64,000 nucleotides of DNA from Caballeronia sp. TF1N1. GTDB taxonomy: Bacteria; Pseudomonadota; Gammaproteobacteria; Burkholderiales; Burkholderiaceae. The stretch covers positions 186,001 through 250,000 of the forward strand of contig NZ_CP084628.1 in assembly GCF_022878925.1 (NCBI RefSeq), written 5' to 3'. Position 1 is the first letter of the stretch. Every line of letters starts with the position of its first letter. The notes beneath the pieces are model-generated. The model worked only from the letters and a program-made list of their open reading frames with translations, searched no databases and was not told the origin of the DNA. Shown here piece after piece: positions 1 through 64,000 of this stretch. A program made the position numbers and the translations under genes.

Positions 1-173
1 GAACGGGCAAAGCGGAGACTATCGAGTTCGGCGATGTCGATCAGTATCAGTCGATGGTCGAAAACTTCGGCGCGGCGGTGCTTCGGCCGGGCGAACCGCT
101 TGCATTCACGCTCGAAAATTCTCTCGGCAACCAGCTTGTGATCGACGAGGTGCTGTCTCATGCCAACCGGTAG
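1..173 (+). CDS. Gfo/Idh/MocA family oxidoreductase, C-terminal end only
   Basis: Only the last 56 codons are in the window (frame starts at base 3, stop TAG at 171-173). The peptide contains D-x-Y-x-x-M-V-E-N-F-G-A-A-V followed by a G-x-P-L-x-F-x-L-E-x-S-L-x-N stretch, which resembles the C-terminal helix pair of Gfo/Idh/MocA NAD(P)-dependent sugar dehydrogenases. The cofactor domain lies upstream of the window, so the substrate cannot be judged. It is followed within a few bases by a small plus-strand gene. Family placement is inferred from this short pattern only. Confidence 0.6.
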   Translation, partial: TGKAETIEFGDVDQYQSMVENFGAAVLRPGEPLAFTLENSLGNQLVIDEVLSHANR

Positions 174-180
174 CACGACC

Positions 181-438
181 ATGACCAAGAAAGCGACGTC
201 GATGATCGACGTTCAGCAACTTCGCGAGACGCGCGCGCTGGCCGCCGCCTGCGCCAATGCGGACGACGCTTCCCTGTGGCGCTGGTTTTCGGCGCTGATG
301 GACAGCGGAAAGATTCGCTGGTGCCTTGCCTCGGAGGGCTGGCTCGTGAGTGTGAACCATCGGCACGTGGCGACGGCTGCATCGTTCGATGAAGCCATCC
401 GCATTGCCAAGGATGGCTCCAGCTTTTCTCTCATGTGA
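181..438 (+). CDS. small protein of unknown function (85 aa)
   Basis: I do not recognise a family. In-frame ATGs lie at 160 (inside the end of the preceding gene), 181 and 202, none with a strong ribosome binding site; 181 is chosen because it avoids overlap. The protein is soluble, Trp-containing, without signal peptide or membrane segment, and ends in F-S-L-M. It sits between an oxidoreductase and a thioesterase on the same strand, and its TGA (436-438) is only 38 bases before the next preferred start, so co-transcription is likely. Confidence 0.55.
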   Translation: MTKKATSMIDVQQLRETRALAAACANADDASLWRWFSALMDSGKIRWCLASEGWLVSVNHRHVATAASFDEAIRIAKDGSSFSLM

Positions 439-476
439 TGATGTCGCCGACATCTACTTTCGACCGGAGCCGCGAC

Positions 477-902
477 ATGACGACAAACAGGGCCTTTCAT
501 TGCGACAAACTCGTGCGGTTTCAGCACTGCGATCCTGCCGGCATCGTGTTCTATCCGCAATACTTCGTCCTGTTCCATGAGGTGCTCGAGGACTGGTTCA
601 ATGACGGACTGGGCGTGGATTACGCACATTTCATCGGCACACAAAGACTCGGCATTCCCACGGTGCATATTCAGGCGGATTTCGTCGCGCCGAGCAAGCA
701 TGGACAGACGCTTCGTTGCTCCCTGAAGGTCCGCGATCTGGGCAGAAGTTCGATCAAACTCAGTCTTGAAGCTGCTCTCGAAGATGAGTTGCGCGCGAAA
801 ATCGAGCAGACCGTCGTGCTGTTTTCGTTCGACGATCAGACTTCGGTCGCGCTGCCGGAAGACTTGAGGCAGCGCATGATGCAGTTCGCGGCGCAGGATT
901 GA
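477..902 (+). CDS. acyl-CoA thioesterase, 4-hydroxybenzoyl-CoA thioesterase type (hotdog fold)
   Basis: A 141-residue hotdog-fold protein. Near the N-terminus the run H-C-D-P-A-G-I-V-F-Y-P (Asp19) matches the catalytic motif of the 4HBT/YbgC thioesterases, in which this Asp supports hydrolysis of an acyl-CoA. The frame is open further upstream (GTG at 435), but GGAG at 466-469 is spaced seven bases before the ATG at 477, and the motif lies at the expected distance from that start. Cytoplasmic. The acyl substrate cannot be read from sequence; with no aromatic degradation genes next to it, a role in 4-hydroxybenzoyl-CoA hydrolysis is only one option. Confidence 0.8.
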   Translation: MTTNRAFHCDKLVRFQHCDPAGIVFYPQYFVLFHEVLEDWFNDGLGVDYAHFIGTQRLGIPTVHIQADFVAPSKHGQTLRCSLKVRDLGRSSIKLSLEAALEDELRAKIEQTVVLFSFDDQTSVALPEDLRQRMMQFAAQD

Positions 903-977
903 CCTTGAAAATCCACGCCGCGCGCATTGCCAAAGGCTTGATGGGCCAGAGCGTTACCTGAAGACAGCGACCGCATC

Positions 978-1751
978 TCACCAGCAAAGATAACCGCCGT
1001 CCGCCACGACGATGGACCCAGTCATCAAACTCGCGGCGTCGCTGGCAAGGAACAGAATGACGGACGCGATTTCGTCCACGCGTCCGAGGCGGCCCATCGG
1101 TGTGCCGCCTACCCAATACTGTCGCAAGTTCGGGTCCATCGATACCTTCCTGACGAGATCGGTATCGATATACGTCGGCGCAACCGCGTTGACCCGCACA
1201 CCGCGCGATGCCCATTCCACCGCGAGCGAGCGCGTCAGATGATGCACCGCCGCCTTTGACGCGTTGTAGTTCGCCTGCTCCTGCGGTCGCGTCGCGATGA
1301 ACCCCGCCATCGAACCGACGTTCACGATTGCCCCGCTGCCGCGTTCGAGCATCGATCTACCGAACGCGCGGCAACAGCGAAACAAGCCATTCAGATTCAC
1401 GTCGAGGACCTTGTTCCACACCTCATCCGACATCGTCTCCGCCGGCTCGTTTGAGATGGCGATGCCCGCGTTGTTGACGAGAATGTCGATCGCGCCGATA
1501 CGCGCGGCAATGTCATCGTGAATGCGCTGCGGCGCGGCCGGATCGGTCACGTCGAAGGGCACGCCGTGAGCCGCGAAGCCCTTCGTGTTCAAAGCATCGA
1601 CGGCGGCAGCGAGCGCGGCGGGATCGAGATCGGTGAGCACGACTTCGGCGCCTGCTTCGGCCAGCGCTTCGGCTGTCGCCTGGCCGATGCCGCGCGCCGC
1701 GCCCGTTACGACCGCGCGCTTGCCATCGAGTCTGAATTTGTCGAGATACAT
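978..1751 (-). CDS. SDR family NAD(P)-dependent dehydrogenase, likely polyol or sugar dehydrogenase
   Basis: Classical short-chain dehydrogenase of 257 residues: T-G-A-A-R-G-I-G at 16-23, Asp41 after beta-2 (suggesting NAD preference), N-N-A-G at 93-96, catalytic Ser147, Tyr162 and Lys166. The N-terminus M-Y-L-D-K-F-x-L-D-G is like that of sugar-alcohol dehydrogenases. It is the last gene of the long minus-strand operon starting at 11193, 22 bases after another SDR gene. With the FGGY kinase and ribose-type importer in the same operon, oxidation of an imported polyol or sugar is inferred; the exact substrate is unknown. Confidence 0.85.
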   Translation of the reverse strand: MYLDKFRLDGKRAVVTGAARGIGQATAEALAEAGAEVVLTDLDPAALAAAVDALNTKGFAAHGVPFDVTDPAAPQRIHDDIAARIGAIDILVNNAGIAISNEPAETMSDEVWNKVLDVNLNGLFRCCRAFGRSMLERGSGAIVNVGSMAGFIATRPQEQANYNASKAAVHHLTRSLAVEWASRGVRVNAVAPTYIDTDLVRKVSMDPNLRQYWVGGTPMGRLGRVDEIASVILFLASDAASLMTGSIVVADGGYLCW

Positions 1752-1773
1752 GGAATCTGCCTTGAGAAACGAG

Positions 1774-2535
1774 TCAACTCAGCACGATCCCGCCGCACAC
1801 GTTGAGCGATTGTCCGGTCACGAAAGCGGAGGCATCGGAGGCGAAGAAGCACACCGGCCCGGCCACGTCTTCGGGTTGTCCGAGCCGCGCGAGCGCGGTC
1901 TTGTCGACCCACTGCTTCGCGATTGCAGGGTCCTCGAGATTCGTGCGCCCCATGTCCGTCACGATAATGCCCGGACACACCGCGTTGGCCGTGATGCCGA
2001 ACGGGCCGATCTCCTGCGCGAGCACGCGCGTGAAGCCCATGACCGCCGCCTTCGATGCCGAGTAATGCGCTTGCAGCGGCGCGCCATGCTTGCCGCCAAT
2101 CGACGCGATATTCACGATGCGTCCGTACCCGCGCGCCTTCATGTGCGGCAACAAGGCTTGCGTCACGAGGAACGTGCCTTTCGCGTTGACATCGAGCACC
2201 GCATCCCATTCGTGCTCGGCGAGTTCATCCACCGACCGTGCGATCAGAATGCCCGCGTTATTGACGACGGCGTCGACCTGACCCGCCTGAGCGATGGCCG
2301 CCGCGATCATGTCCGTTACCTGCTGCTTGTCGCTGACATCGGCATAGAGCGCGAACGCGCGCCGCGACTTGCCGCGAATCTCTTTTGCCACGCCTTCGAG
2401 CGCATCGCGCTGCCGTTCGATATCGTTGACGACGACATCGAAGCCATCGTCGGCTAGTCCCAACGCGAGCGCCCGGCCAATGCCCCTGCTCGCGCCCGTC
2501 ACCAGCGCCACCCGTCCATTCGATGCTTTGCTCAT
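1774..2535 (-). CDS. SDR family NAD(P)-dependent dehydrogenase
   Basis: Second SDR of the operon, 253 residues, with T-G-A-S-R-G-I-G at 13-20, N-N-A-G at 92-95 and the catalytic set Ser145, Tyr158, Lys162. The C-terminus N-V-C-G-G-I-V-L-S is a usual SDR end with a Cys in place of the common Asp. It lies 49 bases after the importer permease gene and just before the other SDR. The two enzymes are not near-identical, so they probably act on successive or different positions of the substrate. Substrate unknown; family assignment is secure. Confidence 0.85.
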   Translation of the reverse strand: MSKASNGRVALVTGASRGIGRALALGLADDGFDVVVNDIERQRDALEGVAKEIRGKSRRAFALYADVSDKQQVTDMIAAAIAQAGQVDAVVNNAGILIARSVDELAEHEWDAVLDVNAKGTFLVTQALLPHMKARGYGRIVNIASIGGKHGAPLQAHYSASKAAVMGFTRVLAQEIGPFGITANAVCPGIIVTDMGRTNLEDPAIAKQWVDKTALARLGQPEDVAGPVCFFASDASAFVTGQSLNVCGGIVLS

Positions 2536-2584
2536 GATGATGTCCGACTCCTTGTTTCGTGATGTATTCGTGCACGTGAGGCGA

Positions 2585-3598
2585 TTAGCGGAAGAAGCGA
2601 ATCTCGCCGCGTAAGACCGCCAGCCCGACAGCCGCGATCATCACGATGCCGCGCACGATGTTCTGCAAATAGAACGGCGCGCCGATCAGATTCAGGCCGT
2701 TATCCAGCATGCCGATGATGACGACGCCGACCAGCGTGCCCTGAATGGTCGCGCGTCCCGGCTTGAATGCGGTCATGCCGAGGAACACGGCGGTGAGGCT
2801 GTCCATGAGGTAAGCATCGCCCGCACCGGATTGACCCGTGCCGAGTCGCGCGGTCAGCATCACGCCGCCGAGCGCCGCGCCCGCCGCCGACAGCACGAGC
2901 GCCGTGACACGCGCGCGGTTCACCTTGATGCCCGACAGACGCGCCGCCTGAATGTTCGCGCCCGTCGCGATGACGCTGCGCCCGAGCCGCGTTCGATTGA
3001 GCAGCACGTAAAAGACGAACACGGTAACGAGCGCAATGACGATAGGCATCGGGATCACGCCGAACACCGTGCCCTTGGCAATGGCGTAGAAGCTGTCGGG
3101 CATCTGCGCGTAGATTGAATCGCCGCCCGTGTACGCGTAATTGACACCGAGCGCGATGGGTCCCATCGCGAGCGTCGCGATCAGCGAGGGAATGCGCAGC
3201 ATGGTCACGAGCAGGCCGTTGACGAGCCCGATCACGACGCCCGAAACGATTGCCACTGCAATGGCAAGCGGCACTGGCAAGTGCGCCAGCACGAGCATGC
3301 CGGCGACGAGTACGCCCGCGAGACTCGCTGCCTGACCGATAGACAAGTCGAATTCGCCGCTCGCCACTGCCACGGTCAGCCCCGACGAGATGACCATCAG
3401 CACGGAGATCTGCACGAGCACATTGCTGATGTTGTCGATCGACACGAAGCGGTCGGTGCCGAGCGCGAACGCGATGAAAATGATCACCGCCGCCGCGACC
3501 GTGCCCCAGCGGCTCGCGAGATGACTGAAGTCGAAGCTGCGTGGCGCGTGAGCGGCGGGGTCTTCGGATCTTTTGGCGGCCAAGGTCTGTCCTTTCAT
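2585..3598 (-). CDS. ribose-type sugar ABC transporter permease (RbsC/AraH family)
   Basis: Inner-membrane permease of 337 residues with many hydrophobic segments from about residue 34 onwards. The cytoplasmic loop A-T-G-A-N-x-Q-A-A-R-L-S-G-I at 211-224 matches the conserved loop of the RbsC/AraH carbohydrate uptake family. Its start lies one base after the stop of the ATPase gene, showing tight coupling. It is one of three importer components (binding protein 5176-6285, ATPase 3600-5117) and should move the sugar or polyol that the downstream SDRs and the kinase act on. Confidence 0.9.
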   Translation of the reverse strand: MKGQTLAAKRSEDPAAHAPRSFDFSHLASRWGTVAAAVIIFIAFALGTDRFVSIDNISNVLVQISVLMVISSGLTVAVASGEFDLSIGQAASLAGVLVAGMLVLAHLPVPLAIAVAIVSGVVIGLVNGLLVTMLRIPSLIATLAMGPIALGVNYAYTGGDSIYAQMPDSFYAIAKGTVFGVIPMPIVIALVTVFVFYVLLNRTRLGRSVIATGANIQAARLSGIKVNRARVTALVLSAAGAALGGVMLTARLGTGQSGAGDAYLMDSLTAVFLGMTAFKPGRATIQGTLVGVVIIGMLDNGLNLIGAPFYLQNIVRGIVMIAAVGLAVLRGEIRFFR

Positions 3599-3599
3599 T

Positions 3600-5117
3600 T
3601 CAGTTCACCTCGAGCAAGAGTCTTGCTTCGGAAAATTCGGTGCGGTCGAGACATTCGCCCACCACGCCATCGGCGATGCAGTAAATGCGGTCGCATAGCT
3701 TGAGCATTTCCTCGAACTCGGCGCTCGCAATCAGCACGCTCGCGCCCGCCTTGACCAGTTCGTGAATCAGCGCATAGATTTCCGCCTTGCTGCCGACATC
3801 CACGCCTTCGGTCGGATTGTCGAGCAGCAGCAGCGGATGCTTCGCCGCGTGACTTCGGCCCATGCGAATCAGCCAGCGGCCGAACGCGACCTTCTGCTGA
3901 TTGCCGCCGGATAGCTGAAGCACGTCCTGCCCGATGCCGCTGCACTTGATACCCAGTTGCTTCACGGTGTCGTGCGCGAGCCCGCGCATGAGCGTGTGCT
4001 GCATGAAGCCGCCGCGGCTCGTTTGTTCGAGCGTGCCGGTCATCAGATTCTCTTCGACGGTCAATCCCGGAAAGAGCGCCTTGCGCAAGCGCTCATCGGC
4101 GACCAGGTACACGCCACGGCCGATCGCATCGGCGACATCGCGCGGCAATCCGCGTTTGCCATTGACGATGCATTCGCCCGTGACCTTCGCGCTCATCGAT
4201 CCCGCGAGCGCTTCCAGCACGCCGGTCTGCCCGCCGCCCATCACGCCAGCAATGCCGACGATCTCGCCCGCATGCACGACGAGATCGGGCACGTCGAGAT
4301 TGCCGATGCGCGCGTCTTGAATGCGCGTCGTGACAGTGTCGCGAGACGCGGAAGACGACCAGTTCTGATCCTCGATCCTGCGTCCGACCATCAGATGCAC
4401 CACTTCCTGCAGCGTCGTTTCGGCGACGAGGCCATCGTGCACTTTTGCGCCGTCCTTGAGCACGGCCACGCGATCGCACTGCTCGAAAATCTCGTTCAGG
4501 TGATGCGAGATGAAAAGAATCGACAAGCCGTGCGACTTGAGATCGCGCAGAAAGCTGAAGAGCTTTCGGCTTTCGTTGAGCGTGAGCGAGGCGGTCGGTT
4601 CATCGAGAATCAGAATGGCGGGCTCGCTCACCAGCGCCTTCAGGATGTCGAGAATCTTGTTCTCGCCGAGCGTGAGATCGCCGCATTCCCGGTCGAGATC
4701 GATATCGATGCCAAAGCGCTGCGCGAAGCGGCTCGCTTCGACTCGCAAGGCGCGCGAGCGGATCAGGCCGCCGCTCAACGGTTCGCGTCCGAGCATGATG
4801 TTCTCGGCGGCGGTCAGCGTCGAGATGACCGCGATCTGCTGATGCGCCACCGCGATGCCCGAGGCGAGCGCGTCGCCGACGCTCTTCATCGAGACCGGCT
4901 TGCCGTCGATACACAGCGTGCCTGCATCGGCTTGCTGCGCGCCGCAAATGATCTTGACCAGCGTGGATTTGCCCGCGCCGTTCGCGCCAACGAGCGCGAG
5001 CATTTCGCCGCCCCACAAGTCGAGATCGACGCCGCGCAGCGCCGGATTGCCGTGGAAGCTCTTTTCCACACCACGAGCGCTCAGGCGAGGGGTTCCCTTC
5101 GCCAGATTGTCATTCAT
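3600..5117 (-). CDS. sugar ABC transporter ATP-binding protein, tandem nucleotide-binding domains (RbsA family)
   Basis: A 505-residue double ATPase. The first domain has Walker A G-A-N-G-A-G-K-S-T at 44-52. The second has a degenerate Walker A (G-V-M-G-G-G-Q-T-G) and a clean L-S-G-G-N-Q-Q-K signature, as is usual for the CUT2/RbsA class, in which one site is degenerate. The start at 5117 is preferred over an upstream GTG at 5135 because AGGAGA lies eight bases before this ATG. Located between the binding-protein and permease genes of the same importer. Confidence 0.92.
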   Translation of the reverse strand: MNDNLAKGTPRLSARGVEKSFHGNPALRGVDLDLWGGEMLALVGANGAGKSTLVKIICGAQQADAGTLCIDGKPVSMKSVGDALASGIAVAHQQIAVISTLTAAENIMLGREPLSGGLIRSRALRVEASRFAQRFGIDIDLDRECGDLTLGENKILDILKALVSEPAILILDEPTASLTLNESRKLFSFLRDLKSHGLSILFISHHLNEIFEQCDRVAVLKDGAKVHDGLVAETTLQEVVHLMVGRRIEDQNWSSSASRDTVTTRIQDARIGNLDVPDLVVHAGEIVGIAGVMGGGQTGVLEALAGSMSAKVTGECIVNGKRGLPRDVADAIGRGVYLVADERLRKALFPGLTVEENLMTGTLEQTSRGGFMQHTLMRGLAHDTVKQLGIKCSGIGQDVLQLSGGNQQKVAFGRWLIRMGRSHAAKHPLLLLDNPTEGVDVGSKAEIYALIHELVKAGASVLIASAEFEEMLKLCDRIYCIADGVVGECLDRTEFSEARLLLEVN

Positions 5118-5175
5118 GTGTCTGTCTCCTGACACGGCGGGCCGGCGTGGATACGCGCGGCCGGCCCGCCGCCCA

Positions 5176-6285
5176 TCACATGCCGGCCACGGCGCGATCG
5201 CGATAGATGTAGTACAGATCTTTCGCGTTATAGGTCGGCTCGTTCGGCCCGGGGATATTCACGCCGCGCACCAAGAGAGGCGCGGGGAATTCAACGGTTG
5301 GAACCGGCACGAGCTTCTTCGCGTCGCCACCCTTCGCCACGATCTCGTTGATGAGCCAGCCGGTGTAGGCGCCCCAGACTTCGAAGGCCTGCGCCGTCGT
5401 GCAGATCAACGGATAGTTCGGCTTGCGCATGCGGTCGAGTGCCGTCGGATGCCCGTCGTGGCCGATCACCATGATCTTGTCCTGCATGCCGCGCGACATG
5501 ACGACTTCTGCCGCCGCCATGGCCGGTTCGTCCCACGGGCACCAGATCACATCGAGATCCTTGCCGTAGGTCGTGAGCCAGTCGTTGACGGTGTTCTGCG
5601 TCGCCTCGTAGAAACCGGAATACTGGATCACGCGTTCGTTCTTGAGCGAAATCCATTCGTTTTCCGTGAGGGCCGTCTTCATCACCTTGCCGCGCTTGCG
5701 CGTGCCGTGGTGAAAGTTCGCGATGATCGCGCACATGTTGGCCTTGGTCTTGCCCTGGGCCAATAACGTATCGATCATGAACTGCGAGGTCTGCGCGCTC
5801 ATTGCGTAGTTGTTGCTGGTGATGTCCGCAATAGCGGGCGCCTGCCATCCCGAGTCCAGACTGAAGAACGGAATCTTCGATGCCGTGAGGTGATCGAGCG
5901 CGCTCTTCGCCGCGGTCAACGTGCCGTACAGCACGAGAATGGCATCGGACTTCGCGGTGATCGCATCCTCGATCTGGCTCACGAGCTGACCCGGATCGCC
6001 CTTTGCATCGGTCTGCTTGATCTGCCAGGTCTTGTCGAGACCCGACTTCTTGAGCCACTGCTGCAGGCCGTTCCACGAGCGCTGGTCGGATTGCGCGGAC
6101 ATCTGCTGCGCCACCACCGCGATCTTCAGCGGCTTGCCGCCTTGCGGCGACGATGCCGGCGTTTGCGCGTGGGCGCTTGTCGCCCCGAACAGCATCTGGG
6201 CGAACTGCGTACCGCCGACGGCGGCCGCCATGCCGAGCAGACGGCGGCGCGAGAACTCCGGTTCCTGGCTGTTGCTGTCTTCCAT
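5176..6285 (-). CDS. sugar ABC transporter substrate-binding protein (periplasmic, Tat-type signal)
   Basis: A 369-residue periplasmic-binding-protein type I of the ribose/galactose group. The N-terminus carries S-R-R-R-L-L-G (12-18), then a hydrophobic run and A-H-A before Gln41, consistent with a twin-arginine signal cleaved after about residue 40. The mature start K-P-L-K-I-A-V-V and the later D-A-I-L-V-L-Y-G-T motif fit the family. The start at 6285 is set by AGGAGA just upstream; the frame remains open much further but that extension is an artefact over the E2 gene. It delivers substrate to the adjacent permease and ATPase. Confidence 0.9.
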   Translation of the reverse strand: MEDSNSQEPEFSRRRLLGMAAAVGGTQFAQMLFGATSAHAQTPASSPQGGKPLKIAVVAQQMSAQSDQRSWNGLQQWLKKSGLDKTWQIKQTDAKGDPGQLVSQIEDAITAKSDAILVLYGTLTAAKSALDHLTASKIPFFSLDSGWQAPAIADITSNNYAMSAQTSQFMIDTLLAQGKTKANMCAIIANFHHGTRKRGKVMKTALTENEWISLKNERVIQYSGFYEATQNTVNDWLTTYGKDLDVIWCPWDEPAMAAAEVVMSRGMQDKIMVIGHDGHPTALDRMRKPNYPLICTTAQAFEVWGAYTGWLINEIVAKGGDAKKLVPVPTVEFPAPLLVRGVNIPGPNEPTYNAKDLYYIYRDRAVAGM

Positions 6286-6314
6286 GTTTGTCTCCTGTTC
6301 TATTCGACTGCGTG

Positions 6315-7607
6315 TTATATGAAGAGCGCCGCCACCTTCTGCGGTTGATCCCAATGCGGCATGTGACCCGCCTGGGGGATGAAGTGCACGGGAATGTCCG
6401 GCCCTGCGCGGCTCGCGTGCTGCCATGGGATGATCTGATCGTCGAGCCCCCAGATCACGCGGGAAGGCGCGTCGAGCGCGGACAGTTCGGAGCGGATATC
6501 GATCTGCTGACGCCCGCTGCTGACGAGATTGCCCGCGAGCGCCGCCAGCGCGCCGCGCTTGCTGATGGCGCCCGCCATCTGATCGAGTTGTTGCGCGGAC
6601 AGAAGCGGCGGATTGAGCGCCGAGCGGCGCAGCAGATGCATTAGCCCGCCACCTTTTTGCACGTGCGCCATGCCGTCGATGAAGTCGTCGTCGATCTCCG
6701 TGCCGAATCCGGCGGGCGCGATCAAGGTCAGGCGCCGCACTTTCGACTTGAGCGCCGTTGCGACTTTCGTGGCGACCGCCGCACCCAGCGAATGCCCGGC
6801 GAGTTCGATGCCGCCGAGCCCTAGATCCTCGATCAGCGCGACGATCGCGGCAGCCATGCCATCCACGTCGGCGCTGTCGAAATCGGTGGCGCCGTGAGAA
6901 GGCAAGTCCGGTGCGATGACGTGCTTGCCACGCCGCTGCAACTGGCTTGCGAGCGCGGACCATACTTGCGCGTCGCCGGAGAAACCGTGCAGCAGCACGA
7001 GCGGGGCGCCGCTCGCGTTCGGCGCGCGCCATTCGCGATACGCCACGCGACCGCGCGGCAGATTGCGATAGAGCACGCCTTCTGCCGAGACTTCGCGCGC
7101 CTGATTTGCATCGCCGACGTTACCCGTGCCGTTCACGCGCGCTTCGACATCGTGGCGTTCTATGCGCCCGCGTCGTCCCGTTCCGGCGATGTCGTCGAGC
7201 GCAATACCGCCTTGCCGCGCCACGCGTCGTGCGGCAGGCGTGGCGCGCAAGCCGGTCGTGACGTCCTGGCGGGTGCTCGCTGCCTGCGAACGCATTTCAG
7301 GCGCAGGGGCAGCGGCAACGGCAGGCGCGGCGGCGGCGGCCTCCTCGGGCACGGCGCTGCTCTCTTCGCCGATCACGTCGTATTCGCCGAGCATGCCGCC
7401 GACATCGACGTCCTCGCCCACTTCGGCGACGATCTTGCGCAACACGCCATCGGCGAGCGCGGGCATCTCCACGACCGTCTTGTCCGTTTCGATTTCGACG
7501 AGCGTCTCGCCGCGCGTGAAAGACTCGCCCGGCTTCTTGAACCACTCGACCACGCGCCCCTGCTCCATCGTTTCGCCCAGGCGCGGCAGCAACAGGGACT
7601 TGCTCAT
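6315..7607 (-). CDS. E2-like component: lipoyl domain, E3-binding domain and alpha/beta hydrolase (AcoC type)
   Basis: A 430-residue protein in three parts. A lipoyl domain (about 1-80) has the lipoylation motif E-T-D-K with Lys43. A short peripheral-subunit-binding segment begins A-T-P-A-A-R-R-V-A-R. The C-terminal alpha/beta hydrolase contains L-L-H-G-F-S and the nucleophile elbow G-H-S-L-G-A-A. It lacks the chloramphenicol-acetyltransferase-like domain of pyruvate dehydrogenase E2; this architecture is known from AcoC of acetoin dehydrogenase complexes. The ATG at 7607 overlaps the E1beta stop (ATGA), indicating translational coupling. It should carry the acyl group from E1 to CoA. Confidence 0.85.
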   Translation of the reverse strand: MSKSLLLPRLGETMEQGRVVEWFKKPGESFTRGETLVEIETDKTVVEMPALADGVLRKIVAEVGEDVDVGGMLGEYDVIGEESSAVPEEAAAAAPAVAAAPAPEMRSQAASTRQDVTTGLRATPAARRVARQGGIALDDIAGTGRRGRIERHDVEARVNGTGNVGDANQAREVSAEGVLYRNLPRGRVAYREWRAPNASGAPLVLLHGFSGDAQVWSALASQLQRRGKHVIAPDLPSHGATDFDSADVDGMAAAIVALIEDLGLGGIELAGHSLGAAVATKVATALKSKVRRLTLIAPAGFGTEIDDDFIDGMAHVQKGGGLMHLLRRSALNPPLLSAQQLDQMAGAISKRGALAALAGNLVSSGRQQIDIRSELSALDAPSRVIWGLDDQIIPWQHASRAGPDIPVHFIPQAGHMPHWDQPQKVAALFI

Positions 7608-8590
7608 GCCGGCACCATGTTCGAGATCATGTCGACGATGAGTTGCGCCGTCGGAATACTCGCGCTTTCGAGCGCGGGCGACACCGAGATCGGCACGTCT
7701 TCGCCCGCGAGCCTGAGCACCGGATCCTCGAGGAAGTCGAAGCACTCCTCCGAGATGCGCGCCGCGATCTCGGAGGCGACGCCGCACGTCGAAGCCGACT
7801 CGGTGACGACGACCGCGCGCCCCGTGCGATTCACCGACGCCACCACGGTTTCCATATCGAGCGGATTGAGCGTGCGCAAGTCGATCACTTCGACATCGAC
7901 GCCATTGCGCGCCAGCGCCTCGGCGGCTTCGAGCGCGACATACACCATGCGCGAATAGGTGACGAGCGTGACGTCCTTGCCGCTGCGCCGCACCGCTGCC
8001 TTGCCCCACGGCGCGATGGGCGTGGTCAAGTCCGCGTCTTCCTTGCGTGCATAGAGCGCCTTGTGCTCGATGAACACTACTGGGTCCGGCAAAGTCAGGC
8101 TGTGACGCAGCAGATGGTAGGCATCGGAAGCCGTGGCGGGCATGGCAAGGCGCAAGCCGGGCGTGTGCATGGCGAGCGCTTCGAGACTCTGCGAATGCTG
8201 CGCGCCCGCCGACCGGCCCGTGCCGCCTTGCGTGCGCAAGACCATCGGCACGCCGATCTGTCCGCCGAACATATAGCGGATTTTCGCGGCCTGATTGCCG
8301 ACCTGATCCATCGTCATGCCGAGAAAGTCCACGTACATCAATTCCGCGACCGGTCGCAGGCCGGTCATCGCCGCGCCGACCGCCGCGCCGACGATGGCGG
8401 GCTCGCTGATCGGCGTATCGATCAAACGCGCGGCGCCGAATTCCTTGATGAGGTCTTTCGTGACGCCATACGCGCCGCCGTACACGCCGACTTCCTCGCC
8501 GATCACGACGACGGTGTCATCGGCCTGCATGGCGTCGCGCAACGCCTGGCGCAGCGCGTCGCGGTAAGTGATTCTGGTCAGACTGGACAT
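7604..8590 (-). CDS. thiamine-diphosphate-dependent dehydrogenase E1 component, beta subunit (acetoin dehydrogenase type)
   Basis: A 328-residue transketolase-like pyrimidine-binding subunit. It shows G-E-E-V-G-x-Y-G-G-A-Y-G-V-T-K-x-L, then D-T-P-I-S-E-P-A-I-V-G-A-A-V-G-A-A, and A-Q-H-S-Q-S-L-E-A, all typical of the E1beta chain of 2-oxoacid and acetoin dehydrogenases. AGGAG is spaced six bases before the ATG at 8590, so the longer open frame is rejected. One base separates it from the alpha-subunit stop, and it overlaps the E2 gene by four bases. The pairing with an AcoC-like E2 points to an acetoin-like alpha-hydroxyketone rather than pyruvate. Confidence 0.88.
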   Translation of the reverse strand: MSSLTRITYRDALRQALRDAMQADDTVVVIGEEVGVYGGAYGVTKDLIKEFGAARLIDTPISEPAIVGAAVGAAMTGLRPVAELMYVDFLGMTMDQVGNQAAKIRYMFGGQIGVPMVLRTQGGTGRSAGAQHSQSLEALAMHTPGLRLAMPATASDAYHLLRHSLTLPDPVVFIEHKALYARKEDADLTTPIAPWGKAAVRRSGKDVTLVTYSRMVYVALEAAEALARNGVDVEVIDLRTLNPLDMETVVASVNRTGRAVVVTESASTCGVASEIAARISEECFDFLEDPVLRLAGEDVPISVSPALESASIPTAQLIVDMISNMVPA

Positions 8591-8591
8591 A

Positions 8592-9614
8592 TCAGCTCCT
8601 TGCCAGCACGCGTTCCAGACGCGAGCGAACGGATTCCGGTTGCGGCTCGCCGACGCCGTAGACATCCTCGAACATGGTGTCGAGCGCAGGCGCGGCGGAG
8701 TTCGCGGTGAAGTCGATCGCGTCGCTCATCTCGCGGCTGATCTCGGCATCGAGTGCGTCGATCTCGGCGGCGGTCACCGCGTGGCGCTCGATCAGCGTGC
8801 CGCGCGCACGGACGATCGGATCGCGCTTGCGTCCCACTTCTTCTTCATCGGGCGTGCGGTACGGACTCTTGTCCATGCGGCCATGACCGAAGAAGCGGAA
8901 GCACGAGATCGCCATGAAGCCGGGCTTGCCAGCGCGCGCGCCCGAGACCAGGTCTTCCGCCACGTCGAGCACGGCTTCGACATCCTCGCCATCCACCATG
9001 CCCGTGCGCAGGCCGAACGCCTCGGCGCGCTTGTCGAAGGCGGTGGAGCGTGTCGCCTTGTCGATCCGCGTGCCCATGCCATATTGATTGTTGATGCACA
9101 CGAAAAGCACCGGCAGGTCCCACAGCGCCGCCATGTTCATGCTTTCGTAGAGGATGCCTTGCTGCATGGCGCCATCGCCGAAGAACGCCACCGATATCGC
9201 ATCTTTCTTCAGGAGCTTGTAGCTCAGGCCCGCGCCGACCACATGCGAGATGCCGCCGCCGACGATCGCATTCGCGCCGAGGTGACCCAACGCCATGTCG
9301 GCGATATGCATCGAGCCGCCCTTTCCACGGCAGTACCCGGAAGCCTTGCCGCCGATTTCCGCCATCATCCGGTTGGGCTCGGCGCCGCGCGCGAGAAAGA
9401 TGCCGTGGCCGCGATGGTGCGTCGTGAAGCTGTCCTGCGGCTGCAACGCGCCGACGACACCCGCCGCCGCGCCCTCTTCGCCGATGGACAGATGCAGCAT
9501 CGACCCCGCCGACAGCTCGCGCGCATACAGCTCGGCGACATGTTCCTCGAAGGTTCTGATGCGGCGCATCGTGCGATAAAGGTCTAGCAATGGAGGCTTG
9601 GATTGCGAAAGCAT
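8592..9614 (-). CDS. thiamine-diphosphate-dependent dehydrogenase E1 component, alpha subunit (acetoin dehydrogenase type)
   Basis: A 340-residue E1alpha chain. The thiamine diphosphate motif is present: G-D-G at 146-148, then N-N at 175-176. The H-H-R-G-H segment (66-70) and the K-G-G-S-M-H loop near 98-103 are also typical of E1alpha subunits. Together with the beta subunit it would decarboxylate a 2-oxoacid or cleave an acetoin-like substrate and pass the acyl unit to the lipoyl arm of the E2. It follows the kinase gene by 76 bases. No dihydrolipoamide dehydrogenase (E3) gene lies in this operon. Confidence 0.88.
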   Translation of the reverse strand: MLSQSKPPLLDLYRTMRRIRTFEEHVAELYARELSAGSMLHLSIGEEGAAAGVVGALQPQDSFTTHHRGHGIFLARGAEPNRMMAEIGGKASGYCRGKGGSMHIADMALGHLGANAIVGGGISHVVGAGLSYKLLKKDAISVAFFGDGAMQQGILYESMNMAALWDLPVLFVCINNQYGMGTRIDKATRSTAFDKRAEAFGLRTGMVDGEDVEAVLDVAEDLVSGARAGKPGFMAISCFRFFGHGRMDKSPYRTPDEEEVGRKRDPIVRARGTLIERHAVTAAEIDALDAEISREMSDAIDFTANSAAPALDTMFEDVYGVGEPQPESVRSRLERVLARS

Positions 9615-9690
9615 GGTTTCGACTCTGATGGAGGGTTCTCGATGAATGCGCGGACCGGTATCTCGGCGTGCGGGCTTCGACCGGCCTCGC

Positions 9691-11193
9691 TTACGCGGAA
9701 GGTCGCTCGCTAAAGCCGCGCAGGGCCGGATAAAGCTTCTGATACCGTTCGTAAATCTCGTCGTAGCGGGCGGCTTCGGCTGCTCTCGGTTCTATGCGGC
9801 GGCCCGGTTTCACCATGGCCGAAATACCTTCGTCGATGGAGCCGAAATGGCCGACGCCCGTCGCGGCAAGAATGGCCGCGCCGAGCGACGGCGCTTCGCT
9901 CGCCTTGGGCACGCTCACCGGCAAGCCCGCGATATCGGCATGGAGTTGCAGCCACAGGTCGGACGCGACCACGCCACCGCCGATGGTGATTTCACTCGCG
10001 GGAAAGCCCGCCTGCGCCATGCGCTCGAAGATCAGGCGCGAGCCGAAGCAGATGCCTTCGATGGTCGCGCGAAACAGATGCGGCATGCCGTGCGCGAGCG
10101 TCAGTCCGACGAAGGCGCCGCGCGAGAGCGCATCGACATGAGGTGTGCGGTTGCCCTGAAAATGATCTAGCGCGAGCAGACCGTCGCAGCCCGGCGCGAT
10201 CTCGCGGGCTTCGTCGTTGAGCGCCTTGAGATCGAGATTGCCGCCCGCGAGCCGCCGCAACCAGTTGACGATGGAGCCCGTCGATGTCTGTCCGCCTTCG
10301 ATGATGTGCCGGCCAGGATAGACGGCATCGGCATACGTGCCCCACAGGCCCTTGGCGGCGGCCGAGCGGTCGGAGACGCCGAACATCAGATGCGACGACC
10401 CGGTGATGAGCGCCACTTGTCCCGGCTTCGCAACACCGATTCCGATCATGCCGATGAGCGCATCCGCGCCGCCTTGCACGACCTTGACGCTCTGCGGCAA
10501 CTGCAAATGTTCGGCGGCACGCGCGCTCAACGTGCCGACCACTTCGCCTGGCGCGATAACGGCGTCGGGCCACTTGTCGAGCAGCGAATCGAGCTTCAGC
10601 GCCGCGAGCAGACTCTTCGCGTAACCTCCGCGCTCGGTCGAGTAATGCCAGCGAATCGACGCGTTATCGAGGCTCGCGCAACGCCGGCCCGTGAGCCGCA
10701 AGTTCATGAAGTCCTGATACTCGCAGATGGTCGCCGCACGCTCGTAGATCTCGGGCTCGTGACGCGCGATCCACAATGCTTTCGGGATCATCCATTCCGC
10801 CGATACCGGACCTTCGCCCGCGCCGTTGACGACGAGCGCCGGATCGCCGGTGGCGAGCACGTCGGCGGCTTCGGCTTCGGCGCGTACATCCATCCAGATG
10901 ATGGCCGGACGTAGCGCCGCGCCTTGCGCGTCGAGCGCGACGACGCTGCAACTCGTGGTGGCAAGCGCCACGGCATCGATGTCGGCGGGCGCGATACCCG
11001 CTTCCTTCACGGCCTGCCGAACCGCCGTGCCCATGGCATTCCACCAGTCTTCCGGATTCTGCTCGGCGCGCGCGCCCGCCGAAAACTGCGTGGCGTACGG
11101 CTGCGCGGCCGATCCAAGACAGGAGCCGGTCAAATCGAACACGCGTGCACGAATGCTTTCCGTTCCACCATCGACGCCGATTACGTGGCTCAT
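9691..11193 (-). CDS. FGGY-family carbohydrate kinase
   Basis: A 500-residue sugar or polyol kinase with the two-domain FGGY layout. The N-terminal phosphate-binding motif is D-G-G-T-E-S at 8-13. The Q-G-G-A-D-A-L region supplies the likely catalytic Asp, and G-G-G-V-V-A-S-D near the C-terminus belongs to the nucleotide-binding fold. GGAGA upstream fixes the ATG at 11193 rather than one 18 codons earlier. It is the first gene of the minus-strand operon. Family members phosphorylate ketoses, polyols or tetruloses; which one applies here is not visible. Confidence 0.88.
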   Translation of the reverse strand: MSHVIGVDGGTESIRARVFDLTGSCLGSAAQPYATQFSAGARAEQNPEDWWNAMGTAVRQAVKEAGIAPADIDAVALATTSCSVVALDAQGAALRPAIIWMDVRAEAEAADVLATGDPALVVNGAGEGPVSAEWMIPKALWIARHEPEIYERAATICEYQDFMNLRLTGRRCASLDNASIRWHYSTERGGYAKSLLAALKLDSLLDKWPDAVIAPGEVVGTLSARAAEHLQLPQSVKVVQGGADALIGMIGIGVAKPGQVALITGSSHLMFGVSDRSAAAKGLWGTYADAVYPGRHIIEGGQTSTGSIVNWLRRLAGGNLDLKALNDEAREIAPGCDGLLALDHFQGNRTPHVDALSRGAFVGLTLAHGMPHLFRATIEGICFGSRLIFERMAQAGFPASEITIGGGVVASDLWLQLHADIAGLPVSVPKASEAPSLGAAILAATGVGHFGSIDEGISAMVKPGRRIEPRAAEAARYDEIYERYQKLYPALRGFSERPSA

Positions 11194-11317
11194 GCTGTCT
11201 CCGTGTCTCCAGCCATCGTCTTGCACATTTGTCGTCATGCGCGACATTTGTGATGAGTTTGATTTTCGGGGTGGGCTTTGTCAAGATGGTGTGCATAAAC
11301 AGAGGGGAAACACCTAA
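11194..11317. promoter_or_regulatory. divergent promoter region with a direct repeat, candidate operator for the SorC-type regulator
   Basis: This 124-base gap separates the kinase operon from the regulator. It holds two copies of ACATTTGT at 11225-11232 and 11244-11251, 19 bases apart in the same orientation, within an A/T-richer stretch. Regularly spaced repeats are plausible operator half-sites for the adjacent SorC-family protein; this is inferred from position only. Confidence 0.35.
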
Positions 11318-12334
11318 ATGCTGGAGCTGAACCTTGCGCACGAGTCCGACGACGCGCTGATCGTCCGCGCTGCGTGGCTGTATTACGTCGGTGGTTTGAA
11401 TCAGGAGCAGACGGCCTCGCGGCTCGGTCTGCATCGCAGCCGCGTCAATCGCCTGCTGTCCGAGGCGCGCGATCGCGGGCTCATCAACGTGACGATCAAC
11501 CACGAATCCGCGCGCGATATCGAAGTCGAACAGGCCATTGCGCGTTGCTTCGGCCTCGACTTCTGCATCGCCACGCCAACCTTGGGATTCGCCGACGGGC
11601 CCGCCGATCCCAAAGCGGATCGCATTCGCGCGGCCATCAGCCGGCGCGCGGTCGGCGCGGCGGGCGCGAGCTTTCTGAAGGGCAAGCTGCTGGACGGGCC
11701 CATTACCGTGGGCGTGAGCTGGGGACGCACGATAGAACAAGTGGCGACGCAGCTTGCGGGCGTGCGCAATCCGCAGGCGCGATTCGTCTCGCTGCTCGGG
11801 TCGCTCAAGCGGAACTCGACATCGAACCCGTTCGAAGTCGTGCAGTTCTTCGCGGCGCGGACCGGCGGCGAGGTGCACTTTTTGCCCGTTCCGTTCATCG
11901 CCAATTCGGTGGCGGACCGGAAGGTCTTTTTCGAGCAGCGCATCGTGCAGGACGCAATGCATCTCGCGCAGAACGCCGATCTTTATCTCATCAGCGTGGG
12001 CGAACTCGAGGAAACGTCGGTGCTGCGGACACAGGACATCATGACGGCGGACGAGCTGCGCAATATCCAGGAAAGCGGCGCCGTCTGCGATTCGCTCGGC
12101 AAGCTGTTCGATATCGACGGCCGCGAGATCAAGCATCCGCTCAGCGAACGGACGGTCGCCATCGCCACGGACGAATTACGCGGTCGCAATGTCGTGCTTC
12201 TGACGGGCGGTCTGGAAAAAGTACGCGCGACGATTGCGTTGCTGCGCAGTGGCATCGTCAAGGGGCTCGTTATCGACGGCGACACGGCGCTCGCGCTGGC
12301 GAAGTCGATGCAGTTGACTGACGGATTGGCATGA
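11318..12334 (+). CDS. SorC/DeoR-type sugar-binding transcriptional regulator
   Basis: A 338-residue regulator with an N-terminal helix-turn-helix (about 28-52: Q-T-A-S-R-L-G-L-H-R-S-R-V-N-R-L-L) and a large C-terminal effector domain containing G-V-S-W-G-R-T and V-V-L-L-T-G-G near its end, as in the SorC sugar-binding domain. GAGGGGA precedes the ATG. It is transcribed away from the kinase operon and is the obvious candidate to control it in response to a phosphorylated sugar or polyol. Confidence 0.85.
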   Translation: MLELNLAHESDDALIVRAAWLYYVGGLNQEQTASRLGLHRSRVNRLLSEARDRGLINVTINHESARDIEVEQAIARCFGLDFCIATPTLGFADGPADPKADRIRAAISRRAVGAAGASFLKGKLLDGPITVGVSWGRTIEQVATQLAGVRNPQARFVSLLGSLKRNSTSNPFEVVQFFAARTGGEVHFLPVPFIANSVADRKVFFEQRIVQDAMHLAQNADLYLISVGELEETSVLRTQDIMTADELRNIQESGAVCDSLGKLFDIDGREIKHPLSERTVAIATDELRGRNVVLLTGGLEKVRATIALLRSGIVKGLVIDGDTALALAKSMQLTDGLA

Positions 12335-12411
12335 CGCGTGAATTGGGCGCTCGGGGAAGGCAGAACAATCCGTCCAAGCCGGGCGCCCAGCAAACAAAGC
12401 GGTTGCGCTCC

Positions 12412-12417
12412 TATAAT
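12412..12417 (+). promoter_or_regulatory. candidate -10 box (TATAAT) for the lyase-fold gene
   Basis: A perfect TATAAT lies 29 bases before the ATG of the exported lyase-like gene. No good -35 hexamer is found at the usual spacing (bases 12389-12394 read AGCAAA), so this is a suggestive match only. Confidence 0.35.
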
Positions 12418-12446
12418 CGCGACTTCCCAATCCGCGAATTCCTACC

Positions 12447-13952
12447 ATGAGATTGCTTGGACGCGCATCGCTTGCTGCTGTCGTGTTTGCCATGTTTGCC
12501 GTGTTGCCGGCGTTTGCGCAGCAGGTTCCACCTCACGATGAATTCTTCTGGCTCGGCGAGATCAACAAGGCGACCGTCGTCATCAACACGAGCGAAGGCT
12601 TGCTCGACAAATCGATGGCGCCGCGCCTGGCCGCTGGCGTCGCCAAGGTGATCGCCGACGCCGACCAGCCTGGCGCGAAGCGACCGCGAACCGTCATTAC
12701 CTTCGAGCCGCTTCTGATCAAGGCAGCGGGCGAAGACATCACGCTACTGCACGCCGGACGCTCCAGTCAGGACATGCACGCGACTTACCGTTCCGCGATC
12801 CTGCGCGACGACCTGCTCAATCTCGCCGATCAGCTCAACACCACGACCGCCACCATCGTGCGCCTCGCCGACAAATACAAGAGCGTGGTCGTGCCGAACT
12901 ACACGAACGGCGTGGCCGCGCAGCCCAACAGCTATGGCCATTACTTGCTAGGCTTTGCCGCCGGCCTCGACCGCGACGCGCAGCGAATTCGCGAGACATA
13001 CAAGCGCGTGGACCGTTCGTCGATGGGAACGACAGTGCTGAACGGTACGAGTTGGCCGCTGGATCGCGAGCGCATGGCGCAGTATCTCGGCTTCAATGCG
13101 CTCGTCGACAACGCGTACGACGCGTCGCAGATTTCTTCCGTCGATGAACCCGTGGAGGCTGGTGCGGTCGTCACGAGCGTGGCGCTGCATACCGGCGCCT
13201 TCATTCAGGACGTGATGACGCAATACGCCGAATCGCGCCCTTGGATTCTCTTGCAGGAAGGCGGCGCCAATACGTACGTATCGAGCGCCATGCCGCAAAA
13301 GCGTAACCCGGGGCTTTTGATTCGCACGCGCTCGGACGCATCGACGGCGATCTCGCAGGCGGAAGGCGTCGTGATGCAAGCGCATAACCTGCCGCCGGGC
13401 ATGAGCGATCCGAAGGACGTGAAGGCCAACAACGAGATGGTCGAAAGCGGCATTGCAGCGCTCAAGGGCTTCGACGAGGTGCTGAACTCGCTCGTCATCG
13501 ACCCGAACCGCGCACTTGAAGAGCTCAATAGCGACTGGACGGCATCGCAGGAAGTGGCCGATGTCCTCATGCGCAAGTACAAACTGCCGTTCCGGGTCGG
13601 CCATCATTTTGCGTCGAACGTGGTGGAATATGCGCGGCAGAAGGACATCAAGCCGCTCGACTTTCCGTACGCCGATGCGCAGCGCATCTACAGGCAAACG
13701 GTCGAAGGCACGCCCTACGCCGGCGATTTTCCGATGAGCGAAGCCGAGTTTCGCTCGACGCTGGACCCGGTGGCGATCGTGAACGATCGCGCGACCGTGG
13801 GCGGCCCGCAGCCTTCGGAAATGACGCGCATGCTGAAAGATGCGAATGCGCGTATCGCCGAGCAGGACAAGTGGATCAAGAGCAATCGCGCGCATATCGC
13901 GAGTTCGCTGGCGCGGCTCGACAATGACTTCGGCAAGATGATTGGGCATTGA
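12447..13952 (+). CDS. exported argininosuccinate-lyase/fumarase-superfamily protein
   Basis: A 501-residue protein with a clear Sec signal peptide (A-F-A before Gln25) fused to a fumarase/aspartase-superfamily lyase. Region 1 is H-A-G-R-S-S-Q-D-M-H (102-111), close to the H-T-G-R-S-R-N-D of argininosuccinate lyase. Region 3 is S-S-A-M-P-Q-K-R-N-P (279-288), the superfamily signature. In region 2, Y-T-N-G-V-A-A-Q-P (152-160) has Asn154 where the lyases have a catalytic His (T-H-L-Q). An exported member with that residue changed is unlikely to be the arginine-biosynthetic enzyme. Likely periplasmic; the reaction is unknown. A porin gene follows on the same strand after 323 bases. Confidence 0.8.
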   Translation: MRLLGRASLAAVVFAMFAVLPAFAQQVPPHDEFFWLGEINKATVVINTSEGLLDKSMAPRLAAGVAKVIADADQPGAKRPRTVITFEPLLIKAAGEDITLLHAGRSSQDMHATYRSAILRDDLLNLADQLNTTTATIVRLADKYKSVVVPNYTNGVAAQPNSYGHYLLGFAAGLDRDAQRIRETYKRVDRSSMGTTVLNGTSWPLDRERMAQYLGFNALVDNAYDASQISSVDEPVEAGAVVTSVALHTGAFIQDVMTQYAESRPWILLQEGGANTYVSSAMPQKRNPGLLIRTRSDASTAISQAEGVVMQAHNLPPGMSDPKDVKANNEMVESGIAALKGFDEVLNSLVIDPNRALEELNSDWTASQEVADVLMRKYKLPFRVGHHFASNVVEYARQKDIKPLDFPYADAQRIYRQTVEGTPYAGDFPMSEAEFRSTLDPVAIVNDRATVGGPQPSEMTRMLKDANARIAEQDKWIKSNRAHIASSLARLDNDFGKMIGH

Positions 13953-14275
13953 AGCTGCGCACATGCTCGAGCGTATCGCGCTGATGAGGCTTGTCGATTT
14001 GCCGGTGACAATCCTTCTTTTCGGGGCGCTCTGCTACGGCTTCGCCAATCCGAACATCTGATGAATGCGGTAAATGCGCTTGAACCCGCGTTTGCCCAAT
14101 ACGCGCGAAAACGATAGTCCGCCAATATTTCGTCATTACGACAGCGCGCTCGACCGCGAGCCGAATCGGCGATATCGCAACATCTTCATCATGTGTTCAA
14201 GCGGCTATTTTGCATTTGACGATTCGGTCGCTAACCTCTCGACAGAGTCCCCGTCAACTCGTCCGGAGTTCAGGC
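13953..14275. other. 323-base gap between lyase-fold gene and porin gene
   Basis: I see no convincing gene here. Its 3' part must hold the porin promoter and leader; TTGACG at 14216-14221 could be a -35 element, but no good -10 hexamer follows at 16-18 bases. No terminator hairpin was found after the lyase gene. Confidence 0.5.
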
Positions 14276-15424
14276 ATGAAAAAATCGCGAATCGCATGGA
14301 TGCTGCCATTGCTGTTGATCAGCGCTGGCGCGCGGGCACAGAGCTCAGTCACGCTGTACGGCTTGATCGATGCAGGCCTGATGTACACGAATAACGTCGC
14401 CAAAGGGGGCTCGCAAGGCTCGCTTTGGCAGGCCACGAGCGGCAATATCAACGGCAGCCGCTGGGGACTGCGTGGCTCGGAAGATCTCGGCGGCGGATTG
14501 AAGGCCATCTTCGTGCTCGAGAACGGCTTCAACCTGCAGACCGGCCGCCTGGGCCAGAACGGACGCGAGTTCGGCCGTCAGGCATATGTGGGCCTTGCAT
14601 CGAGCGACTATGGCGCGCTGACGCTGGGACGCCAGTACGATTCGCTCGTCGATTTCGTCGCGCCGCTGTCCGCAACCGCAGGCTCGTTCGGCGACACGGG
14701 CTTCGCGCATCCGTTCGATAACGACAACCTCAATCACTCGGTCCGCATGAGCAACGCGGTCAAGTACATGAGCAGTTCGTACGCCGGACTCAAATTCGGC
14801 GCACTGTACGCGTTCTCCAACAGCACCGACTTTTCGATGAACCGCGCCTACAGCGCGGGCGGCAGTTACAGCTACGGACCGTTCAACGTCGCGGTCGGCT
14901 ATCTGCAGATCAATGGCTCGAACGGCGCGAACACGGCCGGAGCCATCGATGTCGCCGAATCGACCGCCAATGGCACCGGCGGCTTCGTGGTCGGTGCATC
15001 GCGCGAATGGGTGCTCGGCGCCGGCGCGAACTATGCGTACGGTCCGGCGCTCATAGGCTTCGTGTTCACGCGCAGCGTCTATCAAGGCACGACATCGTTC
15101 AACTCGGTGAACGGCGCGATGAGCTTCTATAATTACGAAGTGAACGCGAAGTATGCGCTGACGCCCGCGATCAGTCTTGGTATAGCCGATACTTATACCG
15201 ACGGCCACGCCGCCAACAGCCGCACTTTCGGCGACGATCCGAAATACAACCAGGTCAATCTGCAAGCCATCTATTCGTTCTCCAAGCGCACGGACGTGTA
15301 CGCCGAAGCGATGTATCAGCACGCAATCGGCGCGCAATACGTGGCCTTCATCAATACCTCGGGCGGCGCTTCGTCCACGGCCAACCAGGTGGTCGGAACG
15401 GTTGGGCTGCGGCATCGGTTCTGA
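14276..15424 (+). CDS. outer-membrane general porin (Burkholderia type, 16-strand)
   Basis: A 382-residue Gram-negative porin. A signal peptide ends near A-R-A-Q, and the mature chain starts S-S-V-T-L-Y-G-L-I-D-A-G, the classic porin first strand. There are repeated aromatic-girdled strands, F-V-L-E-N-G-F near the loop region, and a C-terminal R-H-R-F whose terminal Phe is the usual assembly signal. GGAG eight bases before the ATG at 14276 and the signal peptide position set this start. Trimeric diffusion channel; no operon partners. A hairpin terminator follows directly. Confidence 0.92.
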   Translation: MKKSRIAWMLPLLLISAGARAQSSVTLYGLIDAGLMYTNNVAKGGSQGSLWQATSGNINGSRWGLRGSEDLGGGLKAIFVLENGFNLQTGRLGQNGREFGRQAYVGLASSDYGALTLGRQYDSLVDFVAPLSATAGSFGDTGFAHPFDNDNLNHSVRMSNAVKYMSSSYAGLKFGALYAFSNSTDFSMNRAYSAGGSYSYGPFNVAVGYLQINGSNGANTAGAIDVAESTANGTGGFVVGASREWVLGAGANYAYGPALIGFVFTRSVYQGTTSFNSVNGAMSFYNYEVNAKYALTPAISLGIADTYTDGHAANSRTFGDDPKYNQVNLQAIYSFSKRTDVYAEAMYQHAIGAQYVAFINTSGGASSTANQVVGTVGLRHRF

Positions 15425-15444
15425 TTGGTTCGAGCGCTCGTCGG

Positions 15445-15474
15445 GATGCAGCCACGATAGCTGGCTGCATCTTT
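15445..15474 (+). terminator. rho-independent-type terminator after the porin gene
   Basis: A perfect 10-bp stem (GATGCAGCCA with TGGCTGCATC) and a seven-base loop are followed by only three T residues. It starts 20 bases after the porin stop and reaches the end of the convergent MFS gene. Confidence 0.7.
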
Positions 15475-16639
15475 ACCGAGCGTCGCTTTGCTTGGCCGTC
15501 ACGGTCCGCGCGCATAACGGCACGAGACACAGCAAAACGACGACGACCCAGAAGGCGCCGGGAAGGCCCACTTGTCCCGCTATGAAGCCGATTCCCGCAG
15601 GCCCTGACAGAATCCCGGCGTAACCCACTATCGTCACCGCGGCTACCGCAAGCGCGGGTGGCATGAGCCGCTGCGTTCCGCTTCGACGATAAAGAATCGG
15701 GACCGTGTTCGATGCTCCAAGCCCCACCAGCACGAAGCCGCCCAGCGCAACGAAGGCGATGGGAACCGTGAGCAGAAGCACGAACCCGACGATGGTCAGC
15801 ACGCCGCCCCAGAACATGACCGCGCGCTCGCCGAGCCGCTTGATGACGGCATCGCCGCATAAACGCCCGCCTGTCATTGCAATCGAAAAGAGGACGTATC
15901 CGAGCCCCGCTTCGTTCTTGCCGACGAGACCCGTGTCCGAGACGAGCAGCGCGCTCCAGTCGAGCACCGCGCCCTCGGCGAGGAACGTGATGGCAGCGAG
16001 AATGGCGAGCAACAGCACGATGCCGCGCGGCACGGCAAAGATAGGCCCGCCTTCGCTCTTTGCATAAGGCAGAAGTCTGGGCGTTGCGAGGACCAACGTT
16101 CCGAGCACGAGTGCCGAGCAAAGGAGGGTGCCCGCCAGCGTGCCGACATGCATCGACAGCAGGAACGTCATGAGACTCGATCCGGCGAACCCACCTACGC
16201 TGAACAGGGCATGGAACCCCGACATGAGCGGCCGTCCCGCGTCACGTTCGACTTCGACGGCATGAACGTTCATTGCCACTTCGAGCGAGCCTAGCGATGC
16301 ACCGAACAAAAACAGCGCTATGCCTAATTCAGCCGGCGTATTGACGACCGTGAGAAACGGCAAGGTCAGGACGAGACCCACGCCTCCCGCCACGATCACC
16401 GGCTTGCTGCCGTAGCGCGCGGTGAGCATGCCCGCGAGAAGCATCGCCAGGACCGAGCCTAAGCCGATGCACAAAAGCAGCAGGCCGAGTGTGGTGTCGT
16501 CGACACCGAGCCTGCTCTTCGTGAACGGCACGAGAGGCGCCCACGACGCAATGCTGAAGCCGGCCACGAGAAACGCAAGACGTGTGGCAAGACGCGTTCC
16601 AGAGCGATTGGACGATACTCCCAGATTGGCCTCGCTCAT
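15473..16639 (-). CDS. MFS transporter (YbjJ-like)
   Basis: A 388-residue major facilitator with about twelve hydrophobic segments, a S-R-L-G-V loop after TM1 and T-A-R-Y-G-S-K-P in the TM2-3 loop. It resembles the YbjJ-like branch of sugar or drug transporters. Its ATG overlaps the stop of the upstream DeoR-family gene by four bases (ATGA), so the two are translationally coupled and the regulator probably controls the transporter. Substrate unknown. Confidence 0.85.
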   Translation of the reverse strand: MSEANLGVSSNRSGTRLATRLAFLVAGFSIASWAPLVPFTKSRLGVDDTTLGLLLLCIGLGSVLAMLLAGMLTARYGSKPVIVAGGVGLVLTLPFLTVVNTPAELGIALFLFGASLGSLEVAMNVHAVEVERDAGRPLMSGFHALFSVGGFAGSSLMTFLLSMHVGTLAGTLLCSALVLGTLVLATPRLLPYAKSEGGPIFAVPRGIVLLLAILAAITFLAEGAVLDWSALLVSDTGLVGKNEAGLGYVLFSIAMTGGRLCGDAVIKRLGERAVMFWGGVLTIVGFVLLLTVPIAFVALGGFVLVGLGASNTVPILYRRSGTQRLMPPALAVAAVTIVGYAGILSGPAGIGFIAGQVGLPGAFWVVVVLLCLVPLCARTVTAKQSDAR

Positions 16640-17412
16640 GATTTTTCCACCGCAGTCATCACCGTTGGGCCGGACTTCGACAGCGCCGCGAGCACATCAC
16701 CCGGTGCATCTTCCTCAATGATAAGGAAGTCGATTTCCTTCATGTTCGCCACGCTATAAGGCGCGCGCGCATGAAGTTTCGCGGTCGTGGCGAGCACGAC
16801 CTTCTGCGCGCTTGCAGCGACGACCGCGCGTTTGAACGCAGCGTCGCTCAAGCCGAATGCGCCGATGCCGCGTGACGTCGATACCGCGCACGCGCCGATG
16901 AAGCACAGATCGAAGCTCATGCGCCTGACGAACTCCACCGAAGTGGGATCGACGCTGCCGCCTACGTGTTGATCGACCAAGCCGCCGGTCATGACGAGTT
17001 GCAGGTCCGTTCGTCGCAACATCGCAGCAGCGATATCGACGGAGTTCGTGACCACCGTGAGCTCGAAATCCGCAGGCAGGATGTTCGCGAGCGCGAGGTT
17101 GGTGCTGCCGCTGTCGAGGAACAGGAACTGGCCCCGCTGAATGAGGGACGCGGCCGTTTGCGCGAGGATGCGCTTGCGGTCGGCGTCCATGTCGATGCGC
17201 GCCGCCATGGGAAACGCAGCCGGCAAAACCGGCAGCGCGCCGCCGTATACGCGACGGCATTTGCCTTCGGACGCCAGCGCCCGAAGATCGCGGCGGATGG
17301 CGTCTTCCGATACGGCGAATTCGACGGCGAGATTAGCGGCGACGAGCGACTGGCCAGAAGACAGACGGCTGGCCAGTTCGTCGCGACGGGCGAGTGGGAG
17401 ATCGGGGTTCAT
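16636..17412 (-). CDS. DeoR/GlpR family transcriptional regulator
   Basis: A 258-residue repressor. The N-terminal winged helix holds V-S-E-D-A-I-R-R-D-L (34-43) followed by R-R-V-Y-G-G-A-L, the DeoR signature. The C-terminal DeoRC sensor domain has D-S-G-S-T-N and T-G-G-x-V. The ATG at 17412 is preferred over 17454 because the domain starts at the usual distance, and the extra codons overlap a repeat cluster that looks like an operator. Coupled to the MFS gene 15473-16639. Confidence 0.88.
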   Translation of the reverse strand: MNPDLPLARRDELASRLSSGQSLVAANLAVEFAVSEDAIRRDLRALASEGKCRRVYGGALPVLPAAFPMAARIDMDADRKRILAQTAASLIQRGQFLFLDSGSTNLALANILPADFELTVVTNSVDIAAAMLRRTDLQLVMTGGLVDQHVGGSVDPTSVEFVRRMSFDLCFIGACAVSTSRGIGAFGLSDAAFKRAVVAASAQKVVLATTAKLHARAPYSVANMKEIDFLIIEEDAPGDVLAALSKSGPTVMTAVEKS

Positions 17413-17425
17413 GCGTGCAGCATAC

Positions 17426-17463
17426 CGTGCACGAACAAGAATGTAAACGTGCATGAACGTGCA
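17426..17463. promoter_or_regulatory. CGTGCA repeat cluster, candidate operator of the DeoR-family regulator
   Basis: Three copies of CGTGCA lie upstream of the regulator start: 17426-17431, 17448-17453 and 17458-17463. The first two extend to CGTGCACGAAC and CGTGCATGAAC, starting 22 bases apart (about two helical turns). Position and repetition suggest autoregulation; the binding protein is inferred. Confidence 0.45.
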
Positions 17464-17475
17464 TTCCCCAACTCT

Positions 17476-18780
17476 TTATCTCGTAGCAAGCACCTCCGCG
17501 GCGACCTCTCGATGCGGCCGCGCGCAAAGTATCAGCACGCCGCCGAGCGCCCCGAAACACGCCAGGACCGAGAACGGATACTGAAAGTCACTGCCCTTCC
17601 CCGCGAGCATTCCGACGAGCGTGGGCCCGACGAAACCCCCGACGAGATTGCCGAACGCACCGATGACGGCAGTCGCGACGATCGCATCGGCGGCCGACAA
17701 AAGCTCGGTCACGTACGTGAAGATGAGCGGAAGGAACATTTCGAGGAAGAAGCCCATGGCGGTGAACAACGACATTCGCAACACGAGCGATGTCGCCGGC
17801 ACGTTGGCCGCCGCGAGCAACAACACACTCGCAAGGATGATCGGCACGCCCGCATGCAGCCGCCGCTCCTGACGTGCATCCGAACTGCGCGTCGCCACTA
17901 GAATGCCGACGATGCACGCCGCCCATGGGCACGCCGAAAGCAAGCCGACTTCCACCGACCCCAGGTTCGGCGCCGCCGCGGCAATCGAACTCGGCAGCCA
18001 CAGCATGAAGCCATAGACCACGAGGTTGATCATCGCGAAGCCGAATCCGAGGAACCACGTCGCCTTCAGCCCCAGGACACGACGGATGCCCGATTGCGAT
18101 GAGACATCCACGAATTCGGCCTGCTCGTCGGCGAGCACGCGCGAGAGTCCGGCCTTCTGCTCGTTCGTGAGCCACTTGGCGGCCGTGATGTTCTTCGGAA
18201 TGCTCGACCACCAGACCACTGCCCAAATCCACGCGGGCAAGCCTTCGATGATCATCATCGCGCGCCAGTCGTGATGCGCGAGCAGAAAGCCCGAGATCGG
18301 TCCGGCAAGCAGCGCGCCGAGCGGCGAACTGACAGTCCAGAAGCCGAAAGCCTTGCCCCGTTCGCGGCGCGTGAACCACGACGCCGTGAGACTCGAAGCG
18401 GATGCCCACACCGGCCCTTCCGCCACACCGAGCACGAGCCGCACCGCCATCAACTCGTTCATCGTGCGCACGAGCCCGGTGGCCATCGCCGCCGCGCCCC
18501 AGCAGATGAGACACACGAGCACGACCTTGCGTGCGCCGAAGCGCGACACGAGCCATCCGCCCGCCAGAAAAGTGATGACGTAGCCCCAGAAAAAGATGCC
18601 GCCGACAAGGCCGGCGTGGGTCGCATCCATGCCGAGATCGCGCCGGATCAACGGCAGCGCGAGGCCGATGTTGGTCCGGTCGAAATACGAAATGGTGTAC
18701 ATGAGAAAGATCACGAGCGTGATCCTGATCCAGCGAGCTGAACCCGATGACTCGGCTCTCTCGAGGGCTGCATCCTTCAT
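17476..18780 (-). CDS. MFS transporter, anion:cation symporter (sugar-acid) family
   Basis: A 434-residue permease with S-Y-F-D-R-T-N-I-G after TM1, the signature of the ACS family that imports hexonates, hexuronates and aldarates, then G-W-L-V-S-R-F-G-A-R and R-L-V-L-G-V-A-E-G-P. It ends an operon that starts with the dioxygenase gene at 20677 and includes the TIM-barrel isomerase, with a 128-base gap before it. Probably brings in the carbohydrate acid acted on by those enzymes; specificity not visible. Confidence 0.85.
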   Translation of the reverse strand: MKDAALERAESSGSARWIRITLVIFLMYTISYFDRTNIGLALPLIRRDLGMDATHAGLVGGIFFWGYVITFLAGGWLVSRFGARKVVLVCLICWGAAAMATGLVRTMNELMAVRLVLGVAEGPVWASASSLTASWFTRRERGKAFGFWTVSSPLGALLAGPISGFLLAHHDWRAMMIIEGLPAWIWAVVWWSSIPKNITAAKWLTNEQKAGLSRVLADEQAEFVDVSSQSGIRRVLGLKATWFLGFGFAMINLVVYGFMLWLPSSIAAAAPNLGSVEVGLLSACPWAACIVGILVATRSSDARQERRLHAGVPIILASVLLLAAANVPATSLVLRMSLFTAMGFFLEMFLPLIFTYVTELLSAADAIVATAVIGAFGNLVGGFVGPTLVGMLAGKGSDFQYPFSVLACFGALGGVLILCARPHREVAAEVLATR

Positions 18781-18908
18781 CGCTTGTCTCCTTCGTCTCG
18801 TGTCTTCGAGACTTCTTCGGCTGCTTGTGATTGGGGCGGGCTTGTCTGCTGTCCTCGATGCGTTCGGGCATGACGCACTTCATCGCTTTCCTTTGTTCAA
18901 ACTTTTGC

Positions 18909-19760
18909 TTATACCGGCGTTGCTTCCTCTCTTTCGAGCCGTGTCCACATGTCGGCGACCAGGCCCTTGAGCAACTGCGCTTCTTCCCAACGATCCGATA
19001 ACTCGTAGCCATTTCTATCGGTCATCGCGTATTCCTTCGGGCCGAGTTCGCAGAGAAACGTGAGCACGGCATCGCTTTCCGCACGCTTTCGCCAGCTGCG
19101 AAAACCGTATTCCCACCAGCCGAGGAATAGATCGAGCCATTCCTTGTGATGCGCAAAGCTAATCTGCACCTGTATCTGCTCGCGGCTTGCCACGCGTCCA
19201 TGGAAGCCCCAGCAGTTGTCCAGAATGCGATGCATGAGCCGATGGTTGTCATCCGATACCGGCCACGCGAACTCGCGTCCCACGAGGTAATGCGAGATGT
19301 CGCCGGTCAGACGCAGGTCAGGAAAGCAATCGAGCAGACGCAGCGTGAATAGCAAATCCGTCGTCATGCGGTCGCGATGCGTTTCGATATGAACCGCGAT
19401 GCCCGCATCGTGCGCAAGCCGGCGCCATCCTTCGATAAGCGGAATGCACTCCTCGATCGAGTACGGCCGCACGTCCGGCTGAAGATTGATGTGATCGGCA
19501 CCGAGCGCCTGCACGTGCTCGATGATCGGCTTCAGGTCATCCACGGTTTGCGGATAACACTGCGCCTGCCACGTCATGCCGTATTCCTTCAGCGTGTGCG
19601 TGACGCGGCTCGCATACGCGTAGTCGAAGAAGCGCACGCCCACGCCGTCGAAGCCGGCATCGCGGATCATGCGCAACTGCTCGTCGAGCGGCCACTCATG
19701 TCCGTCCGGGCGGCGTCGTTCCATGGCCCATAGCGACTGATACACCTTGAGTTGCTGCAT
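18909..19760 (-). CDS. sugar-phosphate isomerase/epimerase-like TIM-barrel protein
   Basis: A 283-residue protein of the xylose-isomerase-like/AP-endonuclease-2 fold. It shows F-D-G-V-G-V-R-F-F-D, G-A-D-H-I-N-L-Q, V-H-I-E-T-H-R-D with Glu and His as likely metal ligands, and L-T-G-D-I-S-H. Cytoplasmic, no signal peptide. It lies 23 bases after the PhyH-type dioxygenase gene, so the two form a pair. The LacI regulator at 20901-21923 probably controls both. Reaction unknown; isomerase or epimerase activity on a carbohydrate is expected from the fold. Confidence 0.78.
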   Translation of the reverse strand: MQQLKVYQSLWAMERRRPDGHEWPLDEQLRMIRDAGFDGVGVRFFDYAYASRVTHTLKEYGMTWQAQCYPQTVDDLKPIIEHVQALGADHINLQPDVRPYSIEECIPLIEGWRRLAHDAGIAVHIETHRDRMTTDLLFTLRLLDCFPDLRLTGDISHYLVGREFAWPVSDDNHRLMHRILDNCWGFHGRVASREQIQVQISFAHHKEWLDLFLGWWEYGFRSWRKRAESDAVLTFLCELGPKEYAMTDRNGYELSDRWEEAQLLKGLVADMWTRLEREEATPV

Positions 19761-19783
19761 GCGGTTTCCTTTCCGACGCCGCG

Positions 19784-20677
19784 CTACATCGCCTCTGCTG
19801 TCGTGGCGAAGAAGCGATTCTTGAGCGATGTCTGGTTCTCGTAGATCGAGCCTTGCTTCGGCGCGGGCGGCAGCGGCAGGATGACCGGAACGTTCTCCAT
19901 GCGCGGCACGATAGTCGGCTCGCCCGCGATGATCCGCTCGTTGAACTCCGCGAGACTCTTGTCCTGCGTGGGACCGCCGATAAGCGGCCAGGCATCGACG
20001 GCGGCAATCTCATACAGCAACAAGCGGCGCGGCCGGTTCGACGTGTTTTCCGCGGAACCGTGAATTGCGCGCGCATGATGAATCGAGAACGATCCCGCCT
20101 TGCCCGTGCACGGCACTGCCTTGCTGAAGTCGACGTTGGACGTCGTCGGGTCCATCGCGCCGCAAAAATAGCCGTCCGTGTGATGACTATGAATCTCGCT
20201 CTTGTGGCTATCCGGAATGATCAGCAGCGGGCCGTTTTCCAGTTCGCAATCGTCGAGCATCACGCCGACAGCGAGCACGTCCTGATTCGTGTGCGGGTAA
20301 AACGCCCAGTCCTGATGCCATTCAACCGGGTCGCCGACATGCGCTTCCTTCAGGTTCAGCTTGGTGTTGCGCACGCGCAGATTTGGCCCCAGAAGACTCG
20401 TCAGCGCGGCAATCAGCTTGGGATGCTTGAGCGCTTCCATGAACACCGGATCGACCTTGATCGGGTCCTTGATGCGCCGCACGCGCGGCTTTTGCGCGGT
20501 ATGCGAGGGCGCGAGATCGAATACATCGTTCGATGCCGTGAGCACGCGAGACTGCTCGACGAGTTCATCCGTGACGCGCCGCATGCGCGCCACGAGGTCA
20601 TCGCTGAAAACGTCGGTGACGACTACGTATCCTTCCTTGGCGTATTGCTCTACTTGCTCGTTCGTAAGCACTTTCAT
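19784..20677 (-). CDS. phytanoyl-CoA dioxygenase (PhyH) family Fe(II)/2-oxoglutarate oxygenase
   Basis: A 297-residue oxygenase. The metal-binding H-x-D lies in E-W-H-Q-D-W-A-F-Y-P-H-T, and the distal His and 2-oxoglutarate Arg lie in I-H-G-S-A-E-N-T-S-N-R-P-R-R. Start choice is open: AGGAG abuts the ATG at 20677, and a GTG two codons later (20671) has a better spaced ribosome binding site. The longer frame to 20752 is rejected because it would run through the operator at 20703-20716. First gene of the LacI-controlled group with a TIM-barrel isomerase and an ACS transporter; substrate unknown. Confidence 0.82.
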   Translation of the reverse strand: MKVLTNEQVEQYAKEGYVVVTDVFSDDLVARMRRVTDELVEQSRVLTASNDVFDLAPSHTAQKPRVRRIKDPIKVDPVFMEALKHPKLIAALTSLLGPNLRVRNTKLNLKEAHVGDPVEWHQDWAFYPHTNQDVLAVGVMLDDCELENGPLLIIPDSHKSEIHSHHTDGYFCGAMDPTTSNVDFSKAVPCTGKAGSFSIHHARAIHGSAENTSNRPRRLLLYEIAAVDAWPLIGGPTQDKSLAEFNERIIAGEPTIVPRMENVPVILPLPPAPKQGSIYENQTSLKNRFFATTAEAM

Positions 20678-20702
20678 CTCCTGAAAGAACGGACCTGCCT
20701 TT

Positions 20703-20716
20703 TGGGAGCGCTCCCA
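20703..20716. promoter_or_regulatory. LacI-family operator, perfect palindrome TGGGAGCGCTCCCA
   Basis: A 14-base perfect palindrome with the central CG typical of LacI-family operators, located 25 bases before the dioxygenase ATG and facing a LacI-type regulator gene. The same word is known as a LacI-family operator (for example for CelR of Thermobifida). Confidence 0.75.
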
Positions 20717-20785
20717 TTTGCTAGCGGCGACGCGGCGCCTTGGCAAAGTCATTGCACTGCATCATGCTCGGTTCGCAACCTGCTA

Positions 20786-20799
20786 TGTGCGCGCTCCCA
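20786..20799. promoter_or_regulatory. second, imperfect LacI-type operator
   Basis: TGTGCGCGCTCCCA matches the perfect palindrome at 20703 in 12 of 14 positions. The two sites start 83 bases apart (about eight helical turns), which would suit looping between the dioxygenase promoter and the regulator promoter. Confidence 0.55.
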
Positions 20800-20900
20800 T
20801 TCAAGGTAAAGTGGAATTGTCGGAGTGTCAAGCAGCGGTCTTCCCTGATCGACCCTTCGCGCACGAAACACAGATCACCAACGAAACGAAACGAAGCACC

Positions 20901-21923
20901 ATGAAAACAAGCGCCACCGCGTCCGAACCCACCTTGCCCCGGCCCACCATGGAAGACGTCGCTCGCGAGGCGAAGGTCGGGCGCATGACCGTTTCGCGCG
21001 CGTTGAATCAGCCCGAGCTCGTATCGCCCGAATCGTTGGCGGCGGTGCAGGCCGCCATCGAAAGACTCGGTTACGTGCAGAACCTGAATGCAGGAAGCCT
21101 GGCGTCGAACCGGTCGAAGATCATCGGCGCGGTCATTCCGACTATCGAGAACGCGTTCTTTTCGGACACCATCAGCGGGCTGTCGCAAGCGCTGGCCGAC
21201 AAGGGCTATCAGTTGCTGCTCGGTCAATGCCGTTACGACGCAGCCGAGGAAGTGCGGCTCATCGATGCCTTCGTCGGGCGACGCGTCGACGGCATCATGC
21301 TTATACGCACATCGACGCCGGCGGAAGTGGACAAGCGCATTCGCCGTTGCGGCGTTCCGGTGATCGAGGCATGGGACACGTCCAACGATCAGATCGACAT
21401 GCGTATCGGTTTCTCGCATCGCGATGCCGGTGCTGCGGTGGCGCGCTATCTCGCAAGCAAGGGACGACGCAATCTCGGTTTTCTCGGCAGCATGGATGTC
21501 CGTTCGACCGGCCGCTTGCAGGGCTTTCGGGCGGGCGCGAAGCAGTCGGGGCTTCACAAGATCGAGGCCATCACGCTCGACCGGCCAATGGGCATCAACG
21601 ACGCGCCCGAGATCTTCGACAGGCTGCTCGAACGCCGCCCGGACCTAGACGCCGTGTTCTGTTCCAGCGACATGCTCGCCGCGGGCGTGCTGTTCGAGTG
21701 TCAGCGGCGCGGCATACGCGTGCCGGAAGACGTCGCCATCATGGGCTTCGTGGACTTGCCCATCGCGGCGGCGACGCATCCGGGCATCACGACGATCCGC
21801 GTTCCATCGCTTGAAATCGGCAAGCTGGCGGGCGACATGCTGCTCGATTATCTCGAAGGCAAGCGCCCCGCGAATCCGCGTATCGACCTGGGCTTTACCA
21901 TTGTCGAGCGAGGCAGCGCATGA
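20901..21923 (+). CDS. LacI family transcriptional regulator (GntR-like)
   Basis: A 340-residue repressor. The N-terminal helix-turn-helix is T-M-E-D-V-A-R-E-A-K-V-G-R-M-T-V-S-R-A-L (about 16-35), followed by a periplasmic-binding-protein-like effector domain with I-G-A-V-I-P and V-A-I-M-G-F-V-D. Translation from 20901 is chosen because the HTH then starts at the usual place; the upstream open frame crosses the second operator. Divergent from the dioxygenase group and most likely its repressor. Confidence 0.88.
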   Translation: MKTSATASEPTLPRPTMEDVAREAKVGRMTVSRALNQPELVSPESLAAVQAAIERLGYVQNLNAGSLASNRSKIIGAVIPTIENAFFSDTISGLSQALADKGYQLLLGQCRYDAAEEVRLIDAFVGRRVDGIMLIRTSTPAEVDKRIRRCGVPVIEAWDTSNDQIDMRIGFSHRDAGAAVARYLASKGRRNLGFLGSMDVRSTGRLQGFRAGAKQSGLHKIEAITLDRPMGINDAPEIFDRLLERRPDLDAVFCSSDMLAAGVLFECQRRGIRVPEDVAIMGFVDLPIAAATHPGITTIRVPSLEIGKLAGDMLLDYLEGKRPANPRIDLGFTIVERGSA

Positions 21924-21948
21924 AGCGGGACATGACGGGCATGCAGCA

Positions 21949-23490
21949 CTATCGCACTGTCTGATCGACGTCGGCTTCGAGCTTGCCGATGCGCGCCATA
22001 TCCGCATCCGACTTCATCGACGGCGGACCCGCAAAGGTCTTGCGCACCCCGAAGCCGTACCAGATGACGAGCAACGCGATCACGAATCCAACAAGCACGT
22101 ACAGCACTTTTTCGTTCGGCGGCTGAATGCCGACATACGCGAGCACGCACGCGCCGACCGTCGCCAGCAACGCGAGCGGCTTGGACCAGAGGCCGAGCTG
22201 GAACGGTCCCTTCTCGGTCCAGCCATGGCCTTCGGCGAACATGCCGAGCGCAATCGGCATCGCGTAGGAAATGTACAGGAAGACCGCGCTGCCGGCGCTG
22301 AGCACGGAGAAGGCATCGCCATACAGCGTGATGAGAATGGCGAGTATGGCGCAAGTCCAGATCGCCGCGCCCGGCGTGCGATGCTTCGGGCTCACGTGAC
22401 GCAAAAACTTCGAGCCGGGCAGCCCGCCATCGCGCGCGAACGCGTACATCATGCGCGAGGTGGACATGATGGCCGCAAGCCCGCAGACATAGTTGATGAA
22501 GAACATCGCGAGTTCGAGACACACGCGCAACGTCGTCGGAATCGGCGCGAGAATGGCTTCGAAGAAACCGGTGCCCTGTTTCATGCCCGCCGTGAGATCC
22601 GGCATGACGAGCACGAAGGTGCAGACCATGACGTAGCCAAAGACCGCCGACCAGAACACCGAGCCGATGATCCCTTTCGGCACGTTGCGCGCGGCATCGT
22701 GCGTTTCCTCGGACGTGTGCGCGGAAGCGTCGAAGCCGGTGATGGTGTACGTCACGAGCAGCAAGCCCGCGAGAAACGCGAGCGGCGTCGATTGCTTCGG
22801 CCACGCGCCGCCATCGACGCCCGTGAAGTTGGTGAACGTGACGAGCCGATGCAGATCGAGCGGCACGGACGAGTAATAGAGCAGCGCCACGACCAGAACG
22901 ATGGTGACGACGAAGATGAGATAGCCCGAGAGATCGGTGATCTTGCTGGCGATCTTGATCCCGCGTGCATTGAGCAGCGCCTGCGACAACGTGATGATCG
23001 CGAGGAACGCGGTCTGGTGCCACCACGTCAGGCTTTCGGGCGCAACGCCGAACATCGGCGCGATCAGCGTCTTGAAGAACGGATCGTAGGTGCCGAAGTT
23101 GATCGCGCTGATGACGAAGATCAGACCAATCAGGTTGAGCCATGCCGTGAGCCATCCCAACTGCTTGCCGCCGAGGATCGAGCCCCAGTGATACAGCCCG
23201 CCCGCTGTGGGAAACGCGGACGCGATCTGCGCCATCGACACCGCGACGATCAACGCGAACAACGCGCCAAGCGGCCACCCGAGCCCGACGGACGCGCCGC
23301 CCGTCGCCGAAAGCGCCAGCTGGAAAGCGGTGATGCCGCCCGACAGGATGCAGATGATCGAGAACGAGACCGCGAAGTTCGAGAAGCCGTTCATGCGCCG
23401 GGACAACTCCTGCGCATAACCCATCTTGTGCAACAGGCTCACGTCGCTGTCGCTGCTTGCTTCAGACTGGTGCTTTGCGTTCATATTCAC
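21949..23490 (-). CDS. APC-family amino acid/amine permease
   Basis: A 513-residue transporter with about twelve membrane segments. Features are S-F-S-I-I-C-I-L-S-G-G near residue 45, G-G-L-Y-H-W at about 100, and T-G-F-D-A-S-A-H-T-S-E-E-T, a motif of the GABA/choline-type branch of the APC superfamily. Cytoplasmic termini are hydrophilic. It converges on the LacI gene with a 25-base gap and lies downstream of an SDR gene in the same orientation after 120 bases. Substrate likely an amino acid or polyamine; not determined. Confidence 0.85.
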   Translation of the reverse strand: MNMNAKHQSEASSDSDVSLLHKMGYAQELSRRMNGFSNFAVSFSIICILSGGITAFQLALSATGGASVGLGWPLGALFALIVAVSMAQIASAFPTAGGLYHWGSILGGKQLGWLTAWLNLIGLIFVISAINFGTYDPFFKTLIAPMFGVAPESLTWWHQTAFLAIITLSQALLNARGIKIASKITDLSGYLIFVVTIVLVVALLYYSSVPLDLHRLVTFTNFTGVDGGAWPKQSTPLAFLAGLLLVTYTITGFDASAHTSEETHDAARNVPKGIIGSVFWSAVFGYVMVCTFVLVMPDLTAGMKQGTGFFEAILAPIPTTLRVCLELAMFFINYVCGLAAIMSTSRMMYAFARDGGLPGSKFLRHVSPKHRTPGAAIWTCAILAILITLYGDAFSVLSAGSAVFLYISYAMPIALGMFAEGHGWTEKGPFQLGLWSKPLALLATVGACVLAYVGIQPPNEKVLYVLVGFVIALLVIWYGFGVRKTFAGPPSMKSDADMARIGKLEADVDQTVR

Positions 23491-23610
23491 TCCGTCACGA
23501 ATGCCTGCCGGGAAGGAACCAGAATTCGACGTCCGTATTGCCTGTCACGCTGACGCGCGACGCGCAACAGGCACGGTAAGTAGCCAAATTTCGAAGCGCT
23601 ACCGGATTCT

Positions 23611-24390
23611 TTACACGGCGGAGAAGCCGTTATCCACGAAGAGATGCGTTCCGTTGACGAAGCTCGCTTCGTCGGATGCCAGAAACAGCGCCGCAGCAGC
23701 GACTTCGGACGGCTCGCAAAGCCTGCCCTGCTGAAGCGCGATGGCGGCCTCAGTGGCATCGACACCCATTGCCTGCAGGTCGCGAAGCTCGCGCATGCCG
23801 TGCGGCGTGCGAATGAATCCAGGCGCCACGGCGTTGCAGCGAATGCCCCGATCGCGGTATTCGACGGCTATCGCGCGGGCGAACATGTGGCATGCGCCCT
23901 TGGTCGCGTCGTAGAGCACTTCGCCGGGCGTGGCGTAGACCGCCGAGATCGACGAGGTGCACACAATGCTGCCCTTGCCCTTTTCGAGCATCTGCGGCAG
24001 GACAGCCTGCGTCATGAGGAACATGCTTTTGACGTTCACGCCCATCAGCCAGTCCCATTCCGATTCCTCTATTTCGAGGAACGGTTTGACGATCAGCGTG
24101 CCGGCGTGATTGAAGAGGATGTCCGCGTTGCCATATTGCTCTTTCGCGGCTGCGACGGCTTTCTGGACATCGGCTTGACAGGAGACGTCCGCACCCAGAC
24201 CTAGCGCTTCGAATCCCGCTTCGTTGAGCCGGGAAGCGAGCGCAATGGCGGCATCCACGTCCCGGTCGATGATGGCGACCTTCGCGCCCTGTTGCGCGAA
24301 CAGTTCCGATGCCGCCGCGCCGCATCCACCCGCGCCGCCGCTGATGATCGCCACCTTGCCGGCGAGGCGGCCGTCGTTTCTGGAAACCAT
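23611..24390 (-). CDS. SDR family oxidoreductase
   Basis: A 259-residue short-chain dehydrogenase with G-G-A-G-G-C-G at 18-24, N-H-A-G at 94-97 (an NNAG variant), Ser147, Tyr160 and Lys164. The C-terminus F-V-D-N-G-F-S-A-V is typical. Asp42 after beta-2 suggests NAD. Same orientation as the GST gene upstream (179-base gap) and the permease gene downstream; it may be in one unit with the permease, but spacing is wide. Substrate unknown. Confidence 0.83.
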   Translation of the reverse strand: MVSRNDGRLAGKVAIISGGAGGCGAAASELFAQQGAKVAIIDRDVDAAIALASRLNEAGFEALGLGADVSCQADVQKAVAAAKEQYGNADILFNHAGTLIVKPFLEIEESEWDWLMGVNVKSMFLMTQAVLPQMLEKGKGSIVCTSSISAVYATPGEVLYDATKGACHMFARAIAVEYRDRGIRCNAVAPGFIRTPHGMRELRDLQAMGVDATEAAIALQQGRLCEPSEVAAAALFLASDEASFVNGTHLFVDNGFSAV

Positions 24391-24569
24391 ATCGTTGTCC
24401 TCGGTAACGTTGAGCTGCGTCCGACAGAGGGGTCGCTCCGTGCATCGACGTTACTGCGCCAAAATGCGATCTACTACTAGATTTTCGGCGCAGCGGACTT
24501 CGGGCGAGGCCGCGCAACGGGGAACGACAACGCCGGAACCGGCCTGCGCCCGGCGTTTCATCGATGTCC

Positions 24570-25211
24570 CTAGGTAAGCATCGGCGTCAGGTCGGGATCG
24601 CCCTTCTTCATCGCTCGCCGATACGCCGGGCGTTCGCCGATTCGTTGCAGATATGTCCGTATGTTGGGATACGGTGAAAGGTCCAGCGGCTGAAAAATAC
24701 GCATGGTGGTCAACGAAAATACGCTCATGATGTCGGCGGCCGTGAAGTCGCTACCCGCGAGATAGTCCGCCTGTCCCAGCCGATCTTCGATGAGCGCCAG
24801 CACTTTATCGAGCCGTCCCTGCACGGCGGTTTGCACCGGATGATCCGGCGGCAAACCGGCGCGGCCGATCATCATCGAGCGTCCCATGACCGGCTGCAGG
24901 TTGCCGTTCGCGAAGTGAAACCAGTAGAGATAGGACGCGAAGTCGGGATGATCCGGCGCGTGCTGCAATCTGCCGTCGTCATGGCGCGCGAGAATGAACT
25001 CGACGATAGCCGCGGACTCGGCGAGCAACATGCCATCGACTTCGATGAGCGGCGCCGCGCCCAGCGGATGCAACGCGACGAGTTCGGGCGGTGACAGCAT
25101 GGTGCGTGCATCGCGCGTGTACTTGACGAGCTCGTATGGAACATCGAGCTCCTCGCACAGCCAGACGATACGCTCGGATTGCGAGTGCCCGAGGTGATGG
25201 ATTTTCAGCAT
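24570..25211 (-). CDS. glutathione S-transferase family protein
   Basis: A 213-residue GST. The thioredoxin-like N-terminal domain has H-S-Q-S-E-R-I-V-W-L-C-E-E-L, then P-L-G-A-A-P-L-I-E-V-D and the glutathione-binding L-A-E-S-A-A-I-V-E-F. The all-helical C-terminal domain holds G-S-D-F-T-A-A-D-I, the usual N-cap box. The ATG at 25211 follows AAGGAAA and gives the standard N-terminus; an in-frame ATG 20 codons earlier is rejected. A detoxification role is likely; partner substrate unknown. Confidence 0.88.
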   Translation of the reverse strand: MLKIHHLGHSQSERIVWLCEELDVPYELVKYTRDARTMLSPPELVALHPLGAAPLIEVDGMLLAESAAIVEFILARHDDGRLQHAPDHPDFASYLYWFHFANGNLQPVMGRSMMIGRAGLPPDHPVQTAVQGRLDKVLALIEDRLGQADYLAGSDFTAADIMSVFSLTTMRIFQPLDLSPYPNIRTYLQRIGERPAYRRAMKKGDPDLTPMLT

Positions 25212-25456
25212 GAGTGAGTTTCCTTGAGTACGAGTGAAGTCGAAGCGCGATGAACCTGGCGTGCAGCGCAAGCAGCGAGCCTGGCGCCCGCCGTCCGAAA
25301 GGCATCAAGCCTACCGAATTTCGAACGACTTTCTTGAACCTTCATATTTCTGCCAAAAATTACCTTTACATTTCCGTCAGAAATTAGGCGCCTGCTTACG
25401 AACATGGAATGTCCGGCCGGAAAATTCCATCCAGTTTCTCACTCGTTCTTTTTCTG

Positions 25457-25627
25457 ATGACGACAACCATGCCCCACCTGACTGCGCTCGGCAGACCGTC
25501 GCTGGCAAGCGCGCTGATTTGCATCGCGCTTACGCTCGCCGCTTGCGGAGGAGACGACAAGTCGGCAACGCCCGCCTCGACCAACGCGTCGTCCTGCAAG
25601 ATCAGCCACTGCGCGCCGGCTCCCTGA
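25457..25627 (+). CDS. small predicted lipoprotein (56 aa)
   Basis: A short signal-peptide protein: a hydrophobic stretch ends in the lipobox L-T-L-A-A-C with Cys30, leaving a 27-residue mature lipopeptide rich in Ser, Thr and Pro with two more Cys. In-frame starts lie at 25409, 25457 and 25469, none with a clear ribosome binding site, so the start is uncertain. The stop is 33 bases before the phospholipase C gene, suggesting co-expression. I do not know a function. Confidence 0.5.
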   Translation: MTTTMPHLTALGRPSLASALICIALTLAACGGDDKSATPASTNASSCKISHCAPAP

Positions 25628-25660
25628 GTCGCATTCCCACATCAAAAACTCATCAATGGC

Positions 25661-27934
25661 ATGACATTCAGTCCATCTAAACGAAGTTTCATCAAGACGT
25701 CGCTTGGCACCGCCGCTTCCGCCGCCGTGCTTTCGACGTTCCCGCCTGCTATTCGGCGCGCGCTCGCCATCGACGCGAACAATGTCACCGGCACGATCAG
25801 GGACGTTCAGCACGTCGTGTTGCTGATGCTGGAAAACCGCTCGTTCGACAGCTATTTCGGCACTTTCAAGGGCGTGCGCGGTTATGGCGACCGCTTTGCC
25901 ATTCCCTCGCCGAACGGCGCAAACGTCTTCTATCAGAACTACACGAGTTCCGGCTCGACGAGCACGCTGATTCCCTATCATCTCGACGAGTCGAAAGGCA
26001 ACGCACTGCGCGCGGGCAGCACACCGCATACGTGGTCCGACTCGCAGGCCGCATGGGACAACGGCCGCATGGCCGCATGGCCGACCGCGAAGAAGCCCTT
26101 GTCGATGGGCTATTACGAAACGGTCGAAGTGCCCTTTCATCGCGCGCTCGCGGACGCCTTCACGCTGTGCGATTCGTATCACTGCGGCATGCACACCGGC
26201 ACGATTGCAAACCGTCTCTTCTACTGGACCGGCACGAACGGTCCCAACGGTTTGAGTCCGTCGACCAACGCGCCGGTCAAGGTGGCCGCATTGAACAACG
26301 AGTTCAATGGCGGCAATGACATTGGCTCGTCGTCAACCGGCTGGACCTGGACGACCTATGCGGACCGTCTGCAAAACGCGGGCGTGAGCTGGAAGGTGTA
26401 TCAAAGCCTCATCGACAATTTCGGCTGCAACGAGATGATGAGCTTTCGCCACTGGCGCACCGCAATCGAGCAGATGCCCGCCGCACGGCGACCGGTGTAC
26501 GTGGCGAACACGGACATCACGCAACCCGTGACGGCGGCGGGCGCGTTCTACGATTCATCGATCGACGACGCCCTGAGTCCGCTCGCGAAAGGCTTCGGAA
26601 ACACCATGCCACAGGGCTTTCTCGAAACGTTTCGCGACGACATCCAGAAGGGCACGCTGCCTGCCGTATCGTGGATCATCCCGCCGTCCGTATATAGCGA
26701 GCATCCCGGTCCGTCGAGTCCCACGCAAGGCGGCTGGTACGTGCAGGAAGTGCTCGATGCGCTGACCGCGAACCCGGATGTGTGGAGCAAGACCGTGCTG
26801 CTCGTCAATTACGACGAGAACGATGGCTTCTTCGATCACCTTCCGCCGCCGAGCGCGCCGTCGCACGCAAGCGATGGCACGCTTGCGGGTGCGAGCACCT
26901 TGTCCGACACCGACATGGCGGTGGAATATCACAACTTCGCGCCGGCAACGAGCAATCAGCCGAAGACCGACGGACGACCTTACGGCCCCGGCCCGCGCGT
27001 GCCGATGTGGGTGATTTCGCCGTGGAGCCGTGGCGGCTTTGTGAACTCGCAGGTCTTCGATCACACCTCGACGCTCATGTTCCTCGAAAAGCGCTTCGGC
27101 GTGACCGAACCGCAGATCAGCAGCTATCGGCGTGCGATTTGCGGCGACCTAACCTCGTGCTTCAACTTCGTCAATCCGAACGATGCCGCGCTGCCGACGC
27201 TCTCCGGGCGCACGACGAAGGACTCGGCCGATGCGCTCGCCAAGTCGCAGGCGGCGGCATCCGCGATCCAGGCGCAGTCCGTGACGGCGAGTTCGCCGTT
27301 GCCCGCGCAGGCTACCGGTACACGTCCGTCGCGCGCCTTGCCTTACGAGCTGCACACGACCGCGCATGTGAACGCCAACGCAAGCACGGTCGCGCTCGAA
27401 TTCGCGAATGGCAGCACGAACAACGCGGGCGCGGTGTTTCATGTGTACGACAGAAACCATCTCGAACTCGTGCCGCGCCGCTTCGTCGTGGAGGCCGGCA
27501 AGTCGCTGACGGGAACGTGGACCGTGCCTGCCAGCGATGCGGGGCGATACGATCTGTGGGTGCTTGGACCCAATGGTTACCACCGCGAGTTTGCGGGCAA
27601 TCTGAAGGAAGTGAGCGCATCCGCGAATGCCGAGATTCAGGTTTGCTATCAGCCGTGCGATACGTCGCTCGTCAGCGTGAAGCTCTACAACCGCGGCAAT
27701 CAGTCGTGCACGTTCACGACGGCAGCGCTGGCCTATCTCACGAATGGTCCGTGGGTCACGACGGTGGCTGCGAATTCGGTGGTCGAAGTGACCTGGCCAA
27801 TTGCCGATAGCGGCAACTGGTACGACTTCATGGTCACGTGCAGCGGTCTGAACGCGTTCAAGCGACGCTTCGCGGGACGTGTGGAGAATGGCAAGGACCT
27901 CGTTTCCGATCCGGCCATGGGGATGGCTTCTTAA
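25661..27934 (+). CDS. phospholipase C, phosphocholine-specific type, Tat-exported
   Basis: A 757-residue secreted phosphoesterase. The N-terminus has K-R-S-F-I-K (7-12) and a hydrophobic run, fitting a twin-arginine signal with a Lys-Arg pair. The catalytic segment E-N-R-S-F-D-S-Y-F-G is at 58-67, and the length and two C-terminal repeat-like beta domains (about 540-750) match the bacterial PlcH/PlcN family. It should hydrolyse phosphatidylcholine or sphingomyelin outside the cell and release choline or phosphate. A small lipoprotein gene precedes it; no PlcR-like chaperone is adjacent. Confidence 0.9.
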   Translation: MTFSPSKRSFIKTSLGTAASAAVLSTFPPAIRRALAIDANNVTGTIRDVQHVVLLMLENRSFDSYFGTFKGVRGYGDRFAIPSPNGANVFYQNYTSSGSTSTLIPYHLDESKGNALRAGSTPHTWSDSQAAWDNGRMAAWPTAKKPLSMGYYETVEVPFHRALADAFTLCDSYHCGMHTGTIANRLFYWTGTNGPNGLSPSTNAPVKVAALNNEFNGGNDIGSSSTGWTWTTYADRLQNAGVSWKVYQSLIDNFGCNEMMSFRHWRTAIEQMPAARRPVYVANTDITQPVTAAGAFYDSSIDDALSPLAKGFGNTMPQGFLETFRDDIQKGTLPAVSWIIPPSVYSEHPGPSSPTQGGWYVQEVLDALTANPDVWSKTVLLVNYDENDGFFDHLPPPSAPSHASDGTLAGASTLSDTDMAVEYHNFAPATSNQPKTDGRPYGPGPRVPMWVISPWSRGGFVNSQVFDHTSTLMFLEKRFGVTEPQISSYRRAICGDLTSCFNFVNPNDAALPTLSGRTTKDSADALAKSQAAASAIQAQSVTASSPLPAQATGTRPSRALPYELHTTAHVNANASTVALEFANGSTNNAGAVFHVYDRNHLELVPRRFVVEAGKSLTGTWTVPASDAGRYDLWVLGPNGYHREFAGNLKEVSASANAEIQVCYQPCDTSLVSVKLYNRGNQSCTFTTAALAYLTNGPWVTTVAANSVVEVTWPIADSGNWYDFMVTCSGLNAFKRRFAGRVENGKDLVSDPAMGMAS

Positions 27935-27946
27935 CGTGCATGAGCG

Positions 27947-27977
27947 GGTCCGTGTCGTCTCGACGATGACGCGGACC
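27947..27977. terminator. hairpin between convergent genes, candidate bidirectional terminator
   Basis: A 13-bp stem (GGTCCGTGTCGTC with GATGACGCGGACC, two G-T pairs) encloses a five-base loop. It lies 12 bases after the phospholipase stop and just past the end of the convergent DUF3253 gene. No strong T-run is present. Confidence 0.5.
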
Positions 27978-27988
27978 GCTTACGCTCT

Positions 27989-28267
27989 TTATGCCGATAC
28001 CGGAAAAGCCGGCCCGCGCCGCAAGCGAATGGGCCCTTGACCCATTGCATCGGGGTCCAGCGTAACGCCCCCTTGTGTGATCAGCACTTTGCCTTCACGC
28101 GCCATTTGCGCGGCTACGTCCCTGACCGAAGGCATCAGCGCGCGCCATCCATCTTCGTCGCTCACTAGATTGCGTGCCACATCCGATGGACAAATGGAAG
28201 AAGTCGCCGCACGTCCGCCAAGCAAATCCAGCGCGCAATTTTCGATGTCCCGCGTAGATACGCTCAT
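27989..28267 (-). CDS. DUF3253 family protein (92 aa)
   Basis: Small winged-helix-like protein with S-I-C-P-S-D-V-A-R, then D-G-W-R-A-L-M-P-x-V-R and G-P-I-R-L-R-R-G near the end, the pattern of the DUF3253 family. Its ATG (28267-28265) shares one base with the stop of the upstream shikimate-dehydrogenase-like gene (TGATG), so it is translationally coupled to it. Function unknown; no catalytic motif is apparent. Confidence 0.75.
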   Translation of the reverse strand: MSVSTRDIENCALDLLGGRAATSSICPSDVARNLVSDEDGWRALMPSVRDVAAQMAREGKVLITQGGVTLDPDAMGQGPIRLRRGPAFPVSA

Positions 28268-29238
28268 CACGCAACCGGGCGCGCAGGCGCCGGCTTGCCC
28301 GCTTCCGCCGCGATCCGGCATAGCTCATCGAACGCAGGTCCACGCGACGGAATCTCGACATGGAACACTTCGGCCATCACGCGTGTCCAGCCGTAGATGA
28401 AGTAAGTCCACCCGTCTTCTATCTGCAATTGCTTTTGAAGCGCCTGCGCACGCGCCTGTTCGAGAAAGACCAGATCGCCGCGGTAATTCAGCTCCCAAAC
28501 CACGGCGCGTTCCGGGAACACGGCTGCGTCGCTGAGCGGCGAACCTGGCGCGTCCTTGCCAAGTCCCGTCGCATTGATCACCAACGCGCCCGGCGACATT
28601 CGCGCGAGCACCGCGTCATTGTCCTTTGCGTCCTGCACGAGCACGTACTCGCATGCAACGCCAGCGCCGACCTCTCGATGAATCCGCTCGATCTCCTCGA
28701 GCCGCGCCGCGGAACGGTCCGATACGATCACCTTCGACGGCCGATTCGCGCCACGGCCTGGTTGCATCAGATGCCATGTCATCGCAATGGTCGAGCCGCC
28801 CGCGCCCATCGAGAACGCTTCCGCGCCCGTCGTTGCGAAATGCTGTTGGGGCAGGAAGCCATCGAGCGCGAAGCCGGAAGTGATCGGGTCCTTGGCGTGA
28901 CAGACGAACTTGCCATTGCGCTTGGAGAGGCAACTCGTTTCGCTCATCATGAGCGCGTGAGGATCGATCTCATCGAAGAGATCGCGGCATGCAGCGTACA
29001 AGTCGATCTTGTGCGTGGTGACGAGCGCGCCAACCGACAAGGGATCGTCACGCAAGAACTCGACGGCTTCGCGATACGCATTCGCCGACGAATGCGGCTC
29101 GAAATCGATACCCTTCATCTCGACATTGCCGAGCCCGAGATGTCTTGCCCATGCGGGAAACACGCGCATGATCGAACTTTGCGCGGTCGTCACGCCGATG
29201 AAGTAAAACGTCGGCCGTTGCGCGGCTTGGTAACTCAT
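28267..29238 (-). CDS. shikimate dehydrogenase-family protein
   Basis: A 323-residue protein longer than AroE. The N-terminal substrate domain has V-T-T-H-K (73-77) at the place of the catalytic V-T-x-P-x-K Lys, and the NAD(P)-binding domain has G-A-G-G-S-T (145-150) with I-N-A-T-G-L-G-K later. The usual N-T-D-x-x-G is replaced by D-P-I-T-S-G. Co-translation with a cupin phosphoglucose isomerase (four-base ATGA overlap) argues for a carbohydrate-related substrate rather than biosynthetic shikimate; this is inference. Confidence 0.78.
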   Translation of the reverse strand: MSYQAAQRPTFYFIGVTTAQSSIMRVFPAWARHLGLGNVEMKGIDFEPHSSANAYREAVEFLRDDPLSVGALVTTHKIDLYAACRDLFDEIDPHALMMSETSCLSKRNGKFVCHAKDPITSGFALDGFLPQQHFATTGAEAFSMGAGGSTIAMTWHLMQPGRGANRPSKVIVSDRSAARLEEIERIHREVGAGVACEYVLVQDAKDNDAVLARMSPGALVINATGLGKDAPGSPLSDAAVFPERAVVWELNYRGDLVFLEQARAQALQKQLQIEDGWTYFIYGWTRVMAEVFHVEIPSRGPAFDELCRIAAEAGKPAPARPVA

Positions 29239-29882
29239 CGCGCCGCTCCTTCGGCACGCGTGCCGCGCGCGATCAGCGCTTCCACGTCGGCTTGCGAACG
29301 CTCGCGATACGCAGGATTCGCTTCGCTGCGCCAGCCGCCCTGACCGTCATCGACGATACGCAAGCGCATGCCGCCCGCTTGTTCGATGATCGCGTAGTCC
29401 TGCCCCGAATCCGCCGGATAGCAGAACAGCATCACGAAGTCTTCCGCGCCCGTGTTGACGGAACGATGAATCCAGCGCGGCGGCACGTAGCACACGGTAT
29501 GCGCGTGTATTTCGACGATGCGTGTCTCTCCGTCCGGCGACTCCATCGACATGAGCCCGTCGCCCTTCAGACCAAAATACAACTCCGGCCGGTCGATGTT
29601 CGCGTGAATATGCCCGCGCGTCATGAAGTATTCGCGGCCGACCTTCCCTGGCGACATGCGCGTGACGCCGGTGATGAGGTCGCCCGGCTGATCGCTTGGG
29701 CGATGATCGGTCACGTCGTACACGACATCCTTGCCGCGAGCGGAAGCCAGCGCGTCGAAGGCGGCTGCATCGGCGTACAAGCCGGCGAGATCGTCGAGGC
29801 GCTTCTGGTAGCGCGTGCCCGTGCCTTCCATCAGCCCGGTATTCAGGTTCACATCGAATGAGCGCGGTTCAGGCCATTGCAT
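29235..29882 (-). CDS. cupin-type glucose-6-phosphate isomerase
   Basis: A 215-residue cupin. The metal-binding set R-G-H-I-H-A-N with His91 and His93, Glu100 in R-P-E-L-Y-F-G, and His139 corresponds to the archaeal/bacterial cupin phosphoglucose isomerases, which interconvert glucose 6-phosphate and fructose 6-phosphate. GGAGA precedes the ATG. It overlaps the shikimate-dehydrogenase-like gene by four bases. Because most bacteria already carry the classical Pgi, a specialised catabolic role on another sugar is possible. Confidence 0.8.
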   Translation of the reverse strand: MQWPEPRSFDVNLNTGLMEGTGTRYQKRLDDLAGLYADAAAFDALASARGKDVVYDVTDHRPSDQPGDLITGVTRMSPGKVGREYFMTRGHIHANIDRPELYFGLKGDGLMSMESPDGETRIVEIHAHTVCYVPPRWIHRSVNTGAEDFVMLFCYPADSGQDYAIIEQAGGMRLRIVDDGQGGWRSEANPAYRERSQADVEALIARGTRAEGAAR

Positions 29883-29935
29883 GAGCCATCTCCAAGGAAG
29901 GTTGGAAAAGCGGAAGGGTCAATGCTAACTTAAGT

Positions 29936-29966
29936 GGCGTCATGCGTGACCGTGACGCATGACGCC
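29936..29966. terminator. strong hairpin between AraC-family gene and the isomerase operon
   Basis: A perfect 12-bp inverted repeat (GGCGTCATGCGT with ACGCATGACGCC) encloses a seven-base loop and starts two bases after the AraC-gene stop on the minus strand. No T-run follows, so it may be a terminator, an RNA processing or attenuation site, or a protein-binding palindrome in front of the isomerase gene 54 bases away. Confidence 0.5.
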
Positions 29967-29967
29967 G

Positions 29968-30924
29968 TCACGCAATCGACTTCGGCAAGCGCGGATTGCG
30001 CTGCAACGAAGGCGAGCGCTCGGTGATACGCGGCCCGGCGTGCGCCTCGGCAACATCACCGGCTGCGAATTGTCTTCGATAAGCGACGGGCGTGAGGTCC
30101 TTCATCGCCTTGAATTGCCGGTTGAAGTTGGCGACATTCGGAAACCCGGAGCGCGCCGCGACGACGGACACCGGCGCGGACGTATGCGCGAGCATGCGGC
30201 AGGCATGTCCGATTCTGACCCGCGCGATGTATCGTCCGACGCTCTCGCCCATGTGCTGCTCGAAGTAGCGCGCAAGCGAACGTTCCGACACGTTGGCCGC
30301 CTCGCAAAGCTCGGAAAGACGCAGCGGTTCGGCAAAGCGCGAGTCGATCATCGAGAGTACGCGGTTGATGCGTTCCGGTTCGTGACCCGAAGGACCGTCC
30401 GTACGCTCACTGAACGCAGCAGGCGATGCAAGCGGTCGACCAGGCGCTTCCGCCAGCGAACAAAGCACGTTCAGCGCGGCGGCCAGGCGTTCGCGAGGCG
30501 CGTTGCAAAGCAGCTTGTCGAGTTGCGTGCGCATCGCGGCGCCGACTTCCTCACCGAACGCCAGTCCGCACGCTGCTCGGCGCAAGAGGTCGCGCAAGGG
30601 TGTGTATTCGGGGCAGACATCCGCGAGCCGCCGCGCCCATTCGCCACTGAACCAGATCACGATGGCGACCTGAGGCACGCTCGAATCGATCGAACGGTTC
30701 GACGCCCACGTATGCGGGAGATTCGGTGGCACGAGCACCAGATCCGCGTCGGAATAACCCTCGATCGAATCGCCGATATAACGCTTGCCGTGGCTGTTGA
30801 GCGTGAGCGTCAACTCGTATTCGGGATGATGGTGCCATTCGAAAGGAATGCGCGGCAGACGCCGGTGGTAAACCCTCACCGAACATTCATCACCGAATTC
30901 GACGTGTTCGTATGCGGGTTTCAT
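29968..30924 (-). CDS. AraC family transcriptional regulator with cupin sensor domain
   Basis: A 318-residue regulator. The N-terminal cupin contains [12 protein letters not shown] and P-P-N-L-P-H-T-W. The C-terminal two-helix-turn-helix domain (about 190-290) has [19 protein letters not shown] and [16 protein letters not shown]. It is transcribed toward the isomerase operon (27989-29882) and divergently from the DUF1479 gene, so either could be its target. Confidence 0.88.
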
Positions 30925-31019
30925 GGCAGAAGACGCGAAGAAGTTGTCCGGATGGTATCACTTCTGCAGGCGTGATCGGCCTATTCTGCCGGTATGGCAA
31001 AACCCATACGGAGACAACC

Positions 31020-32264
31020 ATGGCACTTGAAATCGACGATTTGCCGGCAACCATCCGGCAAGCCAAACGAGCGCTTCGCAAGCGGCTGCCGAACTATCGC
31101 GAAGTCTTCGCCGAAGTGGAAGAAGCAATCCGCGCCGAGGCCAGCGAGATTGCCGAGCGACGTAATCGCGGCGAGAACGTCATTCCTGAAGTCCAGTTCT
31201 CCGAGATCGCGCAGCAGCGCGTGAGCGCGGAGCAGATCGCACTCATCAAGTCGCGTGGTGCGTGCGTGATCCGCAATGTGTTCGAAGCATCGATCGTCGA
31301 ACAATGGGACCGCGATATCGCGGAGTATGTCGAGCGCAACGACCTCGATACGCGACTGCAGAACCGCGCCGAGGACAAATACTTCGGCCAGCTCGCCTCG
31401 AGCAAGCCGCAGATTTACGGCGTGTACTGGTCGAAGCCGCAGGTGCTGGCACGGCAGGCGCCTTCCTTGACTGCGGCGCGCTTGTTCCTCAACCGCTTGT
31501 GGCGCGTCGAGAGCGAAGGCCGCGTTCATTTCGATCCCGAGCGCGTGCCGGTGTATGCCGACCGCATGCGCCGACGTCCGCCCGGCTCCGAGTCGTTGGG
31601 TCTGTCCGCGCATTGCGACGGCGGCTCGGTCGAACGATGGATCGAAGCAAATTTCCGCAAGGTGTACCGGCATGTGTTCGACGGCAACTGGCGTCAATAT
31701 GACCCATTCGACGCCGCGTTCCGGCCGGATGTCGAGGAGATCGCGTCGCCCGCGGTGTGCTCCATGTTCCGCACGTTTCAAGGATGGACCGCGCTCACGC
31801 CGCAAGGTCCGGGCGACGGCACGTTGCAGCTCGTGCCGATTGCGAACTCGATGGCGTATATCCTGTTGCGCGCCCTTCAGGACGATGTCGCCGACGACGA
31901 CCTGTGCGGCGCCATGCCCGGCCGCGCGCTTTCCATCAAGCCCGAATTTCATGCACCGCTTTTCGAAGCGTTGTCTTCGATCCCGCACATGCAGGCGGGC
32001 GACACCGTCTTCTGGCACAGCGACGTGATCCACGCCGTGGAAGACGCGCATCGCGGCGCGGGCTACAGCAACGTGATGTATATCGCTTCGGCGCCTGCGT
32101 GCGCCAAGAACGACGAATATCTCAAGCGCCAATTGCCCGCTTTCCTCGAAGGCAGAAGCCCGCCCGACTTTCCCGCCGATCACTTCGAGGTCGACTTCGT
32201 CGGACGCGCCACGATGCAAGACCTGACGCCGCTCGGCAAAGCGCAACTCGGGTTCGATCTTTAA
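31020..32264 (+). CDS. DUF1479 family protein (YbiU-like, Fe(II)/2-oxoglutarate oxygenase fold)
   Basis: A 414-residue protein of the DUF1479/YbiU family. H-C-D at 198-200 and the later H-A-V-E-D-A-H-R-G segment fit the metal-binding elements of an iron/2-oxoglutarate oxygenase fold. CGGAGACAACC directly before the ATG at 31020 fixes the start; the frame is open back to 30912, inside the divergent AraC gene. Cytoplasmic. Substrate unknown. It shares a 95-base promoter region with the AraC regulator. Confidence 0.8.
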
Positions 32265-32325
32265 AGCTCATGAGTCGTCGATAACACGGGCGCACGCCAT
32301 CGCAACCAGGACCGAATAAAAGCCT

Positions 32326-33447
32326 TCAAATCCGCTTCCACTGCCCGTACTTCGCCACCTGCGATTCATCGAAGGAGAAACCGAGACCCGGCGCGTCGTG
32401 CAGCTTGACGCGCCCGTTCTCATGCGACAACTGGCGGTCCACCAGACGGCGGAAGTTGAGCACCTGATCGTCCCAGAAATATTCGACGTAGCGCGCGTTC
32501 GGCGTGGCAGCAACGAGCGGCGCGTGCAGGTCGTGGAACCAGTGCGGACACATCACGACGCCATGACTTGCCGCCGTCGCCGCGATCTTGCGCCATTCAG
32601 TAATGCCGCCGCACACGGCCGCATCCGATTGCAGAATCGCGGCCGCGCCCTGGTCGAGCAATTCCTTGTGATACCAGCGGCCATAGCCGATCTCGCCCGT
32701 CGCCACTGGAATGCGCGTGGCTTTCGCAAGCCTCGCGTGATTGTCGACATCGTCTGGCGAAAAGGGCTCTTCGATGAAGTACGGATCGTATTGCTCGATG
32801 CGGCGCACATGCTGCAAGGCCTGCGTGAGATCGGTCCAGCCGTTGTTCATGTCGATCATCAGTTCGACGTCGGGCCCGACGGCTTCGCGTGCCGCTTTTA
32901 CGCGCCGCTCCTCTTCCTGCGGCGACAAACGCCCGCCTTTCATCTTCACCGCCCGAAAACCCATCTCCACATAGCCGGCCATTTCCTCGCCGAGCTTTTC
33001 TGGTGTCTTGCCGTCGAGATAGTAGCCACCGCTCGCGTACGCCGGCACGCTTTCGAGCTCGTTCGCGCCGAGATATTTGTGCAAGGCCACGCCATGCGTG
33101 CGCGCGTTGAGATCCCACAGCGCGACATCGAGAATGGACAGCGCACGCATCACGGTGCCCGCGCGTCCTTGCAACAGCGCTTCGTTATACATCGTCTGCC
33201 AGAGTCCTTCCACAGCGTACGAGTCGCGGCCGATCAGCACCGGCGCGAGCAACTGCTCCACCGCCACGGTCAGCAATTCGCCCGCTGCGCTGCCGATATA
33301 GCAAAAGCCGATGCCTTCGACGCCATCGGTGGAGCGCACCTTGACGAGGCCGTAATGACGCGTGGACACCGTGCGCGTCGAAAAGGACGTGACGCGATCG
33401 AGCGGCACCGCGGCCGCGCATACGGCGATGGATTCGATGATAGGCAT
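32326..33447 (-). CDS. enolase-superfamily (mandelate racemase subgroup) sugar-acid dehydratase or lactone cycloisomerase
   Basis: A 373-residue enzyme with the complete mandelate-racemase active site: base K-M-K (Lys168, Lys170), metal ligands Asp199, Glu226 and Glu252, and the Asp275-His302 dyad. Such enzymes remove the alpha proton of a sugar acid; relatives are galactarate, talarate or glucarate dehydratases and galactarolactone cycloisomerase. GGGAGA precedes the ATG. It is divergent from the LysR gene, and a shared motif lies 78 bases before its start, placing it in the hexuronate/aldarate regulon. Which reaction it performs is not decided by sequence. Confidence 0.82.
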   Translation of the reverse strand: MPIIESIAVCAAAVPLDRVTSFSTRTVSTRHYGLVKVRSTDGVEGIGFCYIGSAAGELLTVAVEQLLAPVLIGRDSYAVEGLWQTMYNEALLQGRAGTVMRALSILDVALWDLNARTHGVALHKYLGANELESVPAYASGGYYLDGKTPEKLGEEMAGYVEMGFRAVKMKGGRLSPQEEERRVKAAREAVGPDVELMIDMNNGWTDLTQALQHVRRIEQYDPYFIEEPFSPDDVDNHARLAKATRIPVATGEIGYGRWYHKELLDQGAAAILQSDAAVCGGITEWRKIAATAASHGVVMCPHWFHDLHAPLVAATPNARYVEYFWDDQVLNFRRLVDRQLSHENGRVKLHDAPGLGFSFDESQVAKYGQWKRI

Positions 33448-33525
33448 GGCTGTCTCCCTGTATTGTCGTCAAGAACCGCAAGAACGAGTCTGATGACATG
33501 CGCGCCGCAGAAGAAGTATCCTTTG

Positions 33526-33549
33526 GCTTCTTCAAACCCAAAATTTTTT
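33526..33549 (-). promoter_or_regulatory. copy C of the sugar-acid regulon motif
   Basis: Read on the minus strand this is a run of A and T followed by GGGTTTGAAGAAGCC. It matches the TTTGAAGCAAG half of the copies at 34470 and 36402, in the same orientation relative to the enolase-family gene, 78 bases before its ATG and adjacent to the LysR gene. Confidence 0.5.
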
Positions 33550-33553
33550 ATCG

Positions 33554-34456
33554 ATGGACTCGCGCTATCTACAGAGCTTCGTGTTCGTCGTCGAACTGGG
33601 TTCGATCGCGGAAGCCGCGCGCAGGCTCGATCTGACGCCCGCCGCCGTCGCGCAACGCGTCAAGATGCTGGAAGCCGAACTCGGCGCCACGCTCGTGCGT
33701 CGCTCGGGCCGCACGGTGGGCGCGACGGAAGCCGGCGAGCGCATTCTCGCGCGGGCGCGAGCGGTGCTGCACGACATTCGCGACTTGCGTTCGGACATCG
33801 AGGACACGGATCAATTAGGCGGTCAACTGCGTCTTGGCGGCATGGCGACGATGATGGGCAGCCTCATTCCCGACGCGCTCGCGGTACTGCTCGGTCATCA
33901 TCCGCAGATGGACTTCTACCTGGAGCCGGGCACGTCGCTCGATCTTTATCGCAAGGTGACGGCAGGCGATCTCGATGCCGCCGTGATCGCGCAACCGCTT
34001 TTCAATCTCCCGAAAAGCTGCGACTGGCATACGTTTCGCACGGAGCCGCTCGTGCTTCTGACGCCCGCCGCGATGAACGTCAACGACGTCCACGCCACCT
34101 TGCTTTCAGAACCCTTCATTCGCTACGACCGTAACGTGGTCGGCGGCCAACTCGCGGATGCGTATTTACGGCAGCAAGGCATCAAGCCGAATCAGCGCTG
34201 CGAACTCGATGGCCTCGCGGCCATCGCCACGCTGGTCGATCGCGGGCTGGGCGTCTCGCTCGTGCCGGACTGGGCGCCGCACGAGTATCCGGGCATTTCC
34301 GTGCGCAAGTGGGCGCTGCCCAATGCCGCGCCCAAGCGTCTCGTCGGCTTGTTATGGGGACGTTCATGCGCGCGCATCCGGCTCGTGCAGGCGTTTCTCG
34401 GTGCGGCGGACTCTATCGAACGGACGCGGCACGGGTCGGGCAAACCGAAGCAATAG
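33554..34456 (+). CDS. LysR family transcriptional regulator
   Basis: A 300-residue LysR-type regulator. The HTH is S-I-A-E-A-A-R-R-L-D-L-T-P-A-A-V-A-Q-R-V-K-M-L-E-A-E-L-G in the first 45 residues, followed by a type-2 periplasmic-binding effector domain. The start lies four bases after a copy of the shared motif and faces away from the enolase-family gene, the usual LysR arrangement. Most likely the activator of the surrounding sugar-acid genes, with a sugar acid or its keto-deoxy derivative as effector (inferred). Confidence 0.88.
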   Translation: MDSRYLQSFVFVVELGSIAEAARRLDLTPAAVAQRVKMLEAELGATLVRRSGRTVGATEAGERILARARAVLHDIRDLRSDIEDTDQLGGQLRLGGMATMMGSLIPDALAVLLGHHPQMDFYLEPGTSLDLYRKVTAGDLDAAVIAQPLFNLPKSCDWHTFRTEPLVLLTPAAMNVNDVHATLLSEPFIRYDRNVVGGQLADAYLRQQGIKPNQRCELDGLAAIATLVDRGLGVSLVPDWAPHEYPGISVRKWALPNAAPKRLVGLLWGRSCARIRLVQAFLGAADSIERTRHGSGKPKQ

Positions 34457-34469
34457 TCACGTCCGGAAG

Positions 34470-34496
34470 CAAGAAGTTCTATGGTTTGAAGCAAGC
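34470..34496 (+). promoter_or_regulatory. copy A of the sugar-acid regulon motif
   Basis: CAAGAA, nine bases, then TTTGAAGCAAGC. It aligns without gaps to the copy at 36402 (21 of 27 identical) and ends 68 bases before the dehydratase ATG. Probably a LysR-type binding site. Confidence 0.6.
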
Positions 34497-34564
34497 GCGA
34501 ACGTGTCGCGGCAACGCAAGCCAGCCGCGATAATGCGGACACACCTACAGGAGACGCCAGCAAC

Positions 34565-36325
34565 ATGAGCGACACATTCAAGAAAAAGTCCGGCGCTGAA
34601 CAAGACCCGCAACCCGGCGGCCTGCGCAAATCGCTGACGAGCTACGGCGACAGCGGCTTCTCGCTCTTTCTACGCAAGGCTTTCATCAAGGGCGCGGGCT
34701 ATACGGACAGCGCGCTCGACCGGCCGGTGATCGGCATTGTCAACACAGGCAGCGCGTATAACCCGTGTCATGGCAACGCGCCGCAGCTGATCGAGGCCGT
34801 CAAGCGCGGCGTCATGCTCGCGGGCGGCCTGCCAATGGACTTCCCGACCATCTCCATTGCCGAATCGTTCTCGCAGCCCACCAGCATGTATCTGCGCAAC
34901 CTCATGTCGATCGACACCGAGGAGATGATTCGCGCGCAGCCCATGGACGCCGTCGTGCTGATCGGTGGATGCGACAAGACCGTGCCCGCGCAACTGATGG
35001 GCGCGGCATCGGCGAATATCCCGGCGATACAGCTCATCACCGGTTCCATGCTGACGGGCGCGCATCGCGGCGAGCGCGTGGGCGCATGCACCGATTGCCG
35101 CCGCTATTGGGGACGTTTTCGCGCGGAGGAGATCGACGAGACGGAAGTCGCGGCGGTCAACAACCAGCTCGTCGCGAGCGTGGGCACGTGTTCGGTGATG
35201 GGCACGGCAAGCACCATGGCGTGTATTGCCGAAGCGCTCGGCATGACCGTTCCGGGCGGCGCCGCGCCGCCCGCGGTGACATCGGACCGCATGCGCGTCG
35301 CCGAAATGACCGGCACGCAAGCCGTGCGGATGGCGAAGGACGACCTCACCATCGACAAGATCCTCACCGCCGATGCCTTCGAGAACGCCATGCGCGTGCT
35401 GCTGGCTATCGGCGGTTCGACCAATGGCATCGTGCATCTGACCGCCATTGCCGGACGCATGGGCTACGACGTCGATCTGAAAGCGCTCGACCGCATGGGC
35501 CGCGAGACGCCCGTGCTGCTCGATCTGAAGCCGTCCGGCTCGCATTACATGGAGGATTTTCATAAGGCGGGCGGCATGGCCACGCTGCTGCGCGAACTCA
35601 AGCCGCTTCTCAATCTGAACGCGCTGACCGTCACGGGCCGCACGCTCGGCGAGGAGATCGAAGCGGCGGGTCCGGCCTTCGTGCAGGATGTCGTGCGCTC
35701 GTTCGACAAGCCGATCTATCCGCAAGGCGGTATTGCCGTCCTCGAAGGCAATCTCGCGCCGGGCGGCGCGATCATCAAGCAGTCGGCGGCGAACGCCGAA
35801 CTCATGGAGCACGAGGGCCGCGCGGTGGTGTTCGAGAACGGCGCGGACTTGGCCACGCGCATCGATTCCGCCGATCTCGACGTCAACGCCGATGACATTC
35901 TGGTGCTCAAGAACATCGGTCCGAAGGGCGCGCCCGGCATGCCGGAAGCCGGGTACATTCCGATCCCGCGCAAGCTCGCGACGGCGGGCGTCAAGGACAT
36001 GGTGCGCATCTCCGATGGCCGCATGAGCGGCACCGCATTCGGCACGATCGTGCTGCACGTGACGCCCGAATCGGCGATCGGCGGGCCGCTTGCGCACGTG
36101 CAGACGGGCGACCGCATTCGCCTGTCCGTGTCGAAGCGCGAGATCAGCCTGCTCATCAGCGACGAGGAACTCGCTGCGCGTGCGGCCCGACATCCCGTGA
36201 CGATACCGACAGCGGAGCGTGGATACCGCAAGCTGTTTCTCGATACGGTGACGCAAGCGGATAAAGGCGTCGACTTCGATTTCTTGCGCGCGACGGAGAA
36301 GCGCGGCACGACGCCAAGAAGCTAG
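34565..36325 (+). CDS. IlvD/Edd family sugar-acid dehydratase
   Basis: A 586-residue iron-sulfur dehydratase. The cluster cysteines are Cys68 (Y-N-P-C-H-G-N), Cys136 (G-G-C-D-K-T-V-P-A) and Cys209 (V-G-T-C-S-V-M-G-T-A-S-T). The neighbourhood and overall pattern are closer to aldonate dehydratases (arabinonate, xylonate or galactonate type) than to branched-chain amino acid biosynthesis. It would form a 2-keto-3-deoxy sugar acid, the substrate type of the DapA-family gene that follows. A copy of the shared motif precedes it and a terminator follows. Confidence 0.85.
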   Translation: MSDTFKKKSGAEQDPQPGGLRKSLTSYGDSGFSLFLRKAFIKGAGYTDSALDRPVIGIVNTGSAYNPCHGNAPQLIEAVKRGVMLAGGLPMDFPTISIAESFSQPTSMYLRNLMSIDTEEMIRAQPMDAVVLIGGCDKTVPAQLMGAASANIPAIQLITGSMLTGAHRGERVGACTDCRRYWGRFRAEEIDETEVAAVNNQLVASVGTCSVMGTASTMACIAEALGMTVPGGAAPPAVTSDRMRVAEMTGTQAVRMAKDDLTIDKILTADAFENAMRVLLAIGGSTNGIVHLTAIAGRMGYDVDLKALDRMGRETPVLLDLKPSGSHYMEDFHKAGGMATLLRELKPLLNLNALTVTGRTLGEEIEAAGPAFVQDVVRSFDKPIYPQGGIAVLEGNLAPGGAIIKQSAANAELMEHEGRAVVFENGADLATRIDSADLDVNADDILVLKNIGPKGAPGMPEAGYIPIPRKLATAGVKDMVRISDGRMSGTAFGTIVLHVTPESAIGGPLAHVQTGDRIRLSVSKREISLLISDEELAARAARHPVTIPTAERGYRKLFLDTVTQADKGVDFDFLRATEKRGTTPRS

Positions 36326-36349
36326 ACGCGTCATGCTGAAGCACGCCAG

Positions 36350-36372
36350 GGCCGCTTTCGAGCGGCCTTTTT
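36350..36372 (+). terminator. rho-independent terminator after the dehydratase gene
   Basis: A 7-bp GC-rich stem (GGCCGCT with AGCGGCC) closed by a TTCG tetraloop is followed by five T residues, 24 bases past the stop. A textbook intrinsic terminator; the DapA-family gene downstream then needs its own promoter, consistent with the motif copy at 36402. Confidence 0.9.
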
Positions 36373-36401
36373 GCGTTCACGGGAAACGTCCGCATAAGAC
36401 A

Positions 36402-36428
36402 CAAGAATTTTTTGTCTTTGAAGCAAGC
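36402..36428 (+). promoter_or_regulatory. copy B of the sugar-acid regulon motif
   Basis: CAAGAA, nine bases, then TTTGAAGCAAGC, aligned without gaps to copy A. It ends 73 bases before the ATG of the DapA-family gene and lies just after the terminator, so it marks an independent, co-regulated promoter. Confidence 0.6.
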
Positions 36429-36501
36429 GCACCCTTGTTCTTCCATATCCAACCCACGGCGATACTGGCGCGAACCTCGAACGACACCGGAGACGCTTGC
36501 C

Positions 36502-37449
36502 ATGACTACATCAAAGACCTTTCAGGGCGCGCTGTCGCCCGTTCTCACGCCATTCGACGATAACGGCGCGCCATCGGCCGAGCGTCTGATTCGCCACTGC
36601 CGCGCGTTGCTCGACGACGATGTCGGGCTGGCCGTGTTCGGCACGAATTCCGAGGCCAACTCCATGTCCGTCGCGGAGAAGCGCGGACTGCTCGATGCGC
36701 TCATCGGCGCAGGCCTGCCCGCTGCACGCATGATGCCTGGCACCGGCGCGTGTGCGTTGCCGGACACCATCGAACTCACACGCCATGCGGTAGCGAACGG
36801 CTGTGGCGGCGTGCTGATGCTGCCGCCGTTCTACTACAAGGGCGTGAGCGACGAAGGCCTGTTCCGCGCATACGCCACCGTGATAGACGCTGTCGCCGAT
36901 GCGCGTCTGAAGATTTATCTCTATCACATTCCGCCGGTCGCGCAGGTGCCGTTGAGCCTTGCGCTCATCGAACGCTTGCTGAAGGCGTATCCGGGCACCA
37001 TTGCGGGCATCAAGGACAGCTCGGGCGACTGGAACAACACGTCGGCCGTCATCGATGCTTTCGCGTCCACGGGCTTCGAAGTCTTCGCGGGCAGCGAGAC
37101 GTTCCCGTTGCGCACGTTGCAAGCGGGCGGCGCGGGTTGCATCACCGCGACGGGCAACGTGAATGCAGCGGCCATCGGCAAGCTCGCGCGCGAATGGCGC
37201 GCCGTCGATGCGCCCGCACAGCAACGCCGCCTAGACGAAACGCGCGCGGTGTTCCAGCGCTTCCCAATGATCGCCGCGATGAAAGCGGCCATTGCATGGC
37301 AATCCGGCGATGAAGGCTGGGCGAATTTGCGCCCGCCGCTCGTCGAACTCGATGGCACGCAACGCGTGCAGCTTGAAAACGCGCTGGACGCCATCGGCTT
37401 TTCCATTCCGCATGCCGATCAGCTCGGCGTTCGCGAACCCGCGCACTGA
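36502..37449 (+). CDS. dihydrodipicolinate synthase (DapA) family lyase, likely 2-keto-3-deoxy sugar-acid aldolase or dehydratase
   Basis: A 315-residue TIM-barrel lyase with Tyr141 (Y-L-Y-H-I-P-P) and Schiff-base Lys171 (G-I-K-D-S-S-G-D-W). The residue run G-T-N-S-E-A-N-S at 47-54 replaces the G-T-T-G-E of DapA, arguing against lysine biosynthesis. Downstream of a sugar-acid dehydratase it probably cleaves or dehydrates a 2-keto-3-deoxy acid. GGAG before the ATG at 36502 sets the start; the open frame extends back over the regulatory motif. First gene of a unit with an MFS importer and a 2-hydroxyacid dehydrogenase. Confidence 0.85.
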   Translation: MTTSKTFQGALSPVLTPFDDNGAPSAERLIRHCRALLDDDVGLAVFGTNSEANSMSVAEKRGLLDALIGAGLPAARMMPGTGACALPDTIELTRHAVANGCGGVLMLPPFYYKGVSDEGLFRAYATVIDAVADARLKIYLYHIPPVAQVPLSLALIERLLKAYPGTIAGIKDSSGDWNNTSAVIDAFASTGFEVFAGSETFPLRTLQAGGAGCITATGNVNAAAIGKLAREWRAVDAPAQQRRLDETRAVFQRFPMIAAMKAAIAWQSGDEGWANLRPPLVELDGTQRVQLENALDAIGFSIPHADQLGVREPAH

Positions 37450-37488
37450 ACCGCCGTACAACCATACGAATAAAAACGGAGACAAATC

Positions 37489-38796
37489 TTGTACGACAGC
37501 CCTTCACTTCCCGCATCGATAGCAACCGACGACGCCGACTCCATCTTTCGCCGCGTTGCGCTGCGCTTCATGCCGCTCTTGTTCGTCAGCTACGTGGTCG
37601 CTTATCTGGATCGCGTCAACGTCGGCTTCGCCAAGCTGCAGATGCTGAACTCGTTGCATCTGAGCGAAGCCGTGTACGGCCTCGGTGCGGGGTTGTTCTT
37701 CGTTGGCTACTTTTTTTTCGAGGTACCGAGCAACCTTCTGCTGCATCGCATCGGCGCGCGGCGCTGGATCGCGCGGATCATGATTACCTGGGCCGCGTTA
37801 TCGATGGCCACTGCTTGGGTCTCCACGCCCATGCAGTTCTACGCCGTGCGGTTTCTGCTCGGTGTTGCGGAAGCGGGCTTCTTTCCGGGCATGGTGCTGT
37901 ATCTGACGTACTGGTTCCCGTCGCATCGGCGCGGCAAGATGATTGCGCTCCTGATGGCGGGCAATCCGGTGTCGGGGCTTATCGGCGGACCGGCGTCCGG
38001 CTGGATCATGCATTCGATGAGCGGCGTGGGTGGCTTCGAGGGTTGGCAGTGGCTCTTCATCATCGAAGCGGTGCCGTCCATCGTGCTCGGCTTCGTGATC
38101 CTGAAGCATCTCGATGACCGCGTCGCCGACGCCACCTGGCTCTCCGAACCCGAAAAGCGCGTGATCCTCGATGAAATCGCCGCCGATACCGCCACGCAAA
38201 CGCACGGCTCGGTGCGCGCGGTGTTCACGTCGGCGCGCGTGTATTTAATGTGTCTGATCCTCTTCGGCATTGTCATGGGTTCGTACGCAATCGGCTTCTG
38301 GCAGCCGACCATCCTGCGTTCGACGGGTATAGAAGACGCGTTCATCATCGGCGTTCTGACGATGATTCCGTACTCCGTTGCCCTCGTCGCGATGATCCTC
38401 ACCGGCAAGCACGCCGACCGCACACGCGAGCGGCGCTGGCACGTCGCGCTGCCCGCGCTCATTGCCGGAGCGGGCTTCGTGCTGTGCGCGCTCTTCGGCG
38501 CGTCATCGGCGATCTCGGTGGCCGGCCTCACACTCGCGACTGCGGGCGTCATCACCGCGCTGCCGATGTTCTGGGCGCTGCCGACGGCGTTTCTCGGCGG
38601 CACGGGCGCGGCGGCGGGCATCGCGCTCATCAACTGCACGGGCAATCTTGCCGGATTCGTAAGCCCGGCCGTGATCGGCTGGCTCAAATCGATCACGCAT
38701 TCGCTTTCGTCGGGACTGTTCGTGGTTGCGGCTTCGCTTGCGTTGTCCGCGTTGCTGATCTTCGTCTTCGTGCCGGCGAAGCTCGTCAACAAGTAA
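37489..38796 (+). CDS. MFS transporter, anion:cation symporter family (sugar acid importer), TTG start
   Basis: A 435-residue permease with Y-L-D-R-V-N-V-G-F after TM1, the ACS signature of GudP/GarP/hexuronate transporters, and about twelve membrane segments. No ATG is available before TM1; GGAGA at six-base spacing precedes a TTG at 37489, taken as the start. It follows the DapA-family gene by 39 bases and precedes the dehydrogenase gene by ten. Likely imports the sugar acid degraded by this cluster. Confidence 0.85.
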   Translation: MYDSPSLPASIATDDADSIFRRVALRFMPLLFVSYVVAYLDRVNVGFAKLQMLNSLHLSEAVYGLGAGLFFVGYFFFEVPSNLLLHRIGARRWIARIMITWAALSMATAWVSTPMQFYAVRFLLGVAEAGFFPGMVLYLTYWFPSHRRGKMIALLMAGNPVSGLIGGPASGWIMHSMSGVGGFEGWQWLFIIEAVPSIVLGFVILKHLDDRVADATWLSEPEKRVILDEIAADTATQTHGSVRAVFTSARVYLMCLILFGIVMGSYAIGFWQPTILRSTGIEDAFIIGVLTMIPYSVALVAMILTGKHADRTRERRWHVALPALIAGAGFVLCALFGASSAISVAGLTLATAGVITALPMFWALPTAFLGGTGAAAGIALINCTGNLAGFVSPAVIGWLKSITHSLSSGLFVVAASLALSALLIFVFVPAKLVNK

Positions 38797-38806
38797 GGAT
38801 TCGACG

Positions 38807-39754
38807 ATGACCGCCAACGACACGAATGTGCCACCCGTTTTGCGGATAGGCGAGTTTCCTGCCATTGCCGAAGCCTTGCTGAAAGAGCGCCTCGCTCTGC
38901 ATACGCTCGCCGAGATCGGCGCTGATGACGCGCTCCGCGCGCGCATCGGCGCTATCGTCACACGGTCCAACTACGACATCGACATCGCGCTCATCGAACG
39001 ATTACCCGCGCTGCGCATCATTGCGACGAGCGGCGTCGGCTTCGACCGCATTCCGGTCGAGTTTGCGCGCGAACGCGGCATCGTCGTGACCAACACGCCC
39101 GATCTGCTTAACGCGGCCGTCGCCGAACTGACGATAGGACTCGTGCTCGCGATGCTAAGGCAACTGCCGCGCGCCGACCGCTTCGTACGCGAAGGCGCGT
39201 GGTCGAACGGCGTACTGCCGCTCGGCTCGAACCTGGCGGGCAAGCGCGTCGGGATCGTCGGCATGGGGCGCGTCGGCAAAGAGATCGCGCGAAGACTCGC
39301 GCCATTCCATGTCGAGATCGCGTACTTCGGGCGCACGCGTCAGGCGCTGCCGTTCGAATGGTTCGAGATGCCCATTCAGCTTGCGCGCTGGTCGGACATT
39401 CTGATCGCGAGTTGTCCAGGCGGCAGCGCGACGCGTCATCTGATCGATGCTACCGTGCTCGACGCGCTTGGGTCCAAGGGCATACTCGTGAACATTGCGC
39501 GCGGTTCTGTCGTGGATGAAGCGGCGCTGATTGCAGCGCTGGAACGCCAGGCGCTCGCGGGCGCCGCGCTCGATGTCTTCGATCACGAACCGCTCAACGA
39601 TTCGCCTTTGCGACAGTTGGACAATGTCGTGCTGAGCCCGCATATCGGCAGCGCGACGCATGAGACGCGGCTTGCAATGGCCAAACTCACCGCCGACAAC
39701 GTCGTCTCGTTCTTCACGACAGGACGGGCATTGACGCCTGTCCATATCGAATGA
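38807..39754 (+). CDS. D-2-hydroxyacid dehydrogenase family protein
   Basis: A 315-residue NAD(P)-dependent 2-ketoacid reductase. The Rossmann motif is G-M-G-R-V-G at 152-157, and the catalytic triad is Arg232 (N-I-A-R-G), Glu261 (H-E-P-L) and His279 (S-P-H-I-G). Relatives include 2-ketogluconate and glyoxylate/hydroxypyruvate reductases. Last gene of the plus-strand unit begun at 36502. Its stop abuts the stop of the convergent amidohydrolase gene with no bases between. Physiological substrate probably a keto sugar acid or its cleavage product. Confidence 0.85.
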   Translation: MTANDTNVPPVLRIGEFPAIAEALLKERLALHTLAEIGADDALRARIGAIVTRSNYDIDIALIERLPALRIIATSGVGFDRIPVEFARERGIVVTNTPDLLNAAVAELTIGLVLAMLRQLPRADRFVREGAWSNGVLPLGSNLAGKRVGIVGMGRVGKEIARRLAPFHVEIAYFGRTRQALPFEWFEMPIQLARWSDILIASCPGGSATRHLIDATVLDALGSKGILVNIARGSVVDEAALIAALERQALAGAALDVFDHEPLNDSPLRQLDNVVLSPHIGSATHETRLAMAKLTADNVVSFFTTGRALTPVHIE

Positions 39755-40726
39755 TTAGAACTGATACAGCGTGGCGGGCGTATCGACGAGAATGCGCTTG
39801 CGCGTCGCTTCATCCGGCACGACGTTGGCAAAAAGGTCCGCGAGCAAGGCATCATCGGGAATGCGGTTCAACGGCTGCTCCGTCGGATGCGGCCAGTCGC
39901 TTCCCCACAGCACGCGCTCCGGCGCGACCTGAGCAAAGCCCGCCGCGAGCGCGACGCTATCCGCATACGAAGGCGGCCCGACCTGCGTCTCGTTGTAGAA
40001 GCCGATCAGCTTCACGTACGCCTTCCCGCTCGTCAGCAACTCGGAGACCATCTGAAAAGAAGCCTGATGCACCGCATCGGGTTCCGGCACGTGCGCTAGA
40101 TGATCGAATACGACCGGACACGGCAAGTCGTACCACGTGCTTCGCGCCTGCATCAAAAACGCAGCGGGTGCGTTCACCTGCACATGCCACCCCATTGGCG
40201 CAATACGAGCCGCAAGCGGCTTCACCATATCGAGCGTGGTCGTTCCCGGTGGCGCAAGATTGAAGCGGATACCGCGTACGCCAGCGCGATTCAAGGCTTC
40301 GAGTTCCGTCTGCGTCACGCTCGTATTGACGACCGCGATGCCGCGTGCGCGTCCGTTGAAGCGCGCGATGGATTCGACGAGCAGACGGTTATCGACGCCA
40401 TAACTCGACGGCTGGACGATGACATTGCGCGTCGTGCCGATGCGCTTTTGCAGTTGCCGATAATCGTCGACGGTTGCATCGCCGGGCTTGAGCGTCGCTT
40501 CGGGCGCCCACGGATAGCGATGATCGTAGATGTGATGATGGCAGTCGGTCGCATCGGGCGGCATCGCGAGCTTCGTGCGCTCGGTGCCGATGGACCATTT
40601 CACTTGCTGCGCGTCACTCTGTACTCGCGTTTCTGCGCATCCGCTCAATGCCAAACCACCCGCTGATGCAACGAGCGCACTCAGCGCCTTCAGCGTCTCG
40701 CGACGCTTTCCATTCCACTTCGACAA
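39755..40726 (-). CDS. exported amidohydrolase-family lactonase or lactone isomerase, lipoprotein-like signal, TTG start
   Basis: A 323-residue COG3618-type metal hydrolase. The metal motif D-C-H-H-H-I-Y-D follows a signal region with K-R-R-E-T-L-K and a hydrophobic run ending in L-S-G-C (Cys30), so it looks like a Tat-exported lipoprotein. No ATG fits; AGGAGA seven bases before the TTG at 40726 supports that start. The family includes galactarolactone isomerase of the uronate oxidation pathway, and the next gene upstream is uronate dehydrogenase, whose product is such a lactone. Export is unexpected for an enzyme using a cytoplasmic intermediate. Confidence 0.75.
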   Translation of the reverse strand: MSKWNGKRRETLKALSALVASAGGLALSGCAETRVQSDAQQVKWSIGTERTKLAMPPDATDCHHHIYDHRYPWAPEATLKPGDATVDDYRQLQKRIGTTRNVIVQPSSYGVDNRLLVESIARFNGRARGIAVVNTSVTQTELEALNRAGVRGIRFNLAPPGTTTLDMVKPLAARIAPMGWHVQVNAPAAFLMQARSTWYDLPCPVVFDHLAHVPEPDAVHQASFQMVSELLTSGKAYVKLIGFYNETQVGPPSYADSVALAAGFAQVAPERVLWGSDWPHPTEQPLNRIPDDALLADLFANVVPDEATRKRILVDTPATLYQF

Positions 40727-40763
40727 GGCTGTCTCCTGTTTTATTCGAATGTGCCTGCACGTA

Positions 40764-41570
40764 TCAATCGATGCGCCGCGTGTCTCCCTCGAACTCGCGA
40801 AGACAACCGAAGCCGCCATGAAACAGCGCCTCGGTCGCGTCTTCCGCTTCGCGCGACGAGGAGATTTCCAGCGCATGCGTCTGCGCATCGTCCTGCGGTC
40901 GATAGCCGAGCGCACGCGCATTCGCATTACTCCAGCGATTGCGCGCATTGTCGGACACGCCATAAACGATGACGAAGTGATAGTCCGGCGCATCGATAGC
41001 ACAACGCGTCAGTTGCACCATGTCGCGATGGCTGATCCACGAATAAAGGTGGCGCGGCTCGGTCGGCTTGTCGTCGGGACGAAACGAACCGATGCGCAAA
41101 CACGCCACCGACATGCCGTACTTGTCGGCATACAAACGCCCGAGCGCTTCGCCGAACGCCTTCGACACACCATAGCGGCTGTCGGGACGAACCATGACCG
41201 TCTCGTCGATCATCCTGTCGCGCCGATGGAAGCCCACCGCATGATTCGAACTCGCGAACACCACGCGTTTCACGCCCGCCTCGCGCGCCGCCTCGAAGAC
41301 GTTGTAGCAGCCGTCGATGTTCATGTCGCGAATCTTCTGCCACGTGTCCTCGTCGGGAATGCCCGCGAGATGCACGACCACATCGACGCCCTCCATGATC
41401 TCGCGCAAGCGCTCGAGACGCGTGATGTCGGCAGTGACGATTTCCTCATGCTCGCCCGCGCTCGCTTGCGGCGCGATGTCCGCAAGGCGTAGCGCGTAAT
41501 GGCCCGCGAATCCGGCGCGTAGCACGCGGCCGATGAGTCCGGCCGCGCCCGTGATCAAAACCCGTTTCAT
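40764..41570 (-). CDS. udh: uronate dehydrogenase
   Basis: A 268-residue extended SDR of the NAD-dependent epimerase/dehydratase family. It has G-A-A-G-L-I-G at 8-14, A-S-S-N-H-A-V-G-F at 106-114, R-P-D-S-R-Y-G-V-S-K with Tyr133 and Lys137, and I-V-Y-G-V-S-D-N. These match characterised uronate dehydrogenases, which oxidise D-galacturonate or D-glucuronate to the aldarolactone with NAD. It sits between the exported lactonase-like gene and an ACS importer on the same strand, and a galactarate-dehydratase gene follows upstream, a coherent uronate oxidation set. Confidence 0.88.
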   Translation of the reverse strand: MKRVLITGAAGLIGRVLRAGFAGHYALRLADIAPQASAGEHEEIVTADITRLERLREIMEGVDVVVHLAGIPDEDTWQKIRDMNIDGCYNVFEAAREAGVKRVVFASSNHAVGFHRRDRMIDETVMVRPDSRYGVSKAFGEALGRLYADKYGMSVACLRIGSFRPDDKPTEPRHLYSWISHRDMVQLTRCAIDAPDYHFVIVYGVSDNARNRWSNANARALGYRPQDDAQTHALEISSSREAEDATEALFHGGFGCLREFEGDTRRID

Positions 41571-41587
41571 GCGTTGTCTCTCCGTGT

Positions 41588-42880
41588 TTATCGCAAGGAT
41601 TGGCTTGCGATGCCGAGTTCGGATGCGCGGCGGTTATGCACGAAAAGCACCATGGCGATGACGCCGGTGAAGTCGATCAGCGCGCCGAACAAGAACGCGC
41701 TGTGATAGCCGCCGAAGTATTGGATGAGAACCCCTGTCAGCGCCGGTCCGATGATGCCCGACAGGTTGCTCAAGAAGTGGATGAAGCCGCCCACGCCGCC
41801 CTGCCGATGCAGCGGCAGAATCTCGTGCTGGATCGCCCAGATGGCCTGGCACGAACCGGTGAGGAACAGGAGCGCTGCCGCGATGAGCGCGACCGCCGCC
41901 ACGAGCGAAGTGGCCGACGTGATGCACAGCACGGCGACACCGGACAGCGCGAGCGGAATCGTCGCGACGAGCTTGCGCGCCTTCACGGGATCGTCCATGC
42001 GACGATAAATCCAGTCGCCTACCAGCCCGCCGCCGAAGTAACCAATCGCGCCGCAAATCCACGGAATGGACGTGATGATGCTCATCTGCTTGAGGTCGAG
42101 ATGCATCACGTTGGTCAGATAACTCGGCAACCACGAGATAAACACGTACTGTGTGTAGTTCACGGCAAAGAGACCCGCGCCGAGCGCAAGCGTGCTCGGG
42201 CGGCGCAGATACGCGCCGAGCGTCATGCCGTCGTCCTCCACGTTCGCGGCTTCGGCAATGGAACGGCTCTCGTCGATCATGCGACGTTCGTCATCGCGCA
42301 CGCGCGCGTTTTGCGCGGGTTTGTCGGTCACGAAGATGCGCCACACCACGAGCCACAGGAAGCCGAGCACGGCGATCACGATGAACGACGTGCGCCAGTC
42401 GAACGCATACGCGATCAGACCGACCACCGGTCCCGCAATGGCATTGCCGAGTGTCTGTCCGGAGAACGTGAAGCCGATCATTGTCGAGGTCTCGTGACGC
42501 GGAAACCAGTTCGAGATCGTGCGATTCGTGTTGGAGCTCATCGGCCCTTCGCCAATGCCGAAGAACACGCGGCATACGAGCAGCGAGACGAATCCGGTCG
42601 CGGCCGCTGTGAGTCCGCAGAACAGCGACCAGATGCCCATGGCGTAAGTGAACACGCGCACGGTGCCCCACTTGTCGGAGAAATAGCCGCCGAGAAAGGA
42701 GAAGATGGAATAGCCGATGAAGAAGCTGCTGAAGATGATGCCGAGTTGCGAGGGCGAAAGATCGAGCGTCTTGCCAACGATGGGCGCGACGATGCCGAGC
42801 GCCGCGCGATCCATGTAGTTGATCGCGCCTGCCGTGAATAGCAGGCCCGCGACCACATAGCGGTATTTGCCGGTCTTCAT
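41588..42880 (-). CDS. MFS transporter, anion:cation symporter family (hexuronate/aldarate importer)
   Basis: A 430-residue permease with Y-M-D-R-A-A-L-G after TM1, G-G-Y-F-S-D-K-W-G in the TM2-3 loop and R-V-F-F-G-I-G-E-G-P, all typical of GarP/ExuT/GudP-type ACS transporters. It lies 17 bases before uronate dehydrogenase and 95 bases after GarD on the same strand, so it most likely imports galacturonate, glucuronate or aldarates. Confidence 0.87.
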   Translation of the reverse strand: MKTGKYRYVVAGLLFTAGAINYMDRAALGIVAPIVGKTLDLSPSQLGIIFSSFFIGYSIFSFLGGYFSDKWGTVRVFTYAMGIWSLFCGLTAAATGFVSLLVCRVFFGIGEGPMSSNTNRTISNWFPRHETSTMIGFTFSGQTLGNAIAGPVVGLIAYAFDWRTSFIVIAVLGFLWLVVWRIFVTDKPAQNARVRDDERRMIDESRSIAEAANVEDDGMTLGAYLRRPSTLALGAGLFAVNYTQYVFISWLPSYLTNVMHLDLKQMSIITSIPWICGAIGYFGGGLVGDWIYRRMDDPVKARKLVATIPLALSGVAVLCITSATSLVAAVALIAAALLFLTGSCQAIWAIQHEILPLHRQGGVGGFIHFLSNLSGIIGPALTGVLIQYFGGYHSAFLFGALIDFTGVIAMVLFVHNRRASELGIASQSLR

Positions 42881-42975
42881 ATGTCTCCTTGACTGCTTTA
42901 GTTATGGAGCGGCCATGAAGCCCTCGGCCGCGAAGGTCCTGCCTTGCCGATGCTGTCGCGTCTAAATCCTCACTC

Positions 42976-44523
42976 TCAACTCATGATGCCGATCTGCCAC
43001 GGCACGAATTCGTGATCGCCGAGGCCGAGCAGTTCGCTCTTGCTGCGCTCGCCCGAAGCGGTGGCGAGCAGCGCTTCGAAGATGACCTGCCCCATGCTTT
43101 CGATGCTCGCTTCGCCATCGAGAATGGCGCCGCAATTCAGGTCCATGTCCTCGGTGAGACGGCGATACATCGGCGTGTTGGTGGCGAGCTTGATCGATGG
43201 CACGGGCTTCGCGCCGAACATGGAACCTCGCCCTGTCGTGAACGCGATGAGGTTCGCGCCACCCGCGATCTGTCCGGTCGCGGAGACGGGATCGAAGCCC
43301 GGCGTATCCATGAAAACGAGGCCGTTTTGCGTCACGGGCTCGGCGTATCGATACACCTCCATGAGCGGCGTGGTGCCGCCTTTCATCGACGACCCGATCG
43401 ATTTCTCGAAGATGTTGGCGAGGCCGCCGACCTGATTGCCCGGACTCACCTTGCCGTTGATCTGCACATCGCGACCGACCGAATATTCTTCTTTCCACCA
43501 GCGGATGCGATCCACAAGTTTCTCGCCCACCGCGCGGCTCACGGCGCGGCGCGTCAGCGTATGTTCGACGCCATAGACCTCGGGCGTTTCCGACAGGATG
43601 GCGGTGCCGCCGTGGCGCACGAGAATGTCCATTGCGGCGCCGAGCGCGGGATTCGCGCTGATCGAGGAAAAGCCGTCCGAACCGCCGCATTGCAGGCCGA
43701 TCTTCAGATGGCTCGCATCGACCGTGCTGCGCGTGACGTCGTTGGCGCGGGGCAGCAACGCCTTCACAGCTTCAATGCCCGCCTCGATGGTTTTGCGCGT
43801 GCCGCCGGTTTCCTGCATCGTGAAGGTATGCAGTCGCGAACTTGCGCTCAAATGCTCCTGATCGAGCAGGCCTTGCAACTGATTGCGTTCGCAACCCAGT
43901 CCGACGATAAGTGCCGCCGCGAGATTCGCGTGGCGCGCGTAGCCGGCCATCGTGCGGCGCAGCAGTTGCATGGGCTCGCCGCTCATTTCCATGCCGCAGC
44001 CGATCGAATGGCTGAACGCCACCACGCCATCCACGTTCGGGTAATCCGCAAGTCGCTCGGGCGTGAACCATTCCGCGATCTTGTGCACGACCGTGGCCGA
44101 GCAATTCACGGTGGAGAGAATGCCGATGTAATTGCGCGTCGCCACGCTGCCATCCGCGCGCACGATGCCCTGAAACGTCGCGCGCTTCCCGACGGGCAAC
44201 TGCTCGACCGCGCGATAGTCCTCGCCATAGGCGTAGTCGCGATCGAAGTCGCGGAACTCGACGTTGTGTCCGTGAACCAGCGTGCCCGGTGCGATATCGG
44301 CGGCGGCGAAACCGATCACCACGTTGTATTTGCGGATCGGCTCGCCTTGCCGGATGGCGCGGGCGGCGATCTTGTAGCCTGCCGTGACCTGGCTTCGGCT
44401 CACGAAGTCTTCGGCATCCACGCGCGTGCCCATCGCTACATCCGTGCGGGCAATCACGACGTTGTCATTGGAATGAAGACGGATCACCGGGCCGGCGACG
44501 CGTTTTTCGGACTGCTCGATCAT
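42976..44523 (-). CDS. garD: galactarate dehydratase (GarD/UxaA family)
   Basis: A 515-residue enzyme, near the 523 residues of E. coli GarD. The N-terminal SAF-like domain (R-L-H-S-N-D-N-V-V-I-A) is followed by the large UxaA/GarD domain with N-C-S-A-T-V, H-S-I-G-C-G-M-E and G-L-G-C-E-R-N-Q. It would dehydrate galactarate to 5-keto-4-deoxy-glucarate. Altronate dehydratase (UxaA) is the main alternative, but uronate dehydrogenase in the same unit makes an aldarate the expected substrate. Divergent from the SMP-30 lactonase gene. Confidence 0.83.
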   Translation of the reverse strand: MIEQSEKRVAGPVIRLHSNDNVVIARTDVAMGTRVDAEDFVSRSQVTAGYKIAARAIRQGEPIRKYNVVIGFAAADIAPGTLVHGHNVEFRDFDRDYAYGEDYRAVEQLPVGKRATFQGIVRADGSVATRNYIGILSTVNCSATVVHKIAEWFTPERLADYPNVDGVVAFSHSIGCGMEMSGEPMQLLRRTMAGYARHANLAAALIVGLGCERNQLQGLLDQEHLSASSRLHTFTMQETGGTRKTIEAGIEAVKALLPRANDVTRSTVDASHLKIGLQCGGSDGFSSISANPALGAAMDILVRHGGTAILSETPEVYGVEHTLTRRAVSRAVGEKLVDRIRWWKEEYSVGRDVQINGKVSPGNQVGGLANIFEKSIGSSMKGGTTPLMEVYRYAEPVTQNGLVFMDTPGFDPVSATGQIAGGANLIAFTTGRGSMFGAKPVPSIKLATNTPMYRRLTEDMDLNCGAILDGEASIESMGQVIFEALLATASGERSKSELLGLGDHEFVPWQIGIMS

Positions 44524-44620
44524 GGGTTTCGTATAAGTTATGCGCCGCGAGTACGCGCCTGATGGACCGCTTCATGAAGTACTGGATGGACCACTCGCTG
44601 CGCCAATCATACGGATCGGG

Positions 44621-44660
44621 GATTTGCTATGGTTTGCTTGAGAAGCAAGAAATTTTTTAG
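44621..44660. promoter_or_regulatory. copy D of the sugar-acid regulon motif, with a palindrome
   Basis: Contains CTATGGTTTG as in copy A, then AAGCAAG and an A/T run as in copies A and B; relative to copy A six bases (CTTGAG) are inserted, creating TTGCTT-GAG-AAGCAA, a palindrome at 44634-44648. It lies midway between the divergent GarD and SMP-30 genes (about 95 bases from each), suited to control both. Confidence 0.55.
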
Positions 44661-44742
44661 TCCGGCGCGCTAACCTGCGGGCTGAGACACCGGGAGCGCC
44701 GGGACAGCCGCCGCGCCGACGCTGATAACAAGGAGACATCTC

Positions 44743-45681
44743 ATGTGGCAACAGACGGAACGCTATCCCGACCCGCGCGTGATTTCGCTCGATCCATCCT
44801 TCGATCGCTATCGCGTTGCGTTCTCCGCGGTCGAGCGGCTTGCAACGGGCTTTCGGTTCACGGAAGGTCCGGTCTGGTTCGGCGATGGCCGCTTCCTCTT
44901 GTTCAGCGATATCCCGAGTAACCGCATGCTGCGCTGGGAAGAGGAAACGGGGGCGGTGAGCATGTATCGCGCTGCATCGAACCATGCGAATGGCAACACG
45001 CGTGACCGGCAAGGACGGCTCATCACGTGTGAACATGGGCGCCGCATCACGCGCACGGAATACGACGGCCGCATAACCGTGCTGATGGATTCGTTCGATG
45101 GCAAGCCGCTCAATTCGCCTAACGATGTCGTCGTCAAGTCCGACGGTTCGATCTGGTTCACCGATCCGCCCATGGGCATCTGGGGCCACTATGAAGGCAA
45201 CAAGGCCGAGCCGGAACTGCCGCATTCGATCTATCGCATCGACGCAAAGACGCTCGAAGCGAGCCTTGTCACGGCGGATCTGAAAGGACCGAACGGTCTG
45301 TGTTTTTCGGCCGACGAGCAACTGCTTTACGTGACTGAATCGCGCGGCGTGCCGAACAAGCTCATCCACGTGTACGACGTGTCGGAGGACGGGCGCGGTA
45401 TCGGCCGGGGACGCGTGTTTTACGACGCGGGCGTGGGAACGGTGGACGGCATACGCGTCGATGTCGACGGCAACTTGTGGTGCGGCTGGGGCATGGGCAG
45501 CGACGAACTCGACGGCGTGATGATTCTTTCGCCTGCCGGCAAGCCGATCGGACGCATCGCCCTGCCCGAGCGATGCGCCAATCTTTGCTTCGGTGGACCG
45601 AAGCGCAACCGTCTCTTCATGGCGGCGTCGCAGTCGATCTATTCGGTGTACGTGAACACGCAGGGCGTCGCGAACGTTTAG
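44743..45681 (+). CDS. SMP-30/gluconolactonase family lactonase
   Basis: A 312-residue six-bladed beta-propeller lactonase. Metal-binding positions are visible: Glu in R-F-T-E-G-P-V-W, Asn in S-P-N-D-V-V and G-P-N-G-L, and Asp in T-V-D-G-I-R-V-D-V-D-G-N-L-W. It opens sugar lactones such as gluconolactone or aldarolactones. An AAGGAGA-type site precedes the ATG. In this cluster it would hydrolyse the lactone made by uronate dehydrogenase. Cytoplasmic; no signal peptide. Confidence 0.87.
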   Translation: MWQQTERYPDPRVISLDPSFDRYRVAFSAVERLATGFRFTEGPVWFGDGRFLLFSDIPSNRMLRWEEETGAVSMYRAASNHANGNTRDRQGRLITCEHGRRITRTEYDGRITVLMDSFDGKPLNSPNDVVVKSDGSIWFTDPPMGIWGHYEGNKAEPELPHSIYRIDAKTLEASLVTADLKGPNGLCFSADEQLLYVTESRGVPNKLIHVYDVSEDGRGIGRGRVFYDAGVGTVDGIRVDVDGNLWCGWGMGSDELDGVMILSPAGKPIGRIALPERCANLCFGGPKRNRLFMAASQSIYSVYVNTQGVANV

Positions 45682-45703
45682 CGCGAGCGCCCTGTTTCAT
45701 CGC

Positions 45704-47389
45704 TTAGAACGTGGCCCAGTCGCCGTCGCCGGCTGCGACCGCGGGTTCTGCGCGCTTCTTCGGCGCGGCAGGCTTGACGGCCTTCACGATCGACGCGGGC
45801 GCAGGACGGCGCACCGGCGCTGCGTTCGCACGGCTCGCGGCAACGACAGTCTGGCCCGTGCGAAACACGGCGACGGTCGTGCGCAATTGCTCGGCCTGAT
45901 CTTCCAGCGACCCAGCCGCTGCCGCCGCTTCTTCGACGAGTGCCGCGTTCTGCTGCGTGACCTCGTCCATCTGCGAGATGGCCTGGTTCACTTGCTCGAT
46001 ACCGCGCGTCTGTTCTTGCGATGCCGACGCGATCTCGCCCATGATGTCCGTCACGCGTTGTATCGCCGTGCCGACCTTTTGCATGGTTCCACCCGCGCGG
46101 GCAACGAGTTCCGTGCCCGCCTGCACGCGGCCGCCCGACGTCTCGATCAACTCCTTGATCTCCTTCGCGGCACTCGACGAACGCTGCGCGAGGCTGCGCA
46201 CTTCGCTTGCGACGACGGCGAAGCCGCGACCCTGCTCGCCAGCCCGAGCGGCTTCGACCGCGGCGTTCAACGCAAGGATGTTGGTCTGGAACGCAATGCC
46301 TTCGATCATGCCGATGATCTCCGCGATCTTGGCCGAACTCTGCTCGATGCCCGCCATGGTCTCGACGACCTGACCGACAATAGCGCTGCCTTCGTTGGCG
46401 ACGGCGTTCGCGTTGTCGGCGAGGCCGCTTGCCTGCATCGCGTTCTCGGAGTTCTGCTTGACCGTCGCGGTGAGTTCTTCCATGCTCGCGGCCGTTTCCT
46501 GCAGCGAAGCGGCCTGCTGTTCGGTACGCGATGAAAGATCGGTATTGCCCGCTGCAATCTGCTTGCTGGCGCTCGCAATGGCCTCGCTGCTCGTGCGGAC
46601 GGAGCCGACGGTCGCCGCGAGCTTCTCCTTCATGGCGGCGACGCCGGAGAGCAACTGGCCCATCTCATCGTGGGTCTTGATCGTAACCGTGCGTGTCAGA
46701 TCGCCTGTCGCGATGTGCTCGAAATGCTCGAGTGCATCGGCGAGCGGCGACATGATCGCGCGACGCAGGAAGTACCAACCGAAAGCCGCGCCCGCAATAC
46801 CCACGACGAGCGAGATGAAGCCAACGGTACGCACGGTTGCGTAGCTGCTGTCGTTTTCCTCGTCCTGGCGGGCCGCGTCGATGAGTTGAAATTCCTTCAG
46901 CTTCTTGAAGGCATCGCTCGTGCGATTGTAGGCATCGGGCACGTCTTTCTGTGCATAGCGAATGATCTCGGCCTGATCGCGTTTCTCGATGGCAGCGCCA
47001 AAACCTTCGACTGCCTTGCGCATTTGAGCGCGGCCTTCGACCACGTCCTTCGCGAGGACGTCTTCATCCGCGCCACGCGGGATGACATCGTACTTCTTGT
47101 ACCACTCGTCCGAATCGGCCAACGCTTTCTCGGCGCGAGCACGCAGGTCTTCCCCTCCGGTGCCTTCGCGGTCGAGCGCAAAGCGGTCGAGCAGCACGCG
47201 TGCGCGGTTCAGGTACACATCCGAGACACCCAGCGCGTTGACGGAGGGTAACGTGCTCAGACTCACGTCTCTTGCGGACGCCTTGATGGTCGCCATGCCG
47301 TATAGACCGATTCCCACGGACAGGCTGAGCAGCACGCCAAGGAAGATCATGGTGAGCGCGAGCCGCGCCCGGATTGTCAGGCTCTTCAT
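45704..47389 (-). CDS. methyl-accepting chemotaxis protein with 4HB-type sensor, HAMP and CheR-docking tail
   Basis: A 561-residue chemoreceptor. A first membrane segment is near residues 10-32, then a mainly helical periplasmic sensor (about 33-185) and a second membrane segment ([15 protein letters not shown]). A HAMP domain and the signalling domain follow, with the hairpin tip [20 protein letters not shown]. The chain ends D-W-A-T-F, a W-x-x-F tether like the NWETF of Tar/Tsr that recruits CheR and CheB. ATG 47389 is chosen over 47464 because TM1 then starts at the usual distance. Ligand unknown. Confidence 0.9.
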
Positions 47390-47522
47390 TCGTTTTGCTT
47401 CCAGAGTGGTCGTAGGTGGAGACGAGGCGCGATGCTTATCGACGCCTGTTGCAAGCTTGTCCACCTTCTTATCGGCGTAAAGCAGGGAAACTGTAATGAG
47501 GATGTAGGTATGACGGCCGCCG

Positions 47523-49895
47523 TTACGTCACGGCGCCCGCTGCAACGACACAGCTCGGCTCGGGCGCGAGCGTCGAAAGTCCCACGACGAGTTCCGGCGC
47601 GACCGGCCGGCTCAGCAAGTAACCTTGCACGAAGTCGCACTGCGCTTGCCGCAGCATGTCCAGTTGCGTTGCGCGCTCGACACCTTCCGCCGTGACGCTC
47701 ACGCCAAGCGCATGCGACATCTGGATGATGCCGCACACGATGCCGTGCGTCGCGGCATCGCTTTCCAGGCGAGCGACAAACGAACGGTCGATCTTGAGCG
47801 TATCCGGCGCGAAATCCGCGAGGTAACGCAGACTCGAATAGCCCGTGCCGAAGTCATCGATGGCAATGCGCACGCCGAGTTCCTTCAACGCACAGAGCGT
47901 GCGTTGCGCGAGCTCTGCATTCTCCATCAACGCACTCTCGGTCAGTTCCACTTGCAGGCTCGACGGCGGCAGTCCGTGCCGGCGCAAAGCGTTATCGACG
48001 ACATCGACGATAGCCGTATCGCGCAACTGCCGCGCCGACACGTTCACGGAGACGCTGAGCGCGCTCGCACCGTTTCTGCGCCAGTGCGCAAGCTGCCGAA
48101 GCGCGTCTTCCATGACCCATGCGCCGACCTCGATGATGAAGCCGCTCTCTTCCAGAATCGGAATGAACACGCCCGGCGAGACGACACCGCGCGTTGGATG
48201 ACTCCAGCGGATGAGCGCCTCGACACTGCGGACCGCGAGCGAATGCGGCTCGTGAATCGCCTGATAGTGCAGCACGAACTGGTCGTTGGCGAGCGCGGCG
48301 GGCAGGTCGCGCTCCAGGTTGAAGTCGACGATACGCTTGCTTGCGTCCTTGTCGGCGAAGCGAAAGCCGTTGCGCCCGGCCTTCTTCGCGGCATACATCG
48401 CAATGTCCGCACTCGTGAGCAAGGTCTCGTGATCGGCGCCGTTCTCGGGGAACACGGAAATGCCGATCGACGCGGTGACGAACGCGCCGGCGCGAGGCGC
48501 ATCGCCTGTTTGTGCGAGCACGCCGAGAATGATTCGCGCGATGCTCGCAAGCCGTTCCTTGTCGCGTGCCTCGTCGATCAGCACGGCAAACTCGTCGCCG
48601 CCGAGTCGCGCAAGAAAGGCATCGGCCGGGAGCGCCGCCTGAATCACTTCGCTCAGCGACTTGAGCAGACGGTCGGCGGCCGTATGGCCGAGCGTGTCGT
48701 TGAGCACCTTGAAGCGGTCCAGATCGATGAACATCAGCGCGAACACGTTGTCCTCGCGGCAGCGTTCCTCGATGGCGCGCAAGAGCGCAACGCGATTCGC
48801 GAGCCCTGTCAGCGAATCCGAGAAAGCCAGCCGGTCCAGTTCCGCGACACGCTCCTGCTCCGCGGTAATGTCCTCGCTGATGCCGATGATGCGCGCCACG
48901 CCGCCCGCCGCATCGCGCACGGGATAGCCCGTGCTTTGCACCCAACGCACGCCGCCGCCGGGCCGCTCGATGCGGTATTGCACGCGCCCGCCAATCGCGG
49001 TGTCGACGATGCGGCGCATCGCGGCTTCGACTTGCGGACGGTCTTCGGGCAGCACGACATCCATCCACGCTTGCGGACGTTCCAGCAGCGTCGGCGCGTC
49101 CACGCCGAACAGGGACGCGCAGCCTTCGCTCAACCGATGGAAGTGGCTGAAATCCGCGCTATACGAGTAGAAGCAGAGACCGGCGTGCGCTTCCATCTCG
49201 GTCATCAGCGCGTCTTTCGCGCGCAGATCGGCGGCGAGGTCGGCTTCCTGAGTGACATCGAGCGACGCGCACAAAATGCCGTAGACGCCACCCCTACCGT
49301 TTTCGATAGGGATCAATCGCGACTGCCATACCTTCGGCTCACCTGTCGTCGTCGGGCACGCGCCAGTGAAAGACGTGCGCGCGCCTTGCAGCGCGGCGGC
49401 GAATGCGCTGCGAGCGGCGATGGCGTCATGGTTCGACCAGAAGCTCAGCCAGTCGGCGCCGGCAAGCTGTTCCGGGCCGCTCGCCTGCATCAACTGCGCG
49501 CCATGCTCGGAGATGCGCAACATGCGCCCTTCTCCGTCCAGCAGCTTCAGGCATTCGCGATTCGCGTCCAACAGCGCCCGTGCGAGCGCGCGGGTGGCAT
49601 TCTCGCGCCCGGCGGCGCGGCATGCACGACCAAGACCGATCGTCAGCACGACGCCGCCGGCAAAGACGCCGACGCACGACGCCGCAACGTTCGACACGGA
49701 CGCGAGTGGCCAATAAACGAGCGCGAACGCGCCCACCGCACCGAGCATGTGCTGCGCGACGCAGGCAGAGGAAAAAGTTGCGCTACGTGCCTGAGTTTTC
49801 AGGAAGAACGACAGGAAGCCCTGGTTCTGCGCGGATCGAGTCTCCGACCGTGCGCGGTCGACTGAACCCTGGGTGGAATGATGGGACATGGGCAT
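47523..49895 (-). CDS. membrane PAS-GGDEF-EAL cyclic-di-GMP signalling protein
   Basis: A 790-residue protein. Two hydrophobic segments (about 50-90) are followed by two PAS domains (about 105-220 and 230-350), a GGDEF domain with intact G-G-D-E-F at 432-436, and an EAL domain with E-A-L at 559-561, [10 protein letters not shown] and Q-G-Y-L-L-S-R-P. Both catalytic motifs look intact; no R-x-x-D inhibitory site is seen just before GGDEF. It can in principle make and break cyclic-di-GMP. Same strand as the chemoreceptor gene, 133 bases upstream of it. Confidence 0.9.
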
Positions 49896-50296
49896 TGCAA
49901 AACCAGGCTTTCGGTGGACGTGGTGGACGAGTCGACCAAGCCTCGTGCTTGATGGAGCCGATCAGGCGATTCCTGGTTTACGACGCACGAGTGCAAATGC
50001 TTTAGCCCTGTGCGGACGAAGAAATACAAGGTGCGGGCGATGGAGCCTTCAGGGAAGGTGCGAGAACAAGGCTCCAAGCGTGCCTTACCGATACGTGAAG
50101 CGCCGGTGCGTCCTCTTCGTCCGAGGGACGCCCGTGCATGCGCTTCGAAACGAGCGTGCGGCCATTCGTCGAGCCGCTTCTGCGCGCTCGAATCGTTCAC
50201 CCATGACACGCTCCAGCAAACATGCTTGTATATTAACGGGACGCATCGGCGTCGCGTCGGCGAACCGGGACCAATGATCGACCATCCGGGCTAACC
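49896..50296. other. 401-base divergent gap between GGDEF-EAL gene and cbpA
   Basis: No convincing gene or hairpin was found. TATATT at 50229-50234 could serve as a -10 element for cbpA, but no matching -35 is present at normal spacing and no clear heat-shock promoter was recognised. Confidence 0.5.
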
Positions 50297-51250
50297 ATGA
50301 AATACAAAGACTACTACGCGGTCATGGGCGTTCCGCGCACGGCGAGCGAAGCGGAAATCAAGACCGCTCACAGAAAACTCGCGCGCAAGTTTCATCCCGA
50401 CCTCAACAAGGACGCGGACGCCGAAGCGCGCTTCAAGGAAGTGGGCGAGGCATATCAGGTACTCAAGGACCCGGAGAAGCGCGCCGCGTTCGATGCCCTC
50501 GGCACCGGGCTCAAAGATGGCGACGAGATCCGTCCGCGTCCCGACGTCGGCGATGGCTTCGAGTATCGCGGTGGCGAAAGTCAGCAAGACGCCGACGACT
50601 TCTTCAGCGACCTGTTCGGCGCACGCAGCGGCATGCACGGCGGCGCACGCGCGCGGCATGGGACACGGTCGCGCATGCCCGAGTGGCCTGGCGAGGATCA
50701 TCATGCAAGCGTCGCGGTCAGCCTGGAAGATACCTACACCGGCGCGCAGCGCACCTTCAGGCTACAAATGCCCGTCATCGACGATGAAGGACGCGTGACG
50801 TATCAAACGCGCACGCTCGATGTGACGATACCGAAGGGCATTCTCGACGGCCAGCGCCTGCGCCTCGCGGGTCAGGGAGGCGCCGGTTCGGGCAATGCGC
50901 CGCCAGGCGACCTCTATCTGGAAGTGACGGTCGACAAGCACAAGCGTTATACCGTCGACGGCCGCGACGTCACCGTCGAATTGCCGCTTGCGCCATGGGA
51001 AGCCGCGCTTGGCGCAGAGGTGGTCGTGCCGACGCCATCCGGCGATGTGACCGTGACCGTTCCGGCCGGGTCTGCCGCCGGACGACGTTTGAGGTTGCGC
51101 GGTCGAGGCATTCCCGGCAATCCGCCCGGCGATGTCTACGTCATGCTCGGCATCGTGCTGCCTCCCGCCGATACCGACGCCAAAAAGGCTGCCTATCACG
51201 CCATGCGCGATGCGTTCGACTTCGATCCGCGCACGCACTTTTATGGGTGA
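50297..51250 (+). CDS. cbpA: DnaJ-family co-chaperone CbpA
   Basis: A 317-residue curved-DNA-binding-protein/co-chaperone. The J-domain fills the first 70 residues with H-P-D at 33-35. A Gly-rich linker follows (no zinc-finger cysteines, unlike DnaJ), then two DnaJ C-terminal beta domains with V-T-I-P-K-G-I and L-R-L-R-G-R-G-I-P. It stimulates DnaK and associates with the nucleoid. It is followed after six bases by the gene of its modulator, the standard cbpA-cbpM pair. Confidence 0.93.
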   Translation: MKYKDYYAVMGVPRTASEAEIKTAHRKLARKFHPDLNKDADAEARFKEVGEAYQVLKDPEKRAAFDALGTGLKDGDEIRPRPDVGDGFEYRGGESQQDADDFFSDLFGARSGMHGGARARHGTRSRMPEWPGEDHHASVAVSLEDTYTGAQRTFRLQMPVIDDEGRVTYQTRTLDVTIPKGILDGQRLRLAGQGGAGSGNAPPGDLYLEVTVDKHKRYTVDGRDVTVELPLAPWEAALGAEVVVPTPSGDVTVTVPAGSAAGRRLRLRGRGIPGNPPGDVYVMLGIVLPPADTDAKKAAYHAMRDAFDFDPRTHFYG

Positions 51251-51256
51251 ACCATC

Positions 51257-51577
51257 ATGAATGAAAACGAGCCGGTTTATCTGCAGGGCGATATCGTCGA
51301 GGAGCACGTCGAGTTCACGATGATCGAACTATGCCGCATCACGGGCGCTTCGGAAGATCAGCTCGCGCTTTGGGTGCAAGAAGGCGCATTCGAGCCGCGC
51401 GGTGCGCGTATCGAGGAATGGCGCTTCAGCGGCACGTCGTTGCGCCGCGCCATGACCGCGCAACGACTGACCAGCGATCTCGAACTGAACGCGCAAGGCG
51501 TGGCGCTTGCACTCGATCTGCTCGATCAGATCGATGCCTTGCGCTCGCGTCTCGCACGCTACGGCGACCGCGATTGA
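51257..51577 (+). CDS. cbpM: chaperone modulator CbpM (MerR-like)
   Basis: A 106-residue protein with a MerR-type helix-turn-helix: F-T-M-I-E-L-C-R-I-T-G-A-S-E-D-Q-L-A-L-W-V-Q-E-G, then helices A-L-D-L-L-D-Q-I-D-A-L-R. Size and position directly after cbpA identify CbpM, which inhibits CbpA. Probably one transcript with cbpA. Confidence 0.88.
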   Translation: MNENEPVYLQGDIVEEHVEFTMIELCRITGASEDQLALWVQEGAFEPRGARIEEWRFSGTSLRRAMTAQRLTSDLELNAQGVALALDLLDQIDALRSRLARYGDRD

Positions 51578-51773
51578 TACGCATGAGCCTTCGTGCGGCC
51601 TTTCCCCGAAACGTCGCACGAGCGCTTCGATGGTGCGCCGATCATCCGGATTTGGTGCACACGCATGGCTGAATCATGAAACATGCGCTCATTTGCGATG
51701 GCACGCTTATCGCTTATAGCTACAGCAAGGAGCCGGCGCTTCATCCGGTTTAGCACCAACAATTTTCAATAGA

Positions 51774-51896
51774 TAACTAGGGTTCCGATCCGCGTAGCGT
51801 CCATGAGGGACGATCCATACGCGCGATGCTGGTCCGAGAGTTGTCGACCTCAAGGTTCTGCGCGAGGTTACACGGCGGGATAAAAGCCCGGGAGAG
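51774..51896 (+). ncRNA. guanidine-I (ykkC class) riboswitch
   Basis: The conserved words of the class occur in order: ACTAGGGTTCCG (51776-51787), CTGGTCCGAGAG (51829-51840), then ACACGGCGGGA (51870-51880) and TAAAAGCCCGGGAGA (51881-51895). The class senses guanidinium and turns on genes for its removal or use. It lies 58 bases before the ABC binding-protein ATG, and the operon below encodes guanidine carboxylase-type proteins, which supports the call. I see no clear terminator T-run, so control may be at translation or through a less obvious switch. Confidence 0.93.
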
Positions 51897-51954
51897 AACG
51901 CGATCGAGAGTCGCGCCGCTCCCCGCCGTCGATAACCCCTTCGAGGTCAACCTC

Positions 51955-53031
51955 ATGCGCAAGCTATCCCGTTTCATCGGCATCGCCGCCCTCTCTCTCG
52001 CCGCGTTTGCTTCCACCGCTTCTTCCTCGTTCGCCGCCGGTCGTCAGGACTTCAAGGTCTGCTGGACCATCTATGCGGGCTGGATGCCGTGGGGCGAAGC
52101 AAAAACTCAAGGCATCGTTTCCAAGTGGGCCAAGAAGTACGGCATCAATGTCGATGTCGTGCAGCTCAACGACTACGTCGAGTCGATCAATCAGTACACG
52201 GCCGGCAAGTTCGACGGCTGCGCCATGACCAACATGGACGCACTGACGATTCCCGCCGCGGGCGGCGTGGACTCGACCGCGCTTATCGTCAGCGACTATT
52301 CCAACGGCAACGACGGCGTGCTCGTAAAGGGCACTGGCAAGAAGATCGCCGACATCAAGGGTCAGCAGATCAACCTCGTGCAGTTTTCCGTATCGCACTA
52401 TCTGCTTGCCCGCGCGCTCGAATCCGCCGGCATGAGCGAGCGCGATCTCAAGGTGGTGAACACATCGGATGCCGATATCTCGGCCGCGTTTGCGACACCC
52501 GCCGTAAAGCAGGCCGTCACCTGGAATCCCATGCTCGCCGACCTGAAGGCCAAGCCCGATGTGACCGAAGTCTTCGATTCGAGCAAGATTCCCGGCGAGA
52601 TCATGGACATGATGGTCGTCAACACGAAGACGCTGCAAGAGAACCCCGCACTCGGCAAGGCACTGACGGGCGCATGGTTCGAGATGATGTCGCTGATGCG
52701 CGCCAACAGCGCCGACAGCACCGCCGCCCTCAACGCGATGGCGAAGGCATCCGGCACCGATCTGCCGGGCTTCAAGGGCCAGCTCTCGACCACCGCGCTC
52801 TTCTACACGCCTAAGTCCGCGCTCGACTTCGCGACGAGTCCCGAACTGCCGCGCACCATGACGCGCGTCGCGAAGTTCTCGTTCGATCACGGTCTGCTCG
52901 GTCAAGGCGCTCCGAGCGCGGACGCAATCGGCATGGCGTTCGACAAGGGCGTCGTGGTCGGCAGCAAGAGCAACGTCAAGCTGCGCTTCGATCCGACCTA
53001 CGTGCGCATGGCCGCCGACGGCAAGCTTTAA
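51955..53031 (+). CDS. ABC transporter substrate-binding protein (NitT/TauT type), guanidine operon
   Basis: A 358-residue binding protein with a Sec signal (cleavage near A-A-G, residue 27). The mature part begins V-C-W-T-I-Y-A-G-W-M-P-W-G, then F-D-G-C-A-M-T-N-M-D-A-L, a type found with urea-carboxylase operons. The ATG at 55 bases past the riboswitch is chosen because the signal peptide starts there; the open frame runs back into the riboswitch. First gene of the operon; expected ligand guanidine or a derivative, from its control element. Confidence 0.85.
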   Translation: MRKLSRFIGIAALSLAAFASTASSSFAAGRQDFKVCWTIYAGWMPWGEAKTQGIVSKWAKKYGINVDVVQLNDYVESINQYTAGKFDGCAMTNMDALTIPAAGGVDSTALIVSDYSNGNDGVLVKGTGKKIADIKGQQINLVQFSVSHYLLARALESAGMSERDLKVVNTSDADISAAFATPAVKQAVTWNPMLADLKAKPDVTEVFDSSKIPGEIMDMMVVNTKTLQENPALGKALTGAWFEMMSLMRANSADSTAALNAMAKASGTDLPGFKGQLSTTALFYTPKSALDFATSPELPRTMTRVAKFSFDHGLLGQGAPSADAIGMAFDKGVVVGSKSNVKLRFDPTYVRMAADGKL

Positions 53032-53055
53032 CGCCTGCGAACCGGAGGCTGCGCG

Positions 53056-53871
53056 ATGCGACTCATCAACCGACACCCGAGCAAGAGCGGCGCCATGCTG
53101 CTGCTCTTGATGCCGTTCATCGTGCTGTTGGCGGTGTACTTCACCAGTTCGTCGCTGCGGCTCAAGGACAATCCCGGCGACAAGGTGCTGCCAAGCGCGA
53201 GCCAGATGAGCGAGGCGATCACTCAGTTCGCCTTCACCGAAGACAAGCGCACGGGCCAATATCTGCTTTGGACCGATACGCTCGCAAGCCTTAAGCGCCT
53301 TGGCATCGGTCTTGTGGTGAGCGCGGTGATCGCGCTCGTCGCGGGCATCGTGACGGGCAGCATTCCGCTCGTCACCGCAACCCTCTCGCCCTTCATCACT
53401 GTCGTCTCGATGATCCCGCCGCTCGCGGTGCTGCCCATTCTCTTCATCGTGTTCGGCCTCGACGAGTTGTCGAAGGTCGTGCTGATCGTGATCGGCATTA
53501 CGCCCATGATGATCCGCGATCTTCAGCAGCGCGCACGCGAGATTCCCGACGAGTTGTGGGTCAAGGCGCAGACGCTCGGCGCCACGAGCTGGACGCTGAT
53601 GCTGCGCATGATCCTGCCGCAACTCATGCCGCGCCTGCTTGTCGCACTGCGTCTCGCGCTCTGTTCGGCGTGGCTCTTTCTCATCGCGGCGGAAGCGATC
53701 GCATCCGTCGACGGCCTCGGCTACCGCATCTTTCTCGTGCGCCGCTATCTCGCGATGGACGTGATCCTGCCTTACGTCGCGTGGATCACGCTGCTCGCGT
53801 GGCTTATCGACGAGAGCCTGCGCCGTATCACGCTGTGGGCGTTTCCCTGGTACGGCGGAGGCGCAAGATGA
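53056..53871 (+). CDS. ABC transporter permease (NitT/TauT type), guanidine operon
   Basis: A 271-residue inner-membrane permease with about six membrane segments. The EAA-type loop is P-D-E-L-W-V-K-A-Q-T-L-G-A-T-S-W-T. GGAGG precedes the ATG. The stop overlaps the ATPase start (ATGA), indicating translational coupling. Partner of the binding protein 24 bases upstream. Confidence 0.9.
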   Translation: MRLINRHPSKSGAMLLLLMPFIVLLAVYFTSSSLRLKDNPGDKVLPSASQMSEAITQFAFTEDKRTGQYLLWTDTLASLKRLGIGLVVSAVIALVAGIVTGSIPLVTATLSPFITVVSMIPPLAVLPILFIVFGLDELSKVVLIVIGITPMMIRDLQQRAREIPDELWVKAQTLGATSWTLMLRMILPQLMPRLLVALRLALCSAWLFLIAAEAIASVDGLGYRIFLVRRYLAMDVILPYVAWITLLAWLIDESLRRITLWAFPWYGGGAR

Positions 53872-54659
53872 TCGAAGTCCGCAACGTGTGGAAAGAGTAC
53901 GGCAACCAGGTCGTGCTCGAACGCCTGAATCTCAAGATTGGAAAAGGCGAATTCTGTTCGATGGTCGGTGCGTCGGGCTGCGGCAAGTCCACGTTTCTGC
54001 GCCTTCTGCTCGGTCAGGAACGCGCGACACGCGGCGAGATCCTGCTCGATGGCGAACCGCTGCCGGGTGAACCGGACGCGCATCGCGGTGTCGTGTTTCA
54101 GCGCTATTCGGTGTTCGAGCATTTGAGCGTGGCGCGCAACGTAATGCTCGGTCACGAGTTGCGCGAGTCGAGGCTCATGGGCCGTCTTTTCGGCGCGCGT
54201 CGACAGGCTGCACGCGACGAAGCCGTGGCGATGCTCGAACGCGTCGGTCTTGCCGCCGCGCTCGACAAGTATCCGCATCAGCTTTCAGGCGGCATGCAGC
54301 AGCGTCTTGCCATTGCGCAGGCGCTCATGATGAAGCCGCGCATCTTGCTGCTCGACGAACCCTTCGGCGCGCTCGATCCGGGCATCCGCCGCGATATGCA
54401 CGAACTGTTGCTCAAGCTCTGGCGCGAGTCGGGCCTCACCATCTTCATGGTTACGCACGACCTGAAAGAAGGCTTCACGCTCGGCAGCCGCGTGCTCGTG
54501 TTCGACAAGGTACGTGTCGATCCGCAAGCGCCCGGCGCGTATGGCGCGCGTATCACCTACAACATTCCGCTCGACCATAGCCGCGACTCGGCTTCGTCGA
54601 TCCACGTTGCACGGGCGGCCGTCGAAGGCGCCGCGCGTGCGGAAGCGATACCTGCTTAA
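53868..54659 (+). CDS. ABC transporter ATP-binding protein (NitT/TauT type), guanidine operon
   Basis: A 263-residue ATPase with Walker A G-A-S-G-C-G-K-S-T at 34-42, signature L-S-G-G-M-Q-Q at 139-145, Walker B L-L-L-D-E-P and the switch His in M-V-T-H-D. The ATG at 53868 sits in the ATGA overlap with the permease gene. Powers the importer encoded by the two genes before it. Confidence 0.92.
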   Translation: MIEVRNVWKEYGNQVVLERLNLKIGKGEFCSMVGASGCGKSTFLRLLLGQERATRGEILLDGEPLPGEPDAHRGVVFQRYSVFEHLSVARNVMLGHELRESRLMGRLFGARRQAARDEAVAMLERVGLAAALDKYPHQLSGGMQQRLAIAQALMMKPRILLLDEPFGALDPGIRRDMHELLLKLWRESGLTIFMVTHDLKEGFTLGSRVLVFDKVRVDPQAPGAYGARITYNIPLDHSRDSASSIHVARAAVEGAARAEAIPA

Positions 54660-54673
54660 AGGAACCCAGGAAG

Positions 54674-55378
54674 ATGGACTTGCTACTCGAAGAAACCGTT
54701 CCCGGCGGCGGACATGCGTCGCTGATCGTTAAGCGGGGACAGTCGTTGCGCGTGACCGATATCGATGGCGGCGCGAACGTCAGCATCATGATGTTCAACG
54801 CCGCCGAAAAAAGCGAACGCTTGAATCTGCCCGATACGCTCAAGTGCCAGCACACGGCCAAACTAAGCGCGGGCCATTGCCTCTACTCCGACATGGGCCG
54901 CGTGCTTGCCGCCATCGTCGCGGATACATGCGGGTGGCACGACAGCATCGGCGGGGTATCGAATGCCGGGGAAGTGCATGAGAAGTATGGCGCGGGACGC
55001 TATCAGGAACTGCGTAACGGCTTTTATCGCAATGGCATGGACAACCTGCTCGTCGAGATGGGCAAATGGAATCTCGGCCTCTCCGATCTCTTGATGACGC
55101 TGAATCTCTTCAGCCGCGTCGACGTGACGGACCAGGGGGCGCTTACCTTCGTCAGCGGCAATTCGAAGCCAGGCGATTACGTCGAGCTCTATGCGCCGAT
55201 GAACACGCTCGTCGTGCTCACCGCCATTCAGCATCCGCTCGATCCGAACGCGAACTATGCGCCGCAACCCGTGAAGCTCTCGTTGGCAAATGCGGATCGA
55301 GAAGTGGCTGAACTCTGCCGCACTTCGTGCGAGGAAAACGTGCGTGGCTTCATCAACACCGAGCGCTTTTATCTTTGA
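54674..55378 (+). CDS. urea-carboxylase-associated DUF1989 protein 1 (carboxyguanidine deiminase subunit type)
   Basis: A 234-residue DUF1989 protein with [19 protein letters not shown] (candidate metal-binding Cys and His) and [11 protein letters not shown]. It belongs to the UAAP proteins of urea-carboxylase operons; the paired proteins have been described as carboxyguanidine deiminase (CgdAB), converting carboxyguanidine to allophanate. It follows the ATPase gene by 14 bases and precedes its paralogue by 16. Assignment to that reaction rests on family and riboswitch context. Confidence 0.82.
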
Positions 55379-55394
55379 GCGGAGACCGACAAAC

Positions 55395-56036
55395 ATGACG
55401 ACCTACCTCACCGCCAGCGACCGCCGTGCAGAAGATGCGATCCACCGCGAAACGCTCGGCGCCGGCGAGCCGTGGCTCAAGGAACTGAAGGCCGGACAGA
55501 CGCTGCGCATTCGCGATATGGAAGGCAATCAGGCTGTCGATACGCTCTTCTACAGCCTCGACAACCCGCGCGAACGTTTCGATCCGCAACGCACCCTGCG
55601 CCGCCAGAAGAGCCTCTATCTGACGACGGGAACCGTGCTGTATTCGAACCTCGGCAACCCGATGCTGACCATCGTTGCCGATACATGCGGCCGTCACGAC
55701 ACGCTTGGCGGCGCATGCGCTCAGGAGAGCAATACCGTTCGTTATGCGCTCGAAAAGCGCTACATGCATAGCTGCCGCGACAACTTCCTACGCGCCTGCG
55801 CGCACGACGGACGGCTTTCCAAACGCGACCTGAGTCCGAACATCAACTTCTTCATGAACGTGCCGGTGACAGCCGATGGCGGACTCACGTTCGAAGACGG
55901 CATCTCCGCGCCCGGCAAATACGTCGAACTGCGCGCGGAGATGAACGTCATCGTGCTCATCTCCAATTGCCCGCAGTTGAACAACCCCTGCAACGCCTAC
56001 AACCCGACACCCGCGGAGTTACTGATATGGGAATGA
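55395..56036 (+). CDS. urea-carboxylase-associated DUF1989 protein 2 (carboxyguanidine deiminase subunit type)
   Basis: A 213-residue paralogue of the preceding protein, with [20 protein letters not shown] and A-P-G-K-Y-V-E-L. It shares the T-C-G-x-H-D motif of its partner, so both subunits may bind metal. GGAG precedes the ATG at 55395; the open frame starts earlier inside the preceding gene and is not used. Expected to form a complex with that protein. Confidence 0.82.
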
Positions 56037-56220
56037 TGCGAATGAACCGCCTGCGTGAATGGTTCTATCTCGTGATGATGATTCGCGCGGGACGACTCGG
56101 CGCCTGTTCGTGCGACTCGCTAAAGTCTCATCGAACGAAAGTCTGAGGACGCTGCCGGGGACGACCCCGGCGTGCATCTTTCAATCGACGGGACGACCCG
56201 CCGACGCATCCGCCCCTGTC

Positions 56221-59200
56221 ATGTTCGACAAAGTCCTGATTGCCAATCGCGGTGCCATTGCGTGCCGCATCCTTCGTACCTTGCGTTCGCTCGATATAGC
56301 AGGCGTCGCGGTCTATAGCGAAGCCGATCTCGCGAGCCGCCACGTCAGCGAAGCGCCCATCGCGCATTCGCTCGGTCAGGGCGCGGCTTCATCCACGTAT
56401 CTGGATGTCGCGAAGATCCTCGAGATCGCGCGCCGCGAAAACGTGCAGGCCATCCATCCCGGCTACGGCTTTCTCTCGGAAAACGCGCTATTCGGGGAGG
56501 CGTGCGAAGCAGCCGGCATCGCGTTCATAGGACCGACGCCCGCGCAATTGCGCGCCTTCGGGCTCAAGCATACGGCTCGCGCCATTGCGGCCGAGCAAGG
56601 CGTGCCGATGCTCGAAGGCACCGGCCTTCTCGAAGACGCCGAAGCCGCGTTGCAGGCGGCTGGGCGCATTGGCTATCCGGTGATGTTGAAAAGCACGGCG
56701 GGCGGCGGCGGTATCGGCATGCGTGTGTGCTGGACTGCCGATGAACTCGCCGCGCAGTTCGACGTGGTGAAGCGCCTCGGGCAAAACAACTTCAGCGATG
56801 CGGGCGTGTTCATCGAGAAGTACATCGAACGCGCGCGGCATCTCGAAGTGCAGATTTTCGGCGATGGCCGCGGCAACGCGCTTGCACTCGGTGTACGCGA
56901 TTGCTCGGTGCAGCGGCGTAACCAGAAAGTGCTGGAAGAAACGCCCGCGCCTTCGTTGCCCGATGGCATGGCAGAGGCATTGTGCGAAGCGGCGTTGCGG
57001 CTTGCCAGAGCGGTGGCTTATCGTTCGGCGGGGACGGTCGAGTTCGTATACGACAGCGGTGCCGCGCAGTTTTATTTTCTCGAAGTGAACACGCGGCTGC
57101 AGGTCGAACACGGCGTGACCGAGCAAGTCTGGGGCGTCGATCTCGTTCAGTGGATGATCGAACTCGCGGCAGGCACGCTTGCGTCGCTCGACGAACTCGG
57201 CGCCGCGTTGAAGCCGGTTGGTCACGCTATTCAGGCGCGGCTCTACGCCGAAGATCCCGGCCGCGATTTCAAGCCGAGTCCTGGCTTGCTGACCGAGGTC
57301 GCGTTTCCCGAAGCGGATGGCAGCGCGCTGCGCATCGACACATGGATCGAAGCCGGCTGCGAAGTGCCGCCCTATTTCGATCCGATGCTCGCGAAGCTGA
57401 TCGCGTGGAAACCGACACGCGAAGCCGCGCGCCACGCGCTCGCCGAAGCACTCGACGCCACGCGCATCTACGGCGTGGAGACCAATCGCGTGTATCTGCG
57501 GCAGATCATCGACGACACGCCGTTCGCTTCGGGCGAGCCGTGGACGCGTTGTCTCGAAGGGCTCAAGTATCGCGCGAGCACCGTCGAGATCGTGAGCGGC
57601 GGCACGCAGACCACGGTTCAGGACTTTCCCGGCAGACTCGGGTTTTGGGCGGTTGGCATTCCGCCCTCGGGCCCAATGGATGATCGAGCGTTACGCCTTG
57701 GGAACCGGCTTCTCGACAATTCGCCGGATGCGTCCGCGCTCGAGATCACGATGAGCGGTCCCACGTTGCGCTTCAATACGGACGCGGTGATCGCTATCAC
57801 GGGCGCGGCGTTGAGCGTGACCGTCGATGGCATCGAGCAGCCGATGCACACGACGCTCTTCATTCCGTCAGGCGCGACACTCGCACTTGGTGCCATTCGT
57901 GGAGCGGGCGCACGCGCCTATTTGTGCGTGCGTGGCGGCTTCGATGTCGCGCAGTACCTCGGCAGCCGCAGCACGTTCACACTGGGTCAGTTCGGCGGCC
58001 ACGGCGGACGTGCGTTGCGCGCGGGCGATGTACTGCATCTGCATCCCTCGATGGATCGCGCACATGGCGTGCGCCTTTCGTTCACGCCCGCGCTCGACCC
58101 GGTTCGCACACTGCGCGTGATCTATGGTCCGCATGGCGCGCCGGAGTACTTCAGTCCGCAATACATCGAGACCTTTCTCGACACCGAATGGGAAATTCAC
58201 TTCAATTCGAGCCGTACCGGCGTGCGCCTGATCGGACCGAAACCCGAATGGACGCGCGAGGACGGGGGCGAAGCGGGACTGCATCCGTCGAACATTCACG
58301 ACAATCCGTATGCGGTCGGCGCGATCGACTTCACTGGCGACATGCCTGTGATTCTTGGTCCCGATGGCCCGAGCCTCGGCGGCTTCGTGTGTCCCGTGAC
58401 GATCATCGAAGCGGACCTGTGGCAGATCGGGCAGTTGAAGGCGGGCGACAAGGTGCGTTTCGTGCCTGTGCGGATCGATGAGGCGCGCGCGGCGGCACGG
58501 GCGCGTCTCGTCGAATTGAAGACGCTTGAGCCGCTTGAAACACTGCCTGCGAGCGCTGATGAAAGACGCGCGTTGACATCGCCCATCGTGCTGCACATCG
58601 GCGCGAATCACGACCGGCTGGTTGCGCGTGTGTCGGGCGATACGCACCTGCTGCTCGAACTCGGCCCCGCGGAACTGGACCTCGTCCTGCGCTTTCGTGG
58701 CCATGCGCTAATGCAATCGCTCGAAGCGCTCGAGTTGCCCGGCGTGATCGATCTAACGCCCGGCATCCGCTCGCTGCAGGTTCACTATCAGCCTGAGCGC
58801 CTGCCGCTTGCAACGTTGCTCGATACGGTCGCGCAGACGTGGCAACGCGTGTTGTTGCAAAAGGACTTGCGCGCGCCTTCGCGCATCGTGCATTTGCCTT
58901 TGTCATGGGACGATCCCGCTTGCCGCCTGGCCATCGACAAGTACATGACCACCGTGCGGCCGGATGCGCCGTGGTGCCCGAGCAATCTCGAGTTCATCCG
59001 GCGTATCAACGACCTCGAATCGATCGATGACGTCAAGCGCATCGTCTTCGACGCAAGCTATCTCGTGATGGGCTTGGGCGATGTCTATCTCGGCGCGCCA
59101 GTTGCAACGCCGCTCGATCCGCGCCATCGGCTGGTGACGACCAAGTACAACCCGGCGCGTACATGGACTGCGGAGAACTCCGTTGGCATCGGCGGCGCGT

Positions 59201-59826
59201 ATCTTTGCGTCTATGGCATGGAAGGTCCGGGCGGCTATCAGTTCGTCGGGCGCACGTTGCAGATGTGGAACCGTTATCGCGCGATTGCCGATTTCGCGGG
59301 CCGTCCGTATCTCTTGCGCTTCTTCGATCAGATCCGCTTCTACGAAGTCCCGGCCGATGAACTGCTGCATATTCGCGAGCATTTTCCGCTTGGACGTTAT
59401 CCGCTCAAGATCGAGGAGACAGAGCTGTCTCTCTCCGACTACGAGGCGTTTCTGAAACGCGAGGCGGCTGGTATCGATGCATTCCGCGCCCGTCAGCAAG
59501 CCGCGTTTCAAGCGGAACGCGAGCGTTGGCGTGAAGCGGGACAAGCACAGGAGAGCTTCGAGCCTCCGGTTGTAACCGAAGGCGAGACCGTGCCGCTCGA
59601 AGACGGTCAGACCGCGGTGGACAGCGAGATCGCGGGCAATCTCTGGCAGGTGCGCGTGAAGGCGGGCGAGCGCATTGCGGCAGGCGACGTGATGTTCGTG
59701 ATCGAATCGATGAAGATGGAGATCGCCGTGTGCGCGCCCTGCGCGGGCATCGTCGCCGATATCCATGTGGCGCCTGGCACGCCCGTGAAGGCGGGACAGC
59801 GCGTGGCGATCATCGGGAACGTCTGA
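56221..59826 (+). CDS. urea carboxylase-family biotin enzyme, probably guanidine carboxylase
   Basis: A 1201-residue multidomain enzyme. Biotin carboxylase comes first (about 1-450), starting M-F-D-K-V-L-I-A-N-R-G, with the ATP-grasp loop G-G-G-G-I-G-M. The carboxyltransferase follows in two parts (from about 460, G-G-T-Q-T-T-V-Q-D-F and G-P-D-G-P-S-L-G-G-F), and the biotinyl domain ends the chain with E-S-M-K-M at Lys1165. Size and order match urea carboxylase. Control by a guanidine riboswitch and adjacent CgdAB-type genes favour guanidine as substrate. The ribosome binding site before 56221 is weak; 184 bases separate it from the preceding gene. Confidence 0.88.
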   Translation: MFDKVLIANRGAIACRILRTLRSLDIAGVAVYSEADLASRHVSEAPIAHSLGQGAASSTYLDVAKILEIARRENVQAIHPGYGFLSENALFGEACEAAGIAFIGPTPAQLRAFGLKHTARAIAAEQGVPMLEGTGLLEDAEAALQAAGRIGYPVMLKSTAGGGGIGMRVCWTADELAAQFDVVKRLGQNNFSDAGVFIEKYIERARHLEVQIFGDGRGNALALGVRDCSVQRRNQKVLEETPAPSLPDGMAEALCEAALRLARAVAYRSAGTVEFVYDSGAAQFYFLEVNTRLQVEHGVTEQVWGVDLVQWMIELAAGTLASLDELGAALKPVGHAIQARLYAEDPGRDFKPSPGLLTEVAFPEADGSALRIDTWIEAGCEVPPYFDPMLAKLIAWKPTREAARHALAEALDATRIYGVETNRVYLRQIIDDTPFASGEPWTRCLEGLKYRASTVEIVSGGTQTTVQDFPGRLGFWAVGIPPSGPMDDRALRLGNRLLDNSPDASALEITMSGPTLRFNTDAVIAITGAALSVTVDGIEQPMHTTLFIPSGATLALGAIRGAGARAYLCVRGGFDVAQYLGSRSTFTLGQFGGHGGRALRAGDVLHLHPSMDRAHGVRLSFTPALDPVRTLRVIYGPHGAPEYFSPQYIETFLDTEWEIHFNSSRTGVRLIGPKPEWTREDGGEAGLHPSNIHDNPYAVGAIDFTGDMPVILGPDGPSLGGFVCPVTIIEADLWQIGQLKAGDKVRFVPVRIDEARAAARARLVELKTLEPLETLPASADERRALTSPIVLHIGANHDRLVARVSGDTHLLLELGPAELDLVLRFRGHALMQSLEALELPGVIDLTPGIRSLQVHYQPERLPLATLLDTVAQTWQRVLLQKDLRAPSRIVHLPLSWDDPACRLAIDKYMTTVRPDAPWCPSNLEFIRRINDLESIDDVKRIVFDASYLVMGLGDVYLGAPVATPLDPRHRLVTTKYNPARTWTAENSVGIGGAYLCVYGMEGPGGYQFVGRTLQMWNRYRAIADFAGRPYLLRFFDQIRFYEVPADELLHIREHFPLGRYPLKIEETELSLSDYEAFLKREAAGIDAFRARQQAAFQAERERWREAGQAQESFEPPVVTEGETVPLEDGQTAVDSEIAGNLWQVRVKAGERIAAGDVMFVIESMKMEIAVCAPCAGIVADIHVAPGTPVKAGQRVAIIGNV

Positions 59827-59856
59827 ATGTCGTAGCCAAGGGAGCCGCAAGTCCCC

Positions 59857-59889
59857 GTTGAATTTCATTCAACATGTCATTTTTTTTTT
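59857..59889 (+). terminator. weak hairpin plus T10 tract after the carboxylase gene
   Basis: A 6-bp stem (GTTGAA with TTCAAC, five-base loop) lies 30 bases past the carboxylase stop, and ten consecutive T residues follow at 59880-59889 after a six-base gap. The stem is A/T-rich and short, so this may be a weak terminator, or the T-tract may belong to the promoter of the TRAP transporter genes. Confidence 0.4.
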
Positions 59890-59986
59890 GAACTGGCAGC
59901 CCTCCCCCTGCGAATCTAATCTGAACGCGGATTGAGAACACGCGGCTACCCACGCCGCGACCGCATTCACTTCGCAGAGGGTTCAA

Positions 59987-60979
59987 ATGAACGGACTGAA
60001 AAGACTAGGTGCTTTCTTCGCGCTGAGCGCCGCATTCACATTGCAAACCCCTGCGTTTGCCGTCGATTGGGACTTCGCCACCGCGAATGCGCCGGGCAAT
60101 TACCAGACGAAACTGGACGAGAAGTTCGCGGCTGAAGTGGCCGCCGCCACCAACAACGAAGTGAAGATCAACATTCACGCGGGCGGGCAACTCGGTTTCA
60201 AGGGCCCGGAAATGTTGAGCGTGATTCGCGATGGACTCGTGCCCATCGGGTCGTTTCAGTTCGCGCAGCAAGTCGGCATCTCGCCGATTCTCGGGGCATC
60301 GTCGGTACCGTATCTCGTATCCGGTTTTGATGAGATGAAGACCTTCCGTTCCGTCTCGAAGCCCTACTACGACGCCGAATTCAAGAAGTTCAATCAGAAG
60401 CTGCTGCTCACCATTCCCTGGCCCGGCCAGAACGTCTTTTCCAAAGTCGAACTGTCGAACTCGGACACCTTCAGGACCATGAAGATCCGCACGACCGACC
60501 GCAACGGCAGCGACTTCTTCCGCAGCCTTGGCGCATCGCCGGCGCAGATTCCCTGGGGTGAAGTCGTGCCCGCGCTGTCGACGGGCGTCATCAATAGCGT
60601 GTCGACATCGACATCGTCTGCCGTGGATGGCCAGTTCTGGGACTTCCAGAAGGCGTGCAACGTCGTCAACTGGCAATCGAACTTCGAAGGCGTGTCGGTC
60701 AATCTCGACGCCTGGAACAAGCTCAGTGCGAAAAACCAGAAGGCTATCGAAGACGTCGTCGCACGACTCGAACCCGTGTTCTGGGACGCGGCAAAAGCGG
60801 AAGACAGCAAGAACTTCGAGACCCTCAAGGCGAAGGGCATGGAAATCTACACGCCGCCCGCGGCCGTGCGCGACGCCATGGCCGCCAAGGGCAAGCCGAG
60901 TTGGACCGCCTTCGAGGACGCGGTGCCCGCCGCCAAGCCACTCCTCAAAAGCTATCTGACCGCGGTCGGCAAGCAGTGA
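59987..60979 (+). CDS. TRAP transporter substrate-binding protein (DctP family)
   Basis: A 330-residue periplasmic binding protein with a Sec signal cut after A-F-A (residue 25). Family patterns: H-A-G-G-Q-L-G-F-K-G-P-E, M-K-I-R-T-T-D-R-N-G-S and the E-V-V-P-A-L-S-T-G-V-I of DctP proteins. AGAGGG precedes the ATG. First gene of a complete three-part TRAP transporter; a hydantoinase gene follows, hinting at a cyclic amide, hydantoin or related carboxylate as ligand. Confidence 0.88.
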   Translation: MNGLKRLGAFFALSAAFTLQTPAFAVDWDFATANAPGNYQTKLDEKFAAEVAAATNNEVKINIHAGGQLGFKGPEMLSVIRDGLVPIGSFQFAQQVGISPILGASSVPYLVSGFDEMKTFRSVSKPYYDAEFKKFNQKLLLTIPWPGQNVFSKVELSNSDTFRTMKIRTTDRNGSDFFRSLGASPAQIPWGEVVPALSTGVINSVSTSTSSAVDGQFWDFQKACNVVNWQSNFEGVSVNLDAWNKLSAKNQKAIEDVVARLEPVFWDAAKAEDSKNFETLKAKGMEIYTPPAAVRDAMAAKGKPSWTAFEDAVPAAKPLLKSYLTAVGKQ

Positions 60980-61020
60980 GCCGCATCCGCTCTTCGAAAA
61001 CCACGGTCACAGCGGAGTCA

Positions 61021-61605
61021 ATGCCCATGGAAAACATCGACACAAGCGCGCATGTCGAGATTTCGAAGGGACGTGCGTTCGTGCAGAAGGCGTTGTTCTC
61101 CATCGATATGCTCGCCCGTCTGGATGGCTGGCTCGGCGCCCTCTGCCTCTGCCTGCTATGTCTCTTGATGATTGCCGGCATCGTCGTGCGGACGCTGTCG
61201 ACCGTGGTGAGCTGGTTGCCCAAGGACATACCCATCGCATGGGAATACAGCTCGTATCTGATGGCCGTGACCTTCACGTTCGGCGCCGCGCTCACGCTTC
61301 GCGCAGGCGGCCATATCCGCGTCAGGGTGCTGTTGTCGAACGCATCGCCTCGCGTCGTCAAGGGCCTCGAATGCGTATCGGCGGCCGCGGGCTTCGCGTT
61401 CGCGGCGTTCTTCTCGGTCGCCATGACGCACTTCTCGTATCAGGCGTTTCTCACCGACGAACGCTCGCTTGCCAGCAGCACGCCCTTGTGGATACCCAAG
61501 GCATTCGTCGCGTTCGGCGCGATGCTGCTTGCGCTGCAGTTACTCGCCCGTCTCGGCCAGTTGTTTCTGGACGAGCCTGTCGAAGACAAGAACCTGATTC
61601 ATTGA
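61021..61605 (+). CDS. TRAP transporter small permease (DctQ family)
   Basis: A 194-residue membrane protein with four hydrophobic segments (about 35-60, 75-95, 115-140, 160-180) and the P-I-A-W-E-Y-S-S-Y-L-M segment typical of DctQ. GGAG five bases before the ATG at 61021 sets the start; the same frame is open back into the DctP gene. Lies between the binding protein (41-base gap) and the large permease (12-base gap). Confidence 0.88.
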   Translation: MPMENIDTSAHVEISKGRAFVQKALFSIDMLARLDGWLGALCLCLLCLLMIAGIVVRTLSTVVSWLPKDIPIAWEYSSYLMAVTFTFGAALTLRAGGHIRVRVLLSNASPRVVKGLECVSAAAGFAFAAFFSVAMTHFSYQAFLTDERSLASSTPLWIPKAFVAFGAMLLALQLLARLGQLFLDEPVEDKNLIH

Positions 61606-61617
61606 AGGCTGAGACAC

Positions 61618-62922
61618 ATGGGAACGATACTCACGACAATGGCCGTGCTGCTGTTCGGCGGCCTGTCCATCGGCATATGGGTTGGATTGACGCTTGCCAT
61701 TACCGGGTCGCTCGTGCTCTTCATTTTCAGGTCCATTCCGGTCGACCGGCTGATCGCTCAGTACGCATGGAACGTGATGACGACGCAGGAGCTGCTGGCC
61801 TTGCCGCTTTTCATCGTCATGGGCGAGATCTTGTTTCGAACGCGCATCTCGACGTCGCTCTTCAAGGGACTCGCACCGTGGGCGAGCTTGCTGCCTGGAA
61901 AGCTCCTGCATTCGAATGTCATCGGATGCTCGATCTTCGCCGCCATCTCTGGCTCGTCGGCGGCGACGACGCAGATCGTGGGCCGCGTCACGCTTGCGGA
62001 GCTCAATCGCCGCAACTACGACAAGCGGATATCCATGGGCAGTCTGGCAGGCGCTGGTACGTTGGGCTTTCTCGTGCCGCCATCGAACATCATGATCGTG
62101 TATGGCGTGCTGGCGCAGGTTTCCGTGCTCAAGCTCTTCGCCGCAGGACTGATACCGGCCATTCTTCTCGCGTCGTGCTTCATGGCGTGGATCATGATTC
62201 ACACCACCTGGAACAAGAGCCTGATTCCCGAGGAAGAAAGTTTCGCGACCATGCCTTGGCGCGAGCGCTTTGCATCGCTTAAACATCTTGCGCCGGTCGC
62301 GCTATTGATCGGCGCGGTTCTCGGCAGCATGTACGGCGGGCTCGTCACGCCATCGGAAGCGGCTGCGGCCGGTGTGGTCGGCGCGCTTGCCATCGCGGGC
62401 TTTCAAAAGGACCTGAGCGTTGCAAAGCTGAAGGAAGTCGGACTTGGCGCGGTAAAGACCTGTTCCATGATCGCGCTGATCATTCTCGGCGCATCCATTC
62501 TCGGCAGTGCGTCCGCGTTTCTCGGCGTGGGACAGGCGGCCGCCACGTTCGTGCAGGAACTGCACCTGTCGCCGGTTGCGCTGCTGTTCGTGCTGTTCAT
62601 CGGCTATATCCTGCTCGGCTCGTTTCTCGAAGGCTTTTCGATCATCGTCATTACGTTGCCTATTGTTCTGCCGATGGTTCTCGCAGCCGGATTCAACGCC
62701 ATCTGGTTCGGCATCTTTCTGGTGATCGCGGTGGAGATCGTTCAGGTTCACCCGCCTATAGGCTTCAATCTCTTCGTGATTCAAGGCATCACGGGAGAGA
62801 AGCTCTCCGTCATCACCAAGGCCACGCTGCCCTATCTCGTGCTGCTCATTCTGTTCGGCATTGCATTGATCGTGTTTCCGCAGATCGCGCTTTGGTTGCC
62901 GGAACAACTCGGCTTGAAGTGA
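61618..62922 (+). CDS. TRAP transporter large permease (DctM family)
   Basis: A 434-residue permease with about twelve hydrophobic segments. DctM hallmarks are L-A-L-P-L-F-I-V-M-G-E, S-G-S-S-A-A-T-T-Q-I-V-G and G-F-L-V-P-P-S-N-I-M-I-V-Y-G, and near the end V-H-P-P-I-G-F-N-L-F-V-I. Ion-driven uptake with the two proteins before it. The hydantoinase gene starts 27 bases later, so it is probably in the same transcript. Confidence 0.92.
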   Translation: MGTILTTMAVLLFGGLSIGIWVGLTLAITGSLVLFIFRSIPVDRLIAQYAWNVMTTQELLALPLFIVMGEILFRTRISTSLFKGLAPWASLLPGKLLHSNVIGCSIFAAISGSSAATTQIVGRVTLAELNRRNYDKRISMGSLAGAGTLGFLVPPSNIMIVYGVLAQVSVLKLFAAGLIPAILLASCFMAWIMIHTTWNKSLIPEEESFATMPWRERFASLKHLAPVALLIGAVLGSMYGGLVTPSEAAAAGVVGALAIAGFQKDLSVAKLKEVGLGAVKTCSMIALIILGASILGSASAFLGVGQAAATFVQELHLSPVALLFVLFIGYILLGSFLEGFSIIVITLPIVLPMVLAAGFNAIWFGIFLVIAVEIVQVHPPIGFNLFVIQGITGEKLSVITKATLPYLVLLILFGIALIVFPQIALWLPEQLGLK

Positions 62923-62949
62923 GCATGCGCTGTTGTATCTCGCTGATAA

Positions 62950-64000
62950 ATGGAAAATATGATGACGTCTAGGTTTGCCATCTCAGTCGATATCGGTGGC
63001 ACGTTCACCGACTTCGTATTGCTGGACAGCAAGAAGAAAAGTGTCACGACCGCGAAGGTCCTGAGCACGCCCGAACGCTCGGAAGAAGCGATATTTTCCG
63101 GCTTCGAGCACTTACGCCGCGATGCGGAACTGGACCTCGCGGATTGCGATGTCTTCCTGCATGCGACGACGGTCATCACCAACGCCGTCATCGAACGCAA
63201 GGGGCACGACTTCATTTTGTTGCATACCGAAGGCTTCGGCACGACGCTTGAAACCGGCCGTGAGCATCGTTACAACGTATCGAACTTGAGGCTGGCTTTT
63301 CCGAAACCGCTGACCAAACACCGGTTGAAGGTATCGGTACGTGAACGCATTGCCTACACGGGTGATCTCGTGCGGCAACCCGACCAAGCTGAACTCATCG
63401 CGGACGTGCGCCGTCTCGTCGATGAAACGGGCGTGACGAACTTCGCCATCTGTTTTCTGCATGCCTTTCAAAACCCCGCAAACGAGCAGTTGGTGGAAAG
63501 CTGGCTTGCAGAAGCCTTCCCCGATGCCGTCATTTCCACATCTAGCGCCGTGGCCCCGCGTTCGGGCGAGTACGAGCGCTGGATGACATGCGCCGTGAAT
63601 GCGTTCACCAAGCCGTTGCTGAGTCAGTACGTGAAGCGCCTGGAGACGAGAGCCGCCGACGCGGGCTTCAATGGCCGCCTTTTGATGATGACGTCGTCCG
63701 GGCTGCCGTTGCCCATCGGTCACTGCGTCAGAGCGCCCGTCCGTTTGATCGAGTCGGGTCCCGCGGCAGGCGTTCTCGCCGCGAGAGAGATCGCCGCGCG
63801 TAATGCACCAGCGCCGCAAGACAGCGGTGCCGTGGACGATACCGTGCTCGCCTACGACATGGGCGGCACGACCGCCAAGGGCGCGTTCCTCATCGCCGGC
63901 AAGGTCGATGTGCAAGCGGGCCTCGAAGTGGCGCGCGAGGGCGCATTCGAAGCCGGCAGCGGCTTTCCGCTCATCATTCCCGCGCTCGACTTGATCGAGA
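62950..64000 (+). CDS. hydantoinase/oxoprolinase A subunit (HyuA), 3' end outside the window
   Basis: Open to the last base; about 350 codons visible. The N-terminal Hydant_A_N domain starts S-V-D-I-G-G-T-F-T-D-F (ATP-binding), with H-A-T-T-V-I-T-N-A-V-I-E-R-K-G. The second domain has R-L-I-E-S-G-P-A-A-G-V and Y-D-M-G-G-T-T-A-K. These are hallmarks of ATP-dependent hydantoinase, 5-oxoprolinase and acetone carboxylase beta-type subunits. ATGs lie at 62950, 62959 and 62962, with no strong ribosome binding site. A HyuB partner would be expected beyond the window. Confidence 0.88.
   Translation, partial: MENMMTSRFAISVDIGGTFTDFVLLDSKKKSVTTAKVLSTPERSEEAIFSGFEHLRRDAELDLADCDVFLHATTVITNAVIERKGHDFILLHTEGFGTTLETGREHRYNVSNLRLAFPKPLTKHRLKVSVRERIAYTGDLVRQPDQAELIADVRRLVDETGVTNFAICFLHAFQNPANEQLVESWLAEAFPDAVISTSSAVAPRSGEYERWMTCAVNAFTKPLLSQYVKRLETRAADAGFNGRLLMMTSSGLPLPIGHCVRAPVRLIESGPAAGVLAAREIAARNAPAPQDSGAVDDTVLAYDMGGTTAKGAFLIAGKVDVQAGLEVAREGAFEAGSGFPLIIPALDLIE

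Follow-up and report, generated by a model that had tools for sequence, protein, structure and literature searches.

Acetoin dehydrogenases (AcoABC) combine an E1 of the E1alpha/E1beta fold with an E2 that consists of lipoyl and alpha/beta-hydrolase domains, act on an uncharged hydroxyketone and are expected to yield acetyl-CoA; in some operons, they are accompanied by a CMD/AhpD-like protein. In the DHAP shunt (MtnK, MtnA and Ald2), which handles 5-deoxyribose and methylthioribose, an aldolase splits a 1-phosphate to DHAP and an aldehyde. To our knowledge, 1-deoxyketoses have been known chiefly as side products or as precursors of isoprenoids and vitamins: 1-deoxy-D-xylulose 5-phosphate (DXP) synthase makes them through a hydroxyethyl-ThDP intermediate, and pyruvate dehydrogenase (PDH) and acetoin dehydrogenase are reported to form them as well. 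The Rbl and Aau D-ribulose systems employ a sugar ABC importer and, in the case of Rbl, an FGGY kinase, with phosphorylated D-ribulose passing to the pentose phosphate pathway; no E1/E2 is named for them (PMC12307932).

The operon analyzed here lies in a 64 kb window (the whole stretch of DNA that was analyzed) of the soil bacterium Caballeronia sp. TF1N1 and comprises nine intact, tightly spaced genes on the minus strand, namely those for an FGGY kinase, E1alpha, E1beta, E2, a ribose-type importer and two SDRs, opposite a SorC-type regulator on the plus strand, with two ACATTTGT boxes in between (Table 1). This is the gene set, strand, spacing and facing regulator given in a preliminary description of the sequence, and the Pfam families have now been confirmed. 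The E1beta and E2 genes overlap by 4 bases (ATGA). For the kinase, an alternative, longer start exists at 11247; the shorter start is favoured because the boxes would otherwise overlap the beginning of the longer frame or lie within it. Scans of positions 850-12450 yielded no usable signal, with one promoter-like site where 2.2 are expected and 14 terminator-like sites where 8.2 are expected.

Table 1. Genes and predicted operator boxes of the window operon and its regulator
Feature	Positions	Strand	Core	Pfam families or remarks
FGGY sugar kinase, ribulokinase/xylulokinase-like	9691-11193	-	core	PF00370/PF02782
E1alpha of thiamine-dependent dehydrogenase	8592-9614	-	core	PF00676, 219 bits
E1beta	7604-8590	-	core	PF02779, PF02780
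E2 (lipoyl domain, E3-binding domain, alpha/beta-hydrolase acyltransferase)	6315-7607	-	core	PF00364, PF02817, PF12697
Periplasmic sugar-binding protein (SBP)	5176-6285	-
ABC ATPase, ribose/arabinose type	3600-5135	-		PF00005, two domains
ABC permease	2585-3598	-		PF02653
SDR2	1774-2535	-		PF13561
SDR1	978-1751	-		PF13561
SorC/DeoR-type regulator with sugar-binding domain	11318-12334	+		PF04198, 171.8 bits
Predicted operator box 1, ACATTTGT	11225-11232	+		between kinase and regulator
Predicted operator box 2, ACATTTGT	11244-11251	+		19 bp from box 1

So what could such an operon be for? We propose tentatively, with a probability of roughly 0.47, that it encodes a catabolic route for a sugar or sugar alcohol of the deoxypentose type, one that runs via a 1-deoxyketulose and its phosphorylation to an oxidative split into acetyl-CoA and a triose phosphate; the substrate, the position of the kinase before the complex and the products are the parts that we infer. 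The ABC importer would take up a deoxypentose or deoxypentitol, the two SDRs would convert it to a 1-deoxyketulose (CH3-CO-CHOH-...), and the FGGY kinase would phosphorylate the far end of this compound. E1 with thiamine diphosphate would then attack the methyl ketone and cut the C2-C3 bond, after which the acetyl unit would move via the lipoyl arm of E2 to CoA, with an E3 presumably borrowed from another complex; if the substrate is a pentulose, the products would be acetyl-CoA and glyceraldehyde 3-phosphate. The chemistry would be the carboligation of DXP synthase reversed, at the same bond, but whereas the synthase builds, the present complex would cleave in support of growth and hand the product on to lipoyl and CoA, the lipoyl oxidation making the reaction irreversible. 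No catabolic pathway with this gene set, in agreement with an earlier remark, or for 1-deoxyketoses was recognized in the open-licence PMC literature by titles and the starts of abstracts, and the literature searched named neither a ligand nor an activity for the proteins of the clade to which these E1s belong. Should the proposal be correct, many alphaproteobacteria and a few Caballeronia would split sugar phosphates with a thiamine-lipoyl complex akin to acetoin dehydrogenase, 1-deoxyketoses would gain a dedicated catabolic fate, genes now annotated as those of pyruvate or acetoin dehydrogenases would need to be renamed, and the importer, kinase and SorC regulator would together acquire one testable substrate set.

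The gene cluster is common to many other proteobacteria. Among 80 loci found with E1alpha, the kinase and the SorC-type regulator are each present in 71; the kinase, E1alpha, E1beta and E2 occur together in 71, and these four plus the regulator in 64. Given this co-occurrence of the four core genes, chance is excluded as the source of the grouping. The kinase was not found in L043 and L089 and is missing from L095, where its neighbours are kept. The SDRs, although part of the window operon, fall outside this core (SDR2 in 49 of the 80 loci, SDR1 in 42) and are a replaceable front end. SDR2 in alphaproteobacterial loci is mostly 64-76% identical, and a ketose 3-epimerase is found in 13 of the 80 loci, none of which has SDR2, a pattern that would follow if the same ketose were supplied by two alternative front ends; 18 locus maps show neither, and in L058, L084 and L095 the epimerase belongs to a neighbouring module outside the core operon.

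Ten of the 13 epimerase loci encode a D-ribulose-type binding protein related to AauA, which binds D-ribulose, and the K, W and E of the AauA pocket are present in these proteins, with H in most rows, an observation that we also count in favour of the proposed route. Taken together with the ribulokinase-like kinase, this ligand could indicate that the substrate is an ordinary ketose, such that a normal ketulose 5-phosphate is split to glycolyl-CoA and a triose phosphate; the description of the AauA pocket mentions no residue that touches the C1 hydroxyl, and whether this oxygen is absent would thus be unreadable from it. We nevertheless consider this quite unlikely: the pentose phosphate pathway takes ribulose 5-phosphate without such a complex, and family scans of 20 neighbour proteins, which put names to a minority of the other flanking genes, recognized no glycolate or glycolyl-CoA enzyme. 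The SBP of the window does not belong to the ribulose-binding type, and the nearest folds to its structure model are tied; therefore, no ligand is inferred for it.

In fold and domains, the complex resembles AcoABC. At 334.9 bits, the E2 exceeds the cut-off of 307 for the AcoC equivalog (NF011457), and E1beta passes a PDH-E1beta subfamily model; among the families listed, no subunit other than E2 passes an equivalog cut-off. The complex is not a PDH: E1alpha misses the corresponding equivalogs (TIGR03182, 311.7 vs 393.85 bits; TIGR03181, 193.2 vs 411.35 bits), and the E2 has an alpha/beta-hydrolase domain instead of a 2-oxoacid acyltransferase domain. Neither is it a canonical acetoin dehydrogenase, because the genome has a separate acoABC (L136; C3:688-691 kb), to which the window operon is 38% (E1alpha) and 43% (E1beta) identical, and because the E1s form a distinct, long-stemmed clade (77 rows, SH-aLRT 100) apart from the 8 AcoAB rows of acetoin operons, with E1 identity to AcoAB in the range of 38-47%. 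The window-type E2, in which the ETDK lipoyl motif and the GHS, D and GHM motifs are conserved (consensus of 76 rows), differs from that of AcoABC in having an E3-binding domain, and the acoX, acoR and butanediol dehydrogenase genes are absent around the window operon, their place being taken by the kinase, the ABC importer, the SDRs and the SorC regulator. The separate acoABC and the distinct clade, as well as the linkage to the kinase in 71 of the 80 loci, make it distinctly improbable that the complex is a plain acetoin (or acetaldehyde) dehydrogenase that merely happens to be placed in a sugar operon, even though the AcoC match and a CMD/AhpD-like companion shared by the core (35 of the 80 loci) and a Paracoccus aco operon would fit such an identity; the variant of this explanation that involves acetaldehyde is addressed below.

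The E1alpha loop GH[AG]R[MK]DKSPYR is present in all 87 rows, with R246 and K249 invariant where 7 canonical AcoA have E/A, and in E1beta, R126 and S127 are specific to the clade (85 of 85 rows) while His132 is kept. Judging from PDH structures, alpha residues 246-250 presumably face the substrate, and the basic pair would fit an anionic sugar phosphate. A second class of sugar-linked E1/E2 operons (L140, L157, L158), whose E1s fall outside the window-type clade, also has K/R and R at the 246 and 249 positions; L157 and L158 are annotated with a SorC-type regulator and sugar transporters, and L140 has a SorC-like regulator (its neighbours were compared against the window proteins only), but the neighbours named in L157 and L158 are an oxidoreductase and, in L157, also Lpd and a class II aldolase. 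The kinase remains below the equivalog cut-offs, both for XylB, its best NCBIfam match (313.7 vs 380.25 needed), and for ribulokinase (PRK04123, 289.6 vs 428), and carries the motif T[SC]C[ST][VI]V (71 of 71 rows) along with ribulokinase-type EWM..K and EGGQ stretches.

The ribulokinase-like appearance of the kinase and the invariant basic residues acquired by the E1 loop most likely place phosphorylation ahead of the cleavage, so that the product would be a triose phosphate. The reverse order, in which an unphosphorylated 1-deoxyketose is split to acetyl-CoA and a free aldose, the latter being the substrate of the kinase (or, in relatives, of DhaKL), appears unlikely on the same evidence, given that most FGGY kinases use ketoses and polyols. 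It agrees with the uncharged substrate of acetoin dehydrogenase and with the occurrence of DhaK and DhaL in 9 of the 80 locus maps, triokinase, a homologue of DhaK/DhaL, being able to phosphorylate glyceraldehyde; the remaining 71 maps, some of which end early, however show no DhaK. Thus, from the earlier proposal, the deoxy sugar, the 1-deoxyketose and the acetoin-dehydrogenase-type split to acetyl-CoA are retained, in keeping with the reported formation of 1-deoxyketoses and with the relatives that lie beside 5-deoxyribose salvage, whereas the free aldose and a kinase acting after the complex appear less likely. A narrower version of the route that we favour, which we regard as somewhat doubtful, would make the complex a catabolic 'reverse DXP synthase' that obtains acetyl-CoA and glyceraldehyde 3-phosphate by oxidative cleavage of 1-deoxy-D-xylulose 5-phosphate or its ribulose epimer. 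Bacteria could then grow on 1-deoxypentuloses or 5-deoxypentitols that have been excreted, and by-products of radical-SAM and isoprenoid reactions would be connected to central metabolism.

The same proteins bring to mind Lsr-like degradation of autoinducer-2 (DPD) ending in acetyl-CoA and a triose phosphate, inasmuch as the regulator is related to LsrR (104.5 bits) and the kinase to LsrK (176 bits), and type III loci encode a RhaS/LsrB-like binding protein. Such a function is very improbable, since the kinase scores higher for XylB and ribulokinase than for LsrK, whose equivalog it misses (176 vs 528 bits), and the type III binding protein of L072 is closer to AauA (209 bits) than to LsrB (92-95 bits) and, as aligned, lacks the D, D-Q and P of the LsrB pocket. 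Among the neighbours scanned, none was named as LsrF or LsrG.

The proposed catabolism of a deoxypentose finds a partial counterpart in the linkage of the core to 5-deoxyribose salvage. In 9 of 26 genomes tested, mtnA and the core share a contig and are no more than about 25 kb apart, where random placement predicts 0.25 linked among the 18 genomes that have mtnA; in the unlinked ones, mtnA is elsewhere or the contigs are too short to tell. SDR2, the front end of the window operon, is absent from all 9 linked loci. Where the mtn genes do lie beside the core, a SorC-type regulator stands next to them. In L058, the core module, which has its own SorC regulator, is immediately next to a module with genes for SorC, the epimerase, mtnK, mtnA and a class II aldolase; with a second SorC between them on the other strand, these are two adjoining modules. 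In the acetaldehyde variant mentioned above, the complex would in relatives oxidize acetaldehyde from the 5-deoxyribose aldolase, and the DHAP shunt is reported to yield acetaldehyde from 5-deoxyribose; against it, 8 of the 26 genomes, including the nearest relative (L019), have no mtnA at E<=1e-60. The window operon contains no mtnK, mtnA or aldolase by Pfam families, and the mtnK and mtnA of the same genome are on another contig (C2:730-732 kb).

The predicted operator is conserved along with the regulator. The two copies of ACATTTGT are the only ones in the window; the box occurs in 54 of 72 regulator regions compared with 2.9% of 720 random stretches, and 29 of the 30 box pairs no more than 60 bp apart in L019-L098 have the 19-bp spacing. 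The box is absent from the mtnK-mtnA loci of the same genome, whereas in L148-L150 a similar box lies upstream of mtnK too.

The gene set is best explained if an imported deoxypentose-type sugar were converted to a 1-deoxyketulose, which the kinase would phosphorylate and the E1/E2 complex would split to acetyl-CoA and a triose phosphate. From the 1-deoxyketose synthesis reported for PDH and acetoin dehydrogenase, the proposed bond and intermediate are already known in the synthetic direction. The E1/E2 reaction would be this carboligation run backwards, with lipoyl oxidation, and 1-deoxypentulose 5-phosphate would yield acetyl-CoA and glyceraldehyde 3-phosphate, central metabolites that would therefore require no further genes. 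An ordinary ketulose phosphate would instead yield glycolyl-CoA, but no glycolyl-CoA enzyme was recognised among the neighbour proteins scanned. The deoxy-sugar idea of the preliminary description, there an inference, now has comparative evidence behind it; the kinase is placed before the complex, and the substrate is a candidate only.

The nine genes of the operon, and the SorC-type regulator that faces them, are laid out as previously described, with small corrections only (see table); no E3 gene is present within the window operon. The window complex is not the sole acetoin-dehydrogenase-type complex of this 7.07-Mb genome: contig C3, which carries the window, holds a separate second set, which shares 38% identity with the window in E1alpha and 43% in E1beta. 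The kinase best matches XylB, then ribulokinase, both below cut-off. In the alignment it has stretches resembling ribulokinase (EWM-P-K, EGGQ) that are missing from E. coli XylB; the motif T[SC]C[ST][VI]V, which may correspond to a D-ribulokinase signature, is present in 71/71 rows. The lyase beyond the regulator has an N-terminal stretch that looks like a secretion signal, and the separate cluster also encodes a barrel that weakly resembles xylose isomerase (28.8 bits against a cut-off of 31.1).

Coordinates of features in the window, its genome and other loci
Feature	Location	Strand	Remarks
E1beta	start 8590	-	corrected start
E2	start 7607	-	corrected start; four-base overlap with E1beta; lipoyl, E3-binding and alpha/beta-hydrolase domains
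Lyase	12447-13952	+	argininosuccinate/fumarase family (PF00206, ASL_C2); directly beyond regulator
Separate cluster	15473-20752	-	two MFS transporters, DeoR regulator, PhyH dioxygenase
Second E1alpha/E1beta/AcoC set	C3:688207-691309		AcoC 491.8 bits
Window genome's mtnK-mtnA pair	G000:C2:730155-732456		different contig from core
E2 annotated in two pieces	L146:10976-12294		Sinorhizobium meliloti Ak57; hypothetical protein and alpha/beta hydrolase
CMD/AhpD-like protein	L065:13494-13832		core locus
CMD/AhpD-like protein	L159:11921-12250		canonical aco operon
Sugar-linked E1/E2 operon	L157:5294-13909		adds Lpd and class II aldolase
Sugar-linked E1/E2 operon	L158:1-11319		PTS genes

That the same gene set recurs elsewhere, a point the preliminary description had left to a search of other genomes, is borne out by an E1alpha scan of genome contigs. 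Among the best 80 of 195 relatives, kept as loci (counts being conditional on similarity to E1alpha, with a gene scored anywhere within each stretch), the kinase and the SorC-type regulator are each found in 71, E1beta in 79, E2 in 76, SDR2 in 49, SDR1 in 42, a small CMD/AhpD-like protein in 35, a ketose 3-epimerase in 13 and DhaK in 9; 18 have neither SDR2 nor the epimerase. Nine loci show no kinase: L095 keeps the flanking genes on both sides, no kinase was found in L043 and L089, and the stretches of L021, L026, L055, L062, L064 and L078 end near the core. The set is rare in its own taxonomic surroundings: own genome included, the kinase (E<=1e-80) occurs in 3/249 family genomes, once at only 38% identity, and E1alpha (E<=1e-90) in 3/299 relatives and 3/398 genomes of the phylum. 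The nearest E1 relatives of the window are in Caballeronia. In a tree built from the joined E1 subunits (89 rows; quick method, SH-aLRT only; L141, eight near copies and rows without one subunit excluded), Caballeronia falls among alphaproteobacterial rows, which makes horizontal gain likely.

Around this core three arrangements occur: type I, kinase-E1-E2-importer-SDRs (the window, L019, L020, L035, probably L021, and L043 with no kinase seen); type II, importer-E1-E2-CMD-kinase-SDRs (Rhizobium-, Brucella- and Paracoccus-like loci among others); and type III, which has no SDRs and carries the ketose 3-epimerase, DhaKL, an aldo-keto reductase and an importer whose binding protein is RhaS/LsrB-like. 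The epimerase is xylose-isomerase-like, scoring 157 bits against D-psicose 3-epimerase where the cut-off is 300, and is mapped immediately before E1alpha in L072, L079, L080, L088 and L093; in L058, L084 and L095 it sits in a neighbouring module. Among the best 80 of 195, SDR2 is in none of the 13 epimerase loci and the RhaS/LsrB-like protein in 10, the others being L084, L095 (with an allose-type one) and L096, whose stretch ends early. One core with exchangeable front ends suggests that these feed a common ketose. The CMD/AhpD-like protein, which in the loci of this core conserves the motif CEDCILYH, may pass electrons to or from the lipoyl arm in the manner of mycobacterial AhpD.

In L058, the core module, with a SorC regulator of its own on the opposite strand, lies immediately next to a second module made up of SorC regulator, epimerase, MtnK (475 bits; cut-off 275), MtnA (428; cut-off 279) and class II aldolase. 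PMC6079011 and PMC10986504 describe MtnK, MtnA and an aldolase of this kind as the DHAP shunt of 5-deoxyribose/methylthioribose salvage. Among 26 core-holding genomes searched (E<=1e-60), 18 have mtnA, nine of them on the core's contig within about 25 kb (L058, L072, L074, L077, L080, L081, L083, L093, L096), against 0.25 of the 18 expected by chance placement. The nine fall into roughly five lineages; the probability of 4 or more among 18 is 9e-5. The core module is also adjoined by mtnK-mtnA-SorC regulator-aldolase-reductase in L148-L151, the stretches beside L072, L081, L080 and L083. Against the link count the absence of SDR2 from all nine linked loci, the lack of mtnA in 8/26 genomes at this threshold (L019 among them), the remaining mtnA genomes, with mtnA elsewhere or a contig too short for linkage (L079), and the separate contig of the window genome's own pair.

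The sequence ACATTTGT or its complement lies near the regulator start (350 bases before to 150 after) in 54/72 loci examined, versus 2.9% of 720 random stretches from the same loci; 29 of 30 pairs at most 60 bp apart in L019-L098 are spaced 19 bp, and the only two copies in the 64-kb window are both in the kinase-regulator intergenic region. A copy also lies about 80 bp upstream of mtnK in L148, L149 and L150 but not in L151, and none occurs close to mtnK or mtnA of the window genome itself (L160, L162). Its half-sites are similar to the site proposed for E. coli MtnR, repressor of the DHAP shunt (CAAAT-N9-ATTTG; PMC12632272), but the spacing differs, and the similarity is suggestive only.

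The E1alpha loop aligned with the region that holds His263/Ser264 in human PDH reads GH[AG]R[MK]DKSPYR in 87/87 clade rows (84 distinct loci; three rows are second copies) and GHFEGDAQTYR in seven canonical AcoA rows. In 85/85 rows E1beta has gained R126 and S127, which lie six and five residues upstream of the conserved His132. Judged from the alignments, the altered residues agree with a polar or anionic substrate, for example a sugar phosphate. L141, whose loop reads GALKGSAFGYR, is unlikely to be an E1alpha. L140 (loop GHSKSDRNRYR), L157 and L158 form another, distinct class of sugar-linked E1/E2 complexes, accompanied by a SorC-type regulator and an oxidoreductase; the loops of the latter two, from other sugar operons, are similarly basic, and the class has basic residues at the same positions as the window clade.
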